Assembly (NCBI GenBank): GCA_037355855.1
Contig: CM074759.1
Coordinates: forward strand, 5,518,001 to 5,582,000
DNA from: Pseudo-nitzschia pungens
Taxonomy: Eukaryota > Bacillariophyta > Bacillariophyceae > Bacillariales > Bacillariaceae
Direction: 5' to 3'
Length of the DNA stretch: 64,000 nt
Under the pieces are notes generated by a model, which worked only from the letters and a program-made list of their open reading frames with translations, had not been told where the DNA came from and searched no databases. Positions 1 through 64,000 of this stretch are shown here, in pieces (within the stretch, counting starts at the first letter, position 1; each line of letters starts with the position of its first letter). Both the position numbers and the translations under genes were made by a program.

Positions 1-1
1 G

Positions 2-756
2 TTGTCACAACCACCTTTTGGAGAGGAGTCTGCTGCAAGCTCACAACCATATTTTGCTTTGACTGCTGCAAGCTCATCACAACCATCACAGCCATCTTTT
101 CTCATTTGTGGAGGGGGAACTTTTGGTGGGCACGGTCAGCTTGCTAGAGTAAACTCTCCTGATGAGCAACACATTAGTAACAACCGTCCTGCAGCCAGTG
201 AGCAAGGAACTGATCGTCAGGAGTCCAACAACCGTCAGGAGTCCATAGATCTTCCACCAGCCCCATCTCCGCCAAACCCGCTCCATCTCCGCCAGCTCCA
301 TCACCGTCTCCATTTCAAGAACATAGTCAAAAAGAAATTGATGAGATGCTTGAGGACATTGAACTGCCAAATATTACTGTAGATTGGTTCTCACCGCCTG
401 GAAATCCTGACCAGCGCAAGCCCCCATCACCCAGTCCTCTTGACCAGCGCAAGCCCCCACCACCCGGTCCTCTTGACCAGCAGCGCAAGCCCCCATCACC
501 CGGACAGAAGCGCAACAAGGCACCACAGCCCACCAGTTCTGATGATGAGGATGAGTTTCCAAAACGTCCTCCTGGTCAATTTCGTAGAAATAGGCTTCGT
601 GAAAGACTCCATGGCAAGGTTGGTACTCCTGGTAATCCTGTGTTCATCAGTACAACAGTATGTGTAGGGGACAAGAAGCTGAAATCTAATCACAATCCGA
701 ACAGTGTTGTCATTGATGATATTCATACTAACATTTGGTCCAATAAATCGAAGTAA
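2..756 (+). pseudogene. Ser/Gln- and Pro-rich protein fragment, frame-broken
   Basis: Not recognised. The reading frame is already open at the left edge, so the N-terminus lies outside the window. The first half (frame of base 2) is rich in Ser and Gln with repeats of the type SSQP. It then becomes proline-rich (LPPAPSPP), and the same composition continues one frame over (PAPSPPAPSPSPF) into a C-terminal stretch with three to four tandem copies of a DQRKPPSP-like unit, an acidic DDEDEF patch and a basic FRRNRLRERLHG segment. The frame switch must lie between about 202 and 382. It could be a frameshift mutation, an assembly error or a small unseen intron. No catalytic motif is visible; composition suggests a disordered protein. 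Confidence 0.4.
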
Positions 757-811
757 ACTTTGTAAATTATATTTTATGCATATTTGTAAGTTGCCTGCTT
801 GCCCTTTGTTT

Positions 812-1311
812 TTAATGTGTAAAAGTATTTTGATGGACGAATCTCTTGTTTAAAACCTTGTCACAGAATACATGCAGGGGGAAAGCTAAATATTTGTCTC
901 TTGATTCCCATAGATCTTTCTTTTGACTTCCAAATTCCTCCACAATTCCATCTTCAATGTCTTTCAACAACAATTTCTGCTGTTCCGACCCCTGCCATTG
1001 AATATAGCCTTTGTAACTGTAATATGAAATGGGGTTGTTTGCAATAAATAATTCAAAAGCTTTTTGGTTGGCCTCTGCTCTTTGATTGCTGATTTGATTG
1101 TTTTGGGAAGGCTACTCAATCTACTTGAGAACCTACTGAAGTGATATTCCGCATATTCTGGATGCATCAAATATATTTCTTTTAGCGGTATTGTAATCCT
1201 CCAGTTATAGTCTTTGGGTTCAAGAGGAACTACTCCGTTCATTATATCTTTGTACAATAGTTTCTTTGCTTTTGAATTTGCCCATGGAATACTAGGTTCT
1301 TGGTAGACCAT
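812..1311 (-). pseudogene. Uncharacterised repeat-module protein, frameshifted
   Basis: The stretch from 1311 down to about 1080 reads with a PWANSKAKKLLYKDIMNGVV motif followed by an MHPEYAEYHFSRFSSRL segment. One frame over, from about 1085 to 812, a second copy of the same module follows (WQGSEQQKLLLKDIEDGIV), ending at TAA 812-814. The shared signature is W-x-x-S-(4-5 residues)-LL-x-K-D-I-x-x-G-(I/V)-V, so the protein is built of tandem modules. The break lies near 1075. A nine-base T run (sense strand) just upstream of 1311 may hide another frameshift and the true N-terminus. I have a recollection of similar modules in diatom proteins but cannot name a family or function. It converges with the gene ending at 756. 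Confidence 0.45.
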
Positions 1312-1621
1312 TACTAAAAAAAAAGCATCGGATCTCCTTCTTTGACAACCTTCAGAAAACTGGGCAGGGTCCAGTCATGGTGGAAACAAAATCTTCGTTT
1401 CCTGATTCATTGTCATGAAGATAACAAAACTCATACTCATTTCCTTTGCGGCCTAGAAGCACTATGTTGCTCCGATGCTGTGGATTCGGAAGTAATTGAA
1501 GAGGTTGATATATTTCTTAAGAGTTGTTGCTGCTTGAGCTAAAAAAACCGATCCTGCTCTTAATTTCTGTGTTGTCGGCATTTTCACGGTTCACCGGAAA
1601 GTTGATGTTGATACGTGAGTA
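1312..1621. other. Intergenic stretch, nothing recognised
   Basis: The region between the frameshifted minus-strand gene and the first Copia LTR. A 66-codon open frame is present but has no recognisable motif and is not called. Confidence 0.5.
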
Positions 1622-2542
1622 TGAAGATATCCAGGGTGCTATGATCTGTGCTAAGGCTCCTGTGTAGGAGAGTGTACTGGGGCTACAGGCAGCAGCCTCC
1701 AGTAACTGACTAACAGGTGCTGAGGCTGAGTGCTAATTGGTAGCATACAGGCTTAGCAACAGGCTTAGACAACAGGCTTAGCAGCAGGCTTAGCAGCAGG
1801 CTTAGCAGCAGGCTTAGCAGCATGACCTATCCTGTTTAGTATGGATGCTAGCAAAATTACTAGGGTCGCCGCGTACGATTTGTACCATTTTTTAATTAAA
1901 TCGTACGTACCCCGAGTAAAAGCACCTTTTTATGGTGTAGCTAAATGCTACAGGGTTAGGGTTGCTAAGCCACGAGATATTGGTGGTGCCCCTCTTAACC
2001 TACCATAATATCATGCTAAGATACTATGCTACCGCCGGGGTCGGGTCATTGGTGTATAATATGTATCATGACCGGATACCCGGCCCAAACAGTTACCCAA
2101 CGCGCTAGCATAAGTGAGCTAGCATACGATTGGATCGCTAATAATTAATCGGAGATACGATACTCCGTACGCTACCCGTAGAATACAGTACTGGAGCTAC
2201 AGAGCTCCGTTATTCTACGAGTTATCGGAACGCTGATACGATACGATACAGAGCTGAGCTGCGCTCAGCTCCTGTCACGATATATTCACTCTTTCTTTTA
2301 TACTCTAAAAATAAACACGCCTATCATGCCCTCCTATCGATCGATTCCGATGTACCTCTAGGGAAGTGCTTTGTATTGCTATAATGTATGCAATAGGACC
2401 TTGAATGGTCCACTGTAGACTCACGATTTGCCAGGACTTTATGTATTATTATTGTTTAAGGCTTTTCCTTATTTACAGACCAGTACGAGATACATATCTA
2501 CGATTAAGTTCCCCGAAGACCGCTGACGAGCGTATATCAACA
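1622..2542 (+). repeat. 5' LTR of decayed Copia A
   Basis: Begins TGAAGATATCC and ends GTATATCAACA, giving imperfect terminal inverted repeats and TG...CA ends. It matches the reverse complement of the LTRs at 50436-51334 and 59407-60305, including the variable 12-bp tandem repeat (AGGCTTAGCAGC-type, about 1750-1825), the segment around the GGCCC-flanked ACCAATGACC motif and the CATGCCCTCCTATCGATCG block. The sequence just after it (CAGTTTATCATGACCC) equals the intact element's leader, which identifies this as the 5' LTR rather than a solo LTR. Confidence 0.85.
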
Positions 2543-3448
2543 CAGTTTATCATGACCCACCGCTCGACCCACTACGAACCGGGACGCCGGCTAGAGCGTG
2601 GTGAAGAAACCCAGCTGGCTGATCACCACTGGCATCCATGCCTACACTTGGATGTAAAACCTCAGCTGAAACTGGACTCAGCAGCTGACATCGTGAGATC
2701 CCTGATGTTAATGGGGAGCCCTTTCCCCAGCAAACGCGCAATACGACTGGAGTCCGGCACATCCACCTCTGCGGACCTATTGGTATTCAAATCCAGTAGC
2801 TGAGCGTCATGGTGGCTCCATGGAGGCTCAGTCCGGTGGGGAAGGAGCATGATGGAAATGGACGTGGAGAAAGCAGCGTCCATGATTCCCTGTTATTGTT
2901 TCTTTACAGGATTCAAGGGGACGTTTGCCGGGGATGGACAACGCTGGAAAAGAGAATTTTCGTGGAGGACAGACCACCACGAAAAAAAACACAAAAACAA
3001 ACTTTCCAGTGAAAGGCAGTGTCCAGCAGACCAAGGACATGACTTCAGTCCCATCCGAAACAACGAGGCGCAGACAACCTCAAACCTGCCATACCATCGA
3101 TTTTGATTTTAGCCAAGGGGAATTTGGAATCAGACAAGCCAAGAACCCTGAGGATCTGTCATATCTCAAATCAAATCGATTGGTCCAGAGCAGAAAGACC
3201 GAATAGACTTCTTCTTTTTGGTCGTAACCAACCATCCAACCATCGAATCCGGAACCATCGATGTGGATACCTTTTTTAGACGTTCGGCACGAAACTGTTG
3301 ACACGGAAACGCTGACGTGATACCTTTTCTTTTGGTCTTCATCGGGGGATACAGACCTTCGATCGACAACTTGGATGGAAACAGTCCCCACCACAAAAGG
3401 AATTTGGTTTAGAAACTGAAGCAAGTTAGTTAATCGAGAGCAAGACAA

Positions 3449-4529
3449 CCATGGCCAAGCAAAACCAGAATCATCGCTGAAGCGATTCTGAGTATGAAGA
3501 GGAGCAAGCGGCCCCTGCGGTACAGGGACAGAAGCGGAAGCTTAGACCATGGGGGCTTACCAAGCAAACGCCAAAGTCAACGCATTAGATGGCAGGACCT
3601 AGGATGCATGCGGAGGATGATTTTTTACTATCCAACCACGCAACTCAGACCGACACTGCCATGACTATGGTTGTCAGGCAACTCCAAGTTCTACAGGAAC
3701 GAATGGGCAAGAACTTTGGTTCTTTGAAGAACAAGGAGGCTCTTATTGCTACCATTAGATATGGTATCCAGTAACACCGAAGGAATTGAAGATTGCGACG
3801 TTCGCAATTAGATGGATCCGGAAGGATTGAAGGCTGAAAAGGCCTGTATGTTTTGCAAGTATTGTATTTTGCAAAAAGTATCCCTGAAACCACCAGTAAT
3901 CCTCAACAAGAAGCCCATCTTTGCTCGTGACAGAAGACAATGTGTCATCGGTAGTGCCCCGAAACGACTGATCTACGAGAAAGACTGCCTTACGAGCGAA
4001 CGCCCAGCCCAGAAACCCTAGGAAATTCCCTGAAGGAATTGCTCAGCGAAGAATTGCTCAGCACCAAATCCTTTATTCACACCGGGGACAATATGTTATA
4101 TATCTTGTCCCTGCACTGAAAGAGTTCGATCAATTGCTGTATTCCGGAACGAGGAATCGATAGCCAAATCCATAGCAACCGGATCGATAGCAACGGATCG
4201 ATAGCAACGCATCGATAGCAGCAGACGCTAGACGCGAAGATTCGCAGCAGACGCTAGACGCAGCGTTGACCGATTGATGTTTGTGCCTGTCCTTGCGGCG
4301 AAAGAGCAGTAGCAGCAACAAAAGGACAACATCGATGCCCTGACAGGAGAGAAGCCTACAGCAGCTAAAAAAGGATTGGCGGGAGCAAGGGAACAAGCGC
4401 CAGCACGGGTCCGCAGCGCATTGTTAGTAGACAGGGCGCATTGAACTGAAGACGATCCAACGTAAGGAGCGATGTGACGTCACAGCGCTCATGACTTACT
4501 TAAAAAAGGATAGAGGATACATAATGGTA
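3449..4529 (+). pseudogene. Copia A gag-region remnant
   Basis: Starts with the same ATGGCCAAGCAAA as the intact gag (58451 on the minus strand), but the following sequence shows stops within ten codons and little resemblance to the intact 662-aa gag. Short frames such as 3589-3774 (with KNFGSLKNKEALIATIR) may be gag relics or foreign sequence. From about 4140 to 4270 there are short tandem repeats: four GGATCGATAGCAAC-like units and two GCAGCAGACGCTAGACGC units. The segment ends where the 2.1-kb retroposon is inserted. Confidence 0.4.
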
Positions 4530-5073
4530 CAATTTGCGCGAAGCGCATTTTGTCCGACGTTTCCGATGTTTCCAGTACTAAAAATACGTAGATTTCTACA
4601 CAACTTTACCATGCGATATCTCGCTCCCTTATACACCCCCAATCACAACCCCAGGACCTACATGTATTAACCAAGACCTGCGCTCTTCGTTTCTGCTTAT
4701 CGGTTCAGTTGCTGGATGCTTCGTTTGGTTGGCTTTGGTTGCCAATTCACACTCGGCGGCCGATCGAGCAGCAGCAGCAGCAGCAAACCGACACATAATT
4801 TTCTACAGCACTTCCAGTACAGATTCTACCGTACAGCAAAACCGACAACAAACGTTGTATTTCTGCTTCGATCTGTTTCCCAGCTCCATTCCAAGGCCCT
4901 TAAGTATATCTTATACTTAATGTTCTACACTGTTTCCAAGCTGCTTAAGTGATTCTCACTTAATGTTTCTACATTCTTCGAAGTTCCTTGCTGAGTCCTC
5001 TTAAGTCTTTTCAAGTCGAAGTTCACGAACAGCCCCTTCCACTGTAGGAATCTTTTTTTCTAAAAGAAATTCT

Positions 5074-5920
5074 GTCATCTGTTTTCAAGTCCATTGCCCT
5101 GCTGGAACCCTAAGTGTTTTCACTTATGGTCCTACTGTTTCTTGACCCAAGCCCCAAAGCCGCTAAGTACAGTTTGCTTAAGGCTCCACCACCTACATAA
5201 CCCTCTCAGGCGTACTGTATTATATTAAATGTCATCTGTTTCCAAGTCTACTGCCCTGATGGACCCTAAGTGTTTTCGCTTATGGTCCTACTGTTTCCTG
5301 ACCCAAGCCCTAAAGCCACTAAGTACAGCTTGCTTAAGGCTCCCTACCTACATATACCTCTCAGATGCACACTTCAACTGTCATCTGTTTTCAAGTCTAC
5401 TGCCCTGCTGGATCCATAAGTGTTTTCGCACTTAAGGTCCTACTATTTCCTGACCCAAGCCCCAAAGCCGCTAAGTACAGCTTGCTTAAGGCTCTCCTAC
5501 CTACATATACCCTCTCAGATGCACACTTCAACTGTCATCTGTTTTCAAGTCTACTGCCCTGATAGTCCATAATAAGTGTTTTTATGGGGGTATGGACTAC
5601 TTTTTTTATACTGCCAAGCCCCAAAGCTGCTAAGTACATGTTACTTAACGCACCACCACCTACATATACCCTCTCAGATCACACTTCACACTGTCAGAGA
5701 CCTGTTTTCAAGCCTACTGCCCTGATAGTCCATAATTGTTTTTGATTATGGACCTACTGTTTTATGACCCCAAGCCCCAAAGCTGCTAAGTACATGTTAC
5801 TTAACGCACCACCACTACATATACCCCTCCAGTTCACAGTACAGCAGAGACCTGTTTTCAAGCCTACAGCCCTGATGGTCCATAAGTGTTTTCACTTAGA
5901 GCCCTGTCCAAGCTACTACA
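5074..5920 (+). repeat. Tandem ~150-bp hairpin repeats, copy 1
   Basis: Six head-to-tail units, each starting near GTCATCTGTTTTCAAG at about 5074, 5231, 5380, 5534, 5693 and 5838 (spacing 145-159 bp). Each unit contains a short inverted repeat. Examples are CCATAAGTG...CACTTATGG-type arms around a TTTT loop and CCATAAT...ATTATGG. Both arms change together in some units. Each also has the CTAAGTACAGCTTGCTTAAG-like block. Seven comparable units are present in copy 2. Confidence 0.8.
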
Positions 5921-6478
5921 GGAGAGCCAAGTTCAAGTTCGAACAGAAGGCCAGCTGTTACGAATTTGAATTTGGTAGTAGGCTCCACCGCCTCTACGTG
6001 TTTCCGGCTATACTAAGTTCGAACAGGAGGACAGCTGTTTCTGAATTTGGTAGTAGGCTCTGTACTTTATGTACCATACAGTGGTAAGGAATGTGGTTCG
6101 GGATGTGTTTGGGGATGACTACTCGCATTACTGGTGATGCTGCAATCCAGCATTCAGAGAGGAGTTTTGCTTTTGTACGCTGACCACTAGCATTACAGAT
6201 ACCATGTATCTAGTCAGGGTTTTGCTTGTGTCAGCTGACCACTAGCATTACGGATGCTGCACACCAGCATTGGAGGGACAGTTTTGCTTGTGTCTTTCCC
6301 TTTCACGTTCTTGTTACCCCGTTTCCTGTACGCTTTGCAACAGCAGTGTCTGTTGTGCTCTGGACTGGTTCGTTTTTTTTTTTCCTGTTTCTTACCAAGG
6401 TTCGTTTTTTTTTTTTTTTTTTTTTTGCAAAATAGCCGTCCTTACAACCTGGGCCTATTCCCCATGGTTGAGGCGGCG

Positions 6479-6611
6479 CGTCGTTCTACAACTTGGGGCC
6501 TAACCTCTCTTCGATTGAGGCGACGATAAAGTCTGGTTACAGACTGAGTAGCTTTTAACCACCTTCGGTGGATTTTCCTACTTAAATAAGTATATTATTA
6601 TTATTATTATT
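6479..6611 (+). other. Structured 3' tail shared with LINE
   Basis: Contains three short self-complementary stretches. They are AGTCTggttacAGACT at 6530-6545, CCACCttcGGTGG at 6559-6571 and TACTTAAATAAGTA at 6579-6592, followed by the TTA repeat. The corresponding positions of the LINE at 62807-62848 carry an identical first hairpin and TCACCtttGGTGA for the second, where the outer C:G pair is replaced by T:A. This is the likely recognition site for the mobilising reverse transcriptase (inference from how LINE/SINE pairs share tails). Confidence 0.7.
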
Positions 6612-7615
6612 ATAGAGGATACATAATGGTAGACATGAAAATGACTGATACGGAGATATGACCAAAGGCATGTGTGCCTAGTACACAGCGGACATGTGTA
6701 AAGCACGGTCAGAATGCTATGAGCGAGAGCAACGACGCTCGTTGATAGACCTGCTACGATGTACTCTGTTAGGCGTGTATCGCGGTCGATCCGTCTCAGC
6801 ATTGGTGTATCGAAATGGATGTACCAGCAGCAAGATCAGCAAGGCTGAAAGAGAGCAACTGCGATCAGCAAGGCCGAAAGAGAGCAACTGCGAGTTGGAT
6901 AGCCATGCAGACACGACAGCTGCTGGTTGCAACATGATTTTCTTATTGGAAGACCAAGTTACCTCCCATGCGGATGTTCATTAAACCAGTGAAGAATATT
7001 CCTATCCGAACGTGTATTACTGTTTATACGGATCCATTGGGAAAAGTTGGTTGATTGATTTCCATGAGGCTTTATATTTCGGGGACAGGCTACAGCACAG
7101 CCTGATATGTCCCAACCACATTAGGGATTGTGGCCACAACCGTGTGGATGAGACGTCGAGACAGTTTGATTCCAAGTCATCTAGCATACTGCTGAAGATG
7201 GAGATGAAGAGGTCCCGACACTAGATATTAAGCTCCTGCTTAATGGTGTTGTTTCCTTACTTCTTCCCTCCAGGCGCACCACGAAAGAAGAAATGCGGAC
7301 GTGTGATCATGTAATTGCTACAAGGGATGCCCCCTGGAATCCAGCAAGCACAAAATTGAGCAAGCTGAATTAGCAATTGTGGACGTGTGACCATGCGGTT
7401 GCTACAAGGGGACGCATCCTGGAACCCATCACACCCCAATTCACCTGACCCAACACCGTTTTGTTTCTGCCCTACACCAGCAATAGCAGCAACAACAGGA
7501 CCAAGGGTAATACCCCGACAGGCAATGTGCCTACAGCAGGAATCGGACAGTCACGCTGACATGATCCTGATTGAAGACCAAGACTATTCCTATTGGAACC
7601 TGTGTTACAGCCTAC

Positions 7616-7668
7616 CCCCCCCCCCCCCCCCCACAGCGCGGGGGGGGGGGGGGGGGGGGGGGGGGGCC
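7616..7668. repeat. C-run and G-run pair
   Basis: A run of about 17 C, a short spacer (acagcgc), then a run of about 28 G, replacing roughly 15 codons of the Copia polyprotein between GTCVTAY and KVWL. It may be a replication or assembly artefact. Confidence 0.7.
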
Positions 7669-8819
7669 CGACGGGAAAGTTTGGTTGGTTTATTTCCACG
7701 AGGCTCTGTATTTTGGTGACAAGTTGTCCCACAGCTTGATTTGTCCGAATCAGATATAGGACTGCCATCACAATCGTGTTGATGAGACGCCACGGACAGT
7801 ACGACCACAAGTCCAGTCACTCCATCCATATTGACAATACCGATCCTGACGATCCCCGTGCGGGACACCCCCTTGACATCAAGCCTATACTTGATGAGGT
7901 CGTGTCCTACTTCCCTCCCCCATGAGATGGCTACATGCGATCATGCCGTTGCAACCCGAGACTTCCCTTGGGACCCGAAGAGCAAGAAGTTTTCGAGCAA
8001 GCCGAAGAAGCTTTCGACGGCTCTCATCCGTTGAATCCTACATTGCCTGTCCTTCGCGCGGAGACGTCCATCGCTTCCGCGCTGACCACGAAGCAGTCCA
8101 AGAAGTTCAACAAGCGTAAGATGGAGCCCGTCGAAACACGGTCCAACTTCAGTCCCCATATGTACGACAAGCTTCTTCAGAGCGACGATCTGATCCTTCC
8201 CCAGCATGATGTGTTATGAGAAGTACAAGCTGCGGAGTCTCCAGCAACTCTGTATCCGCCGTGATCTGACCCCATGTGCGATTGCATCCGACTCTCGTCT
8301 GGATGCACGACTATCTTCTCTTTTTTCAGGGCGATTCCTTGAAGACTTGCGTGGGGTGGGGGGGGACGATGTAGACGTGGATTCAGTACCAAGTCTTTAC
8401 AATCAACGCCCTGCATACCCCTTTGTACGAGCGCGCCTATACCGATAGAGAAGCGCGCCTATACTGATAGACGCGAGCGCCTTTCGAATTGGATCAACGA
8501 GCGCTTCGAATACGACGATGCAGTCGAACCAGTCGATCCGGAGCTCGACACCATCTTCAGACGAAGCCAAGTGGGACCCGACGATTGACACCGAACGATA
8601 CTGCAAGATTGACTCCGACCGTCTGTCCAAGATTTGGGATGTATCCCCGAGAAAGGCTGCAGACACCCTTCGAGTCACGACCCAGAAAGGATTCCGCAAC
8701 CCAATGCATCCCCTTGTCCGCCGATTGCCAACGCAGAGCTTCAGAAACAAGCGCGTTGCGGCTGGCAAATGGTATACCGACACCTGGATGGCAAAGGTCC
8801 CGAGCATCATGTGACAACA

Positions 8820-8879
8820 ACCCCCAAAAAAAAAAAAATAAAAACAAAAAAAAAAATAAAAAAAAAAAAAAAAAAAAAA
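8820..8879 (+). repeat. A-rich tract inside Copia remnant
   Basis: About 60 bases almost purely A with scattered T and C, splitting the conserved KVPSIM / DSAAQVFSNG junction of the Copia polyprotein. No target duplication is visible. Confidence 0.7.
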
Positions 8880-10442
8880 GATTCAGCCGCCCAAGTTTTC
8901 AGTAATGGTAAGGGCTACGATGAGTTCATACCTATACAGGGCAAGAAGCAAGCGTATGACCGGGGACTGAAGATTTTCATCCACGATGTTGGGATCCCCG
9001 AGCATTTGATATCCGATGGAGCTCGAGAGCAAGGCGCTCCTGGGACATACAAGACTCCATGGGAATAAGGTTGTCAGCAAGAAACCATATCATACAAGAC
9101 CTCCATGGAATAAGGTTGTCAGCAAGAACCATATCCACCAGACCTTTATCCAGCCACGATGTCCCTTTCAGAATCGCGCGGAGCTCAGCATCGGCCATAT
9201 CAGCAGAAGCATCCGCAAGAAAGACGGCCCGCAAGCGATCCACCAAGCGCCTGTGGGCTTTCTGCGGGGAAACTTGTTGCTGCAATCCGACAACGCACAG
9301 CTAATTCTACGACGATGGGTCAAACGCCGTTCGAGATGGTACACGGGTACATGCCAGACATATCTCTGTACCAAGCCCATGAATGGTATGATTTCGTCTA
9401 TTGGGTAGATCTCGTCTGATGGGACGAGAAGCTGGGACGGTGGCTTGGTCCGTGCGGTGATAGATTCGGAGGCGGAGATTGCCACTGGATTTTGAACGAG
9501 ACGGCCATGCCAGTAAGCACTAACACAGTCCGTGCTGTTACTGAAGAAGAATGGCGTTCACATGACGTCAAGCGGTATATGGACTCATTGGACCAAGCAG
9601 TGGGATCCAAGACCGGGGACAAGGTTGAGGATACTGACGTGACGCGAAGTTCCAAGCTACCTATCCTGATCCCCCTGCGGAGTTATAACAACAACCCTAT
9701 CCTTGATACCCGAATGGTATGACTTGCAGCTCCCTGATGGTACGGTGGAGCAGTACACTGCAATATATCATTGCTGAGAGCATGTTCACTTCTACCAAGG
9801 AGCCCTCAGTTAAGGACGTTCAAGGAATGCACAGCAGCGGACGTGTGGTCTCTGTTAGAGTGGAGCGGCCGACGTAAAAGCAAAGCATGCGTACGCTCAT
9901 ATGGTTGGGGCCACGCAAAGAACTAAACAGTGATTTGTCCGAGTATGAGCCTTGCAAGGATCAAGCCTGTATATGTATTTGGAACGATAATGATACGGGG
10001 ACATGCTGTCCCTGTTACAGGTTGAACGCCAGCAGGCTGGAGCGATCGCAGAAGAGCAGCAGATGTTGAAAAGCAAGAACGATCATGCGGAGGCTGAAGT
10101 CGTTACGGACACGACGACAACGCCCTGTTAAAAGCGCAACGGATTTGCGTGCAACATGAAAGGTAGCATCGTTGCGCACAGAACAGATAATTACAAACAG
10201 CATATCGAAGTTGACACGAGACAGGCAGCTAGGCGAGCAGGGCATAAGTATGACCTAACAGTGCCTCAGGTACTTCGGATGATGCTGATTGCCGTGACTA
10301 ATTTGGATGTATTTCAGTTACTCCACTACGGATGATGCTGATTGCCACGACCGATTGAATACGCCCGTGCCTGAGTATTTCGAACGGCGCTATCTCAGCA
10401 GTGTACGACGTACTTTAAACGACGCTAACTGCTACTGTCGAT

Positions 10443-10942
10443 NNNNNNNNNNNNNNNNNNNNNNNNNNNNNNNNNNNNNNNNNNNNNNNNNNNNNNNNNN
10501 NNNNNNNNNNNNNNNNNNNNNNNNNNNNNNNNNNNNNNNNNNNNNNNNNNNNNNNNNNNNNNNNNNNNNNNNNNNNNNNNNNNNNNNNNNNNNNNNNNNN
10601 NNNNNNNNNNNNNNNNNNNNNNNNNNNNNNNNNNNNNNNNNNNNNNNNNNNNNNNNNNNNNNNNNNNNNNNNNNNNNNNNNNNNNNNNNNNNNNNNNNNN
10701 NNNNNNNNNNNNNNNNNNNNNNNNNNNNNNNNNNNNNNNNNNNNNNNNNNNNNNNNNNNNNNNNNNNNNNNNNNNNNNNNNNNNNNNNNNNNNNNNNNNN
10801 NNNNNNNNNNNNNNNNNNNNNNNNNNNNNNNNNNNNNNNNNNNNNNNNNNNNNNNNNNNNNNNNNNNNNNNNNNNNNNNNNNNNNNNNNNNNNNNNNNNN
10901 NNNNNNNNNNNNNNNNNNNNNNNNNNNNNNNNNNNNNNNNNN
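10443..10942. other. Assembly gap (500 N)
   Basis: Exactly 500 unknown bases, probably a scaffold gap of nominal length. It hides the 5' part of the gene ending at 12001 and any 3' end of the decayed Copia A. Any reading frame drawn across it is meaningless. Confidence 0.99.
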
Positions 10943-12001
10943 TCTATCAGCGGAAGTGATACACGGTCAAACGCAGATACTGCAGGGCAAACGGCCGATT
11001 CGAGTGTTGGAAGTTCGAAGGGACTCAAGAGACAGGAATATAGAGCCATCGTTGAAGATTTAGTACAGAGAGTAGTACCGGAAGAGATCGAGAACGTTGA
11101 TGAGATGATGCTTCAGTTTCGTGGTCGTGAGGATGAGTTGGTTGAGACTCTCCGAGCTATGCAAGAACGAGCCGTAGCGCAAAAGGCACGAAACAACTCA
11201 CAAAGAGCTGCAAAGCAACAAGCCAAACTAACCTCAGCCGCGACGAAAGCAGAGGCAGAAAGTAGCGTTCCCCCAAAATCAAGTAAGAGCATTGGCACGG
11301 GCCAAGTATCAGCTGCCATGGCGACAGCAAAAAGTTTGGGAACGGGAGAAATCGGGAGTTCAAAGAATAAAAAGGAACACAGAAAAGAGCCACTCGGAGA
11401 CAAAGAGGGAAAAGTTACAGCTAAGGAGACCCAGAGTGCTCTTGAAGCGGCGATCGAGGCTGGAGATTGGGACGCCGTTGGAGAAGCCGCAGCGTTACTC
11501 ACTGATAGCAATAGTCTTGAATCAGCTGACACCGATGAAATCAATAAGTATGCAGATGGAGTTTCAACCGATGGGTCTTCTGCTGCTGGATCTAAAAACC
11601 TGGCAGATGTTGCAGATGAGCTTGAAGAATTAATAGAAGCAGGAGATTGGAAAGGTGTTGTGCAAGCAGCGTCTACGAAGGGGGCGAAAATGGAAAAGAA
11701 ACCGGAAAGTACCGAGACACGAAGGATGCGTCGTTTGAAGCATTTGCAAGAAGAACAGGAGGCACTCGCTCAAGCAGAGATATGGTCTGCGATTGCGGAG
11801 CAATCAAAACAGGAGTCAGAAAGAACACATCAAGGGGCTGCGGATGCAGCTGATTGGGCAATATCGAGAAGCTTGAACGCCCTTGTTGAAGCCGAGCTAG
11901 CCGGTATCAACGATCAATCGACTGTTGGCACCGATGGGGACTCTTTACAGCAAAGCACGGCAAAGGGTGAGGATGACACTGAAGGTGGAAATGAGGTATA
12001 A
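10943..12001 (+). CDS. Coiled-coil protein with AGDW repeats, 3' part
   Basis: An open frame of about 352 residues from the gap edge to TAA. The start lies in or beyond the gap. The visible part begins Ser-rich, then has a charged helical stretch (EDLVQRVVPEEIENVDEMML, then ELVETLRAMQERAVAQKARN) typical of a coiled coil. Next come two SxGTG motifs (SIGTGQ, SLGTGE) and a KNKKEHRK basic patch. Two clear copies of an IEAGDW module follow (LEAAIEAGDWDAVGEAAALL and LEELIEAGDWKGVVQAAS). A third degenerate one (AEIWSAIAEQ) lies near the C-terminus, after a basic TRRMRRLKHLQEEQEALAQA helix. I recall AGDWxAV-type repeats in diatom proteins, but no function is known to me. No transposon motif is present and the frame is clean, so I read it as a host gene. 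Confidence 0.7.
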   Translation, partial: SISGSDTRSNADTAGQTADSSVGSSKGLKRQEYRAIVEDLVQRVVPEEIENVDEMMLQFRGREDELVETLRAMQERAVAQKARNNSQRAAKQQAKLTSAATKAEAESSVPPKSSKSIGTGQVSAAMATAKSLGTGEIGSSKNKKEHRKEPLGDKEGKVTAKETQSALEAAIEAGDWDAVGEAAALLTDSNSLESADTDEINKYADGVSTDGSSAAGSKNLADVADELEELIEAGDWKGVVQAASTKGAKMEKKPESTETRRMRRLKHLQEEQEALAQAEIWSAIAEQSKQESERTHQGAADAADWAISRSLNALVEAELAGINDQSTVGTDGDSLQQSTAKGEDDTEGGNEV

Positions 12002-12844
12002 CAATGATATTCCCCAAGTTGGACCTCTTCGTTGATTCCTTTGGAAGGCATTTCTTGGAGAAGTCGCTCTCAGATCCATGTCCAACTTGTTTACTTTTGT
12101 AGCTGTAGAGGGTTACAATAACGCTTTTGTATAACTAGTATCGATAAGGATATTTTATCTTCCTATTGTACAAGCTGGTACAAAGTCGCACGACAAAGAC
12201 AAACAGTGTGCAAAAAAGCATTGATGCTAAATCAGGAGGTCAATGTCAAATAGAATGCTTCTTCTCGTCATGAATGCTGGTGATGCAAAAAGTTGGTCTT
12301 TTGAAACTAAAATGAGTGCACAGATGATGGTGAAAGTTGTGGTGACTCACGTCCCTTTTGTGATAAGGATCTTGAAATTGACCAGTATTATTTTTTGTGA
12401 TAAGGATCTTGAAATTGACCACTATTATTTCGACAATGCGATGGCATGTATAAAATGAAAGCACCTTGTCCATCACCTGTAGAGGGTCTCTGATGTTCTT
12501 CCACCAAGTCCATTCTTGTCAAATCACTATTATTGTCTGAGAGAATCATAGCTGACTTGAAAAAGGCATGATGCAGGTTGAATCCAACAAGGCCTGCTTG
12601 TGCTTGGTTGTTGGAGGCATTTTTGGCCTTTTACTTCTGTCTTATCTGTATCACAGTAGATAACATTGACTGGCAAAAAGTTACCCTTGTTGTACTGCCT
12701 CCTCCAATAACTCGGAAATGACTCCTAAATTCCAATGTTGTACAGCTGGATATGTTATTCCCTCTGTGAATATATTCAACAGTGCTATACAGGGTGCTGA
12801 AGAGGATGTTGGGTCCCAAAGTATGGATCTGTACCAGAGCTACA
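12002..12844. other. Downstream flank of the AGDW gene
   Basis: No convincing gene. It contains a 37-bp tandem duplication (next entry). Weak resemblance to Gypsy internal sequence begins only near 12845. Confidence 0.5.
12359..12432 (+). repeat. 37-bp direct tandem duplication
   Basis: Two adjacent units beginning TGTGATAAGGATCTTG, at 12359 and 12396, differing at one or two bases. A simple recent duplication in non-coding DNA. Confidence 0.8.
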
Positions 12845-12931
12845 CATGCCGTGCACCAAAACAGTCACAAGTCCATTCGGGATTGGGATTAGCGAGTCTC
12901 CGTATCACTGATTAAAGAGGGCAGGAGACTG

Positions 12932-13592
12932 CTGACAAGCAATAGCAATAGACTAATCGATAGAGCTCACAATTTGCATATCACTACTATCATAAACACT
13001 ACTAGTAGACCCGGGGTATGGCATGATTTTAAAATCAAGCTGAGCACTGAAGACCATGGACAGAACGAAATTGATCCAAAACTGCTGAAAATGGAGGCGC
13101 AGACAAGCAAACAGGGAGAAAGAAATTCCAGTGTCTGCAGCACTAAGGAACACCAATCCCATGAGCAGTTAGCGCCATTAGATGGAGCAACAGCAACAAC
13201 AGAGACACATAAGGACCTAAACAGGACCATGGTTGACAACAGAAATAATTGAATGAAAATATTGAAAAAGTGACACAAAATCCAGTGAGTGGACTAATCA
13301 GACCAACACTGAGTGGATGGACAGACCAGGGAAGGGATGCCAACCAAAACCCAAACATATAAATATCCGGAAAGGTATATACTAAATACCCAAACACCAC
13401 CAATCCCACGGGAAACGGGAAGTGGGACCGGCCCGGCGAGCGCTTATTAGAGAAGCAACGCCGGAGAACCACGGGAATCGATTCCCACAAAATAAAAACA
13501 GAAACAGCTCCGGGGAACCACAGGATTCCCGGGAACTAAAGAGAGAAACAACTCCCACCACGGACATGGTTGGAGAAAAATCAGTTACAACA
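12932..13592 (+). repeat. Gypsy family C LTR, plus orientation
   Basis: Matches the reverse complement of the split LTR at 50205-50434 + 60308-60767. This includes the CTCACAATTTGCATATCACT start block, the CCCGGGGTATGGCATG block, the block around CCGGAAAGGTATA that was the Copia target at the other locus, and the end TCAGTTACAACA. The right flank (CGAGTTATCACG) equals the post-LTR leader of family C. The left flank (12845-12931, TGCCGTGCACC...ACAGTCAC) equals the family C 3' internal end. So this LTR has internal sequence on both sides. The 5' limit is approximate. Confidence 0.75.
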
Positions 13593-14472
13593 CGAGTTAT
13601 CACGGGGAGCTAAAATTTGGCGTCAACCTCACCTATGTTGAAGGAAAGAAGAACCTTCTGGCGGACGCCTTCTCCAGACTCCCCAGGATGGATCCACCTA
13701 CTGAAGGGAAGAAAGCCCTTGAAAAGGGCACCTTAACCAATTTCTTGAAGCTTGAAGTTCCTAAGCAAGATGAAGAGCTGTTTCTATCAGAGTTCCCCAA
13801 CCTATTCCAGCACTTATGCAATGACGCATACCAGGAACTACAAGCCTGCTTGCTGAACAATGAGTGCTTAGTCAACCTACCAAACAACCAAGACCTGGAA
13901 TGCCTGGTGAACTACTCCAATATCTATCTTCATCAGCAAAAGGATCCTACCATCAAGTTCAAGATTCAATCCAAAGCCTTCTTCTATCAAGAACTAGAGG
14001 GCAACAACATCCTCTGCTATGCCAACCAATCCAATCCAGACAACTGGAGGATTTACATACCAAGTTCTCTCTCGCATGATACCATCAAATGGTACCATCT
14101 CCTGCTGGGTCATTGTGGATCCACCAGGCTATATCAAACTATTTCAGCAAGATTCTATGCTGATAACCTGTCCAACTTATGCAAGTCCTACATATGCCCT
14201 GACAACTGCATCAAATACAAGAACCAGCACTTCAAATATGGGAAGCTTCCACCAAAAGAAGCACCACTATCACCATTCAATGAGGTGCATGTGGACCTCA
14301 TAGGCCCATGGAAGATTACAGCTCAAGGTAAGAACTACAACTTCAAGGCCCTAACCTGTATTGATCCGGTTACCAACCTCCTGGAAATCATCAGAATCAG
14401 GGACAAGTCCTCTCAGCATGTATCAGACCAATTCAAGAACTGCTGGCTCTCAAGGTATCCAAGACCTATCAG

Positions 14473-15018
14473 GAACATTATGGAAAAAAAACTTTTCTGG
14501 AAAATTTCCATTTTCATGCGCGCGACTACTCTCAAAAAAAGCTTAGGGCAATAACGGCTCTTCTATATTTTTAATAATTAAAGAAGAGCGACCATAATTT
14601 AACGGTCTTCAACCGTCATCTTTGTCCTCAAAAAACGATTGTCCTCAAAACGTGTCCTCAGCAATTTTGTCCTCAACAGACTGTCCTCAACCATTATGTC
14701 CTCAACAATTATGTCCTCAACATTTTGTCCTCAACCTCAACGTTGAAGTCATAGAGGTTGAGGACAAAACGTTGAGGACATAATTGTTGAGGACAAAATG
14801 GTTGAGGACAGTCTGTTGAGGACAAAATCGTTGAGGACACGTTTTGAGGACAGTTTTGAGGACAGTTTTGAGGACACTCTAAATACTCGTACATCCAGCC
14901 ATTAAAGTGTATATTTAACAAAAAACAGCCATTAAAAATTACATCGTTAAAAATTACATCAATTTTACGCGCATGAATATAGAAATTTTTCTCAAAAAAA
15001 CTTTTTTCCATAATGTTC
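14473..15018. mobile_element. Foldback (MITE-like) insertion, ~546 bp
   Basis: Terminal inverted repeats GAACATTATGGAAAAAA at both ends; a 3-bp direct repeat CAG flanks it (14470-14472 and 15019-15021). Excising the insertion and one CAG restores the integrase frame exactly across ATC-AGG-TGT-GTC (I-R-C-V, leading into HDNGGEF), which confirms the boundaries. It has no ORF. The centre is a very long near-perfect hairpin built of GTCCTCAAC units. A 3-bp duplication fits several cut-and-paste superfamilies; the autonomous partner is not in the window. Confidence 0.85.
14613..14880. repeat. Long inverted repeat of GTCCTCAAC units
   Basis: The left arm is a run of TGTCCTCAAC-type 15- to 16-bp units (about 14613-14738) and the right arm is their reverse complement (GTTGAGGACA units, about 14755-14880). 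They mirror each other unit by unit, including the differing spacers (CAGACTG, CAATTATG), around a short centre near 14745. One strand could fold into a stem of more than 100 bp. Confidence 0.85.
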
Positions 15019-15742
15019 CAGGTGTGTCCACGATAATGGGGGAGAATTCCTATGAGCTGAATTTCAAACTACCCTCAAGCAGTATGGAATCCAGTCGATG
15101 CCAACAACAGTGAAGAACCCCCAGTCTAATGCCATCTGTGAAAGAGTCCATCATACAGTCGCTGACATCCTCAGGGTCCTGGTACATGTCAATCCCCCTC
15201 AAGCTAATACCAGAGCCAGTCAGCTCATGGACAACGCGTTATCAACATGCATGCATGCCTCCCGATGCACCGTCAATGCTGCTCTACAGACCTCTCCAGG
15301 CTCCCTTGTATTCAATCGGGACATGTTGATTGATCTACCACTAACATCTAACCTGTTGGCCCTGCAGCAACTCAGGCAACAAGGGATCAACAAGAATCTG
15401 CTCAGGGACAATGCCAAGAGAATCCACCATACCTTTCAAGTGAATGATAAAGTATGGATACAAGAGCCGGACCCTGACAAGTTACAACCCTGAAAGATCG
15501 GTCCGTTTCCAATCGTGCGAGTCAATCCTAACAGAACTGTAAGATTGCAAAGATCTCCTTCAGTAGTTGAAACCGTGAACATCCGAAAGATTACTCCATA
15601 TCAGGAACCGACTCAATCGAATCCATCAGAGCCTACGGCAAATGAATCCACAGATATTGAATTGAGCCAATCAGATGACTTGGATTGCTCCATAAGTCAC
15701 TGGACGGCTTAATTGTGGGATTCGTTCAATCATGAGGCACTA

Positions 15743-16049
15743 TGTAACATGCTAGCGTAGGCTAGTAGTGTTACGAATTAATAATTAACCGAATCCCACA
15801 TGGGAATCGAATATAAAGATATCCATACATGGATATCCAGTATGTATGAAGAGGCATGCAGAAGAGAGCGATCGTACGATTAAGGTTACATACGGAATAT
15901 ATGTTATATACAGGGATGTAGATCATATAAGGAGATCACGATGACATCATCGCTAATTATTTCTTCTCTTTAATTTGAATCCCATCTGGTAAAGTGAAAT
16001 AACACACAATTATTCATACTACTCCGAATTTCTACTTTAGAGTGTTACA
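15743..16049 (+). repeat. Solo LTR (TGTAACATGC family)
   Basis: Ends TGTAACATGCTAGCG...AGAGTGTTACA. It is the same family, in opposite orientation, as the solo LTR 31951-32259, and related in its termini to the LTRs at 46713-47051 and 49543-49881. No target duplication is visible (CACTA before, CTCCT after), so it may have recombined. Confidence 0.75.
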
Positions 16050-16335
16050 CTCCTTATGCTACACCACTACAGTACTGAGTTCTACAGAGCTGCACGTTGC
16101 TGTATGATACGAGACAGTGAACTGTCATGGATACAGGGGTGCTCAGCTCACTTCTTATGTTCTTATCAACTTTAAACTAAACACTACATCATGCCCTCCT
16201 ATACAATTTTTTCCTTTGTACCTCTAGGGGAGTATCCTGTAGTATCCAGGTGTATGCAATAACACTTGAACAGTATCCTCTGTAGTCTCACTATTTGCCA
16301 GCACTCCATGATGCTGTCCTGTTGTTAATGCTCTC
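16050..16335 (+). repeat. Copia LTR 3' fragment
   Basis: Matches the 3' half of the LTRs at 27175-27895 and 38272-39015: GCTCAGCTCACTTCTTATG, then CATGCCCTCC, GTACCTCTAGGGGAGTATCC, and GTCTCACTATTTGCCAGCA. It is truncated on the left by the solo LTR. Confidence 0.7.
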
Positions 16336-16828
16336 CTATTGCGGATTGGCAAATGTCATTACATAAGTTGGTATCCGTAATTAGTGATTCCTGAAATGTC
16401 ATATCGAGATAATACATGTTATCCCTTAATCGGATCCTACGGCCACAGCCGTATTTCGACCCATATTTCAGGGGTTCAAAAGAAAGTCTTAACTCTCTCC
16501 AATATTTAATCTGATGTTATATTCTTATTCAGCATAAAATTTTGGTCTAGAAAACACTTTGTCAGGGGTCCGAACTCCCAATATTGGGTGCTCTACGAGC
16601 AGCAGCAGCAGCGCGCTAATCACTATTTTGGCAATAGCCGTAAAAACTCAAATATTCATATCACCATGGGAATTAATTTAAACGAGGCACTTCCTGGCCA
16701 CCAATTACGGATCCGAGGACACCATTCTCTCCGTCTACTCAAGGGCTACAATTCGAGCCATTTGCGGCTCAATTCCTCCATAAACTGAGGAGATACGGAC
16801 TGATTTTGTAATTCGGTATCGTTCCATC

Positions 16829-19477
16829 ATGTCCGAAAATGCCGTAAACATGGAGGATTGCTCCACAGAGAGCCCAGATGGTACTCAAGAGACCCAAGAC
16901 AGCAGCGAAAGCCGTCCTGCTAATAGCCCAAGGCTCCAGGACCTCAGCAAGCTTGTGAAGAGAGCTCAAAAATTCCAGGATGGCTATGACAGTGATGGGG
17001 CAAAAGGCCCCTTTTTTGATGCAATAATTGCTGAGGGAGATCAATACAAGGAAGCAGGAGGAGAAGACTACAATATTGGAGACGCCGAACCACCAAACAG
17101 AGCAGCGGACGCAGCAGCAGAAGCGGACGCTGCAGCAGAAGCGGACGCAGCAGCAGAAGTGGTGGTGGTGGAAGAAAATATCGATTTACAAACCAAAACA
17201 GTGACATGGATCAAGGAAGAGCTGAAGCTCAGATGCCAATCAACATCTGGAAAGAAGACTGATCTTGTCGACCGGTTGAAGAAGGCAATAGACCGGAAGG
17301 AACGTCGATTCAATACGCTGGAGGAAGCAAGAGCAAGCAAGAAGCCACGGATCGGACGCCCCACCACGACAGCAGCAGCAACAAAGAACAACAACAAGAA
17401 CTCGTCGGCGATGCTGCGTCTGTTCCCTGATACTGTGTACTGGCGAGTCCTCCACCCAGACGCCACAGCGGTCACTGAACCAGCGAATCCATCCTTTACA
17501 ATTGCAAGGGCTCCAACTGTGCCAGAAGTTGATGCAAGGGTTGCTCCCCCCCCAAAGAAGTACAACTATGCAGAGCTCTTTGATATTCCTGTGTTCAAGG
17601 GAGTTTGTACAACCTACGAGTTCGATCGCCGCGGCAAGTTGCGGAGGGACGCTGATGGCAAGCCACTCACTAACAGTGCTCCCAGGGAGGAAGGCTGCGT
17701 CGATCCAGGATTCAAGGAGAAGTACGGTCTATCTGCTGCTGAGTCGCTACCATGGGACTTTGCTGAGGTATTCCTTCCGCTAAGCAACGATGCAAAGGAC
17801 AGTAATCACTTCAGCTTTGAGAAAATTCGGCAGTGGACAAACCTCAAGGCGTCACTTGCAGGAGCTGGAGAGCAGGTGTACCAGGACTTCAAGCCATTTG
17901 AATTGACGGAGCTGCGCCGGTTCTTTGGACTTTATGTACTGCATGGACTTGCTCCTACGGCTCGTGTTGAATACAAGCTTCGCTCTACGAGGAATGACAG
18001 ACTTGCAGGGAATGATTTCATCTACAACGGCTTGTGTAAGAGTTCAAGGAATCCACAGCGCCGCCACAAACACTTCAAGGCGTTTCTTTCTTGCCAAGAT
18101 CCTCGTAAGGAAGTTCCTTCTCGTAGGACGTTTCCAAATTGGAAGATACGACCTTTAATCCAGTGGATTAACTGGCGTTCCCCCCAGGCTTGGATGTTGG
18201 CTCGTCAAATTGCGGTGGATGAAATGACCATGCGGTTCAAAGGTGTCCACCAAGACAAGCGACGGATCACGTACAAGAAGGAAGGTGACGGATTTCAAGC
18301 TGATGCCCTCTGCGATGATGGATACTGCTACCAAGTCTACATGAGGAATGATCCTGCACCTAAAAAGTACTTGAACTGGAAGCTCTCTCCGCTGCATGCC
18401 CGTACGATGGCCCTATTTGATTCCTTGAAGGACGAGCACCACCATGTGGGAATGGACAACCTGTACAACTCAGTACTATTCTGCAAGGCGGCGTTTCTGC
18501 ATTCAAAGCGAGTCCTTTGTCATGGAGTTGCCCGTAAGGCAAATCGTGGCATCCCTGATTGCGTCTTTCAACAAGAGCTCAAGAATATCCGCGAAGAGCG
18601 AGCTGCCCGTGGTACTGTGAAGGCTGCTGTTCTTGAAGGGGATCCCGCCTGTTCCTTTCTTATTGCTTCTAGTGTCTACGACACCAAGCCAGTACACTAC
18701 TTGAGTATGGTCACTAGTAAGATTGAATGGGTGGAGAAGCAGAAGATTGTCTACAACGTGGATACCGATTCGAAAGAAAAGCTGAAATTCCTCCGTCTTA
18801 ATCAGTTAGATACATACAACAATGGTATGGGCGACGTCGATATTGCTGATCAGCTCCGCGGTGTGTACAGATTGGACCGCTGGGTACGTAACAGGAAGTG
18901 GTGGTGGTCTGTTATGTTTTGGGGTGTAGGAGTACTCCTTACAAATGCCTACAAGCTGTACCTGAAGGTCTGTAAAGAAGAAGGAGTGACGCCCAGATTT
19001 GCATCCCAGTATGACTTCAGGAGAGCAGTTGGAGAGTACTGGGTAGACCCTGAGACTGTTTCATGTGAAGCTGAAGCCAGGATGTTTCATGTTTCATCCT
19101 GTGGTGCTGAACAAGATGGTCCTGTATCGCCTTTGACTGAACCTTCAAGCAATTCCTCGTTCGACAGTAAGAAGAATTCAGCTAGAGTAACTGACAAGAC
19201 GCTTGCAGACAATGGTGCTCTGAGTTGTAGGTTGGACAAGAATTTGGATCACTATCCTTCTAAAGCAGTGAGGAACACCAAATGTGCTTTGCATGGTTGG
19301 CTTGGACTAAGAAAAGAGGGGGAGTTAATGAGATGTGTAACATGCAATGTCCATCTTTGCATTGATTGCTATGGAACATTTCATCGGTCGGGCGATATCC
19401 TGGCTCTAAAGAAAAGGATGAAGCGCGGCTTGGAAGAAAAAGCAGCAAGAAGTAGAAAGAAGCTGAAGATGAAGTAG
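16829..19477 (+). CDS. piggyBac transposase with SAP domain
   Basis: 882 residues, no stops or frameshifts. It cuts and pastes the element at TTAA. Layout: an acidic, Ser-rich N-terminus with an AAEAD repeat at about residues 92-112; a SAP-type DNA-binding motif at about 123-155 (TWIKEELKLRCQ, then TDLVDRLKKAI); a basic NKNS-rich linker. The catalytic domain (DDE_Tnp_1_7 type) has Asp464 in AVDEMTMRFKG, Asp543 in GMDNLYNS, and Asp671/Asp674 in GDVDIADQL, matching the piggyBac D-D-D(D) pattern. The C-terminus holds a Cys/His-rich motif at about 818-852 (CALHGW, then CVTCNVHLCIDCYGTFH) and a basic tail RSRKKLKMK, probably zinc-binding and nuclear-localising. It is longer than the founding insect enzyme (about 594 residues) because of the N-terminal extension. 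All key residues being present suggests recent activity. Confidence 0.9.
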   Translation: MSENAVNMEDCSTESPDGTQETQDSSESRPANSPRLQDLSKLVKRAQKFQDGYDSDGAKGPFFDAIIAEGDQYKEAGGEDYNIGDAEPPNRAADAAAEADAAAEADAAAEVVVVEENIDLQTKTVTWIKEELKLRCQSTSGKKTDLVDRLKKAIDRKERRFNTLEEARASKKPRIGRPTTTAAATKNNNKNSSAMLRLFPDTVYWRVLHPDATAVTEPANPSFTIARAPTVPEVDARVAPPPKKYNYAELFDIPVFKGVCTTYEFDRRGKLRRDADGKPLTNSAPREEGCVDPGFKEKYGLSAAESLPWDFAEVFLPLSNDAKDSNHFSFEKIRQWTNLKASLAGAGEQVYQDFKPFELTELRRFFGLYVLHGLAPTARVEYKLRSTRNDRLAGNDFIYNGLCKSSRNPQRRHKHFKAFLSCQDPRKEVPSRRTFPNWKIRPLIQWINWRSPQAWMLARQIAVDEMTMRFKGVHQDKRRITYKKEGDGFQADALCDDGYCYQVYMRNDPAPKKYLNWKLSPLHARTMALFDSLKDEHHHVGMDNLYNSVLFCKAAFLHSKRVLCHGVARKANRGIPDCVFQQELKNIREERAARGTVKAAVLEGDPACSFLIASSVYDTKPVHYLSMVTSKIEWVEKQKIVYNVDTDSKEKLKFLRLNQLDTYNNGMGDVDIADQLRGVYRLDRWVRNRKWWWSVMFWGVGVLLTNAYKLYLKVCKEEGVTPRFASQYDFRRAVGEYWVDPETVSCEAEARMFHVSSCGAEQDGPVSPLTEPSSNSSFDSKKNSARVTDKTLADNGALSCRLDKNLDHYPSKAVRNTKCALHGWLGLRKEGELMRCVTCNVHLCIDCYGTFHRSGDILALKKRMKRGLEEKAARSRKKLKMK

Positions 19478-19527
19478 GCCTAATGCTTGCTGGGGAGCGT
19501 CTTGCTGCTGTTGTTGCTGCTGCTTGT

Positions 19528-19605
19528 ATTCCGATTCGATTCGGTTGTTCGATTCGGTTGTTCGATTCGGTTCATTCGATTCGGTTCATTCGATTCGGTC
19601 GTTCG
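19528..19605 (+). repeat. 13-bp tandem repeat (GATTCGGTTGTTC-type)
   Basis: About five units of a GATTCGGTTSRTTC-like 13-mer, just downstream of the piggyBac transposase stop and inside the element. Confidence 0.75.
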
Positions 19606-20230
19606 CACTCCTGTTTGGCCTGTGCCTTGACGACGGCAAGTACTGATACAAATTCATCACCCCTTGGTGTTTGCAGGGCCTTTCAAAGTGTTCTTGTGTC
19701 TTTATTTGGAGTATTCAGGGCTCGGGCGGCCGAATGGTGGAGGACGAATGGTGCGAAAATCACGTCGAATCACGGGCCCGATGTACAAAAATCAGCCGAA
19801 ATCCACTAAAATTTATCAAAATTCCCCAAGTAAATAATAAAAAACCCATATCTATGTTATTGACTACAAGTATTGGTGGTTGTTTGTTACTTTATTGCAG
19901 ATAGAGGTGCTTTTATTGTCTCTAGAAGACAGAACTCGGTTGACGATTTGGTCACCGGGTGCGTGAAAAAATGAGTTTTTTTTTTACGGCGATTCCCGTA
20001 TAATTTCAATCCGATTAAGGGATAATCATTCCTGAAATTACTTAATACATAGAAAAATTGCGTGTGACCAACTCACATAGATGAGTCTCAACGGACAGGG
20101 CCTATTTTAGAATTTGGAATTTTAGTCGAAGAAATAAAAAATCTCTCTGTAGTCCCGATCCGCCCATCTAAAGATTTTTTTTGGTGTGCTGTTTTATGAT
20201 TAAGGTTATGTAAGGTTAATTACCATTGTA

Positions 20231-20521
20231 GTCGGGCAGACGGCACTACAGCTTTTTATGTGAAATGACATTTAATTTATCTCCCTATGTTTTCAGGAAT
20301 CCAAAGTGACATGTTTCATGTGACTCACGACAATGTACTAAGTATTTCGGGAATAACTCAAATTACAGGTACCGGTAATCTTAAGGTCTTAATGAGTGAT
20401 TCCCGGAAGTACATAACACATTACTTATGTATCCTAGAAAATGTAAGGGAACATTCCTGAAAACATAGGGAGATATATTTAGGTTTTCAGCACATATATA
20501 GTGGAAGGGCCGTCTGTCCGA
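20231..20521. repeat. Foldback sequence inside Harbinger 5' region
   Basis: The left arm 20231-20305 (GTCGGGCAGACGGC at its start, ATCTCCCTATGTTTTCAGGA at its inner end) mirrors the right arm 20446-20521 (TCCTGAAAACATAGGGAGAT, then GCCGTCTGTCCGAC). The centre holds another AGTGATTCCCGGAAGTAC, the motif of the Harbinger terminus. It could be a nested MITE of about 290 bp or a structured subterminal region. No ORF. Confidence 0.65.
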
Positions 20522-20875
20522 CTTCCACTCGACATAAACCTAGATGGAATCTAAGAATCAAAAATTTCAGTCACTCAACGCATGTCAACGCATGTCAAAC
20601 ATGTGTTGACACATGTGTTTCTTTTGGCGATCCTTTTCGTGGAACAAAATTTCATGTACCGTACCTCTGTAGGTTTACCTGAAAGTCTTGCTCTGCTCAG
20701 GTACAAACTATCCCTTGTTGTTGCTGCTGTTGCTGTTTTCTTCAGCTTGAACTTTGAACTTCTATTTGCTCAATTCAACACTGAAGATTCACCAGCAGCA
20801 TCAGACTCTGGTGCTGTGCTTTCCCAGCCATCCATTGTTATCTTCCCCTAACCCTTCGCTCTTCTCTTAGTCAGC

Positions 20876-21690
20876 ATGCGGCAAGAAGTATTCGAAACGT
20901 CGGAAGAAGAAAGTAGTAGCGCCCACTCTGAAACAGAGTCGAAGAACCAAAACATACCATCCACTATAACAATCATCACCACCACCATGCCAGGTGTAAA
21001 TGGTGGAAGGAAAAGCGGCTCAGTCAACTATGGCGAGCCCGAACTGAGGAATTTGTTTTCTATAATGAGGGAAGTGTTACCAATTGGACCTGACGAATGG
21101 CAGGAAGTTGCTGATAGACACTCGATTCTTTACCCCAGAAGAGATGTGGAATCCATCAGAAGGAAGTTTGCCAGTTCCCACAGAAGAAGCATCCCCACTG
21201 GAGATCCAAATTGTCCTTGGCACGTGAAGGAGGCAAAGGCTATCAAATACTTGATTGGACAGAAGGCTGAATTTGGATACGGCGAAGAGATCTATGACCT
21301 AGAAGAAGGAGGCTTTGTTACTCGTCCTGCTCCTGCGGAGGGCGCTGGTGTTGGTGACGCTCTACCACTTGGACAACCCTCCCAGCTCGACAATGAACAA
21401 CCTCCAATGTTGACTCCCGGTTCTCAATCTAGATCCAGCGGTTCAAGCACCTCTACATTTGCTTCTTCTGCTGCTCTTGCTGTTGCAACACCAGCAAAAA
21501 AAGATCTTATGTCAAGAAATCAAACAAAGAGGAAAGATTCTTTGAAGCTATGAAGAACTCCCAAGACGCGCAAAGAGACGCAATGAATAAGGTCTGCAAA
21601 CAAGCTATGGCTGACAGAAAGATGTTGATGGAGGCACTACAAGCCTGTATCAATGGCGGTGTTCAGGCTTTCCAGGCAATAGGACAATGA
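20876..21690 (+). CDS. Harbinger-associated Myb/SANT-like DNA-binding protein
   Basis: The second gene of the Harbinger element; family proteins bind the ends and help import the transposase. The core domain (about residues 42-120) runs from NYGEPELRNLFSIMREVLPI through DEWQEVADRH, YPRRDVESIRRKFASSHRR and PTGDPNCPWHVKEAKAI, the trihelix/Myb-like pattern. The frame of the start closes at 21553. A run of seven A at about 21493-21499 shifts the frame, and the other frame continues with KKRSYVKKSNKEERFFEAMK and a helical tail to TGA at 21688-21690. The shifted reading gives a basic, NLS-like KKRSYVKK. This is a mutation, a sequencing error or slippage. The start could be the first ATG or the later Met of MPGVNGG. 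Confidence 0.75.
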
Positions 21691-21974
21691 GGAAAGAAAA
21701 GAAAGAGGAACAAGAAGTGTCAATCCGTAACCGGGAACCATCAATCCGAAGCAGCGATTGACGACAGCAGTAGTAACAGCAGTAGCGACAGTGACTATTA
21801 GTGATCGACCTTTATTTCAATTGACTTACATTTTTTTTTGCACCTCTATCGGACAATTTGTCTGTCAGGAGAAAGAGTGTGCTTTTTGTTGTTGCTGTTA
21901 AGGGTTTTAAGGGTGTTTTTGATAGAATTTTTTGATTTTAATTTGTTTATTTTAAGAACTACTATTATTAGCAA

Positions 21975-23000
21975 TCAACCAAAGACGCCATCGGCTGTAG
22001 CAGTCGGAACCATGCCGTAAGAGAAGAATCCCTTCGTCTCGCTCATGAACGTGTTCAAGATTGTATTAATCTGCACTTTACTAGTTTGGTAGTTGTACAA
22101 CAAAACCATGAGATTGAGAATAACTTTCCTCTCTCCACTCTCCTCTAGAAGCATGTTGTCCTTGAGTCAGGGAAAGCCACCTTGGATCTGTCTCATGCCC
22201 CATTCAGAGAGCTGCTGACAGCTCGTCGCTGCTTGGTTAAGAATAATTCCTTCCGCCGTGTCCGGATTTGACTGACTGCTCGTAATCAGAAAGTCTTTTG
22301 CTCCCAAGTTGAAAGCCGAGTCTACCAAAATCTTCACTCCATACAGTTTGTACATTTCCTTCATCTTGTCGTACATGCCATAGTCAGCTTGAGTGCTGTC
22401 ATGCCAACAACCTGGAGCGTTCAACGTGCATGCCCGGATCTTACCACCCGGGCAAAAGACAAACACACAGTTAACATATGTGCCAGCAGTCCATCCATTA
22501 TAAAACTTGTTCTGTTTCGACCAATTTCCAGACCTTTGGATTGGGAGCTTAATCCCATCGCAAGCAGCCCAGACTCTGTTCAGACGCAAGACAGGGTACT
22601 TGGAAGCAAGAGCATCGATGTACAACTCAGTTTGTTCTTTGGAAGGCAATTTGACAACAGCAACAGGATTAGTTTGCAAGGCGCAAAGCAGTATCTTTCG
22701 GGCATACTTCAGCCATTTGTACATGGGGGTAGAAGTGAGACCAAACGCCATACTCAATCCCCTTGCCACTGATCCACGTGTTCAAAACCAAAACAAGACA
22801 AGTCCAAGACATCCAACTGCGTCAAACTCTCTTTTCCTCCCTGTGTTCTTGTTTGTCTTGTACTTCCTTACTGTTGCAGTTCTATCATTGAAGGTGTACA
22901 TCTCATAGAAGGGCTCAAAGATGGACAACAGCTCTCTGAATACCGGATGGTTGACCCCACAGCAATTGAGAAGGGCTTGATTATCTCCGGATCGAAACAT
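21975..23000 (-). pseudogene. PIF/Harbinger DDE transposase, two in-frame TGA
   Basis: One frame runs from ATG 23000 (MFRSGDNQALLNCCGVNHPV) to TGA 21975-21977, broken only by TGA codons at 22782-22784 (FWF-stop-TRG) and 22165-22167 (GFP-stop-LKD). The DDE_Tnp_4-type catalytic residues are visible: Asp in AACDGIKLPI, Asp in ILVDSAFNLG, Glu in SEWGMRQIQGGF. A zinc-like GCWHDS motif lies between. The tail ERKVILNLMVLLYNYQTS is typical of the family. Both stops sit where Arg (CGA) would fit, so each is one C-to-T change from an intact enzyme; without that repair it is inactive. Confidence 0.8.
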
Positions 23001-23486
23001 GTAGGTGAATGGAGAAGAAGAATATCTTCAAATGGCAATCCATGGGGTTCTCCAATCCCTGTTCTTTTTATCCTCGTCACATAGCCTTGGACGATTGTAA
23101 TTGACAGCTATGTGCTTGTCATAGTAGTAGTAGTACAGTAACTCCAGCGACATGATTTGTCGGAAGAAGAAAAGAAAAAGTGAGCAGCAACAAATTTTTT
23201 TATTGGAGAGCAAACTACCCCCTGTTGTTGAGGATAGCAAATTTGCAAACATCGACAAAATTTCAAAGAACACAAGATTGCTGGTGCGCAAAAAATAGTT
23301 GATAGAGGTGCGGGTTGACAGTTAAAAGGGAATTCTTGTTTCTTTTCCCAAGATTCCTAATTCCAAAATAGGCCTCGTGCATTGAGAGAGATCTAGGTTT
23401 TCCGTTGGGTGTGCAATTTTTATAAGTGTTATGTCATTCCGGGATTGCTTATATGTATTATGTCAATGTGTACTTCCGGGAATCAC

Positions 23487-24283
23487 TCAATTAGTGAATT
23501 CAAAAAATTATTTTTAAACCGGTGGCGGACCGGGAATCATTGAATTCCTCCAAAAAACAAAAATCAACCATGTTCCTGCCGGCGAGTGAAATTCTCATGT
23601 CTGCATCGTTTACGTAACTTACCTGGTAGTACGAACAGTACATGGTACAGGTAAGCTGTAAACTCTGTGGCGTAGTAATTACTCGAAGTACGTACGAGTA
23701 CTACGGTACCGTACGTGCGTACGAACTTCTCTTTCGAGATGAGAGATTGAAATTGTCACACCAATACGGTACCGGTAGGAAAATAAGATTACCGATATTT
23801 GCGCGAGTAGTACGATAGCAGTACCTAGTACCGTAACCCTAATCTGAGCCGGAGGATTGCATCTGCATTGGCGCCATCTGGTGCTGTGAGATTGAGATAC
23901 GGTAAGACGTAAGATTATTATTTTTTGTCCCAGGCGCGACAAAACTTGTATGAGCTCATTTTGTGACGCGAAAAAATTTGGTTCGTGCCCACCCACCTTT
24001 TTTTGAGTGACTCGCGCGCCAGACAAGATTCACAGTCGTGCAAAGAGAGATGCCAACGAAAAACTCAAAAGTATTGCATTGTTACAAATGATCTTAGCGT
24101 TCGTCACGTTGTAGAGAGTTGGTCGAGGCGAGAAAAATCCGTCTAGCAGCGCCAGGTCCAGTCTAACAGCCTCGGACCACGACAGAGTCAACTCCTTCTC
24201 AGAGAATGACAAAAGAAAAAACAGGGCAAATTGCGCGGCAGTTCATTCCTGAGTGATAAGGTTGTGAGTAGGCGACAGAAACC
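23487..24283. other. Upstream flank of the 628-aa gene
   Basis: No gene. 23610-23840 is dense in GTAC and its near-palindromic variants (for example GTACGTACGAGTACTACGGTACC). The last 250 bp should hold the promoter of the gene starting at 24284, but I see no clear TATA or initiator motif. Confidence 0.5.
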
Positions 24284-26170
24284 ATGCCAAGTTTGTTGAA
24301 TGGTAAATCAATGTATCAGCGTCTTTTGGGTTCCGCAAAAACAGAGATGGATATGTCTTGGTTATGCTCGCATGCAGTAGCAGATGAGAATGACACCGAT
24401 AAGAATGATAATGGCAACAATCGAGGCAAGGCGCAGTGGCTCCGGAAAACCAGAGAGAGCGCAGCTCGATCGAAGACTGCTGTATGGGGTCCTAGCCACT
24501 CGTTGAGTAGTGACGAAGGTGATGATAAGTCTTCCAAGCCAAAGGTCTTTTTTGCAGACGAAACCAAGAACGATACTGATGTTGAGGCGAGATTTAGAAC
24601 TCCACCTTCGAAAATCCTTGCTGCTAACAACTCCAATAACAATAGTCAGGGTACAGCATCTACGAAGTCGTCCCATGAATCAACTCCACCGACTAACGAA
24701 GGCGAGGGTCGTGCTGAGTCCATGGGACGAATGCAATCGACTTTGGATCGCGTTTGGAACAACCTTCAGTGTTTAGAAGATACAACAACAAGTCACCCTA
24801 CGAAACCTGCGGAGGAAAGTGAGAATAATGTGATGGACCTGCTGGAATCAGTGTGTTCACCTTGTAAACCAAAGAATCTAGGGGACACTTTTTCTGTTAA
24901 TTGTGAAGACGATACACCTCTGGGGATCACGAGACTTGCACCTCCAAATGCATGCTTGGAGCCGTCCACCAAACGCGCTTCTAATGAATCAAAGCTAGTC
25001 AATAAGGAAACATTCGATGAAAAGTCGACGAACACAGTAGAGACAGCCGCTGATCGAAGGAGACAAAGGCACAAGCGGCGTCAACTCAAAAGTTGTACAG
25101 GTGGCGAAGACTCAAGCCCACAGGAAGCATACGAAGTGACTCCCGATCAAGTTATGATAATGCAAAAGGAGCAAAAAAATCCTTCGATGGTGGTTCCCCG
25201 CCCCCTCCCTCTCAAATCTTTGGAGTTGAATTCGCAACAAGCAGTGGAGTTAGAGAGATGTATATCTGAATTAACTATGCGCTCGTCGTACGGTGAAGCT
25301 ACAGCAAAGATCGCAGAAAACAGGAGAATGGCATATTATGCTGTTGGTAGGCACCATCGTCAATCGGGGCGCGGAGGAAACAGGCGCTGCTACTTTACCG
25401 GCAAGCTGATTCTTGGGGGAGCCCCGTTTTATGCTGGTAGTGTCCAACAAGGTCTTAGAACGCTCGTTGTGTTTTGTTTGCCATCCGCTGTGGGTTTACC
25501 GAAGGAAACTCAATTGAACAGCTCGAATTCTTCACGGGCGCCGACTATTGCCAGTCTTGGTTCTGGGCGTAGATCAAATTTATCAAACCGTCACGATGGA
25601 AACGCAAGCGTTGCTCATTCGCTTGGTGTCAATGGCAACCCGCGAAGCATAGCAGGCGCATCTTTATTAAGTCGGAAGAATTCAAGGGGTTCGCGGTTGT
25701 CAAGTATGGATGATGCTACGTCTTTGGGCTACAGCGTGGAAGAAGAACTTGATCCGAACTGGGAGCTCGACAGAGATTATTTGTTGCGAGTTCTGCCAGA
25801 ACCAAAGCAGGAGTTGCTAGACGAAATGGCAATTCGATATCCAACTCAGTTTGAAACTCTTCCTGTGCAAGTGCGTTCCCCCTCTTGTTGGAGCTTGTAC
25901 GTCAAATTCTGCTTCTTTTCAGGCCTACCTATTGCCGAAGGAGAGATGCATTACAAGGTCAGGGACAATATTGCCGATCGATACGGTGAAGAAATCATTT
26001 TGAGTCATGAAGTTATGGAGGCTGTGAATGGAGAATCTGCAGAGATTCTACGCTTACCCAACCTCAAAACGTTCCGATATTTGCGGAAGCATTATCATCA
26101 GCAATCGGCAAAGCTTCCAGATAACTGCTTTCAACGACAAGCTTGGGAGATGGTGCGACCAGAGGTTTAA
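24284..26170 (+). CDS. CYFT/FCFFSG-module protein, 628 aa
   Basis: A single open exon. The N-terminal 300 residues are low-complexity, Ser/Asn/Thr-rich and charged, with an RRRQRHKRRQLK basic patch at about 257 that could act as a nuclear signal. A conserved C-terminal half follows. It has RRCYFTGKLILGGAPFYAG at about 366, where CYFT starts a module seen twice more in the gene at 34933. A Ser-rich spacer leads to LPEPKQELLDEMAIRYPTQF and then WSLYVKFCFFSGLPIAEGE at about 536-554. The end is LPDNCFQRQAWEMVRP, resembling the LPQYILQPSAWTKVLPP segment of the 34933 gene. I recognise no catalytic motif or named domain. The paralogous gene nearby and the clean frame argue for a host gene of an uncharacterised family. 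Confidence 0.8.
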   Translation: MPSLLNGKSMYQRLLGSAKTEMDMSWLCSHAVADENDTDKNDNGNNRGKAQWLRKTRESAARSKTAVWGPSHSLSSDEGDDKSSKPKVFFADETKNDTDVEARFRTPPSKILAANNSNNNSQGTASTKSSHESTPPTNEGEGRAESMGRMQSTLDRVWNNLQCLEDTTTSHPTKPAEESENNVMDLLESVCSPCKPKNLGDTFSVNCEDDTPLGITRLAPPNACLEPSTKRASNESKLVNKETFDEKSTNTVETAADRRRQRHKRRQLKSCTGGEDSSPQEAYEVTPDQVMIMQKEQKNPSMVVPRPLPLKSLELNSQQAVELERCISELTMRSSYGEATAKIAENRRMAYYAVGRHHRQSGRGGNRRCYFTGKLILGGAPFYAGSVQQGLRTLVVFCLPSAVGLPKETQLNSSNSSRAPTIASLGSGRRSNLSNRHDGNASVAHSLGVNGNPRSIAGASLLSRKNSRGSRLSSMDDATSLGYSVEEELDPNWELDRDYLLRVLPEPKQELLDEMAIRYPTQFETLPVQVRSPSCWSLYVKFCFFSGLPIAEGEMHYKVRDNIADRYGEEIILSHEVMEAVNGESAEILRLPNLKTFRYLRKHYHQQSAKLPDNCFQRQAWEMVRPEV

Positions 26171-27174
26171 TTTCTAAATTTCTATTTCCGCATTCAAGGT
26201 GATCGAACTGCTTCATGTTCCATGACCAATTGTTGACTACACATCTAAGAGGACGTCCTCATTTTCAAAACTCTCTGATAATTCGATAAAGTAAACTTTC
26301 CACTCACCTTATGTTCTAAGTATGTCGTTATGAAGGAATCACACTAGTGGACGTCCCGAACGAAAAAACTTCCATCCACATATTCCTGGTGTAAAGGAAA
26401 TATCAAGAACCAAAACAGGTGCTTCTCCAAAAAAGGTGGCACTGGCAAATGAACTACCAGTAAAGTTACTTGTACTTGTTGCGAGGATGAATCCCTCGTA
26501 ACTACTAACGAATAACCTCACTCTTAGTGATACATGCGTTAATAGCAGCAATAGGAGCATACAGAGAATTTCCAGGTTGTGAGCATCCTAAACAATACCA
26601 ACCCATCACCACACAAGGGAGATAGACATCAACTCCCCACGTATTGATTTACTGCAAGACCTTCAATCGACAAGCTTCAAAAACAAGAAGAGCTTCTTAA
26701 TTAATCTTGAAAAATTTTGGGCATCTTTCTGGAGAAAATCCAACGCAACTGTACTATATCACATCATGATACTACATGTGCAACAATGTCATTGACCAAA
26801 CCTCTTCCAGAGCCAAAGTCACTCCTACTGATGATACCAATCCAAATCCAAATCAGATCTTGCTTCATGTCCCCGGCATAAGATCGCAAGATCAGGTTGG
26901 TGGTCATGATCAAAGGGACTTTGTACTTGCATGGATCATACTAATAGATCACTGTGTATCCATGGTGCTGCTTGTCAGAGAACAACTTGTTCGAAATATT
27001 GCAGCTTTCCATATATCGTGTTTTATGCAGGGGAACAAATACACCATGATCCCAGTCTTATGGGAGTCTGGAAATCAAATACTTGATGATCCTGGTCTTT
27101 CATAAATGCAGGAAACCAAATATGTGGTGCAGGGGACCAAATACATGATGCTCCTTGTCTTTTGGGAATACAGA
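26171..27174. other. Downstream flank with ~40-bp degenerate repeats
   Basis: No gene supported. From 27027 to 27165 about four degenerate units of the type GGGGACCAAATACATGATG...CCTTGTCTTTTGGG follow each other. Part of the region (26930-27010) faintly resembles the Copia A 3' internal sequence at 51456-51525. Confidence 0.45.
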
Positions 27175-27895
27175 TGTAAAGATATCCAAGATGCTATGCT
27201 AAGGCTCCTATGTAGAGAACTGTACTGGGGCTACAGGTGCAAGCCTCCAGTAACTGTCTACAAGGTGCTAGGCTGTATACTAAGCAACAGGCTTAGCAAC
27301 AGGCTTATTCCAAGGTGATATGGGGTGCTACCAGCAAAATGACCGGGTCCACTGTGTAGGATTTCTTGTGCTGGTTACAGAAACCTGGCTGTTGCAAGCC
27401 CTAGCACACTGTAGCATGGTGCTACAAGGTTTAGGTTGCTATGCTACCGGATATTGAATACAGTATGCTACCATGCTACTACTATAGTAGTGTGGTATGG
27501 TCATTGTGTACAATAAATGCTAGAACCTGATACCGGGCCCTGCAGTTAATGCAGGCAACTTAGCGAGCCCACTAGCACACCATTGAATTATTCTACTCCA
27601 TGCACTAATACACCACTCCATACAATACAGTAATTACTGTACACTACAGCCCTGTATACCACTGCATAGTACAACAACAACAAACACTGTTGGATACAGA
27701 GCTGAGCACGCTCAGCTCACTTCTTATGTTCTCATCACCTTTAATGAAGCACCTATCATGCCCTCCCCTTACAATCAATCCTTTTGTATCTCTAAGGGAG
27801 TGTCCTGTGGTATTTAAGTGTATGTAACAGTGCTTGAACAGTATCCTCTGTAGTCTCACTATTTGCCAGCAGCACTCAACATGCTGCTGCTGTTA
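27175..27895 (+). repeat. Copia-type solo LTR
   Basis: Starts TGTAAAGATATCCAAGATGC, as at 38272, and follows that copy through GAACTGTACTGGGG, GGCTTAGCAACAGGCTTA, GCTCAGCTCACTTCTTATG and GTCTCACTATTTGCCAGCAG. No coding sequence of the element flanks it. The 3' end is approximate. Right after it, 27945-28005 is an inverted partial copy of the LTR's own 3' end (GCTAGCAAATGGTTAGACTAC), so the end can fold back. Confidence 0.7.
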
Positions 27896-28434
27896 CTGTA
27901 AAGATATTTGTCCATCAACAATAGAGATAGCAGCAACAACAGTACAGCACGGAGTGCTAGCAAATGGTTAGACTACAGAGAATAGTGTTCAAACACTGCT
28001 GCATATACCATGAGCACACTAGCTACCACTCTAGTGGTACGTTAGAGATGTCAAGATGTCAAGTATCGATGCCAGGCATGATATGTTCATTTAGAGGTTT
28101 AAACTGAGAGTATTCCAAAGAGTGAGAACTCGGATGGAGCTCCAAATATTGTATCGCTGATTCGTATGTAAAGGGTCAGGGTACATAGGTCCAGTACTTA
28201 ATTCAACATACCAACCATACCTTTTACTGACACCTATAGTACCAGTACTGTAGCGTACGCGCTGTACACTGTAATACTGTACTTGTTGATCAATGCGCTC
28301 GCTGAACTTGCTCGCTTGTGAACTAACTGCAGGGGCTGGGTATCCGGTTATAGTATGTATTGTACCCAATGACCATACCCCGACGGTTAGTAGTTGCATA
28401 ATGAGTGATTCCCGAAACTATATTTTAGACAAAA
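27896..28434. other. Repeat debris between LTRs
   Basis: Contains the inverted LTR-end copy (27945-28005). A short stretch at 28330-28395 (GGGTATCCGGTTATAGTATG, then CCAATGACCATACCCCGACGG) resembles the middle of the Copia A LTR in minus orientation. A GAGTGATTCCCGAAAC near 28404 recalls the Harbinger terminus. No gene. Confidence 0.5.
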
Positions 28435-28678
28435 TGAACAACGCACAGACACTCGATTCATGACTCACTGATTCATTCACGAGTATCAGTCATTATTCAA
28501 TCATACGAATTGATCTTCCTTCTCCTTGAAGTTCTGATACAATTCCGACCGTTAGACGAAGTCGGTCTTCTTAAGTATTTTCACGAATAGATAAATTCAT
28601 CGAACCTACAAGTTTCTCAATTGAGTCCTTTTGGTTCTAAAACTCAATAGCACACAATTTTACAATCAGTGTAGTTCA
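28435..28678 (+). repeat. 5' LTR of Gypsy D
   Basis: TGAACAACGCAC...GTGTAGTTCA, 244 bp, TG...CA ends. Pairs with 33723-33966 at a constant offset of 5288. No standard primer-binding site recognised just downstream. Confidence 0.9.
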
Positions 28679-28770
28679 TATTGAATTCAATTGCAATATT
28701 GCTGAAATTTTTTTCTCTTTATCGATAAAGTATCAACACCTTCTAAAAACCACTGTAACACCTGATCACC

Positions 28771-30078
28771 ATGGCCGCCATCGCTCAGCTTCAAGCTACC
28801 AAGCAACCGCCCATTCCCTTCAAACCCGTCATCTCCTACCAGGATTACCCCACCACTCGCCTCGTTCACCGCTTCACCCTCCCTCCACCTCCCGCCGGAG
28901 CACCAGCCCCAGCAACCACCTCCATTCTCAAGAAACAAGACACCACTTTCTGCCCCGACTCTTCCGACAAGGAACGCCTCATTCGCGTCATCGAAGACTT
29001 CATCGACGCAGCCAACGCTTCCAACCTCGACCTTTACGATGACGACCTCCACAAGAAAGCCCGCGACGTTCTCGGTGGTGACCTCAAACACTCCTGGGAC
29101 TCCGTCATCACCAGTAATGCCAACCTCAAAGACGCAAACTTCAACAACAACATCCGCACCTTCATCGGCATGTTCCTCCCCTCCAACGCATTCTTGATCC
29201 AACAGGAATACATGCTTCACGCCACGAAACCATTCCACATGGACTGCTTCGCAACAGCAGGTCGTCTCCGTCTCATCAACGTTCTCAGCATCCACCTCCC
29301 CAGATCCAGCAGAAATCGCCTCTTCCCCGACGACACCTCCCTCAAAAACACCTTCTACCGCCTCATGCTCCCCGCCTGGCAACTCAAGTTCAACAAAACT
29401 GGAAACCAACTCGACGACGTGAGCTACAAATTCCAACGTCTTGTTGCTTTCATGGAACAACAACGCCTTCATCACGACGCCAGCCAACAATTCCGCCAAA
29501 ACCGTCGCAAATTCAACGGAAACCCCAACAATCGAGCCCAACGCCCCCGCTACAACTCCGCCTCCCCACGCACCCTGTTCCACAACAACAACCCCTATCG
29601 CCCTAACAACAACAACGTCCCTCGCAACCAGTACACCCAGATCACCTCTCGCCCAAACCCCAACGGACACTTCAATGGTTACTCCAACGGACAACGCACC
29701 AATGGATCCCAAACCATCAATCGCCCCAACTCCCGCCCAAACAACAGACGCAGACCCAACACCCCCAATTGCCCCCATGGACCCCCCAGATACAACACCC
29801 GCTTCCAACAACGTCGCGCCGCAACCAACAACAACAACCGATCTGACGCCCACCACCTAGAGCTTGACTCCGACATGTACTACGACAACTCACACCCTGA
29901 TGAGAACAACTTCGACAACAACCACGAAGACAACTATTATCAGGAATGTGAAAACAACGGCACCGCTCTCACCCAGGAAGAAGAACAAGACGATGAAGAC
30001 AATTACTACCAAGACTACAACAACGAATGCTACCATCAAAACATCTATCACCAAGACCACGACTCAGTTGACTATTGA
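28771..30078 (+). CDS. Gypsy D gag
   Basis: 435 codons from ATG to TGA. The capsid-like part (residues about 65-230) includes SFLIQQEYMLHATKPFHMD-type helical sequence (NAFLIQQEYM). It is followed by a long Asn/Arg/Pro-rich nucleocapsid-like region (NNRAQRPRYN, NNNNPYRPNNNN) and an acidic Asp/Asn/Tyr-rich tail. No CCHC knuckle is seen; RNA binding would have to come from the Arg/Asn-rich region. The stop is TGA followed by CTA, and the protease-pol frame continues in the same frame, so this TGA may be a readthrough signal or a mutation. Confidence 0.8.
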   Translation: MAAIAQLQATKQPPIPFKPVISYQDYPTTRLVHRFTLPPPPAGAPAPATTSILKKQDTTFCPDSSDKERLIRVIEDFIDAANASNLDLYDDDLHKKARDVLGGDLKHSWDSVITSNANLKDANFNNNIRTFIGMFLPSNAFLIQQEYMLHATKPFHMDCFATAGRLRLINVLSIHLPRSSRNRLFPDDTSLKNTFYRLMLPAWQLKFNKTGNQLDDVSYKFQRLVAFMEQQRLHHDASQQFRQNRRKFNGNPNNRAQRPRYNSASPRTLFHNNNPYRPNNNNVPRNQYTQITSRPNPNGHFNGYSNGQRTNGSQTINRPNSRPNNRRRPNTPNCPHGPPRYNTRFQQRRAATNNNNRSDAHHLELDSDMYYDNSHPDENNFDNNHEDNYYQECENNGTALTQEEEQDDEDNYYQDYNNECYHQNIYHQDHDSVDY

Positions 30079-31950
30079 CTATCACGCCCCCATAACCGCA
30101 GTCCATCATAACCTGTCCCCTTCACCATCGCCCTGTCTTGTACCATCCAAACCAACGTCTCCGACCGTCCATATCTCATCCTATGTGATTCCGGATCCAA
30201 GACAACCTGGTTCAGCCAACATGCCCTTCCCCCTGAAACCACCCCCACTCACACATCCGACATCTCTGGAGTCACCATGGCAGGAGAATTCAACTCCAAC
30301 CAGAAAGTCACCCTTCATCACTTTACCCTACCCAAACTATCCTCCGAAATACACCTGGAACAACTTGAAGCACGCGTCTTCACCGCACCTATCATCCTTG
30401 GTCAAGACGCCCTCTGTCACTTCAAAATCATCCTCAACTTCAACAAAAACCTCATCGAAAGCAACCAACTCATCATCCCCATGCGAATATACCCCCGAAG
30501 CACAACCGACTCCATCAACCTTGCACTCCAACTACACGCCAACCACATCAACCCCCTGAACTCTACCCAAATCGACACCTATGCCACCATACAGGAATCC
30601 ACCTACGATTGACACAACGTCCGTGCCGTTTGCAATGACTGCAAACACCTCCTCCCCGACCAACGCGACATGTTATACAATGTCCTTCGAACACACCAAA
30701 CCTTTTTTGACAGCAATCTCAAAAATTACCCCGACGAGGAAATACACCTCGACGTCGATACAACTATCCCTCCTCATCGCTCCAGAGCATACCCCGTCCC
30801 TTGCACAAACCTCGACCTATTCAAAAAAGAACTCAACCGCCTCGTTCAAATAGGCGTCCTCTCCCCTCAAGGTTGATCCAACTGGATCTCCCCAATGTTC
30901 ATCACCCCAAAGAAAGACGGCAAAATCCGATGGGTCTCCGACTTTCGCGCCCTCAACAAAGCCATCAAACGCAAAGTCTACCCCATACCTCGTATTCAAG
31001 ATATCCTCTCCCGACGATCCGGATACAAATACCTCACCAAACTCGACATCTCCATGCAATACTACACTTTCGTACTCGATGACGAAAGTAAAGATCTCAC
31101 CACCATCACCACACCCTTCGGCCTCTACAAATACAACCGTCTCCCCATGGGTATCTGTCAATCTCCCGACGTCACCCAAGAAATCATGGAAAAAGTACTC
31201 CGCGACATCTCCGACCTAGAAGTCTACATCGACGACATTGCCTGCTTTAGTGGCGACTTCCAATCCCACCTTGACCTCATTGACATCACCCTCACCCACC
31301 TTGAAGAAAAAGGATTCGTCATCAATCCTCTCAAATGCGAATGGGCCATCAAAGAAACCAATTTCCTCGGACACTGGCTCACCCCCAAAAGAGTCAAACC
31401 CTGGTCCAAGAAAATCAAGGCAATCCTCGCAATGCAACCTCCCAAAAACCTAAAACAACTCCGTGCCTTCCTTGGCCTTGTCACATACTATCGCGACATG
31501 TGGCCCCGTCGCTCACACATCCTTGCCCCACTTACTAACCTCCTCAAAACTCCACCAACCTTCCAATGGAATGAACAATGCCAAAAAGCCTTTGAAGACA
31601 TGAAATCCCTCATCTCCGTCGAAACTATGTTAGCCTACCCTGACCACAACGTCAAATTCCACATCTTCACCGACGCCTCCGACTTCCAACTCGGCGCCGT
31701 CATCAAACAAAAAGGTCTCCCCGTCGCTTACTACACCCGCAAACTCAACAAAGCTCAACTCAACTACACCACCATAAAAAAAGAACTCCTCTCCATCATC
31801 GAAACCTTCAAAGAATTTTGCTCCATGCTCCTAGGCGCCAAAATTCATGGGCACACCGATCACAAAAACCTCACCTACAAACTCACCACTTACAACACCC
31901 AACGCGTCCTCCGCTGGAAATTCATCCTCGAAGAATTCAACCCAACCTAC
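30079..31950 (+). pseudogene. Gypsy D pol: protease, reverse transcriptase, RNase H
   Basis: Same frame as gag. The aspartic protease active site is CDSGSKTTW (Asp-Ser-Gly at 30187-30195), with GQDALCHFKI downstream. RT: DLFKKELNRLVQIGVLSPQG, then NWISPMFITPKKDGKIRWVS, LDISMQYYTF, LPMGICQSPDVTQE and the catalytic VYIDDIAC (YIDD at 31225-31236). RNase H starts FHIFTDASDFQLGAVI and reaches EEFNPTY, where the solo LTR cuts it. Stops TAA 30109-30111, TGA 30610-30612 and TGA 30874-30876 interrupt the frame; the last falls between SPQG and SNWISP, inside RT. Each TGA could come from CGA by one C-to-T change; the TAA could not. Confidence 0.85.
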
Positions 31951-32259
31951 TGTAACACTCTAAGGTAGAAAAGTGGAGTAGTATCAAATAATTGTGTGTT
32001 AATTCACTTTACGAGATGGGATTGAAATTAAAGAGAGGAAATAATGAGCGATGAGGTCATCGCAATCTCTTCATATAATATCCATCCCTGTATATAACAT
32101 ATATTTTGTATGTAACCTTAACCGTACAATCGCTCTCTTCTGCATGCCTGTTTGTACATACCAGATATCCGTACATGGATACCTTATATATATTTGAATC
32201 CCATGTGGGATTCGGTTATATTAATTTGTAACACTACTAGCCTACGCTAGCATGTTACA
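31951..32259 (-). repeat. Solo LTR inside Gypsy D RNase H
   Basis: 309 bp, TGTAACACTCTAAGG...GCTAGCATGTTACA, flanked by the 5-bp duplication CCTAC at 31946-31950 and 32260-32264. Removing it with one CCTAC restores the frame PTY-HYIKGPENTVADSLSR. It is the product of LTR-LTR recombination after insertion. Same family as 15743-16049. Confidence 0.9.
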
Positions 32260-32264
32260 CCTAC

Positions 32265-33701
32265 CACTACATCAAAGGACCCGAAAATACAGTCGCTGAC
32301 TCTCTCAGCCGCACCCCCTCCTCCCTTGCATCTTATTTTGCCTATGGTGATTTCGATTTTTCCCAAACTGACGACAACGATGCTTTCAACTTTTCCGAAA
32401 TGGCTGAAAGCCTTATGGTGAGACCATCATGCGAAGCATCGACTGAATGTCCTCCTGTTGATGACAGTCTCGAAGAGAATTATCTTGTTCACCCCTGATT
32501 TGATTCTCAAGGCAGATTGCCATTCCACTTTTTGACCATTCACAGCTATCAGCAGAACGACTCCGATCTCCTTTGCCTCCCCCACCTTGAAAACCGCCGT
32601 TATTTCTCACAATGCCTTGACCACTTTGACATCATTTGCAGATATGATTCTCCCATCGACAAATCCACTTGGAAAATCATGATCCCCACCACCATGCTCG
32701 ATCCCCTCGTCAAATATTATCACGAACTCACTGTCCACTCCACCGGCATGGATCGCTTTGAAGCCCTCATTCGCCGACACTTCTACCACCCCGACCTCCG
32801 CCTTGCTTGTCGCAATGTCATCTCCAACTGCCTCATCTGCCCTCTCGTTCGCACCTCCCACAAACCAGCTGGCCAACTCGCTCCTCGCAACGCTCCCATT
32901 CTCCCTTGGTCCGAAGTCCACGTCGATTGCATCGGACCATGGACCGTCACTGTCAACAACATCGACCTTCCATTCAACGCTCTCACCTGCATCGATCCCG
33001 TGACCAACCTGATTGAAATTGTCCGCATCCCCGGCGCCAAAACAGCCAATAATATCCAACAACTCTTCGAAAACTGTTGGCTCTCCCGTTATCCCCGCCC
33101 TGTCTGCATCATCCACGATCATGGTCCCGAGTTTCATGGTCATGACTTTCAATTCCCCCTCGACTACGCCGGAATCAAACCAATCAACATCTCACCCCAT
33201 ACACCCACTGCCAATGGCATCATCGAATGTTCCCACAAAACCATCGGCCAAGTCATTCGCACTCTCATCAACCTCAAACCTCCATCATCCACCGAACAAG
33301 CCGCTTCACTCGTTGACGAAGCTCTTGCCACAGCCATGCATGCTCTTCGCTGCAATCCTGTCTCCACTCTCGGTAACTTCTCCCCCGGAGCACTCGTTTT
33401 CAACCGCGACATGCTCCTCAACATCCCCCTCCACGCCAACATCCTCACCCTAACCAAACACCGCCAAGCCCAAATCGACTCTTGTCTCCTTTGTGCCAAT
33501 CGCAAACGTTCTTCTCACGAGTTCACCATTGGAAAACACATCTTTGTCACCAAATACGATCGCAACAAACTCGATTTGGTCCGCACCGGTCCCTATCCAA
33601 TTCTACAAGTTCACACAAACAACACTGTCACCATCCAACGTGGCCTCGAACATGAACGCATCAACATTCGTAATCTTATTCCTTGCAAAGCAAAATCATA
33701 A
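32265..33701 (+). pseudogene. Gypsy D pol: RNase H end and integrase
   Basis: Resumes at HYIKGPENTVADSLSRTPSS (connection). TGA at 32496-32498 lies in a poorly conserved linker (VHP-stop-FDSQG). The integrase zinc domain is KYYHELTVHSTG with CRNVISNCLIC (HHCC). The core has EVHVDCIGPW (Asp), VCIIHDHGPEFHG (Asp) and NGIIECSHKTIG (Glu). NCWLSRYPRP is shared with the 13620-15712 fragment. The C-terminus KYDRNKLDLVRTGPYPILQV is the usual DNA-binding tail. From 32499 on, the frame is intact. Confidence 0.85.
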
Positions 33702-33722
33702 GATTTTCTTGGTGTGGAAGAC

Positions 33723-33966
33723 TGAACAACGCACAGACACTCGATTCATGACTCACTGATTCATTCACGAGTATCAGTCATTATTCAATCATACGAATTG
33801 ATCATCCTTCTCCTTGAAGTTCTGATACAATTCCGACCATTAGACGAAGTCAGTCTTCTTAAGTATTTTCACGAATAGATAAATTCATCGAACCTACAAG
33901 TTTCTCAATTGAGTCCTTTGGGTTCTAAAACTCAATAGCACACAATTTTACAATCAGCGTAGTTCA
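33723..33966 (+). repeat. 3' LTR of Gypsy D
   Basis: 244 bp, TGAACAACGCAC...GCGTAGTTCA. It starts 21 bp after the pol stop; the purine-rich GGTGTGGAAGAC just before it is a candidate polypurine tract. Confidence 0.9.
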
Positions 33967-34642
33967 AAAACAGTGGGGCTTTCGATGTTGTTTTGGCTCA
34001 TAACCTGTCTACAAAAACAAGACGGTTTTAGTTACCAAACCCTTAATTAAAAATACGAAGTACTTCGTATTACATAAAAATCGATGAAACTGATTTTTCC
34101 AAGCCCCCTACAAAAAACTCAAGAGACCGCGCGTATCGTGCGTTTTTCTGTTTCCGAGCGCTCCCGTACAAGAAAAGATTTTTTGATTCGTCGTCAGTTT
34201 TTTACACTTTAGTTTTCGATTAATTTACCGTTACTGAAAACCTTACCAGGTATCCTTTTAGTATGAAGAGCATAAGTAGTTTCAAGAAGCTGAACTGTTT
34301 CTGCGTAGATTGAAGGGAGTGCGCGCGCTCTTCAAAGCCAAGCCAGGCTCGTCAAAAAGACAGATTGTAACACGAATCGCCCTACGCATTGGAAGGTGGC
34401 GGCGCTATTTGCTGAGGGGCAAAGACATACAAATCCGCTTGAACGAACCGTAATTACCGTACAACCCTCAAAGAAGGTAAAGTTATCGTAATACTTCTAG
34501 TGAATAAAACTTGTTGGTGCGTAACCGAACACGTAATGAACACAACTATTACTCCCTTGCTCCTTCCACAGTAGCTCCTTCAGGAGAAATCTTTTGGCAA
34601 AGAGACATCGACGACATTGCCAGCAAACGCTCCTCGTCTAGC

Positions 34643-34675
<33 letters not shown>

Positions 34676-34932
34676 CAAAAGATTTCCAGGAGGAACTAGA
34701 GAGGATACAACATCCTCCTGATGGGCTAGTGCGTTTTTGGTGGGAATCACGAAAGAACTGGTCTACGAAATCTTCAACACTCGAACCTAGTCCATACTGT
34801 TGTGATTGTGCTGAAAAAATACTGCGAAGGAAGAGATTGAGTGTTGAATTGATATTCAAATTAATATCTGGTATTGAATAGGGTGCGAGTATCGTATTCT
34901 GTATTTCATACGGTGTCACGCACATTTTCAAC
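33967..34932. other. Upstream flank of the four-exon gene
   Basis: No gene supported. AT-rich, with a (GA)n microsatellite at 34649-34675 and the likely promoter/5' UTR of the gene starting at 34933. No clear TATA box. Confidence 0.5.
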
Positions 34933-37900
34933 ATGGGTAACCAGGCTTCATCGCCATCCTCGAAGCGGCGCGGAAGCCGGAAACCTCAGACAGCGGCCGA
35001 ACAAGCCGCAGAACGTGCTAAAAGAGTTGTGGGGGATTTGCAGGAGGGAATAAAAAACTCGGTTAAGAAATTAGACGATGATCACCCCGCTGCTCAGCTC
35101 ATAGATCACGTCTGCGGAACGTATTATCACGACGACGACAAATATCGGAATTCTCGTTCGGCATCTTACTATAGCGAGGATGCTTCAGAAGATGGCTCTC
35201 GAACATTCCAATCGGAGGATGATACGACATATGACGGACGTCGTGGTCGGAGATCGGACAGGTCTGTGGATTCTCGATCGTACATGACACAATCGGACTA
35301 TGATTCTGACTCGAGAAGACGAGGTCGAGGTACAAGCTTTGATACAGAAGACGAATCCAGAGTGACTCACGAAACCGAACCAAAACTCATTTCGAAACCG
35401 CTGGCAAGTAGCTTCGCGAAACGATGTTATTTCACGAAATCTGGTATTGGAAAGACAACGCAACACTATGAAGGGCTTACCCTTACGGGCAATGTGGTCT
35501 TGATGCTTGCGTCTGCCATGAAACTAAAGGGGTGCCCGACAATTTGTGACGAAGATTTGCGCCGAGTCGAGCAAACCTACCCAAACCAATTTAGTCGTCT
35601 CCCTGACGAACTACTTCTGAGCAGTGGCTGGAGGAGAATAAGTAAATATTGTCACTTTTCAAACAAGTCGATACCAGATGGAATACCATTTTTTCGTAAG
35701 TATGGAACACGAAAAGATAGATCTGTGGGAATGAGCTTTATCGTCCTAACATCAAGTTTCTTTCCATTTTTGAAAAAAAATTGTCACCGTTCGTAGATTC
35801 AAAACAACGGTTGCATCCATCCGGTGGATTCTACTTTCTACTGGCAGGATCGGTTGGTATGATTCGTCCTATTGATGTAGAGCCTCTTACGAAAGATACG
35901 TTGGTGTTACTTGAGACTGATTTCCCAAATCAATGTGATGCGACGCCTAGTATCTTGATTAGGGATCCTGAGCAATGGGTACTTGTAAACAAATTTTGTT
36001 TCTTCTCCGGCGGCCCGATAAATACAGAGGAAGATGTTTATTATCAGGCCGATTTCGATGGTAATCCAATTTATATGCTTGCGTTTTTGTCACCTTCTCT
36101 TACTCCAGAGGAGCTATATAAACTAACGGAAAATGGTCCTGATAATGAACCTGGTTTGAAATCTGTGGCTGATGTTCAGGATGTTGAATCCGTTTATGAC
36201 CTCACTGAACGAGATTTTGACGACTTGAAGCTGTATCATCTGGGCCCATGCCGTGCGTTACCTCAATACATATTGCAGCCGTCTGCGTGGACAAAGGTTC
36301 TTCCACCTCACTTTTTAGCTGCGAGGCAACAGGCTATGCTCAGAGCACAAGACTACGACGATCGCTACGATGAAAAACAAGTTATGAGTGAACAAAACCC
36401 TGTTTTTGAGCCAGAAGCTCATAATTCACCAGAACCAGAACAATATCACGATCCCAACGTTGTTCCTAGTGGAGTAAAACACCCATTCATTGATGCACCC
36501 GAGGGACCCGCCATTGACCAGCAAAGAAGGAGTATGCCGACCAACGGATCATCATATCTACGGGAGGCGGAAGAAGAGGGCGCCTTTCACAGCAACCAAT
36601 CGTAAGTGAAAAAATGGTGGATGATTTTCGGTCAATTGATGTTCTGTGACTGTGTTTTTAAATAAAAACTTGTCTGTTGCAAAAAATCTAACTTGCCTTC
36701 ACTTTCAGGGGTGAAATCAACGCGGTGCTCACAAAGCAAGAAGAATCGTCCAATCTTGAGGAGATTTCTAGTCCTATCAGAGGCAAACAATTCCTGGAAG
36801 AACCTTCCGTTGCTAACACAGCACGTATGGACCCCCCAGACGACGAGCCCCCAAGCCTGAAAATAGGGTCAATGGAAGAGAATCATCACCCTAGCCCTCA
36901 CTCTTATTCCGACATTCAAGGCCATGCATCCTTACGTGATAAGCCAGATGCCGAAGATCAAGGTTTTTTAAGCTCGGAACCTGTAGTCGAGAATGGGCGA
37001 GACAATTCAGGCGGATCGGACGCTTTATCTGAGCAGTATGCTTCACCAATATCTCAATCTCGTCGCAACCACCACCTGGGGCTCGATTCGGGAAGAAACG
37101 ATGACTCACCCAATGAAGTACTATCTCCTGAAAGGAATCAGTACTTTCAGGACGAACAGATGTCACCCAGCAACTATCACATCCAAGAACCGCTTCGGTC
37201 ACAAAAAAACAATCACTTTGAAGATCCAGATGAACTGGGAGAATCAAATGAGATAAATTACGCTCCAGAAAGTTACCAGCGAGATATTCAAGAACCCATG
37301 AGGAACGAGAGTGAATACCAAAATGATTCTCACTTGCACAAGACTGAATCTCTTCATGTGCTGCCTGATACATCCGAAGAGAAAAAAACTGGAATCGATC
37401 CAGAAGTAGATTCAGTAATGAATAATTCAGGAGACGTGTCAGAGGGAGAAACTCAGAATTCATATTCAAATCATAACCAACCCTCTGATAATATCATCGA
37501 ACCTATCGAGACATCATTCACAAGGCAAAGTGAGTGTGACGACAGTCCATCGTCTCGTCCATTTTCTCCAGGTGCAACATCGACGAACTCTGGAACGGAA
37601 AGTCGTAGTCACCTATCTCCAGCTATGCGTGGAGCTCATGCAATCTTGAAACGCAACAGACGGAGAAGGGCTGAATTGTGAGTTTCGTCTATTTTGTGAA
37701 TTGAGGAGGCAAAGTGTTTGTTCTGAAATGATTCACTCACGTTTTGATATGCTTCTTCTTAAAAGAAATCGGTCGCCAATGGCTAAGTATAATTATAGTA
37801 CCGATTCAATGACATCCCCTGCGACGAGTGAGAAACCGGAATCCACAAGGTCAGATGCATGGGAAGAAAACAGCACAGATATCACAGGTTCTGCTGTATC

Positions 37901-38105
37901 AGTGTCCTCCGGAATGACGGACAAAAGTTCCCGAAGACAACTCATTCTTCAGATGGCGAAAGCAAGAATGAAAAACAATAGAGAATCACCTTCAAAAATT
38001 GCATCTCCCATGAACGATGACGACGACGGAGCAAATACAATCATTACTGAAGGGAACGCAACTCTTGCAACTCATGACTTTGATTTAACAGGGGATCTAG
38101 ATTGA
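34933..38105 (+). CDS. CYFT/FCFFSG-module protein, four exons, 958 aa
   Basis: Exons 34933-35695, 35797-36601, 36709-37677 and 37766-38105; introns of 101, 107 and 88 bp start GTAAGT, GTAAGT, GTGAGT and end TAG, CAG, AAG. The joined length is 2877 bases, a multiple of three, and the frame is open throughout. MGNQASS at the start fits the N-myristoylation rule (Gly2, Ser6), suggesting membrane association. A short helical stretch is followed by a Ser/Arg/Asp-rich region. Conserved modules follow: KRCYFTKSGI at about 163, KYCHFSNKSIPDGIPFF at about 237, NKFCFFSGGPI at about 319. Between them lie ETDFPNQCD and VEQTYPNQFSRLPDELLL. Residues 480-958 are acidic, Ser/Asn-rich and probably disordered, with a KRNRRRRAEL basic patch spanning the exon 3/4 junction. 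Related to the gene at 24284. Function unknown. Confidence 0.85.
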
Positions 38106-38271
38106 TATGTTTGGAGTTTAAGATTTCATGCCCTGTAACTGCCCTTGTTGTGATTTCAGTCATCTTTATGTTGCAACTGTTAAATGTTTCAAGAATTTTT
38201 TTATCTAGAAGTCAATCGTCTACAAAGTATTTTTACTGGTATTCGAAACTAAGCGGAAGAAGTGTATATCC

Positions 38272-39015
38272 TGTAAAGATATCCAAGATGCCATGGAGGA
38301 TGCTACGGTCCTTCATGTACAGAACTGTACTGGGGTTGCAGGTATAAGCCTCGAGTAAATGTCTACACGGTGTTAGGCTGTGTGCTAAGTAGTAGGCTTA
38401 GCAAGAGGCTTAGTAACAGCTTATTCCAAGGTACTATGGGGTGCTAACAGCAAAGCGACCGGGTCCACTGTGTAGGATTCGTACAGGTTACAGAAAGCTG
38501 GCTGAAGCAGTGTTACAACAATGTAGCACAGTTCTACAAGGTTAAGGTTGCTGTACCGTAACCTTACGCGACAGGACACTGGATACAGTAAGGTTTATGC
38601 TAATTACGCATCCAACCACCGTTGGGTAAGGTTATCGTGTAAGGCTTACGATGTGTACAACAACCGGGTACCAGGCCCTGCAGTCAGCACGCGAGCAACT
38701 TAGCGAGCGCGCTAGCAAGCAAGCACACGATCGAATTATTCGCTACTCCGTGCGCTAGACGCTAAGACTTACTCCGTACATGACAGTTAGTGCCCTGTAC
38801 GATACGAGACAGGTCGGATACAGAGCTGGGCTGCGCTCAGCTCACTTCTCATGTTCACATCACCTTCAAAGTAAGCGCTCTATCATGTCCTCCCTGCCGT
38901 TCAATTCCTTTGTACCTCTAGGGGAGTATCCTGTAGTATCTGAGTGTGTGCAATGGCACTTGAACAGTATCCTGTTTAGACTTGCTATTTGCCAGCACTC
39001 CATGCTGCACTGTTG
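38272..39015 (+). repeat. Copia-type LTR, probable 5' LTR of Copia B
   Basis: Starts TGTAAAGATATCCAAGATGC (as at 27175) and ends near CTATTTGCCAGCACTCC; the 3' end is approximate. It lies 167 bp after the stop of the four-exon gene. A gag ORF of Copia type follows at 39746 in the same orientation after a ~700-bp leader, so it is probably that element's 5' LTR, though a solo LTR is possible. No target duplication found. Confidence 0.65.
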
Positions 39016-39745
39016 TTAGTATTGTTGTTGCCCTCTAATGGTAACGGGAAAGTAGCAACACAATCCTAAGCAATATCCGACATATGTACTATGCGGAAGG
39101 AACACAGATGCAATATAGTAGTAGCAAAGTCAGTCCTGTACCATATTGTTTTGGTTGTAAAAAAAGAGTATTTATTTGCTCTGTTGTTGAAGATAGCACC
39201 ATTTTGTTATTGCAGTCAAAATTTGGAACTAAACTTTTGTGAGCAGAATCAAGTTGTTGAGACAAAGTGGTCAAACGAAGAACAGACAGACAAAATAATG
39301 AAGGAAACGCAGTTCGGAGGCAAAGATAAGCAGAGCACTGAAACAGATGGAAAGAGGTGCAAACTGATCAATACTTCAAGCTCACAAAGTCGATACTGAG
39401 GACACAAATATGGTGAATCTGAGGAGAAGACAAGACAGATGGACAAATATTCAATGTCTCCAACTGAAGGTACTTAGAACAGTGACAAAATGATTATCGG
39501 CGAGGTCACAACAGGGAGAGGTTTAGGAGTGATTTACAACAATTGTTGGGATTATTGGAGGAGAATACCTGGCTCATATTTTGTAAAAGATAGAATCCAA
39601 TAAAGTAACACTTCTATTAACCCGTATATTTCAACCATCTCAACATTCTTTGAAGAACATTTTGAGTTGTAAGCGTTGAATCGAGTTAGTGGAAAAGAAA
39701 ACAAAACAATACGAAATATCCCTGTAAGTCATCGACAAGGAAAAC
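39016..39745 (+). other. Probable leader of Copia B
   Basis: Between the LTR and gag. No recognisable ORF or primer-binding site; the spacing is similar to the 0.9-kb leader of Copia A. Confidence 0.4.
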
Positions 39746-40318
39746 ATGGGCAAAACCAAACAGAAATCCATCAAGTTAGACGTACCTACCTTCAGTGTGG
39801 ACAGTGAAGATGGGTTTGCAAGTTGGTGGGCTTACTTGAGAGCATATGCAGCTCAGAAGGACTTCATCGAAGTCCTGAAGGAAGACCGGCACAAGACATG
39901 CCAGATCAAGAGGATGAGGATGCCGGTACCAAGCATACTGAAGACCAAAAGGCGGCAATACTGAAGAACAGACTAGCAGTGTCGGCAATGCAGATTGCGT
40001 TCGCAAAGGGCGAGATGATCAGTTGCTTGGCAATGGTTCATGCATCGGTCACGAAGGAATGGCCAATAGGACAAGTGCACCTGATTGTGCAAGATCTTTT
40101 TGCAGAATATCGGGGAGATCTGGCAACAGCATTGTTTGATCAACGCAGGGAAATGGCTCAACTTACCATGAAGGATTAAGAAAATCCGAGAGACTTCTTT
40201 GCAAGATTGGCTAAGATCGAGTTGAAGTATGCAGACAGAACCCAAGGAATCACAGATGAGGGTTGAAGTATGCAGACAGAACCCAAGGAATCACAGATGA
40301 GGAGAAGTTAGTGTTAAT

Positions 40319-42433
40319 AATAATATACTTATTTAAGTAGGAAAATCCACCGAAGGTGGTTAAAAGCTACTCAGTCTGTAACCAGACTTTATCGTCGCCT
40401 CAATCGAAGAGAGGTTAGGCCCCAAGTTGTAGAACGACGCGCCGCCTCAACCATGGGGAATAGGCCCCAGGTTGTAAGGACGGCTATTTTGCAAACGAAC
40501 CTTGGTAAGAAACAGGAAAAAAACGAACCAGTCCAGAGCACAACAGACACTGCTGTTGCAAAGCGTACAGGAAACGGGGTAACAAGAACGTGAAAGGGAA
40601 AGACACAAGCAAAACTGTCCCTCCAATGCTGGTGTGCAGCATCCGTAATGCTAGTGGTCAGCTGACACAAGCAAAACCCTGACTAGATACATGGTATCTG
40701 TAATGCTAGTGGTCAGCGTACAAAAGCAAAACTCCTCTCTGAATGCTGGATTGCAGCATCACCAGTAATGCGAGTAGTCATCCCCAAACACATTCCCGTA
40801 ACCACTGTATGGTACATATAGTACGGAGCCTACTACCAAATTCGTAACAGCTGTCCTTCTGTTCGAACTTCGTAGTAGGAGACACGTAGAGGAAACACGT
40901 AGAGGCGGTGGAGCCTACTACCAAATTCAAATTCGTAACAGCTGGCCTTCTGTTCGAACTTGAACTTGCTCTCCTGTAGTAGCTTGGAAACAGGGCCTTT
41001 AAGTGAAAACACTTATGGACCATCAGGGCTGTAGGCTTGAAAACAGGTCTCTGCTGTACTGTGAACTGGAGGGGTATATGTTGGTGGTGGTGCGTTAAGT
41101 AACATGTACTTAGCAGCTTTGGGGCTTGGGTCATAAAAACAGTAGGTCCATAATCAAAAACAATTATGGACTATCAGGGCAGTAGACTTGAAAACAGATG
41201 ACAGTTGAAGTGTGCATCTGAGAGGGTTATGTAGGTAGGAGAGCCTTAAGCAAGCTGTACTTAGCGGCTTTGGGGCTTGGGTCAGGAAATAGTAGGACCT
41301 TAAGTGAGAACACTTATGGTCCAGCAGGGCAGTAGACTTGAAAACAGATGACAGTTGAAGTGTGCATCTGAGAGGTATATGTAGGTAGGAGAGCCTTAAG
41401 CAAGCTGTACTTAGCGGCTTTGGGGCTTGGGTAAGGAAACAGTAGGACCATAAGCGAAAACACTTATGGTCCATCAGGGCACTAGACTTGAAAACAGATG
41501 ACAGTTGAAGAATGCATCTGAGAGGTATATGTAGGTAGGGGAGCCTTAAGCAAACTGTACTTAGTGGCTTTAGGGCTTGGGTCAGGAAACAGTAGGACCA
41601 TAAGCGAAAACACTTAGGGTCCATCAGGGCAGTAGACTTGGAAACAGATGACATTTATACAGTACACCTGAGAGGGTTATGTAGGTGGTGGATCCTTAAG
41701 CAAACTGTACTTAGCGGCTTTGGGGCTTGGGTCAAGAAACAGTAGGACCATAAGTGAAAACACTTAGGGTCCAGCAGGGCAGTAGACTTGGAAACAGATG
41801 ACATTTATACTGTACACCTGAGAGGTATATGTAGATGGTAGAGCCTTAAGTGAACTGTACTTAGCGGCTTTTGGGCTTGGGTCAGAAAACATTAGGACCA
41901 TAAGCGAAAACACTTATGTACCAGCAGGGCATTAGACTTGGAAACAGATGGCATCTGGAATTTCGTGTAGAAATATTCCTACAGTGGAAGAACTTTAAGT
42001 GAGAATCACTTAAGCAGCTTGGAAACAGTGTAGAACATTAAGTATAGCAAGATATACGTAAGGGCCTTGGTTGGAGCTTGGGAACAGATCGAAGCAGTAC
42101 CGTACATCGAAAAAGAGTGGTGAATTGCTGTAGAATCTGTACTGGAAGTGCTGTAGAAAATTATGTGTCGATCTTGGTTTTGGTGCTGCTGCTGTTGCTG
42201 ATCCCTCGGTCGAGCAGTGAATTGGCAACAAACTCAACGAAAGGAAGCATCCAGCAACTGAACCGATAGCAGAAACGAAGAGCGCAGGTCTTGGTTAATA
42301 CATGTAGGTCCTGGGGTTGTGATTGGGGGTGTATAAGGGAGCGAGATATCGCATGGTAAAGTTGTGTAGAAATCTACGTATTTTTAGTACTGGAACATCG
42401 GAACGTCGGACAAAATGCGCGTCGCGCAAATTG
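40319..42433 (-). mobile_element. 2.1-kb non-coding retroposon, copy 2
   Basis: Minus-strand copy of the element at 4530-6611, starting CAATTTGCGCG at 42433 and ending in (TTA)n (read as TAATAATAATA at 40319). It is flanked by a perfect 21-bp duplication (40298-40318 and 42434-42454, beginning TGAGGAGAAGTTAGTG) derived from Copia B gag. It has about seven ~150-bp repeat units against six in copy 1. Its homopolymers are short (A7 where copy 1 has T12; none where copy 1 has T22). Minus-strand frames of up to 166 codons run through the tandem repeats; they repeat with the array and differ between copies, so I do not call a protein. Confidence 0.85.
40990..41960 (-). repeat. Tandem ~150-bp hairpin repeats, copy 2
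   Basis: Units marked by GAAAACAGATGACAGTTGAAG or variants at about 41040, 41192, 41342, 41494, 41642, 41791 and 41941. Each contains CACTTATGG or a variant with its complement CCATAAG, and GCCTTAAGCAAGCTGTACTT. Confidence 0.8.
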
Positions 42434-44072
42434 TGAGGAGAAGTTAGTGTTAATCTACACAAAAGCGCCAGACTTGTACCAACAAATGTTGATCCGAAAG
42501 CAAGAAGAAGCACGCAAGGACAACAATGGAGCGCCACAAGTTTGGGAAATAAAGCAGGCAATGATAACACTTTGGAAAGCATTAAATGAGAGGAACAAGA
42601 GTAAAGCGCACGTGGAATACAGTCTCACGACAAACGAGTATGACTATGATGGCAACAAGATGGGACAGAATAATTCCCAGAAGAAATCTGGAGACCACTG
42701 TCAGAAGAAATGTTATCACTGTGGAAAGCCCGGACACATCAAGAGAGATTGTCCCAAGCTAAAGAAGTGTGGCCACTGTGGAAAGAAAGGACACTCGGAA
42801 ACAAACTGTTGCGAGAAATACCCAGAAAAGAAACCGAAGTGGATGAAAGGGAAACAGACCAACGAAATAGTGATTGGATTTGAACTGGCCCTAGCAAGAA
42901 TTGATCAGTGTGTACTGTGCAAAGAATACCATGGTCAAGAGGAAACAGCAGAAGACGTTGCTGAACTTGCAGCATCAGCAGAAATGAATGGACACTCTAA
43001 CAGAGCTAATAGGAATAAAACCAAGCAATCAAAAAGAAAGAATAAGAAACCAGTACAAAATGTACAGGGAAAGTACGGCAAGGATGGAAAATCAAATGGC
43101 GCGAGAAGAAATAATCGTGGAAACAAGCAAGTGAACGGCAATAATCAAGCACAAAGAAAGAAGACACACACAAACAAATCCTGTCAAGGATGTTGTCCAA
43201 GACCTAAGCACACCAGGAATGCTTGTGGGATTACCAGGCCTGCGCATAAGAAACAAATCAAATTGAACCGGAAGGGTTGGTATATTGCACCACTACATAC
43301 TTATAACCGACCAATGCTGGGACAAGTGCGAGCAGTCACTGAAGTACTGGATCACAACGGACAGTTGAAAGGGTGGAGTATGAAATTAAAGGCAGTACCA
43401 ATGGGGACTGACAGCGATATGCTTATATCCATGCCTCAATATATACATGTCGCGGAACAATTGGAGTCACACACATGCAGGATGTATGCAATCTGGGATT
43501 GGACTGACAGATGCGAACAATGCGCGCAAGACAGTTGGGTAATTGAAGGACAACGGACATGCGGAAACGGGAACCACGAGGATGACGGACATGTAGAGTA
43601 CGCAATACTGAACACCGGAGTCAACTCGGTTCCTACGGCAAACTTGGCGTCAGAATCACTATACTCACCTTATATATGGATCGCAGATACAGGAGCATCT
43701 TGTCACATCACGAATAGTCAGGTAGGCTCGGTTTCCTTCTAAGAACGCTAACGCACGACTAAAGACTGCAAATCACTCCATGGATGCAAGCGGAAACAAG
43801 ATGCAAGCAGTAGCAATAGTAGATATACCAGGAATCATACGGGGACCAAAGGGAACTACCACATTAATTTGGATGACCGACTGCAGATATGGTGGATCTA
43901 AATTTAATCTTTGCTCCATAACCAAACTAACTGACAATGGTTGGACCATGACAGGAGACAAAACCGGGATACACCTTTACAAAGGAAAACAAACACTACA
44001 TTTTGACGTACCAATTCACTTGAAGGAAGGGAGACTATGGGCTGTGCGAATCAACCAGAGGAGTGACCATGG

Positions 44073-44156
44073 TCATGCCATACCCCGGGTCTACTAGTGA
44101 TTAGAATAGTAGTGATATGCAAATTGTGAGCTCTAGTGGTTAGTCTATCTGTTACA
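44073..44156 (-). repeat. Truncated Gypsy C LTR (3' LTR start)
   Basis: 84 bp matching the outer end of the family C LTR (TGTAACAGATAGACTAACC on the minus strand, then the CCCGGGGTATGGCATG block). The rest is lost at the junction with Copia B. It lies directly after the family C 3' internal sequence, so it is what remains of the 3' LTR. Confidence 0.75.
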
Positions 44157-44492
44157 GTTCTAAGAGCTCTCCTGGATCGGCGATTCTATTGGCTCGCCGA
44201 TTGTTTTTATCCTTATCCTTAATTCAGTCCCGCGTGTACTCGTGACTGTATTCTGGTGCACGGCATGCTCCTCCATGGTACTGTTACATTTAGCTACTCC
44301 TCCATTTTAGTGTTATCCCTGCAATAATAGGGATGGACTCTCCTAATATTAACCCGGTCGGTTACAAAGGGAGCAGTTTCAATAGTTACAGTTCCATTGT
44401 CATGAGCCTTGAGCACCTTGTAAGGTCCTTGTCGTGGGAAGGATAGTTTTAGAATAATGCCCTTCCTTTCCAGGGTGACATAGTCTCCTTCC

Positions 44493-45190
44493 TTATAGAC
44501 ATGGGGCGACCCTCTTCTGATTCTCCCGGATATTGCTCTTGTGGATACTCTTTTGTTTCCTTGTTTGGATTGCTTCCCAGTCCACTGGGAAATTCACAGG
44601 CATGAACATGTCCCTTCCAAACACCAATTGCGCTGGGGAATACCCCAGGGTAGTGTGGATGGCACTGCGGATGGCATATGCTGCCTTGGTAGTGAACTCC
44701 TCAAAAGGGTCCCTCTCGTGGAGGTCCCTGTTCTCCAGGTTAAAGGATAATAGGCAATCCTTCAACACCTGATGGATCCTCTCCAACACTGAGTTGGATT
44801 GTGGATTCCAGGCGCCACTGGGCTTCCTTTTCATTCCCATGTTCTCACATAGCTCCTGGAACTCTGCCTTGAACTCACTTCCACCATCAAAGCCAATCTC
44901 TTTTGGTCGGGGATATCTTGCCAGCCAGGTACTGTCCAGCAATCGTTGAGTTTCTGCTGCATTTGGGGAGTCCTTCAGATGGGCCAGTTCAAACCATCCC
45001 GTCACTGGATCCACCATGGTGAGAACATGGATATGGTAGTCTTTACCATTTTTATTGTGGACAGTTGCCGGTCCCCAGAGGTCCACATTGACCCTCTGCC
45101 ATTTAGTGACTTCAACTGCTTTCTCTGGTAGTAGTAGTCCTGCTTGTTGGGGTTCACTTGGAAGGTCCATTTGATGGTCTTTGAGTTTGA
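44493..45190 (-). pseudogene. Gypsy C integrase
   Basis: Core domain complete: WQRVNVDLWGPATVHNKNG (first Asp), TWLARYPRPKEIGFDGGSEF (second Asp), NPQSNSVLERIHQVLKD (Glu), then a chromatin-side tail (LVFGRDMFMPVNFPVDWEAI). The N-terminal HHCC zinc domain is absent. Upstream, the frame overlaps the protease frame: the deletion fused protease sequence (frame starting at 45451) to integrase in another frame near 45170, so no continuous pol is made. Confidence 0.8.
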
Positions 45191-45451
45191 AAATTCTATC
45201 AGCCTTAGTCCCACTGAAGCCACAGACTTGGTTCTGAACTTGCCTCCGTACGTGTTGTAGGTGACAGATCTTCGGTCTCGGTTCGTTAGTTGACTTCGGT
45301 TGACAAACTGTTGTAGTATGATGGATTTGGAGCAACCAGAGTCTAGTAGACCCCGGAGCATCCGTCCCCTTCCCTTGTGGTCCAATACCTCCACACAGAC
45401 GTCCGCAAACCGATTGATTATTCGGGGTCCAGTGTGGATGGTATCAGCCAT
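45190..45451 (-). pseudogene. Gypsy C aspartic protease
   Basis: Starts ATG directly after the gag TGA (TGAATG, same frame). Active-site motif LRGLLDSGCSKSIIL (Asp-Ser-Gly), followed by a beta-rich stretch GKFRTKSVASVGLRLIEF expected of a retroviral-type protease. It is cut off by the RT deletion. Confidence 0.7.
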
Positions 45452-46712
45452 TCAGTTGTGGGATCCTTTCTTTTTGAAGGTTTTTCTGTACTTTCTTCTG
45501 TACTCTTTGAGTTCTCGTTCAGAGATATTGATCTCGTCATCGGAGACTTCGTGGTCAGCTTGGGCCGTGGCCAGTACGTAGGAGTACTCGTGGTTCGATA
45601 GGTTCCTTCCCCAGTGGGGTTTGGAGTACTGCTCGTTGTCTGAGTCTTCCTTTGCTACAAAATGCTCCTTGAGCAAGTTGAGGGTCTCCCAGTCAAACTT
45701 TCCCTTCTTGGGGGGACCACCGGTTAGTTTCCAGCATTTGCCGGCATGGACCTTGCCACAGGTCTTGCATAGCTGCTTGTTGCTGCCTTCCACAGGTCGC
45801 TTCTTCTTGCCAGGGGACTTCCCGTGGTGGTTTCCTCCCCCAGAGGCGGCCTTGGGAGTCTTCTTGGTGACACCATTCTTCTTTTCGAGGTCGGTGATGC
45901 GCTGTTGGAGTATTGCCTCCTTTCGGATGGTGGTTTCCAAATTTTCGAGCTTGTCGATAGTGGTGTTAAAGGAGTGGGTGTAGAGGTCCCATCCAATGTG
46001 TTCCAACTTCTCCCGTTGGGAGTGGGTCATGTTGGAATCCAATATTTCCTTCAGTTCACCTTGTGTGAAACCGGTTGGTGTTTCCATTTGGTCACTGCCA
46101 CATTCCCAGAGACATTCTGGGAGGTAGCTTTGTAGTTCGGCCATTCGGTTGGCCCAGGCTCTGATGCCATATTTGAGTTCCACTCGCATTCCTCGCATGA
46201 ATCTGCGGAGAACGATGTACGAGCGTTTCCCGTTGGTGTCGTTGCCAAAGATTTTGAGCTTGAGGACGTGCATACATTCCTCCATGACATCCTTTCTGTA
46301 CTCCTGGGATCGGTAGTACTCGGTGAGGGCGTTCGTTACCCTTTTCTTTGGAATTGGAGAGTCGATGTTTTTGACCTCTGGTTTGTCCGAGTTCACCGTA
46401 GCTGTGTCGGTTGTGTCGGCGTTCAGAGATTTCTCCTTTGCCTTCTCCTTGGAGGCTCCCGTGGGAGTTTCAGTGGCGTCTTGCCCCATCGATAATAGTA
46501 TGTTTGCTTGATCTCGTTTTTCAATTTCCTGGATCTTTTTCTGCACTCGTTTGGTGTTGTGGACCTTGTGGTTCAGTTCGGCCAGGTAGGTCCGGGTGAG
46601 TGTCCTCTGGACAAGCGCTAGCGCCTCCCCTGAGAGAATTCTCTGTAGGACGTCCAGTTTCTGATCTCCGTTGAGTTTGTCATTGCCAGCAATTTTCTGG
46701 TCAAAGTCTCTC
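45452..46712 (-). pseudogene. Gypsy C gag, 3' part
   Basis: Open from the nested insertion (46712) to TGA 45452-45454. It contains a capsid-like helical region (RRFMRGMRVELKYGIRAW, then LQSYLPECLWECG), a coiled-coil stretch (LENLETTIRKEAILQQRI), a zinc-knuckle-like CKTCGKVHAGKC and a Lys/Arg-rich tail. Its N-terminal 60 codons lie on the other side of the nested element at 49882-50059 (MATKGTKLKPFNVTREDWPE), and the frame is restored when that element and one CTCTC are removed. Confidence 0.8.
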
Positions 46713-47051
46713 TGTTACATGCTGACGTAGGTACCCTACGAGAAGCTCTAAATGATTATTGAATCCCGCATGTGCTCCAATATACAAGAATATGTATGAT
46801 ATTCATGTATATATACTGAATATCCAACGAACAAGAATACACATACAATTCAAACGAAGATTCCTATGACTCACCGATTATTGATATTATGCCCGCGGAA
46901 TAATATATCATTCATTATTCGATCGTTCATCAATACTCAAGGAATCATTCCCATCTCGTAAAGTATTCAACCATTCTCTTTCGTAACACAATTTATTAAT
47001 CATACCTCTTTAAAATACTCCTATCGCGTATTTCTACCTTAGAGTGTAACA
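46713..47051 (+). repeat. 5' LTR of gag-only element
   Basis: 339 bp, TGTTACATGCTGACG...TTAGAGTGTAACA; appears identical to 49543-49881 at a constant offset of 2830. Confidence 0.9.
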
Positions 47052-47320
47052 CAGTAATTACTGTTTATCTTTTAAAGTAGAAGTGAAGACAGACAGGAAC
47101 TCAGTACTGAACCATCCAAAACAACCTTTATCCTAAACAACAGGGATACATCGATACCCTGACAAGCAAAATCCTACAAGAAGAACCGATCGAACGAAAC
47201 GATCGATATCCACGAAACGCCGATACGAATCGATCGAACACCGAATCGATCGAACGCTCCATAAAGCAATTCAAAACTCCGATCGTATCGATCGAACGCT
47301 CTGAATCAAATCAAGAAACA

Positions 47321-48400
47321 ATGGCAGGACTTTACAGAGATCCTCCGATCAATTATACTCCTTCATTCAAGAGAAGCAAGCCAAAACTCACCAAGCTCTC
47401 CATTACACATGCCAATGGGAACACCGACAGCATGAAAATCCCTCTATTCACCAACAGAGGAGGATTAGAGGAATTCCTATTTGTTGAAGAAGCTTTCAGG
47501 AACGCCGCAAACCTTCTAGGACTACCCATTAACAAATACATCGACCACTTCAATCGATGTCTCTCTGTGGACGCCCAAACAAAATGGAGAGACCTAACAA
47601 GCAACCAACGTCGATATCCACTAACGCTAAATGGATACAACCAAGCAGTTAGCGACTGTATCAAGCAAGACTATTGCAATGCGACGGATGTGAAAGACAT
47701 CATGCATACATACCTTCGAAGCTCTGAATGCAAGAAGCCAAGCAACATCTCATGCAAAGACCATGCAGACCGAATGGAACAGCTCTTCAAATACACTAAA
47801 AGACTCCAAGGCCATGCCCCTGACCTCTCAGCAACAGCAGCGAAAACAATTCTGCTACACAGCTTTCCAAGCAAATGGATCAACAGCTATGGTCTAATCC
47901 ACCAAGGAATCCAAGAGGATACCACTGTACAGTTTATAGTGGACCATATGAGCTGTTGAGAACGCCAAGCAAAAAGAAAGGCATCGGACGCTCACTCAAA
48001 TGCTGAATCGAACACTGATTCGAACGCTGATTCGGACGCCGACAGCAACAGCTCTGATTCGGACGCTGACAGCATCGATAGCAACAGCTCTAATTCGGAC
48101 AGTGACAGCGATGGTGAAGAAAAGCAAGAGCAAGAGCCATCCAGTGGCAAAAGAAAATATAACAATCCCTGCAGGATTCCGGGACACGACCATGATTGGT
48201 CAGAATGCCCAAAGAACAGATATTCCAAAAGGAGCCACAGCAGCAACAACAGCACTGCCACGACTCCTAGCAATGAAACTGGAAGCACTGCTTCAGAATC
48301 GCTCCAAGCCCACGAACAACAAGCAATTGAATCCTATTGCATGCAACATGGAGGCCGGGTTGAAAGACAATCTGATGGCAGCCTACGATGGCAACCATAG
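47321..48400 (+). pseudogene. Gag of the non-autonomous LTR element
   Basis: MAGLYRDPPINYTPSF at the start, capsid-like helices (EEFLFVEEAFRNAANLLGLP, YIDHFNRCLSVDAQTKWRDL), then an in-frame TGA at 47957-47959 in HMSC-stop-ERQAKRKA. The same frame continues through a long Ser/Asp/Asn repeat (SNTDSNADSDADS) to a zinc-knuckle-like CRIPGHDHDWSECPKN and stops at TAG 48398-48400. A knuckle of the form CRxPGHxHxWxDC is known to me from diatom Gypsy gags, so the element is probably a deleted Gypsy. The frame 48000-48602 overlapping it is probably a shadow of the repeat. Confidence 0.75.
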
Positions 48401-49542
48401 CCAACTAATGAACAAAAGGATCACAGCATCCAGCACCGTGCCTTCAGTTCCCCTGGAACTGAATGCCAGATCAGCCCTGCTGACTGGGAAGACGCATGGA
48501 GGAGAACTCCCGAGAACAGAGGGGAAGGAACCTACAGAGATGAGCCCTGTTGCAAACAAAATGTTCGAACTAAATCAATGCGCTCAGTCCGATCCACAGT
48601 GACGGCAACAACAATCAACCAAATAACAAAACAATAAACAGATTCAATGGCAAATAGACAAACGCAAAGCGATCTGGACGCAGATCAACTTGCAAGGGGA
48701 CAGACGCTTAACGCCATGAATCAATCAATCGAATCGAATCAAATCATTTATCGATATCGATATCGATAAGGGTACAGACGCAAACAAAATAAAGGGTACA
48801 GCAGCAATAACAAGGCCAACCTTGTTCCGGACAAACAAATAGTCCACAGGGAGCTCCAAGAATAATAGAGCAATCCCACAAAAATTATATTCTACACCCA
48901 CAGAGGTGCTCTGGAGTTATGAACATTTGAACCTCCAGTAGACTGCTGCAAATAACACCCAAAAGAACGCCCGGCAAAGTATCCGGCAAATCGCAACTGA
49001 ATTTCCATGTGAATTTACATAATAAATAACTAACAATGCGTCCCCTCTCTGCTTGAACACATACAATCGCAGATACGACAAGCAACGCATTCAACGCTCG
49101 GCTTTTCACCTACCTAACTCCTATTACAGGAGGTGTTTTTATGCCTACCAAGAGCAACTGATTTCGACAGATCAATCGATTTCAAATCAACCGAATTTAT
49201 AATCAGCTCCACTACCCCGGGAGGTGCATCACAGTTGGGGGAGGAAAAGAATTTTCTTCGCCTCTTTTTGCTATTTTTAGCATGTCATTATGACCCTTCT
49301 CAAGAACAAGAAACAAATAAGAGAACAAGAAACAAAATCTTCGATTTCTTCAGTATCACGAAGAACCTTCTTCAATCCCAGTTCAATCTACATCACCATA
49401 TATCTTTCGAAATATTTCAAGTGGCATATATCATCTTCAACCGGTTCTCCGAACAAGCATATCTCTTTTCCATCGATACTACTCAACTACGAACCTATGC
49501 TATCGAACCACATGCAAACTTCACCTAATCATTGGGGAACTA
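48401..49542 (+). other. Non-coding 3' part of gag-only element
   Basis: No pol-type motif in any frame. It contains a short ATCGAT-rich stretch (48720-48770). This is where pol would be in an autonomous relative. Confidence 0.6.
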
Positions 49543-49881
49543 TGTTACATGCTGACGTAGGTACCCTACGAGAAGCTCTAAATGATTATTGAATCCCGCA
49601 TGTGCTCCAATATACAAGAATATGTATGATATTCATGTATATATACTGAATATCCAACGAACAAGAATACACATACAATTCAAACGAAGATTCCTATGAC
49701 TCACCGATTATTGATATTATGCCCGCGGAATAATATATCATTCATTATTCGATCGTTCATCAATACTCAAGGAATCATTCCCATCTCGTAAAGTATTCAA
49801 CCATTCTCTTTCGTAACACAATTTATTAATCATACCTCTTTAAAATACTCCTATCGCGTATTTCTACCTTAGAGTGTAACA
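49543..49881 (+). repeat. 3' LTR of gag-only element
   Basis: Partner of 46713-47051; followed by the target duplication CTCTC. Confidence 0.9.
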
Positions 49882-50059
49882 CTCTCTTCCAGATGAGGAA
49901 GAGTTCTGGTCTCTCAGTACCATTGAGGACTTTCATGTAGTCGCTGAATGCGATTCCACCCCTCTCGCTGTCTACGTTCATCTTTACGGTGGTGGCATCT
50001 TCTGGCCAGTCCTCCCGCGTGACGTTAAAGGGCTTCAGTTTGGTTCCTTTGGTTGCCAT
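49882..50059 (-). pseudogene. Gypsy C gag, N-terminal piece
   Basis: Starts ATG at 50059 (MATKGTKLKPFNVTREDW) and runs about 59 codons to the nested element. In frame with the part at 46712 once the insertion is removed. Confidence 0.75.
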
Positions 50060-50204
50060 GGTGGGTTAATCAGTTTTCTATTAGGTTTAATTTAGTTACG
50101 CTATTTCTGTTATCTTTGCTGTTTGTGTTGAAATTGGGCAAAAAGTGATTGCTCAGCTCCTCCAGTTTTTCTTGCTGGATTTCCACTGCTCTCGCGATAA
50201 CTCG

Positions 50205-50434
50205 TGTTATAACTGATTTTCCCCCTGGTTTGTCCAGTGGTGGGAGTTGTTTCTCTCTTTAGTTCACAGGAATCCTGTGGTTCCCCGGAGTTGTTTCTGT
50301 TTCTATTTCGTGGGATTCGATTCTCGTGGTTCTCCGGCGTTGCTTCTCTCTTAAGCCGTCACCGGGCCGGTCCCACTTCTCGTTGTCCCGTGGGATTAGT
50401 GGTGTTTGGGTATTTAATGTATACCTTTCCGGAT
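50205..50434 (-). repeat. Gypsy C LTR, 3' piece (central LTR)
   Basis: The element-sense end ...TTATAACA at 50205. It matches the 13370-13592 part of the plus-strand LTR. It is cut at CGGAT by Copia A; the other piece is 60308-60767. Followed (in sense) by CGAGTTATCGCGAG, also present after the LTR at 13593, hence the element's own leader or primer-binding region. Confidence 0.85.
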
Positions 50435-50435
50435 G

Positions 50436-51334
50436 TGTTGATATTCGCTCGTCAGCGATCTTCGGGGACGACTCGTAGATGTATCTCGTACTGGTCTGTA
50501 AATAAGGAAAAGCCTTAACAATAATAATACATAAAGTCCTGGCAAATCGTGAGTCTACAGTGGACTGTTCAAGGTCTATTGCATACGCTCAAGCAATACA
50601 AAGCACTTCCCTAGAGGTACATCGGAATCGGTCGTAAAGGAGGGCATGATAGGTTTCTATTTTAGAGTGTAAAAGAAAGAGTGAAAAGGAGCTGAGCCAA
50701 AGCGCTCAGCTCTGTATCGTGACATCGATTCGCTAACTCGCTAATAACAGAGCTTCTGTAGCTCTGGTACTGTATCCTACGAGTAGCGTACCGTATCGGA
50801 GTATCGTAGGTATCTCCGATTAATTAGATCGAAACGTGTGCTAGCGCGTTGGGTAACTGTCTGGGCCGGGCATCCAGTCATGGTACATATTACACACCAA
50901 TGACCTGGCCCCGGCGGTAGCACGGTATCTTAGCATGGTACCATGGTATGCTAGCATCTTTCAGTATCTCGCAGCCTTAGCAACCCTAACCCTGTAGCAT
51001 TTAGCTACACCACGACAGGAGGTGCTTTACTCGGGGTACGTACGATTGGTACAAATCGTACGCGGCGACCCTAGTAAACTTTGCTAGCAATACTAGACAG
51101 GATAGGTCTGCTGCTAAGCCTGTTGCTAAGCCTGTTGCTAAGCCTGTTGCTAAGCCTGTTGCTAAGCCTGTTGCTAAGCCTGTTGCTAAGGATGTATGCT
51201 ACCAATTAGCACACACCTCAGCACTCAGCTCAGCACTTGGTAGTCAGCTACTGGAGGTTGCTGACTGTAGCCCCAGTACACTCTCCTACACAGGAGCCTT
51301 AGCACAGATCATAGCACCACCTTGAATATCTTCA
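50436..51334 (-). repeat. 3' LTR of Copia A
   Basis: TGTTGATATTC...GAATATCTTCA on the plus strand. It contains six to seven copies of a 12-bp unit (GTTGCTAAGCCT) at about 51112-51190 and several palindromes (GGTACGTACGATTGGTACAA near 51036). Confidence 0.9.
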
Positions 51335-51336
51335 TA

Positions 51337-51902
51337 GTCCCCGTGATTCATGCGAGTGGCCCTGTACTGAGCAACTATACTGGTCCCCGGAAACAGATAC
51401 TCCCAGGGGAACACCAATACTCCTGCTTGTTGTACCAGGACACTTGGATGGATCATAACAGAATTCAGGGATGCTTCCATGTAACTTGTCAGAGATCAAA
51501 CTGCACCAAATATTGCAGTTCTTCTATCAGAGGCCCGGCTGATTCGTAGTTCAAAAAAAAAAGGGGGGCGGACCATAGGACATTTTGCCCTTTGGTTCCA
51601 CTCCTCGACACGTACGAGGAGATCAATAAATCAGCCTATTGTCGTTCAAGTTTATAGTCCCCGGAACCGGTGTACCGGAGACTCCCAAATCGAAATCAGC
51701 TGCGTTCGATTGCTGCCAAAAATCGTAATCGATTGCTTCCGAAAATCGTAATCGGTTGCTTCCGAAAATCGTAACTATCGAAGAACTCGTAATCGAAATC
51801 CGGAATCGCTTGGTTCCAAAATCGACTTCAAAATCTTCTGCGTCCGAGCTGCTTGTCAGGGACCAAAGGTACCCCAAATAGTGCAGCTAGAGCAATTTTC
51901 CT
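51337..51902 (-). other. Copia A 3' untranslated region
   Basis: Between the pol stop and the 3' LTR. It holds an A10G6 run at about 51553-51568 and CGAAAATCGTAATCG-type repeats at 51715-51800. No ORF. Confidence 0.6.
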
Positions 51903-54900
51903 TTACCACATGCATCGGGCACAGTGTTCTTTCAAAGCTGGACCATTCAATAGCTTGGTGAATAAGTCGGCAATATTGGTCTCACCAGGCTCCTTTGCAA
52001 TTCGAATTGTTCCAGCAGCAATAGACTCGCGCGCCTTGTGGTATGCGACGCTGTTGTGCTTCTTGTTGCAAGGGCTCTCTGGTCTGGTAGTATTTTTGAC
52101 AACAGACTCGTTATCACAGTACACATTCGTAGGACCTTCAATAGGAACGCCCATCATCCGGAGCTTGTACCTGAGCCCTTCAATCAGTTCAATGGCAATT
52201 CGGAGTGCCACTATTTCAGAACCAAAGGTTGACGTCTCGACAGTGGTCTGGCGTTTGCTGAACCACAGGATAGGGGCTCTGTTTACAAAGATGATAATCC
52301 CGGTATGGGACCTTCTTGTTGCTTTGCATCCGGCATGATCCGCATCGACAAAACAACTCATAATAACTGCTTTTCCAAGAGGTTCAGGAGCATCCGGTGG
52401 CAATACTTCCTTGGCATCAGGATAAAACTCGCTCCAGTCGCAGTTGGGGAATCTGGACTCATCCACTTCAGGCCGGGTCTCATCAAACACCAACTTGGAT
52501 CGGGCATGCGCCTTGAGATAGGCAAACATGTGCAATACTTGGTTCAAATGCCCTGTTCTTGCTTGCGCAAGATACCTAGACATAAGGGATACAGGCATGA
52601 CCAAATCCAGTCTCCCAAGTTCGCACAACCACCTCAATACACCAATCAGGCCCTGGTAGTAGTTCTGCTTACTTGGATCCAGTTCGGCGGTTACATCAAC
52701 TTCTGGACGATAATCGGATGTCAACGGGGTAGACACCTTGTTCGGAAGGTACTTGTAACCATACTGCTCAGTGCCAAGCTCCTTCTCTACTGCGTCGATG
52801 GCTTTCTTGGCATATTTCTCGGAGGACATCGCCCACTTGGGAATTGGATCGTCTTCGACCACGTGCAGATTGACATCAGCGCCCAGATACAAGGTTGGAA
52901 CTTCTATAGTCCCGTCCTTCAGCGTGAAGCGCTGTTCGATACTTTCCAACTGTCGTCGAGGGTCCTCGCTGCAACAGATAATATCGTCGACGTATGCAAT
53001 CAGGTAGGCCCAGTACCTAGAGCCGTCCTTTCGTGTCTCCACTCGCATATGAACGTCAGGATCAGCCTTACAGGGTTGGTATCCTAGCGTTCGTAGGTGC
53101 TTGGTCAAATAGGATCGGAACGACGCGCCTGCAACAGGAAGTCCATACAGCGCTCGAACGATCTTACATACCTGTCCTACCAAATGCGGGGGAAAACCAT
53201 CTTCAGCTCGTGCAACCAAATAATACTTCTTCTTGATCGGCGCTGTAAGGTAGGCATTCTGGATGTCCGCAGACAGTACGTCCAAATTGTTCAGGGCTGC
53301 CAACAGGAAGAAGATACGGACTGAATCCCTGCTAGGTACACTGCTGAAGGTATGTTCCTTAGCTGTTGCTTGTACCTTATGGCCATCGGCGACGAGCCGT
53401 GCTTTCCGCGTCAGGGACCCCAACTTCACATCAAAGATCATGTGCGTCGTGATCTTACTGAATCCTTCGGCCTTGAGACCTTCGACGGTGTAGCTGGAGT
53501 CAAACTCGAACGCCATCTCGTTGTTTCTCATCTCCTTCGCAATCGCCTTCTCCCAATAGTCCGTTCCCGTCTTTCGGTCGATGGCAAGAGCTTCAGGGAT
53601 AGAATGTGGTAGCTCCACTCCGAACTTGTGCGTCCGATCCCAGTACTTGTTTCGCTTGGTGGCTTTGAGGATTCGCTTCTTCCTTCGTAGTACATGGTGA
53701 ATCCACCATCGAAATGCTGGCTGATCCGAGATCTTGGCGGATATGGCGTACTCTGCGGTCTGCACAGGAAAGGACTCTTTCAGATCGCTCAACTTACACC
53801 AGGATTCGGTTCCGTCTTTCCAACTGACGAGCAATCGCCATCCCTTCGTTGTAGGCCTTGGGACTTTGCGACCATACTTGTTGGTGATCGTCGCATCTTG
53901 CTTCCTAACGGCAGATCCGTCCTTCTCGTGGTCGATAATCTCGTCCAGTAGAGAGAACATTCGTCCGTCGTCATCGATCTCGCTGTACATGCTCTCAGCA
54001 ACGATATTGGCGGTGTACTGCTCGATGGAACCATCTGGAAACTGCAGATCATACATTCTGGTATCAAGGATAGGGTTATCATTCCTCTTACCAATCGGAT
54101 TGCCATTAAGATCAGCAGAACGATTCTTCACAACACACCGTAGTCGTTCGTCGCCCTTCTGGATCATGACATTATTACCAATATACTCATCATAGTCATC
54201 CCCATCAGGTATGAGGTCGTCGATGTCTGGGATGGAAGCTTCAGGCTCGGCGAGCTCCCACCTTTCTTGGTGACCCTCAAATAACTCAGCAGGGGGATCA
54301 GGGTACGTAGCTTGGAACTTTGCGTCGTTATCCTCAACCTTGTCCCCGATCTTGGATTCCACTGCTTGGTCAAATGAGTCCATATAGCGCTTGACGTCAT
54401 GGGAACGCCATTCTTCTTCAGTAACAGCACGGACTGTGTTAGTGCTTACCGGCATGGCCGCCTCGTTCAGGATCCAGTGGCAGTCTCCGCCTCCGAATCG
54501 GTCACCGCACGGGCCAAGCCATCGTCCCAGCTTCTCGGTCCCATCAGAGAGATCAACCCAATAGACGAAATCATACCATTCATGGGCTTGGTACAGAGAT
54601 ATGTCAGGCATGTACCCATGTACAATTTCGAACGGCGTTCGACCCATCATCGTAGGATCACTGGAAGCAGTGCGCTGTCGGATGGCAGCAACGAGCTCTC
54701 CGCAGAAAGCCCACAGGCGCTTGGGGGATCGCTTCCGGGCCGTCTTCTTACGTATACTTCTGCTGATATGGCCGATGCTGAGCTCCGCGCGATTCTGGAA
54801 GGGACATCTTGGCTGGATGAAAGTCTGGTGGATATGGTTTTTGCTGACGACCTTATTCCATGGAGTCTTGTAAGTACCAGGGGCGCCTTGCTCTCGAGCG

Positions 54901-56420
54901 CCATCAGATATCAAATGCTCGGGGATACCGACGTCGTGGATGAAAATCTTCAGGCCTTCATACGCTTGCTTCTTGCCCTGTATAGGTATGAACTCGTCGT
55001 AGCCCTTACCATTACTGAAAACTTGGGCGGCTGAATCTTGTCGCATGATGCTCGGGACCTTTGCCATCCAGGTGTCGGTGTACCATTTGCCAGCCGCGAT
55101 GCGCTTGTTTCTGAAGCTCTGCGTTGGCAATCGGCGGACAAGAGGATGCATAGGGTTGCGGAACCCTTTCTGCGTCGTGACTCGAAGGGTATCCGCAGCC
55201 TTTCTCGGAGATACATCCCAGATCTTGGACAGACGGTCGGAGTCGATCTTGCAGTATCGTTCGGTGTCAATCGTCGGACCCCACTTGGCTCGTCTGGCGA
55301 TAGTGTCGAGCTCGGGATCGACTGGTTCGACTGCATCGTCGTCCCATCGAACATGCTTGTAAACGGCAGACAGGCAGACGGGGGAATCCCTGCAACGGGG
55401 ATCCAATTCGAAGCGCTCACGTCCATCGGTGTAGGCGCGCTCGTACAGAGGGGTATGCAGGGCGTTGACTGTAAGACTTGGAACTGTATCCTCGTCTACA
55501 TCATCGTCCCCGCAAGTCTTCAGGGAATCGCCCGAATGAAAAAGAGAAGATAGCCGCGCATCCAGACGCGAGTCGGATGCGATCGCACATGGGGTCAGAT
55601 CACGGCGGGTACAGAGTTGCTGAAGGCTCCGCAGCTTGTACTTCTCATAGCAATCATGCTGTGGCAGGATCAGCTCGTCGCTCCGAAGAGGCTTGTCGTA
55701 CAAATGGGGACTGAAGTTGGACCGTGTTTCGACGGGCTCCAGCTTACGCTTGTTGGACTTCTTGGACTGCTTCGTGGTCGGCGCGGACGCATGGGGCGTC
55801 CCCGCGCGAAGGACAGACACCGTAGGATTCAACGGATGAGATCCGTCGATGGCTTCTTCGGCTTGCTCGAACTTCTTGCTCTTCGGATCCCAAGGGAAGT
55901 CTCGGGTAGCAACGACATGATCGCATGTAGCCATTTCATGCTTGGTTGGCTTGCGGGAAGAGAAATAGGACACGACCCCATCAAGCAAGAGCTTGATGTC
56001 GAGGGTGTGTCCCGCATGGGGATCTTCAGGATCGGTATTGTCAATATGGATGGAGTGACTGGACTGTTCATCATACTGACGGGGCGTTTCGCTGACACGA
56101 TTGGGATGGCAATCCCGTATCTGATTCGGACAAATCAAGCTGTGGGACAACTTGTCGCCAAAATACAGGGCTTCGTGGAAATAAATCAACCAAACTTTCC
56201 CGTTGGTATCTGTGTAGGCCGTAACACAGGTCCCAATAGGAATGTTCTTGATAGGCTCGAGCTCAGGCGAAAAAGGATGAACATCAACGTGGCTGACGAC
56301 TTGGTCTTCAAGCAAGATCATATTGGAACCGGCGGCGGTCGTATCAGCGTGGCTGTCCAGCTCGCATTGCCCCTCATGTCTGGGTGGGGGGCGCGCGCGC
56401 GGGAGATCCATCTGGTACAA
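51903..56420 (-). CDS. Copia A pol: protease, integrase, RT, RNase H
   Basis: 1505 codons, no interruption. Copia order: protease site CELDSHADTTAAGSNM at about residues 19-34, where DSHADT stands in place of the usual DTG/DSG; integrase with QDSAAQVFSNG (Asp), HLISDGAREQ (Asp) and NRAELSIGHISRSI (Glu); RT with LVADGHKVQA, SADIQNAYLTAPI, ALYGLPVAGASF and catalytic AYVDDIICC (YVDD at residue 1143, bases 52983-52994); RNase H with FVDADHAGCKATRRSHTG (about 1358), FGSEIVALRIAIELIEGLRY, NVYCDNESVV and a C-terminal NIADLFTKLL. It lies in the same frame as gag, 42 bases after the gag TGA with no other stop between, so gag-pol could be made by TGA readthrough. Confidence 0.92.
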   Translation of the reverse strand: MYQMDLPRARPPPRHEGQCELDSHADTTAAGSNMILLEDQVVSHVDVHPFSPELEPIKNIPIGTCVTAYTDTNGKVWLIYFHEALYFGDKLSHSLICPNQIRDCHPNRVSETPRQYDEQSSHSIHIDNTDPEDPHAGHTLDIKLLLDGVVSYFSSRKPTKHEMATCDHVVATRDFPWDPKSKKFEQAEEAIDGSHPLNPTVSVLRAGTPHASAPTTKQSKKSNKRKLEPVETRSNFSPHLYDKPLRSDELILPQHDCYEKYKLRSLQQLCTRRDLTPCAIASDSRLDARLSSLFHSGDSLKTCGDDDVDEDTVPSLTVNALHTPLYERAYTDGRERFELDPRCRDSPVCLSAVYKHVRWDDDAVEPVDPELDTIARRAKWGPTIDTERYCKIDSDRLSKIWDVSPRKAADTLRVTTQKGFRNPMHPLVRRLPTQSFRNKRIAAGKWYTDTWMAKVPSIMRQDSAAQVFSNGKGYDEFIPIQGKKQAYEGLKIFIHDVGIPEHLISDGAREQGAPGTYKTPWNKVVSKNHIHQTFIQPRCPFQNRAELSIGHISRSIRKKTARKRSPKRLWAFCGELVAAIRQRTASSDPTMMGRTPFEIVHGYMPDISLYQAHEWYDFVYWVDLSDGTEKLGRWLGPCGDRFGGGDCHWILNEAAMPVSTNTVRAVTEEEWRSHDVKRYMDSFDQAVESKIGDKVEDNDAKFQATYPDPPAELFEGHQERWELAEPEASIPDIDDLIPDGDDYDEYIGNNVMIQKGDERLRCVVKNRSADLNGNPIGKRNDNPILDTRMYDLQFPDGSIEQYTANIVAESMYSEIDDDGRMFSLLDEIIDHEKDGSAVRKQDATITNKYGRKVPRPTTKGWRLLVSWKDGTESWCKLSDLKESFPVQTAEYAISAKISDQPAFRWWIHHVLRRKKRILKATKRNKYWDRTHKFGVELPHSIPEALAIDRKTGTDYWEKAIAKEMRNNEMAFEFDSSYTVEGLKAEGFSKITTHMIFDVKLGSLTRKARLVADGHKVQATAKEHTFSSVPSRDSVRIFFLLAALNNLDVLSADIQNAYLTAPIKKKYYLVARAEDGFPPHLVGQVCKIVRALYGLPVAGASFRSYLTKHLRTLGYQPCKADPDVHMRVETRKDGSRYWAYLIAYVDDIICCSEDPRRQLESIEQRFTLKDGTIEVPTLYLGADVNLHVVEDDPIPKWAMSSEKYAKKAIDAVEKELGTEQYGYKYLPNKVSTPLTSDYRPEVDVTAELDPSKQNYYQGLIGVLRWLCELGRLDLVMPVSLMSRYLAQARTGHLNQVLHMFAYLKAHARSKLVFDETRPEVDESRFPNCDWSEFYPDAKEVLPPDAPEPLGKAVIMSCFVDADHAGCKATRRSHTGIIIFVNRAPILWFSKRQTTVETSTFGSEIVALRIAIELIEGLRYKLRMMGVPIEGPTNVYCDNESVVKNTTRPESPCNKKHNSVAYHKARESIAAGTIRIAKEPGETNIADLFTKLLNGPALKEHCARCMW

Positions 56421-56462
56421 CAGCCGGCCAACCTTACTTAATTTCGGGCACCGGCCGTCGTT

Positions 56463-58451
56463 TCAGTTCTTGGGGGTCTGTCCTTGGTTCGAGCCGTTGC
56501 CCTTCTTCTTGCCCTTCTTGCGCCCCTTGGGCCCAAAACTGTTCCCTGCGCCTTGGGTCGCGTCCGCGTGCGCGGTCGCGGAGGCAGCAGGCGTGGTAGA
56601 ACTAGTGGACTGAATAGTTCGAGCTTTCTTCTGCTGGCGGAGGTCATACAACTGCTTTCGTTGTTCCTTGGAGAAGGTCTTGTAGACTTCATGGGGATAC
56701 TGCTTGTCCTCAATCTTGCCGCTGTACGATCCACCCTTGTTGCTTCCTTGGTTGCCACCACCTTGGTGGACAGAGGAGATACTTCGCGCGCGCTTGGTTG
56801 CAACCGCACCCATCTTCCGTATGCCGAGGCATTTCTTGAAGAATGAGACGCATTCATTGAAGTTCGTGGTATACTTGTCACTGTCGAGGGCTTGGATCTT
56901 GGGGTTCTCAAACCGATCGTCTTGGATGCTGTGGATGAAACGCATGGTGAAGTCCTCTTCGTCGTGCAACTTGTTGTGGTTGGAGAGCGTAGTCTGGAAA
57001 TTCAACCAAGTTCTGCAGTGCTTCTCAAAGTCGTAGGTGCGGGAATCACCTGTATAGCGGGAGGTGTACATACCGGTACGGACCTTGTCAAGAATAGCCG
57101 CGACGTTGGTTGCGGAGAAGGCATTCTCGTAGAGATGTAGGAAAGCCGCTCGGGCGTCCCCAGTTGGGTTCTTCGCGTCTTTGTACCTTCGAGTGTAGGC
57201 CCAAGCGGGGCCATCACGGACTGCGTTGCAGAGCAATACCCAAACGTCGTGGTTGTCAGTGACGAACTGCGGGCCTTCAAGCGTGGCGCATCGGACATTG
57301 TAATCCATCCAGTTGGAAAAAATCCCGTCCTTCCCAACAGTGGCGGATCTCTCTGCTGCAGTCACCGTCTCTTGCTCCTTCGGACGGATGACGTATGATA
57401 GGGGAAACCCTTGTTCATTGTACTGGAAGCGGAGGAACTGACGAAAGCTTTCTTCCCACTGACGGAAGTTGTCAAGGTTGGCGAGCTTCGGCGGAGTAAT
57501 GGACGCTGAGACGGCCTCCTTGTCGGCGGTCTGCATTTCATGCAGGCGCTGGCGTGTTCTGTCGGCTGCAAGGGGATCACTAAGCCAGGTATGGGCAGTA
57601 GGCTTGATACCAATGAGAGGTTGGTAGCGGATCCACTCCGAAAGAAGCTGGAAGGATTGTCTGAAGGATAGTCCGATAAATACTCGTTCATGGTAGGGGC
57701 ACATCGGATGACGACCCCCATTGAAGTCACGGAGGTACTTGGGGAGTTCCTTGGCAGAGAGCTGTTGGATCGCCTCGATGCTGTTGAGACCATTTCGGAA
57801 TAGTTCATCCGCCGTATCACTGTTACTGAAGCCAGAGAGGATCTTGTGGAGGTCTAACTCCCTTGAGCTGAGCTTTGCTCCATTCTTGTATCCAGAGATT
57901 CCACCATTAGCTTGGGCTGTGGCATGGGCTTGGAGGATTTCAGGATTGGCTCCTGTAGGGGCGGCGACAGGAGCAGGGGCAGGGGCAGGAGCAGCTGCAG
58001 GAGCTGGGGCACGAGCGGCGGCGGCAGCAGCAGCAGCGGCAGCTTCAGCAGCAATCCGAGCTGCGTTCTCGTTGCGCATTGCTCTCAGTTCTTGAATAGC
58101 AGCAAGCAGGATCATCTCAGATCGGGGTTGGATGTCAAGGTTGGGTTCTTGTTGGACTCTGGAGCCTCCAAACGCAGCAGGGACAGCAGGAGCAATAGGA
58201 GGGACTCCAGGCGCTCCGACAGGGGGGACTCCAGCTCCAGGCGCTCCGACAGGGGGAACGCCGGCGACAGGGGGAACACCGGCTCCAGGCGCTCCGACAG
58301 GGGGAACGCCGACTCCGGCTCCGGCTCCGGGGACAGCTCCACCACCATCTCCAGGGGCGGCGTCTCCTCCAGGGGCAGCGCCACCTCCAGGGGCGCCGTC
58401 TCCGGCGGCGGCTGCAGCGGCGGCGGCTTGGCTTCTAGTTTGCTTGGCCAT
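56463..58451 (-). CDS. Copia A gag
   Basis: 662 codons. An Ala/Gly/Pro-rich N-terminus with repeats of GVPPVGAPGA (residues about 35-90), a second Ala/Pro stretch (about 140-170), then the capsid-like part (DLHKILSGFSNSDTADELF, LPKYLRDFNGGRHPMCPYHE, WLNFQTTLSNHNKLHDEED). The C-terminus is basic (GPKGRKKGKKKGNG) and takes the place of a zinc knuckle, none being present. It ends TGA at 56463-56465, context AAC-TGA-AAC. ATGGCCAAGCAAA at the start is conserved in the decayed copy at 3449, supporting the start choice. Confidence 0.88.
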   Translation of the reverse strand: MAKQTRSQAAAAAAAAGDGAPGGGAAPGGDAAPGDGGGAVPGAGAGVGVPPVGAPGAGVPPVAGVPPVGAPGAGVPPVGAPGVPPIAPAVPAAFGGSRVQQEPNLDIQPRSEMILLAAIQELRAMRNENAARIAAEAAAAAAAAAARAPAPAAAPAPAPAPVAAPTGANPEILQAHATAQANGGISGYKNGAKLSSRELDLHKILSGFSNSDTADELFRNGLNSIEAIQQLSAKELPKYLRDFNGGRHPMCPYHERVFIGLSFRQSFQLLSEWIRYQPLIGIKPTAHTWLSDPLAADRTRQRLHEMQTADKEAVSASITPPKLANLDNFRQWEESFRQFLRFQYNEQGFPLSYVIRPKEQETVTAAERSATVGKDGIFSNWMDYNVRCATLEGPQFVTDNHDVWVLLCNAVRDGPAWAYTRRYKDAKNPTGDARAAFLHLYENAFSATNVAAILDKVRTGMYTSRYTGDSRTYDFEKHCRTWLNFQTTLSNHNKLHDEEDFTMRFIHSIQDDRFENPKIQALDSDKYTTNFNECVSFFKKCLGIRKMGAVATKRARSISSVHQGGGNQGSNKGGSYSGKIEDKQYPHEVYKTFSKEQRKQLYDLRQQKKARTIQSTSSTTPAASATAHADATQGAGNSFGPKGRKKGKKKGNGSNQGQTPKN

Positions 58452-59406
58452 GGTTGACTTTGCTTGACTTGCTCTGAGTAACTAACTTGCTTCGGTTTCC
58501 AAATTCTTTTGTGGTGGGGACTGTCTCCATCCAAGTTGTCGATCGAAGGTTCGGGAGCTGTCTCCAATCGATGGTCCGCGTCGATTGTTCCGTACTCGTC
58601 AATTCCGAAAGAAAAAGGTATCACGTATCACGTCAGCATTGGTGTCAACAGTTTCGTGCCGACGTCTTCGAAGAAAGGTATCCACATCAATGGTTGGCTA
58701 GGAAGGTATCCATTTCCGGTCCGATGGTTGGATGGTTGGTTATGACCAAAAGAAGAAGAATTCTATCGGTCTTTCTGCTCTGGACCAATCGATTTGATTC
58801 TGAGACATGACAGATCTCAGGGTTCTTGGCTTGTCTGATTCCAAATTCCCTTGGCTAAAATCAAAAAATCGATGGTATAGCAGGTTCGAGGTTGTCTGCG
58901 CCTCGTTGAGGTTGTCTGCGCCTCATTTATGGATGGTCCTGACGTCATGTCATTCGGTCTGCTGGACACTGTCTTCACTGGAATGTACGTGGTGGTCTGT
59001 CTCCACGAAAATTCTTTTCTTTTTCCAGTGTGGTTCCATCCATGGCAAGCAAGCGTCCCCCTTGAATCCTGTAAAATAACAGGGAATCATGGACGCTGCT
59101 TTCTCCACGTCCGTCTTGCTCCTTCCCCACCGGACTGAGCCTCCATGGAGCCACCATGATGCTCATCTACTGTATAAACAGGCCCCAGAGGTGGATGTGT
59201 GGGCTCCGGTCGTTTCGCGGGTCTAGGGAAGGGCTCCCCATTAACATCAGGGATCTCACGATGTCAGCTGCTGGTCCAGTTTCAGCTGAAGTTTTACATC
59301 CAAGTGTAGGCATGGATGCCAGTGGTGATCAGCCAGCTGGGTTTCTTCACACGCTCTAGCCGGCGTCCCGGTTCGTAGTGGGTCGAGCGGTGGGTCTGAT
59401 AAACTG
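58452..59406 (-). other. Copia A leader (5' untranslated)
   Basis: About 950 bp between the 5' LTR and gag, conserved with 2543-3448 of the decayed copy. No ORF is shared between the two, so it is probably non-coding leader with packaging and primer functions. Confidence 0.7.
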
Positions 59407-60305
59407 TGTTGATATTCGCTCGTCAGCGATCTTCGGGGACGACTCGTAGATGTATCTCGTACTGGTCTGTAAATAAGGAAAAGCCTTAACAATAATAATA
59501 CATAAAGTCCTGGCAAATCGTGAGTCTACAGTGGACTGTTCAAGGTCTATTGCATACGCTCAAGCAATACAAAGCACTTCCCTAGAGGTACATCGGAATC
59601 GGTCGTAAAGGAGGGCATGATAGGTTTCTATTTTAGAGTGTAAAAGAAAGAGTGAAAAGGAGCTGAGCCAAAGCGCTCAGCTCTGTATCGTGACATCGAT
59701 TCGCTAACTCGCTAATAACAGAGCTTCTGTAGCTCTGGTACTGTATCCTACGAGTAGCGTACCGTATCGGAGTATCGTAGGTATCTCCGATTAATTAGAT
59801 CGAAACGTGTGCTAGCGCGTTGGGTAACTGTCTGGGCCGGGCATCCAGTCATGGTACATATTACACACCAATGACCTGGCCCCGGCGGTAGCACGGTATC
59901 TTAGCATGGTACCATGGTATGCTAGCATCTTTCAGTATCTCGCAGCCTTAGCAACCCTAACCCTGTAGCATTTAGCTACACCACGACAGGAGGTGCTTTA
60001 CTCGGGGTACGTACGATTGGTACAAATCGTACGCGGCGACCCTAGTAAACTTTGCTAGCAATACTAGACAGGATAGGTCTGCTGCTAAGCCTGTTGCTAA
60101 GCCTGTTGCTAAGCCTGTTGCTAAGCCTGTTGCTAAGCCTGTTGCTAAGCCTGTTGCTAAGGATGTATGCTACCAATTAGCACACACCTCAGCACTCAGC
60201 TCAGCACTTGGTAGTCAGCTACTGGAGGTTGCTGACTGTAGCCCCAGTACACTCTCCTACACAGGAGCCTTAGCACAGATCATAGCACCACCTTGAATAT
60301 CTTCA
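59407..60305 (-). repeat. 5' LTR of Copia A
   Basis: Indistinguishable by eye from 50436-51334, including the number of 12-bp units (about 60083-60161). It should contain the promoter and start site of the element; none can be pinpointed. Confidence 0.9.
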
Positions 60306-60307
60306 TA

Positions 60308-60767
60308 CGGATATCCGTATATTACGGTTTTGGTTGGCATACCCTTTTCGGTCTGTCCATCCACTCAGAGTTGGTCCAATTAGTCCACTTGCTGGATTAT
60401 GTGTCACTTTTTCAGTCTGTATTTTCAAATTTTTCGATTATTTCCTGTTGTCGACCATGGTCCTGTTTAGGTACCTAGGTGTCTCTGTTGCTGCTGTTGC
60501 TCCCTCCTTTGGGGCTAACCACTGCTGGGGTCGGTCTTCCTGGTGCTGCAGACACTGGATATCCTTCTCCCTGTTTTGCTTCTTTGCGCCTCCATTTTTG
60601 GCAGTCTTTCGGTCTCGTCGGTCCTTTTCGATCGATCGGTCCCTTCCTGCTCATGGTCATCAGCACTCAGCTTGATTTTAAAATCATGCCATACCCCGGG
60701 TCTACTAGTGATTAGAATAGTAGTGATATGCAAATTGTGAGCTCTATTGGTTAGTCTATTTGTTACA
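60308..60767 (-). repeat. Gypsy C LTR, 5' piece (central LTR)
   Basis: The other part of the central LTR, ending TTTGTTACA (TGTAACAAATAGACT in sense). Together with 50205-50434 it makes a ~685-bp LTR. Beyond it at 60768 lies the 3' internal end of a Gypsy C copy, not unrelated flank. Confidence 0.85.
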
Positions 60768-60864
60768 GCTCCAACAGTCTCTGAATCGGCGATTCTATCA
60801 GCTCGCCAATTGTTTTATCCTTATCCTTAATCCAGTCCCGAGTAGACTCGTGACTGTATTCCGG

Positions 60865-61664
60865 TGCACGGCAAGTCCATACTTCTTCCGGCCGCTCTTC
60901 TTAAACATCTGGCATGTGTGGCAGTGTTTGCAGAGGTCCTGGATGTCCTTCCGTAGGCTTTTCCAGGTGAATACTGATCGAATGCTCTGTTCCATTCTCT
61001 TTTCTCCGGGATGGACCAGCATGCTGTGGTACCATTCCATGACTCTTTCCTTGAGTGTGTCGGGAATCAGAATCTTCCCTTCTTTGTGGATCAGACTGTA
61101 ACCTTCCACATTTTTGGTGGTCAGCTGGTTGCCTTTTTCCAAAGCACTCATGATTTCCGTGTCCTTTTGTTGGTAGAACTGGATCATATCCGGGGCAAGT
61201 GGGAATGCACTATTGCCCTGGAATTCTTCCGGCGCTTCTTCTCCAAGTGGGAATAGGAGTTGCCGGAGGTGCTCTTCCTCATCCGCGTAGGTGAGGGGCT
61301 TATTTGGTGGTAGCCATTCCACTGTGTCTGCTGGGTCATCTGTGATGTCCAGTCGGGACAGAGCATCTGCTGCGTCATTGTCTTTGCCAGCAACATGCTT
61401 GACTACTGGGTGGAACTCCTCCATGAGAAGGCGCCACCGGACCATCCTTTGGGTGGGCATCTGCTGATACAGTAGATTAAGGTGGTCTGTGTGAATAATC
61501 ACATCTTGGCCTCGTAGGATTCCTTCGAACGCTTTTAGTCCTTCCACTATTCCAAGGAGTTCTTTTTCTCCTACAGTGTAATTGAGTTGCGCTGAATTCA
61601 GTTTCCTTGTGTAGAATCCCAGGGGTTTGCAAGTGCTCAAGGTTTGATCAAAATGCTTTGCATG
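60865..61664 (-). pseudogene. Gypsy C RNase H and integrase zinc domain
   Basis: KPLGFYTRKLNSAQLNYTVG, EKELLGIVEGLKAF, VIIHTDHLNLLYQQ and RWRLLMEEFHPVVKHVAGKD are RNase H motifs, the last leading into NDAADALSRLD. The integrase HHCC domain is MEWYHSMLVHPGEKR with CKHCHTCQMFKKSG. The frame then jumps to AVHRNTVTSLL, out of integrase, because the core is deleted. The short frame upstream, at 61665-61727, is LINE sequence read backwards. Confidence 0.8.
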
Positions 61665-61679
61665 TTGCCATTTCTGGTC

Positions 61680-62581
61680 CTCCCCTTCTTCAATATTGGC
61701 AGACCCACCATGATATTCCCATTCCACAACCTGTTTTGGGTTCCATCCATTGGTGTGCTCATCTGTCTGCCTTCAAGCGATTACCTCCTGGCATGCAAAG
61801 GTGGTTTGTCAAGTTTGCTTCTGGATGCATTGGTGTTGGCAACCAACTACTTCACTACCAGTATCAGGATCACTCCAGGTGCCCATTGTGTGATGCAGAC
61901 AATGAGAAGGTGTCTCATGTGCTCTCCTGCAAGGACACTGGAGCAGTACAGCACAGTGTGTCAGCTTTCAAGGGACCACTGCAGAAGAGGCTTGAAGTTG
62001 AACAAACTGATCCATCATTGGTTGTTGCCATTGTGGATCTTCTCACCAGAGTTCGGAAGGGCCAGAACATTTATCCATCATCCTACTCACTTGCAATTGC
62101 GTCTGCTGTCAGGGCACAGAGGACTATTGGCTGGCACAACTGGCTTCTGGGTAGGTGGTCTCCTCGCTGGTATCAAATTCAGGCTGACTACTACTCCCAC
62201 ATTGGAAGCAAGCGCTCTCCCAAACGTTGGGCTACAGCTATCATCCATCAGTTCTTTCTTACCTCCTGGGATCTTTGGACCTACAGAAATGAACGACTCC
62301 ATGGTCCTGGGGGTACCCTGGATGCTGAACAACACCAATCTCTTGATGCTTCCATCACCTCAGAATTGGCAATTGGTGCAGCTGGTGCACTTCCCCAGTC
62401 ACACTCCCTGTTACAAACCCCTTTCCACGTCCTACAAGGTTACACCCTGACTGCCAAGCGGCAGTGGCTTGCAACCATCCACCTTGCAAGGAAGCAATAT
62501 GCAGCGCCTGTCCCACCAGTGCAGCCATACCAACAAGAGGCTGCTCTTCTCAGAGCCTGGCTTACTGGACCTCAGGGTTGA
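61680..62581 (+). CDS. LINE ORF C-terminal domain (partial)
   Basis: About 300 residues, open to TGA at 62579-62581. It begins within the region after reverse transcriptase (YWQTHHDIPIPQPVLGSIHW), then LPPGMQRWFVKFASGCIGVG, and a zinc-finger-like CPLCDADNEKVSHVLSC (C-x2-C...H-x3-C). A conserved tail follows: GWHNWLLGRWSPRWYQIQ, WDLWTYRNERLHGPGG and RQWLATIHLARKQYA. This tail is one I recognise as following the reverse transcriptase in stramenopile LINEs. It probably contacts RNA or DNA during insertion. The Met at 61607 is in Gypsy DNA and not a real start. Confidence 0.75.
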
Positions 62582-62757
62582 TTACACTTTGTACCTTGGT
62601 TTTGTCTTCTGTTCCTGCTTCTCATCCTGTCCCATCCCCTTTGATACTGGCTCTTATCCCAATATCCACATTCCCATCTCACTTTCTCTCAAGTCCCTAG
62701 TTTGTGGGACTTGTTTGTCTTTTTCCCTGCTTGATGTTCAAGGTTTGTTTGAAAATT

Positions 62758-62880
62758 TGTCGTTCTGCCACTTGGGGTCCTGACTCTATGATGGAGGCGA
62801 CGTTAAAGTCTGGTTACAGACTGAGTAATTTAGTTTCACCTTTGGTGATTAAAGTTATTTAAATACGTATATTATTATTA
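62758..62880 (+). other. LINE 3' tail with hairpins
   Basis: AGTCTggttacAGACT at 62807-62822, TCACCtttGGTGA at 62836-62848, TATTTAAATA just after, then (ATT)n. Shared in order and structure with 6479-6611 and 40319-40450. Confidence 0.75.
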
Positions 62881-62887
62881 TTGCCAT

Positions 62888-63995
62888 CTTGGCATACAGT
62901 TGCTCCCAGTTGCCTGTCACTGGCGTCTGAGTAGAGATGAAATGGTTTTGTAAAGTCCGGGAATGCAAGCTTTGCTTCTTCTGCGAGCATCCTCTTCCTC
63001 TCCATGAAAGCTTTCTGCTCTGCTGGACCCCAGTACCAGTTCATTTTGCCCTTTTTCCCTGCGAGTTTGTTTAGGGGGGCTAGGATGTGGGAGCGTCGCT
63101 TCCACATATCCCTGTAGAAATTCACCATCCCAAGGAACATCTTGAGTTGCTTGGTGTTCTTGGGGGCTTCCAGGCGCTTCATCGCCTCCAGCTTCTTTGG
63201 TTGGGGTTGGATGCCCTCTGTTGTTAATAGAAATCCCAGATATTCCACTTCTTTTTGCATGAAAAAGGATTTCCGGAGATTGGCCCTAAAGCCAGCATCA
63301 TCCAGTTGTTGGAGGACTGTGTCGATTTTGTTGAGGTGGTCCTGCTCCGATTCACCTTCTCTCTGGATGATTAGAATATCATCAATGTAGACCAGGACAT
63401 AGTCCAGATCGCCGAGTAGATTCATCATTACAGATTGGAAGATATCCGGCGCACAAGCAATCCCCATTGCCAGTCTCTTGTAGGCATACTTCCCCCATGG
63501 CAAAATGGTAGAGCAGATCTTTTGGCTCTCCTTGCAGATGGGGATGGTGTAGTATCCTTGTGATAAGTCCAGCCCCGTAGCTGACTTGAACTTCTGTAGG
63601 CGTTGTATTGTTTCCCCTATTCGTGGGAGTGGGAATGGTTTTTGCTGGATCGCTGCATTCATCTTCCAAAAGTCGGTTAGCACGCGAATATCCCCTGTCT
63701 TTTTGGGTTGACAGAAGGTAGGGGACGCCCATGGTGAGTCATCATCATGGGGGAGTTTTTCCAGGACTCCAATGTCACAGAGTCTGGTGATCTCCTTTCG
63801 GAGTGCTTGTTCAAAGGCATGGGGCACAGAATAGTACCTCTGCCGGACCGGTTTGACCCCTGGTTGGAGTTCAATTGATACCAGTTCTATATTTTTGAGT
63901 AGTCCCAGCCCTCCTCCAAAGAGAGTGGGGAACTTCTTCAAAGTTTTCTTTAAGGCTTCCTTGGACGCATCTGTGATCTCCAGTCCATTGACCAT
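62888..63995 (-). pseudogene. Gypsy C reverse transcriptase
   Basis: The frame is open to the window edge. Motifs in order: LQPGVKPVRQRYYSVPHAFE, CDIGVLEKLPHDDDSPWASP, FCQPKKTGDIRVLTDFWKMN, FPLPRIGETIQ, TGLDLSQGYYTIPI, LAMGIACAPDIFQSVM, catalytic VLVYIDDILII (YIDD at 63378-63389), AGFRANLRKSFFMQKEVEYL and KMFLGMVNFYRDMWKRRSHI. RNase H starts at FHLYSDASDRQLGATVCQDG and is cut by the LINE at 62881. The domain itself is uninterrupted; it is called broken because pol is split and the integrase core deleted. Confidence 0.85.
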
Positions 63996-64000
63996 AGCGT

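Follow-up and report, generated by a model that had tools for sequence, protein, structure and literature searches.

A long non-coding retroelement of the diatom Pseudo-nitzschia pungens, probably an internally deleted derivative of a LINE

Our analysis of a 64,000-nucleotide stretch of the Pseudo-nitzschia pungens genome (contig CM074759.1, positions 5,518,001 to 5,582,000; hereafter the window) and of the genome around it indicates that two non-coding retroelement copies in the window (el1 and el2, Table 1) belong to a family that probably arose from a LINE by internal deletion. We read the element as a non-autonomous long SIDE, of the SIDE/NARTc kind, that would be moved in trans by the LINE endonuclease and reverse transcriptase (EN/RT) through its 3' tail, and we put the probability of this reading at about 85% because a LINE in the same genome has the same head, a related leader and a related 128-bp tail followed by (TTA)n. 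The first-pass annotation had described a large non-coding retroposon, had known of no named family of this design in diatoms and had named an intact reverse transcriptase (RT) ORF within the same boundaries as evidence against its reading. A design without a coding relative is not supported: a LINE exists with a homologous head, a homologous tail and an open 1971-aa EN/RT frame, so that such an RT frame does lie within the same boundaries, in a diverged relative of the element rather than in an identical parent.

Boundaries, copies and age of the element

Table 1. Coordinates of the two element copies and their parts in the window
Feature	Position	Strand	Basis
Element copy el1 (type A), head to (TTA)n	4529..6611	+	head pattern, duplication, sequence comparison
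el1 5' target site duplication, 20 bp	4510..4529	+	
el1 3' target site duplication, 20 bp	6612..6631	+	
el1 head block common to LINE (73/76 aligned nt, measured on el2 head)	4529..4604	+	
el1 tandem array, ~150-bp units, two predicted hairpins each	5079..5893	+	
el1 3' tail homologous to LINE 3' tail (78-79%), three stems, then (TTA)n	6480..6606	+	
Element copy el2 (type B), six full units	40319..42434	-	
el2 5' target site duplication, 21 bp	42434..42454	-	
el2 3' target site duplication, 21 bp	40298..40318	-	
el2 tandem array, period 150, 6.3 copies	41000..41950	-	
el2 3' tail homologous to LINE tail	40319..40438	-	

Both copies lie where the first-pass annotation had placed them and share an exact 5' end: a head pattern allowed up to three mismatches has two matches in the window, each without a mismatch, and none in 100 shuffles of the window. 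Both also end in (TTA)n and are enclosed by perfect duplications (ATAGAGGATACATAATGGTA around el1, ATTAACACTAACTTCTCCTCA around el2). An A precedes the motif CAATTTG at 13 of 14 clean sites across the genome (copy L034 is without it) and falls outside the duplication at eight of those 13, for which reason this A is most likely the first base of the element, at 4529 in el1 and 42434 in el2. The claim that the element has no convincing ORF also holds, since no ATG frame exceeds 107 aa in el1 or 166 aa in el2; the latter is the longest among the four element copies examined, and an EN/RT ORF is absent from them. That the hosts of the two copies are Copia elements gains support on the el2 side alone, where the adjoining ORF (42447-43742) contains a zinc knuckle.

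Elsewhere in the window, tandem arrays at 50916-51190 recur 8971 bases away at 59887-60161, forming two pairs, each with one shared consensus (21 bp; 12 bp, CTGTTGCTAAGC), and flank Copia-type ORFs (51903-58451) as LTRs would. An 882-aa ORF at 16829-19477 has a DDE_Tnp_1_7 domain, which we take to be of the PiggyBac type, and a SAP match below cut-off.

Across the 66.9 Mb and 28 contigs of the genome, the head pattern was found 367 times with up to two mismatches and the element-type tail 343 times with up to three, with no match to either in controls. On contig C1 and the first 4.65 Mb of contig C2, 38 of 47 exact heads have a same-strand exact tail within 6 kb, at 1660-3234 bp end to end (35 of the 38 at 1660-2202 bp). 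The nine heads with no exact tail listed within 6 kb, sampled ~0.9-1.1 kb downstream, led into element body in three cases, into LINE interior in four (three in the opposite orientation, one in the same) and into unmatched sequence in two (E 1e-8). Of the 100 exact tails listed, no more than 38 pair with an exact head; the rest belong to copies with mismatched heads, 5'-truncated copies or nested copies, and the heads of type C copies are one base off the head pattern. Element-type tail ends at L098 (C1:1364022) and L108 (C1:5229081) are preceded by sequence unlike the element and may represent either short truncated copies or further non-autonomous families with a common tail. Among the matches listed, exact heads and tails on C1 are crowded between 3.36 and 8.10 Mb, with none before or after, perhaps reflecting heterochromatin or a centromere.

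The eight best full-length matches (L001-L008, where L001 is el1 and L002 the same site) all have perfect duplications of 18-20 bp, that of L005 ending 4 bp before the head. Among 30 tail loci, two of which are the window copies, a wider check covered the 17 with a 90-base flank around an exact head, and 14 of the 17 have a perfect 16-21 bp duplication ending no more than 2 bp from the head. Copy L031 lies within a 12-bp repeat that makes its duplication ambiguous, and no duplication was found for L030, one of the 17 loci. Duplications were seen by eye at the type C copies L010 and L016, and L012 is an altered copy without a head. At L008 (C5:4493039-4498074), an element with a 19-bp duplication sits inside another of the same family, an instance of nested activity. 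The first-pass annotation had expected a fixed 5' end, target duplications and a variable number of units across the genome, and this is what the copies display, with five full 150-bp units in the copies of types A, C and D examined and six in type B.

These types (A, el1 and L002-L008; B, el2; C, L010 and L016; D, a copy inside a LINE) are ~6-11% apart with gaps ignored and define at least four subfamilies. Copies L002-L008 are 99.2-99.9% alike, which indicates a recent burst and bears out the earlier claim of active retrotransposition as far as recent activity is concerned. The site of el1 is found on two contigs (C2:5522520 for el1, C8:2486178 for L002) with the same duplication and near-identical flanks, which over ~1 kb per side differ by 1 and 2 mismatches and 56 and 18 gap letters. 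The host sequence was most simply copied after insertion, in which case el1 is not a unique fresh insertion. Aligned together with their flanks over 4612 positions, the two copies show 40 mismatches and 73 gap openings, mostly small gaps within the element, and these differences are probably assembly noise rather than evolution.

An RNA route is suggested by copy L013, a chimera in which an element is followed by ~350 bases of the 3' flank of copy L024, its likely source, and then by a second element tail and (TTA)n. The second tail is 94% like that of L024, which sits ~7 kb away on the opposite strand, and the junction falls at a GCAA common to both templates. On the simplest reading, a read-through transcript of L024 that started at the head would have undergone a template switch during reverse transcription. 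An 18-bp duplication seen by eye, TTGTTTCATTGGAATCTT, encloses the whole chimera, around the second tail, and therefore DNA rearrangement is the less likely origin. Template jumps have been reported for R2, in descriptions of the R2 SIDEs and R2/R1 hybrid SIDEs of Drosophila (PMC3414825).

A LINE with related ends

The lead to a LINE came from a genome search with PF03372, whose weakest of 12 matches (E 9e-4, under cut-off) lies in a 1971-aa frame; PF14529 has no match in the genome. A generic LINE RT consensus gave weak matches (E 0.017-0.38; 150 of 352 candidates listed), many of which fall in frames of ~1971 aa, and this frame is open in the LINE copies L074 and L075. The L074 protein matches RVT_1 at 44.8 bits, above the cut-off of 29.6, and scores below the Pfam cut-offs for the endonuclease (19.4 against 24.5) and zf-RVT (17.5 against 27.5). 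The LINE is not evident among the best 150 of 1225 candidates of an RVT_1 search, nearly all of which are matches of ~160 residues that we take from their length to be Gypsy. The same set includes one intron-type RT beside cox1, and at C2:7143000-7152900 (L039/L069) in that long contig a cox1-like fragment lies beside a 760-aa ORF with an RT domain, presumably of the intron type, the stretch being either a nuclear mitochondrial insertion or a misassembly. Among 72 public RT relatives of the LINE, the closest is 69% identical and the single named eukaryotic one, from Cylindrotheca closterium, which we take to be a diatom, is 36% identical.

At the 3' end, the element tail and the final 128 bp of the LINE (read in L074) in front of (TTA)n are 78-79% alike. 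LINE-type tails occur 587 times in the genome with up to three mismatches (control, 0), and a core common to both tail types at 984 sites with up to one mismatch; each of 20 core sites outside the listed exact matches is nearer to one or the other type. The window itself holds a LINE 3' fragment (61627..62882, + strand) that is 97.3% identical to lineB 10863-12119 and ends in the LINE tail and (TTA)n. A clean duplication was found for none of three LINE copies: L074 has a 16-bp repeat off the boundary, L075 has none and the window fragment has none at its boundary.

At the 5' end, sequence L128, which lies upstream of a LINE copy on contig C11, has 51 11-mers in common with the element, where 200 shuffles average 0.9 and peak at 6. 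The LINE start, ACAATTTTGCGACGCGCGATTTTGTCCGACGTTCCGATGTTCCAGTACT..., falls in L129, the 600 bases that precede L128, and corresponds to ACAATTTGCGCGACGCGCATTTTGTCCGACGTTCCGATGTTCCAGTACT... in the element. The alignment of the leader formed by L129 from base 164 and L128 with the element opens at the first base of each and extends to about element base 1247, with 852 identities, 233 mismatches and 294 gap letters, and its score of 593 compares with at most 130 in 50 shuffles. Head identity reaches 96% and the leader is ~78% alike overall. Element bases 1400-1880 score 46-75 against the LINE stretches read, from which part of the leader is absent, and 20 shuffles against one stretch score up to 68. 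The LINE head was read in the C11 copy only (L129), whose RT match lies in an open 1971-aa frame, and the 5' boundary of the LINE is accordingly provisional, being confirmed neither by another copy nor by a target duplication.

The position of this leader in the genome agrees with a LINE origin. L128 has 40 main matches among 81 (best 40 of 365 candidates scored), and for 17 of the 40 an RT match from the 150 listed follows within 12 kb, always on the same strand; the spacing is 6.3-7.6 kb in 14 of these and 6548-6553 bases in six. With the RT matches limited to those 150, the other 23 are uninformative. Three leader matches on C1, at 2725547 (+), 4489962 (-) and 4210228 (-), each have, further along their own strand, an RT match in an open 1971-aa frame and then an exact LINE tail. 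Assuming that the sequence ahead of L128 is like that of the C11 copy, simple arithmetic gives the LINE a span of ~10.8 kb at 2725547 and 4489962. Variable tandem repeats unlike the element units occur upstream of ORF2 in L126, L127 and L096:3287-3921 (periods ~116-152 bp in L096), and LINE length therefore probably varies between copies. Because the tail is 78-79% and the leader ~78% alike, the LINE sampled here is probably a diverged relative of the element rather than its direct parent, and a closer LINE may exist or have become extinct.

Predicted RNA structure at the ends and in the array

The first 25 nt of types A, B and C and of the LINE fold into the same 11/3/11 hairpin with two U-U mismatches, and only 0-2 of 500 shuffles fold as well. 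In an ungapped comparison, four of its nine pairs have changed on both sides between element and LINE and still pair; MAFFT places one insertion and one deletion in the hairpin, so that the count of compensating changes depends on the alignment. In the tail stems, 98.3% of cells are paired across 22 distinct rows, and four pairs, comprising 22 cells, have changed on both sides. The tail covariation score of 0.155 exceeds the shuffled mean of 0.099 and was reached by none of 500 shuffles, the measure of further pair types does not stand above shuffles (458 of 500), and most of the changes follow a single split between LINE-type and element-type tails. Since the 5' hairpin and the tail stems remain paired between LINE and element despite these changes, they are probably retained cis signals.

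The element body also folds better than its shuffles (z -4.96 for bases 1-995, 20 shuffles; z -5.9 for the rest, 12 shuffles). Covariation in the array unit is modest, with five cells in two of 21 pairs changed on both sides, and paired cells number 380 of 398, where shuffles average 372.6 and none of 500 reached that count. For the LINE leader L128, folding is not clearly stronger than in shuffles (z -0.76; four of 20 shuffles fold as well). A search for a ribozyme at the 5' end gave no Rfam match near threshold (best E 0.32 and 0.16).

We picture the element as having retained the 5' end of the LINE, with its head hairpin and hairpin-rich leader, and the 3' tail, with its stem-loops and TTA repeats, while ORF1 and ORF2 would have been lost. 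An internal promoter in the head or leader would start the transcript at ACAATTTG, the LINE EN/RT protein would recognise the tail stem-loops and, judging from the products, would nick DNA and copy the RNA by target-primed reverse transcription (TPRT). The outcome is the 16-21 bp duplications described above. That this particular LINE serves in trans, and any role of the array, we infer from sequence. The element array is regular, its five or six hairpin units each spanning 150 bp, which is not so in the single LINE leader that was read. It is conceivable, though doubtful, that the array was rebuilt from an irregular leader after the ORFs were lost and acts as a phased RNA scaffold that helps the transcript compete for LINE protein, the element being a 2-kb structured RNA parasite selected for its fold and flanked by two co-varying terminal signals.

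Alternative origins and related elements

The origin of the element body decides between an internally deleted LINE and a composite of the SVA/LAVA type, in which a LINE tail would have been acquired by host-derived sequence of unrelated origin that contains a central tandem array. SVA and LAVA are similar in size to this element, which is non-coding, ~2 kb long and flanked by target duplications, with a central tandem array and a copy resembling 3' transduction (L013), and 480 bp of its body are unmatched in the LINE pieces compared. Nevertheless, the head and array region align with the LINE's own leader, and matches to that leader are found ahead of LINE RT frames in the same orientation, which argues against an unrelated origin of the body; unrelated sequences fused around a VNTR are not what we find. 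We favoured the composite until the LINE leader proved homologous, and alignment and leader position have since largely refuted it, such that we now regard it as very improbable. The same homology could have arisen in reverse, the LINE lineage having taken its leader, and with it a promoter, from a pre-existing non-coding element. The regular element array beside the irregularity of the one LINE leader read, the existence of at least four element subfamilies and the LINE copy with an element inserted in ORF1, which attests that contact occurs, would all fit such a capture. However, both ends of the element match the ends of the LINE, as internal deletion predicts, and capture needs more steps (an argument from parsimony, made without a tree), and so we consider it unlikely.

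That inserted copy, in L075/L096, is of type D and stands upstream of most of ORF1. We rejected the reading that it is the LINE's own 5' UTR, as it has its own 17-bp duplication, seen by eye, inside ORF1. An ordinary SINE with a Pol III promoter would likewise carry a LINE-type 3' tail and target duplications, as tailed SINEs do. Yet the window contains no tRNA gene, no Rfam match approaches a family threshold (the best E values being those given for the ribozyme search), two of three copies checked have no box-B match and the third has no box A upstream of its box B, and the three copies contain 22-25 runs of at least four T. With no small-RNA 5' part found either, we rejected this origin, which is scarcely credible.

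The internally deleted LINE derivative thus preferred belongs to a known kind, the SIDE, and is unusually long and structured: its 5' and 3' ends are homologous to those of a LINE, it has no EN/RT ORF, it shows the products of TPRT and a partner with an open RT frame is present. R2 SIDEs are likewise described as joined 5' and 3' ends of a non-LTR element, non-autonomous and spread by TPRT, and differ in having a 5' ribozyme and fixed sites in rRNA genes (PMC3414825), whereas the present element is ~2 kb long, with a tandem hairpin array, many different sites and no Rfam match. The trypanosomatid pairs NARTc/L1Tc and RIME/ingi are reported to share a short 5' block between autonomous and non-autonomous members after loss of the coding part (PMC4035085, PMC4748587, PMC8190864), Pr77 in that case and a 76-nt head in ours. 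Pr77 is reported as a promoter and ribozyme, roles that are at most putative for our head, and the portions of the NARTc and RIME descriptions available to us mention no 150-bp array (PMC4035085). The Persaeus/Zenon (CR1) SIDE of Lepidoptera is portrayed as an internally deleted LINE derivative that burst alongside its partner; unlike our element it is CR1-derived and from insects, and the likeness is one of general description (PMC6740152). The same source describes LINE-derived SIDEs as rare (PMC6740152). SVA and LAVA are described as non-autonomous, with a central tandem array and mobilised in trans by a LINE, the last of which we infer for our element, and differ in joining unrelated sequences, whereas the ends and array region here match the LINE (PMC4432496). 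Finally, a 3' stem-loop is common to LINE and element, as reported for LINEs with stringent tails and their followers, where binding by the ORF2 protein has been shown; for our element such binding would be expected by analogy (PMC4176376, PMC3747384).

We found no report of such an element in diatoms in the literature searched, which leaves out most subscription papers; the terms SINE, LINE and non-LTR are absent from the main text of one diatom paper (PMC8147415), and the annotation of Phaeodactylum tricornutum, in the portion available, gives 13 putative SINE copies amounting to 1,454 bp (PMC5859163). One genome now offers for study both an abundant non-autonomous element with recent activity and the LINE that is its likely partner, with both ends of each read, and the RNA signals common to them come down to a 25-nt 5' hairpin and a ~130-nt 3' tail. 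Trans-mobilisation, the position of the promoter and recognition of the 3' stem-loop thereby become directly testable, and in a diatom the element fills a gap beside the SINE annotation of P. tricornutum.
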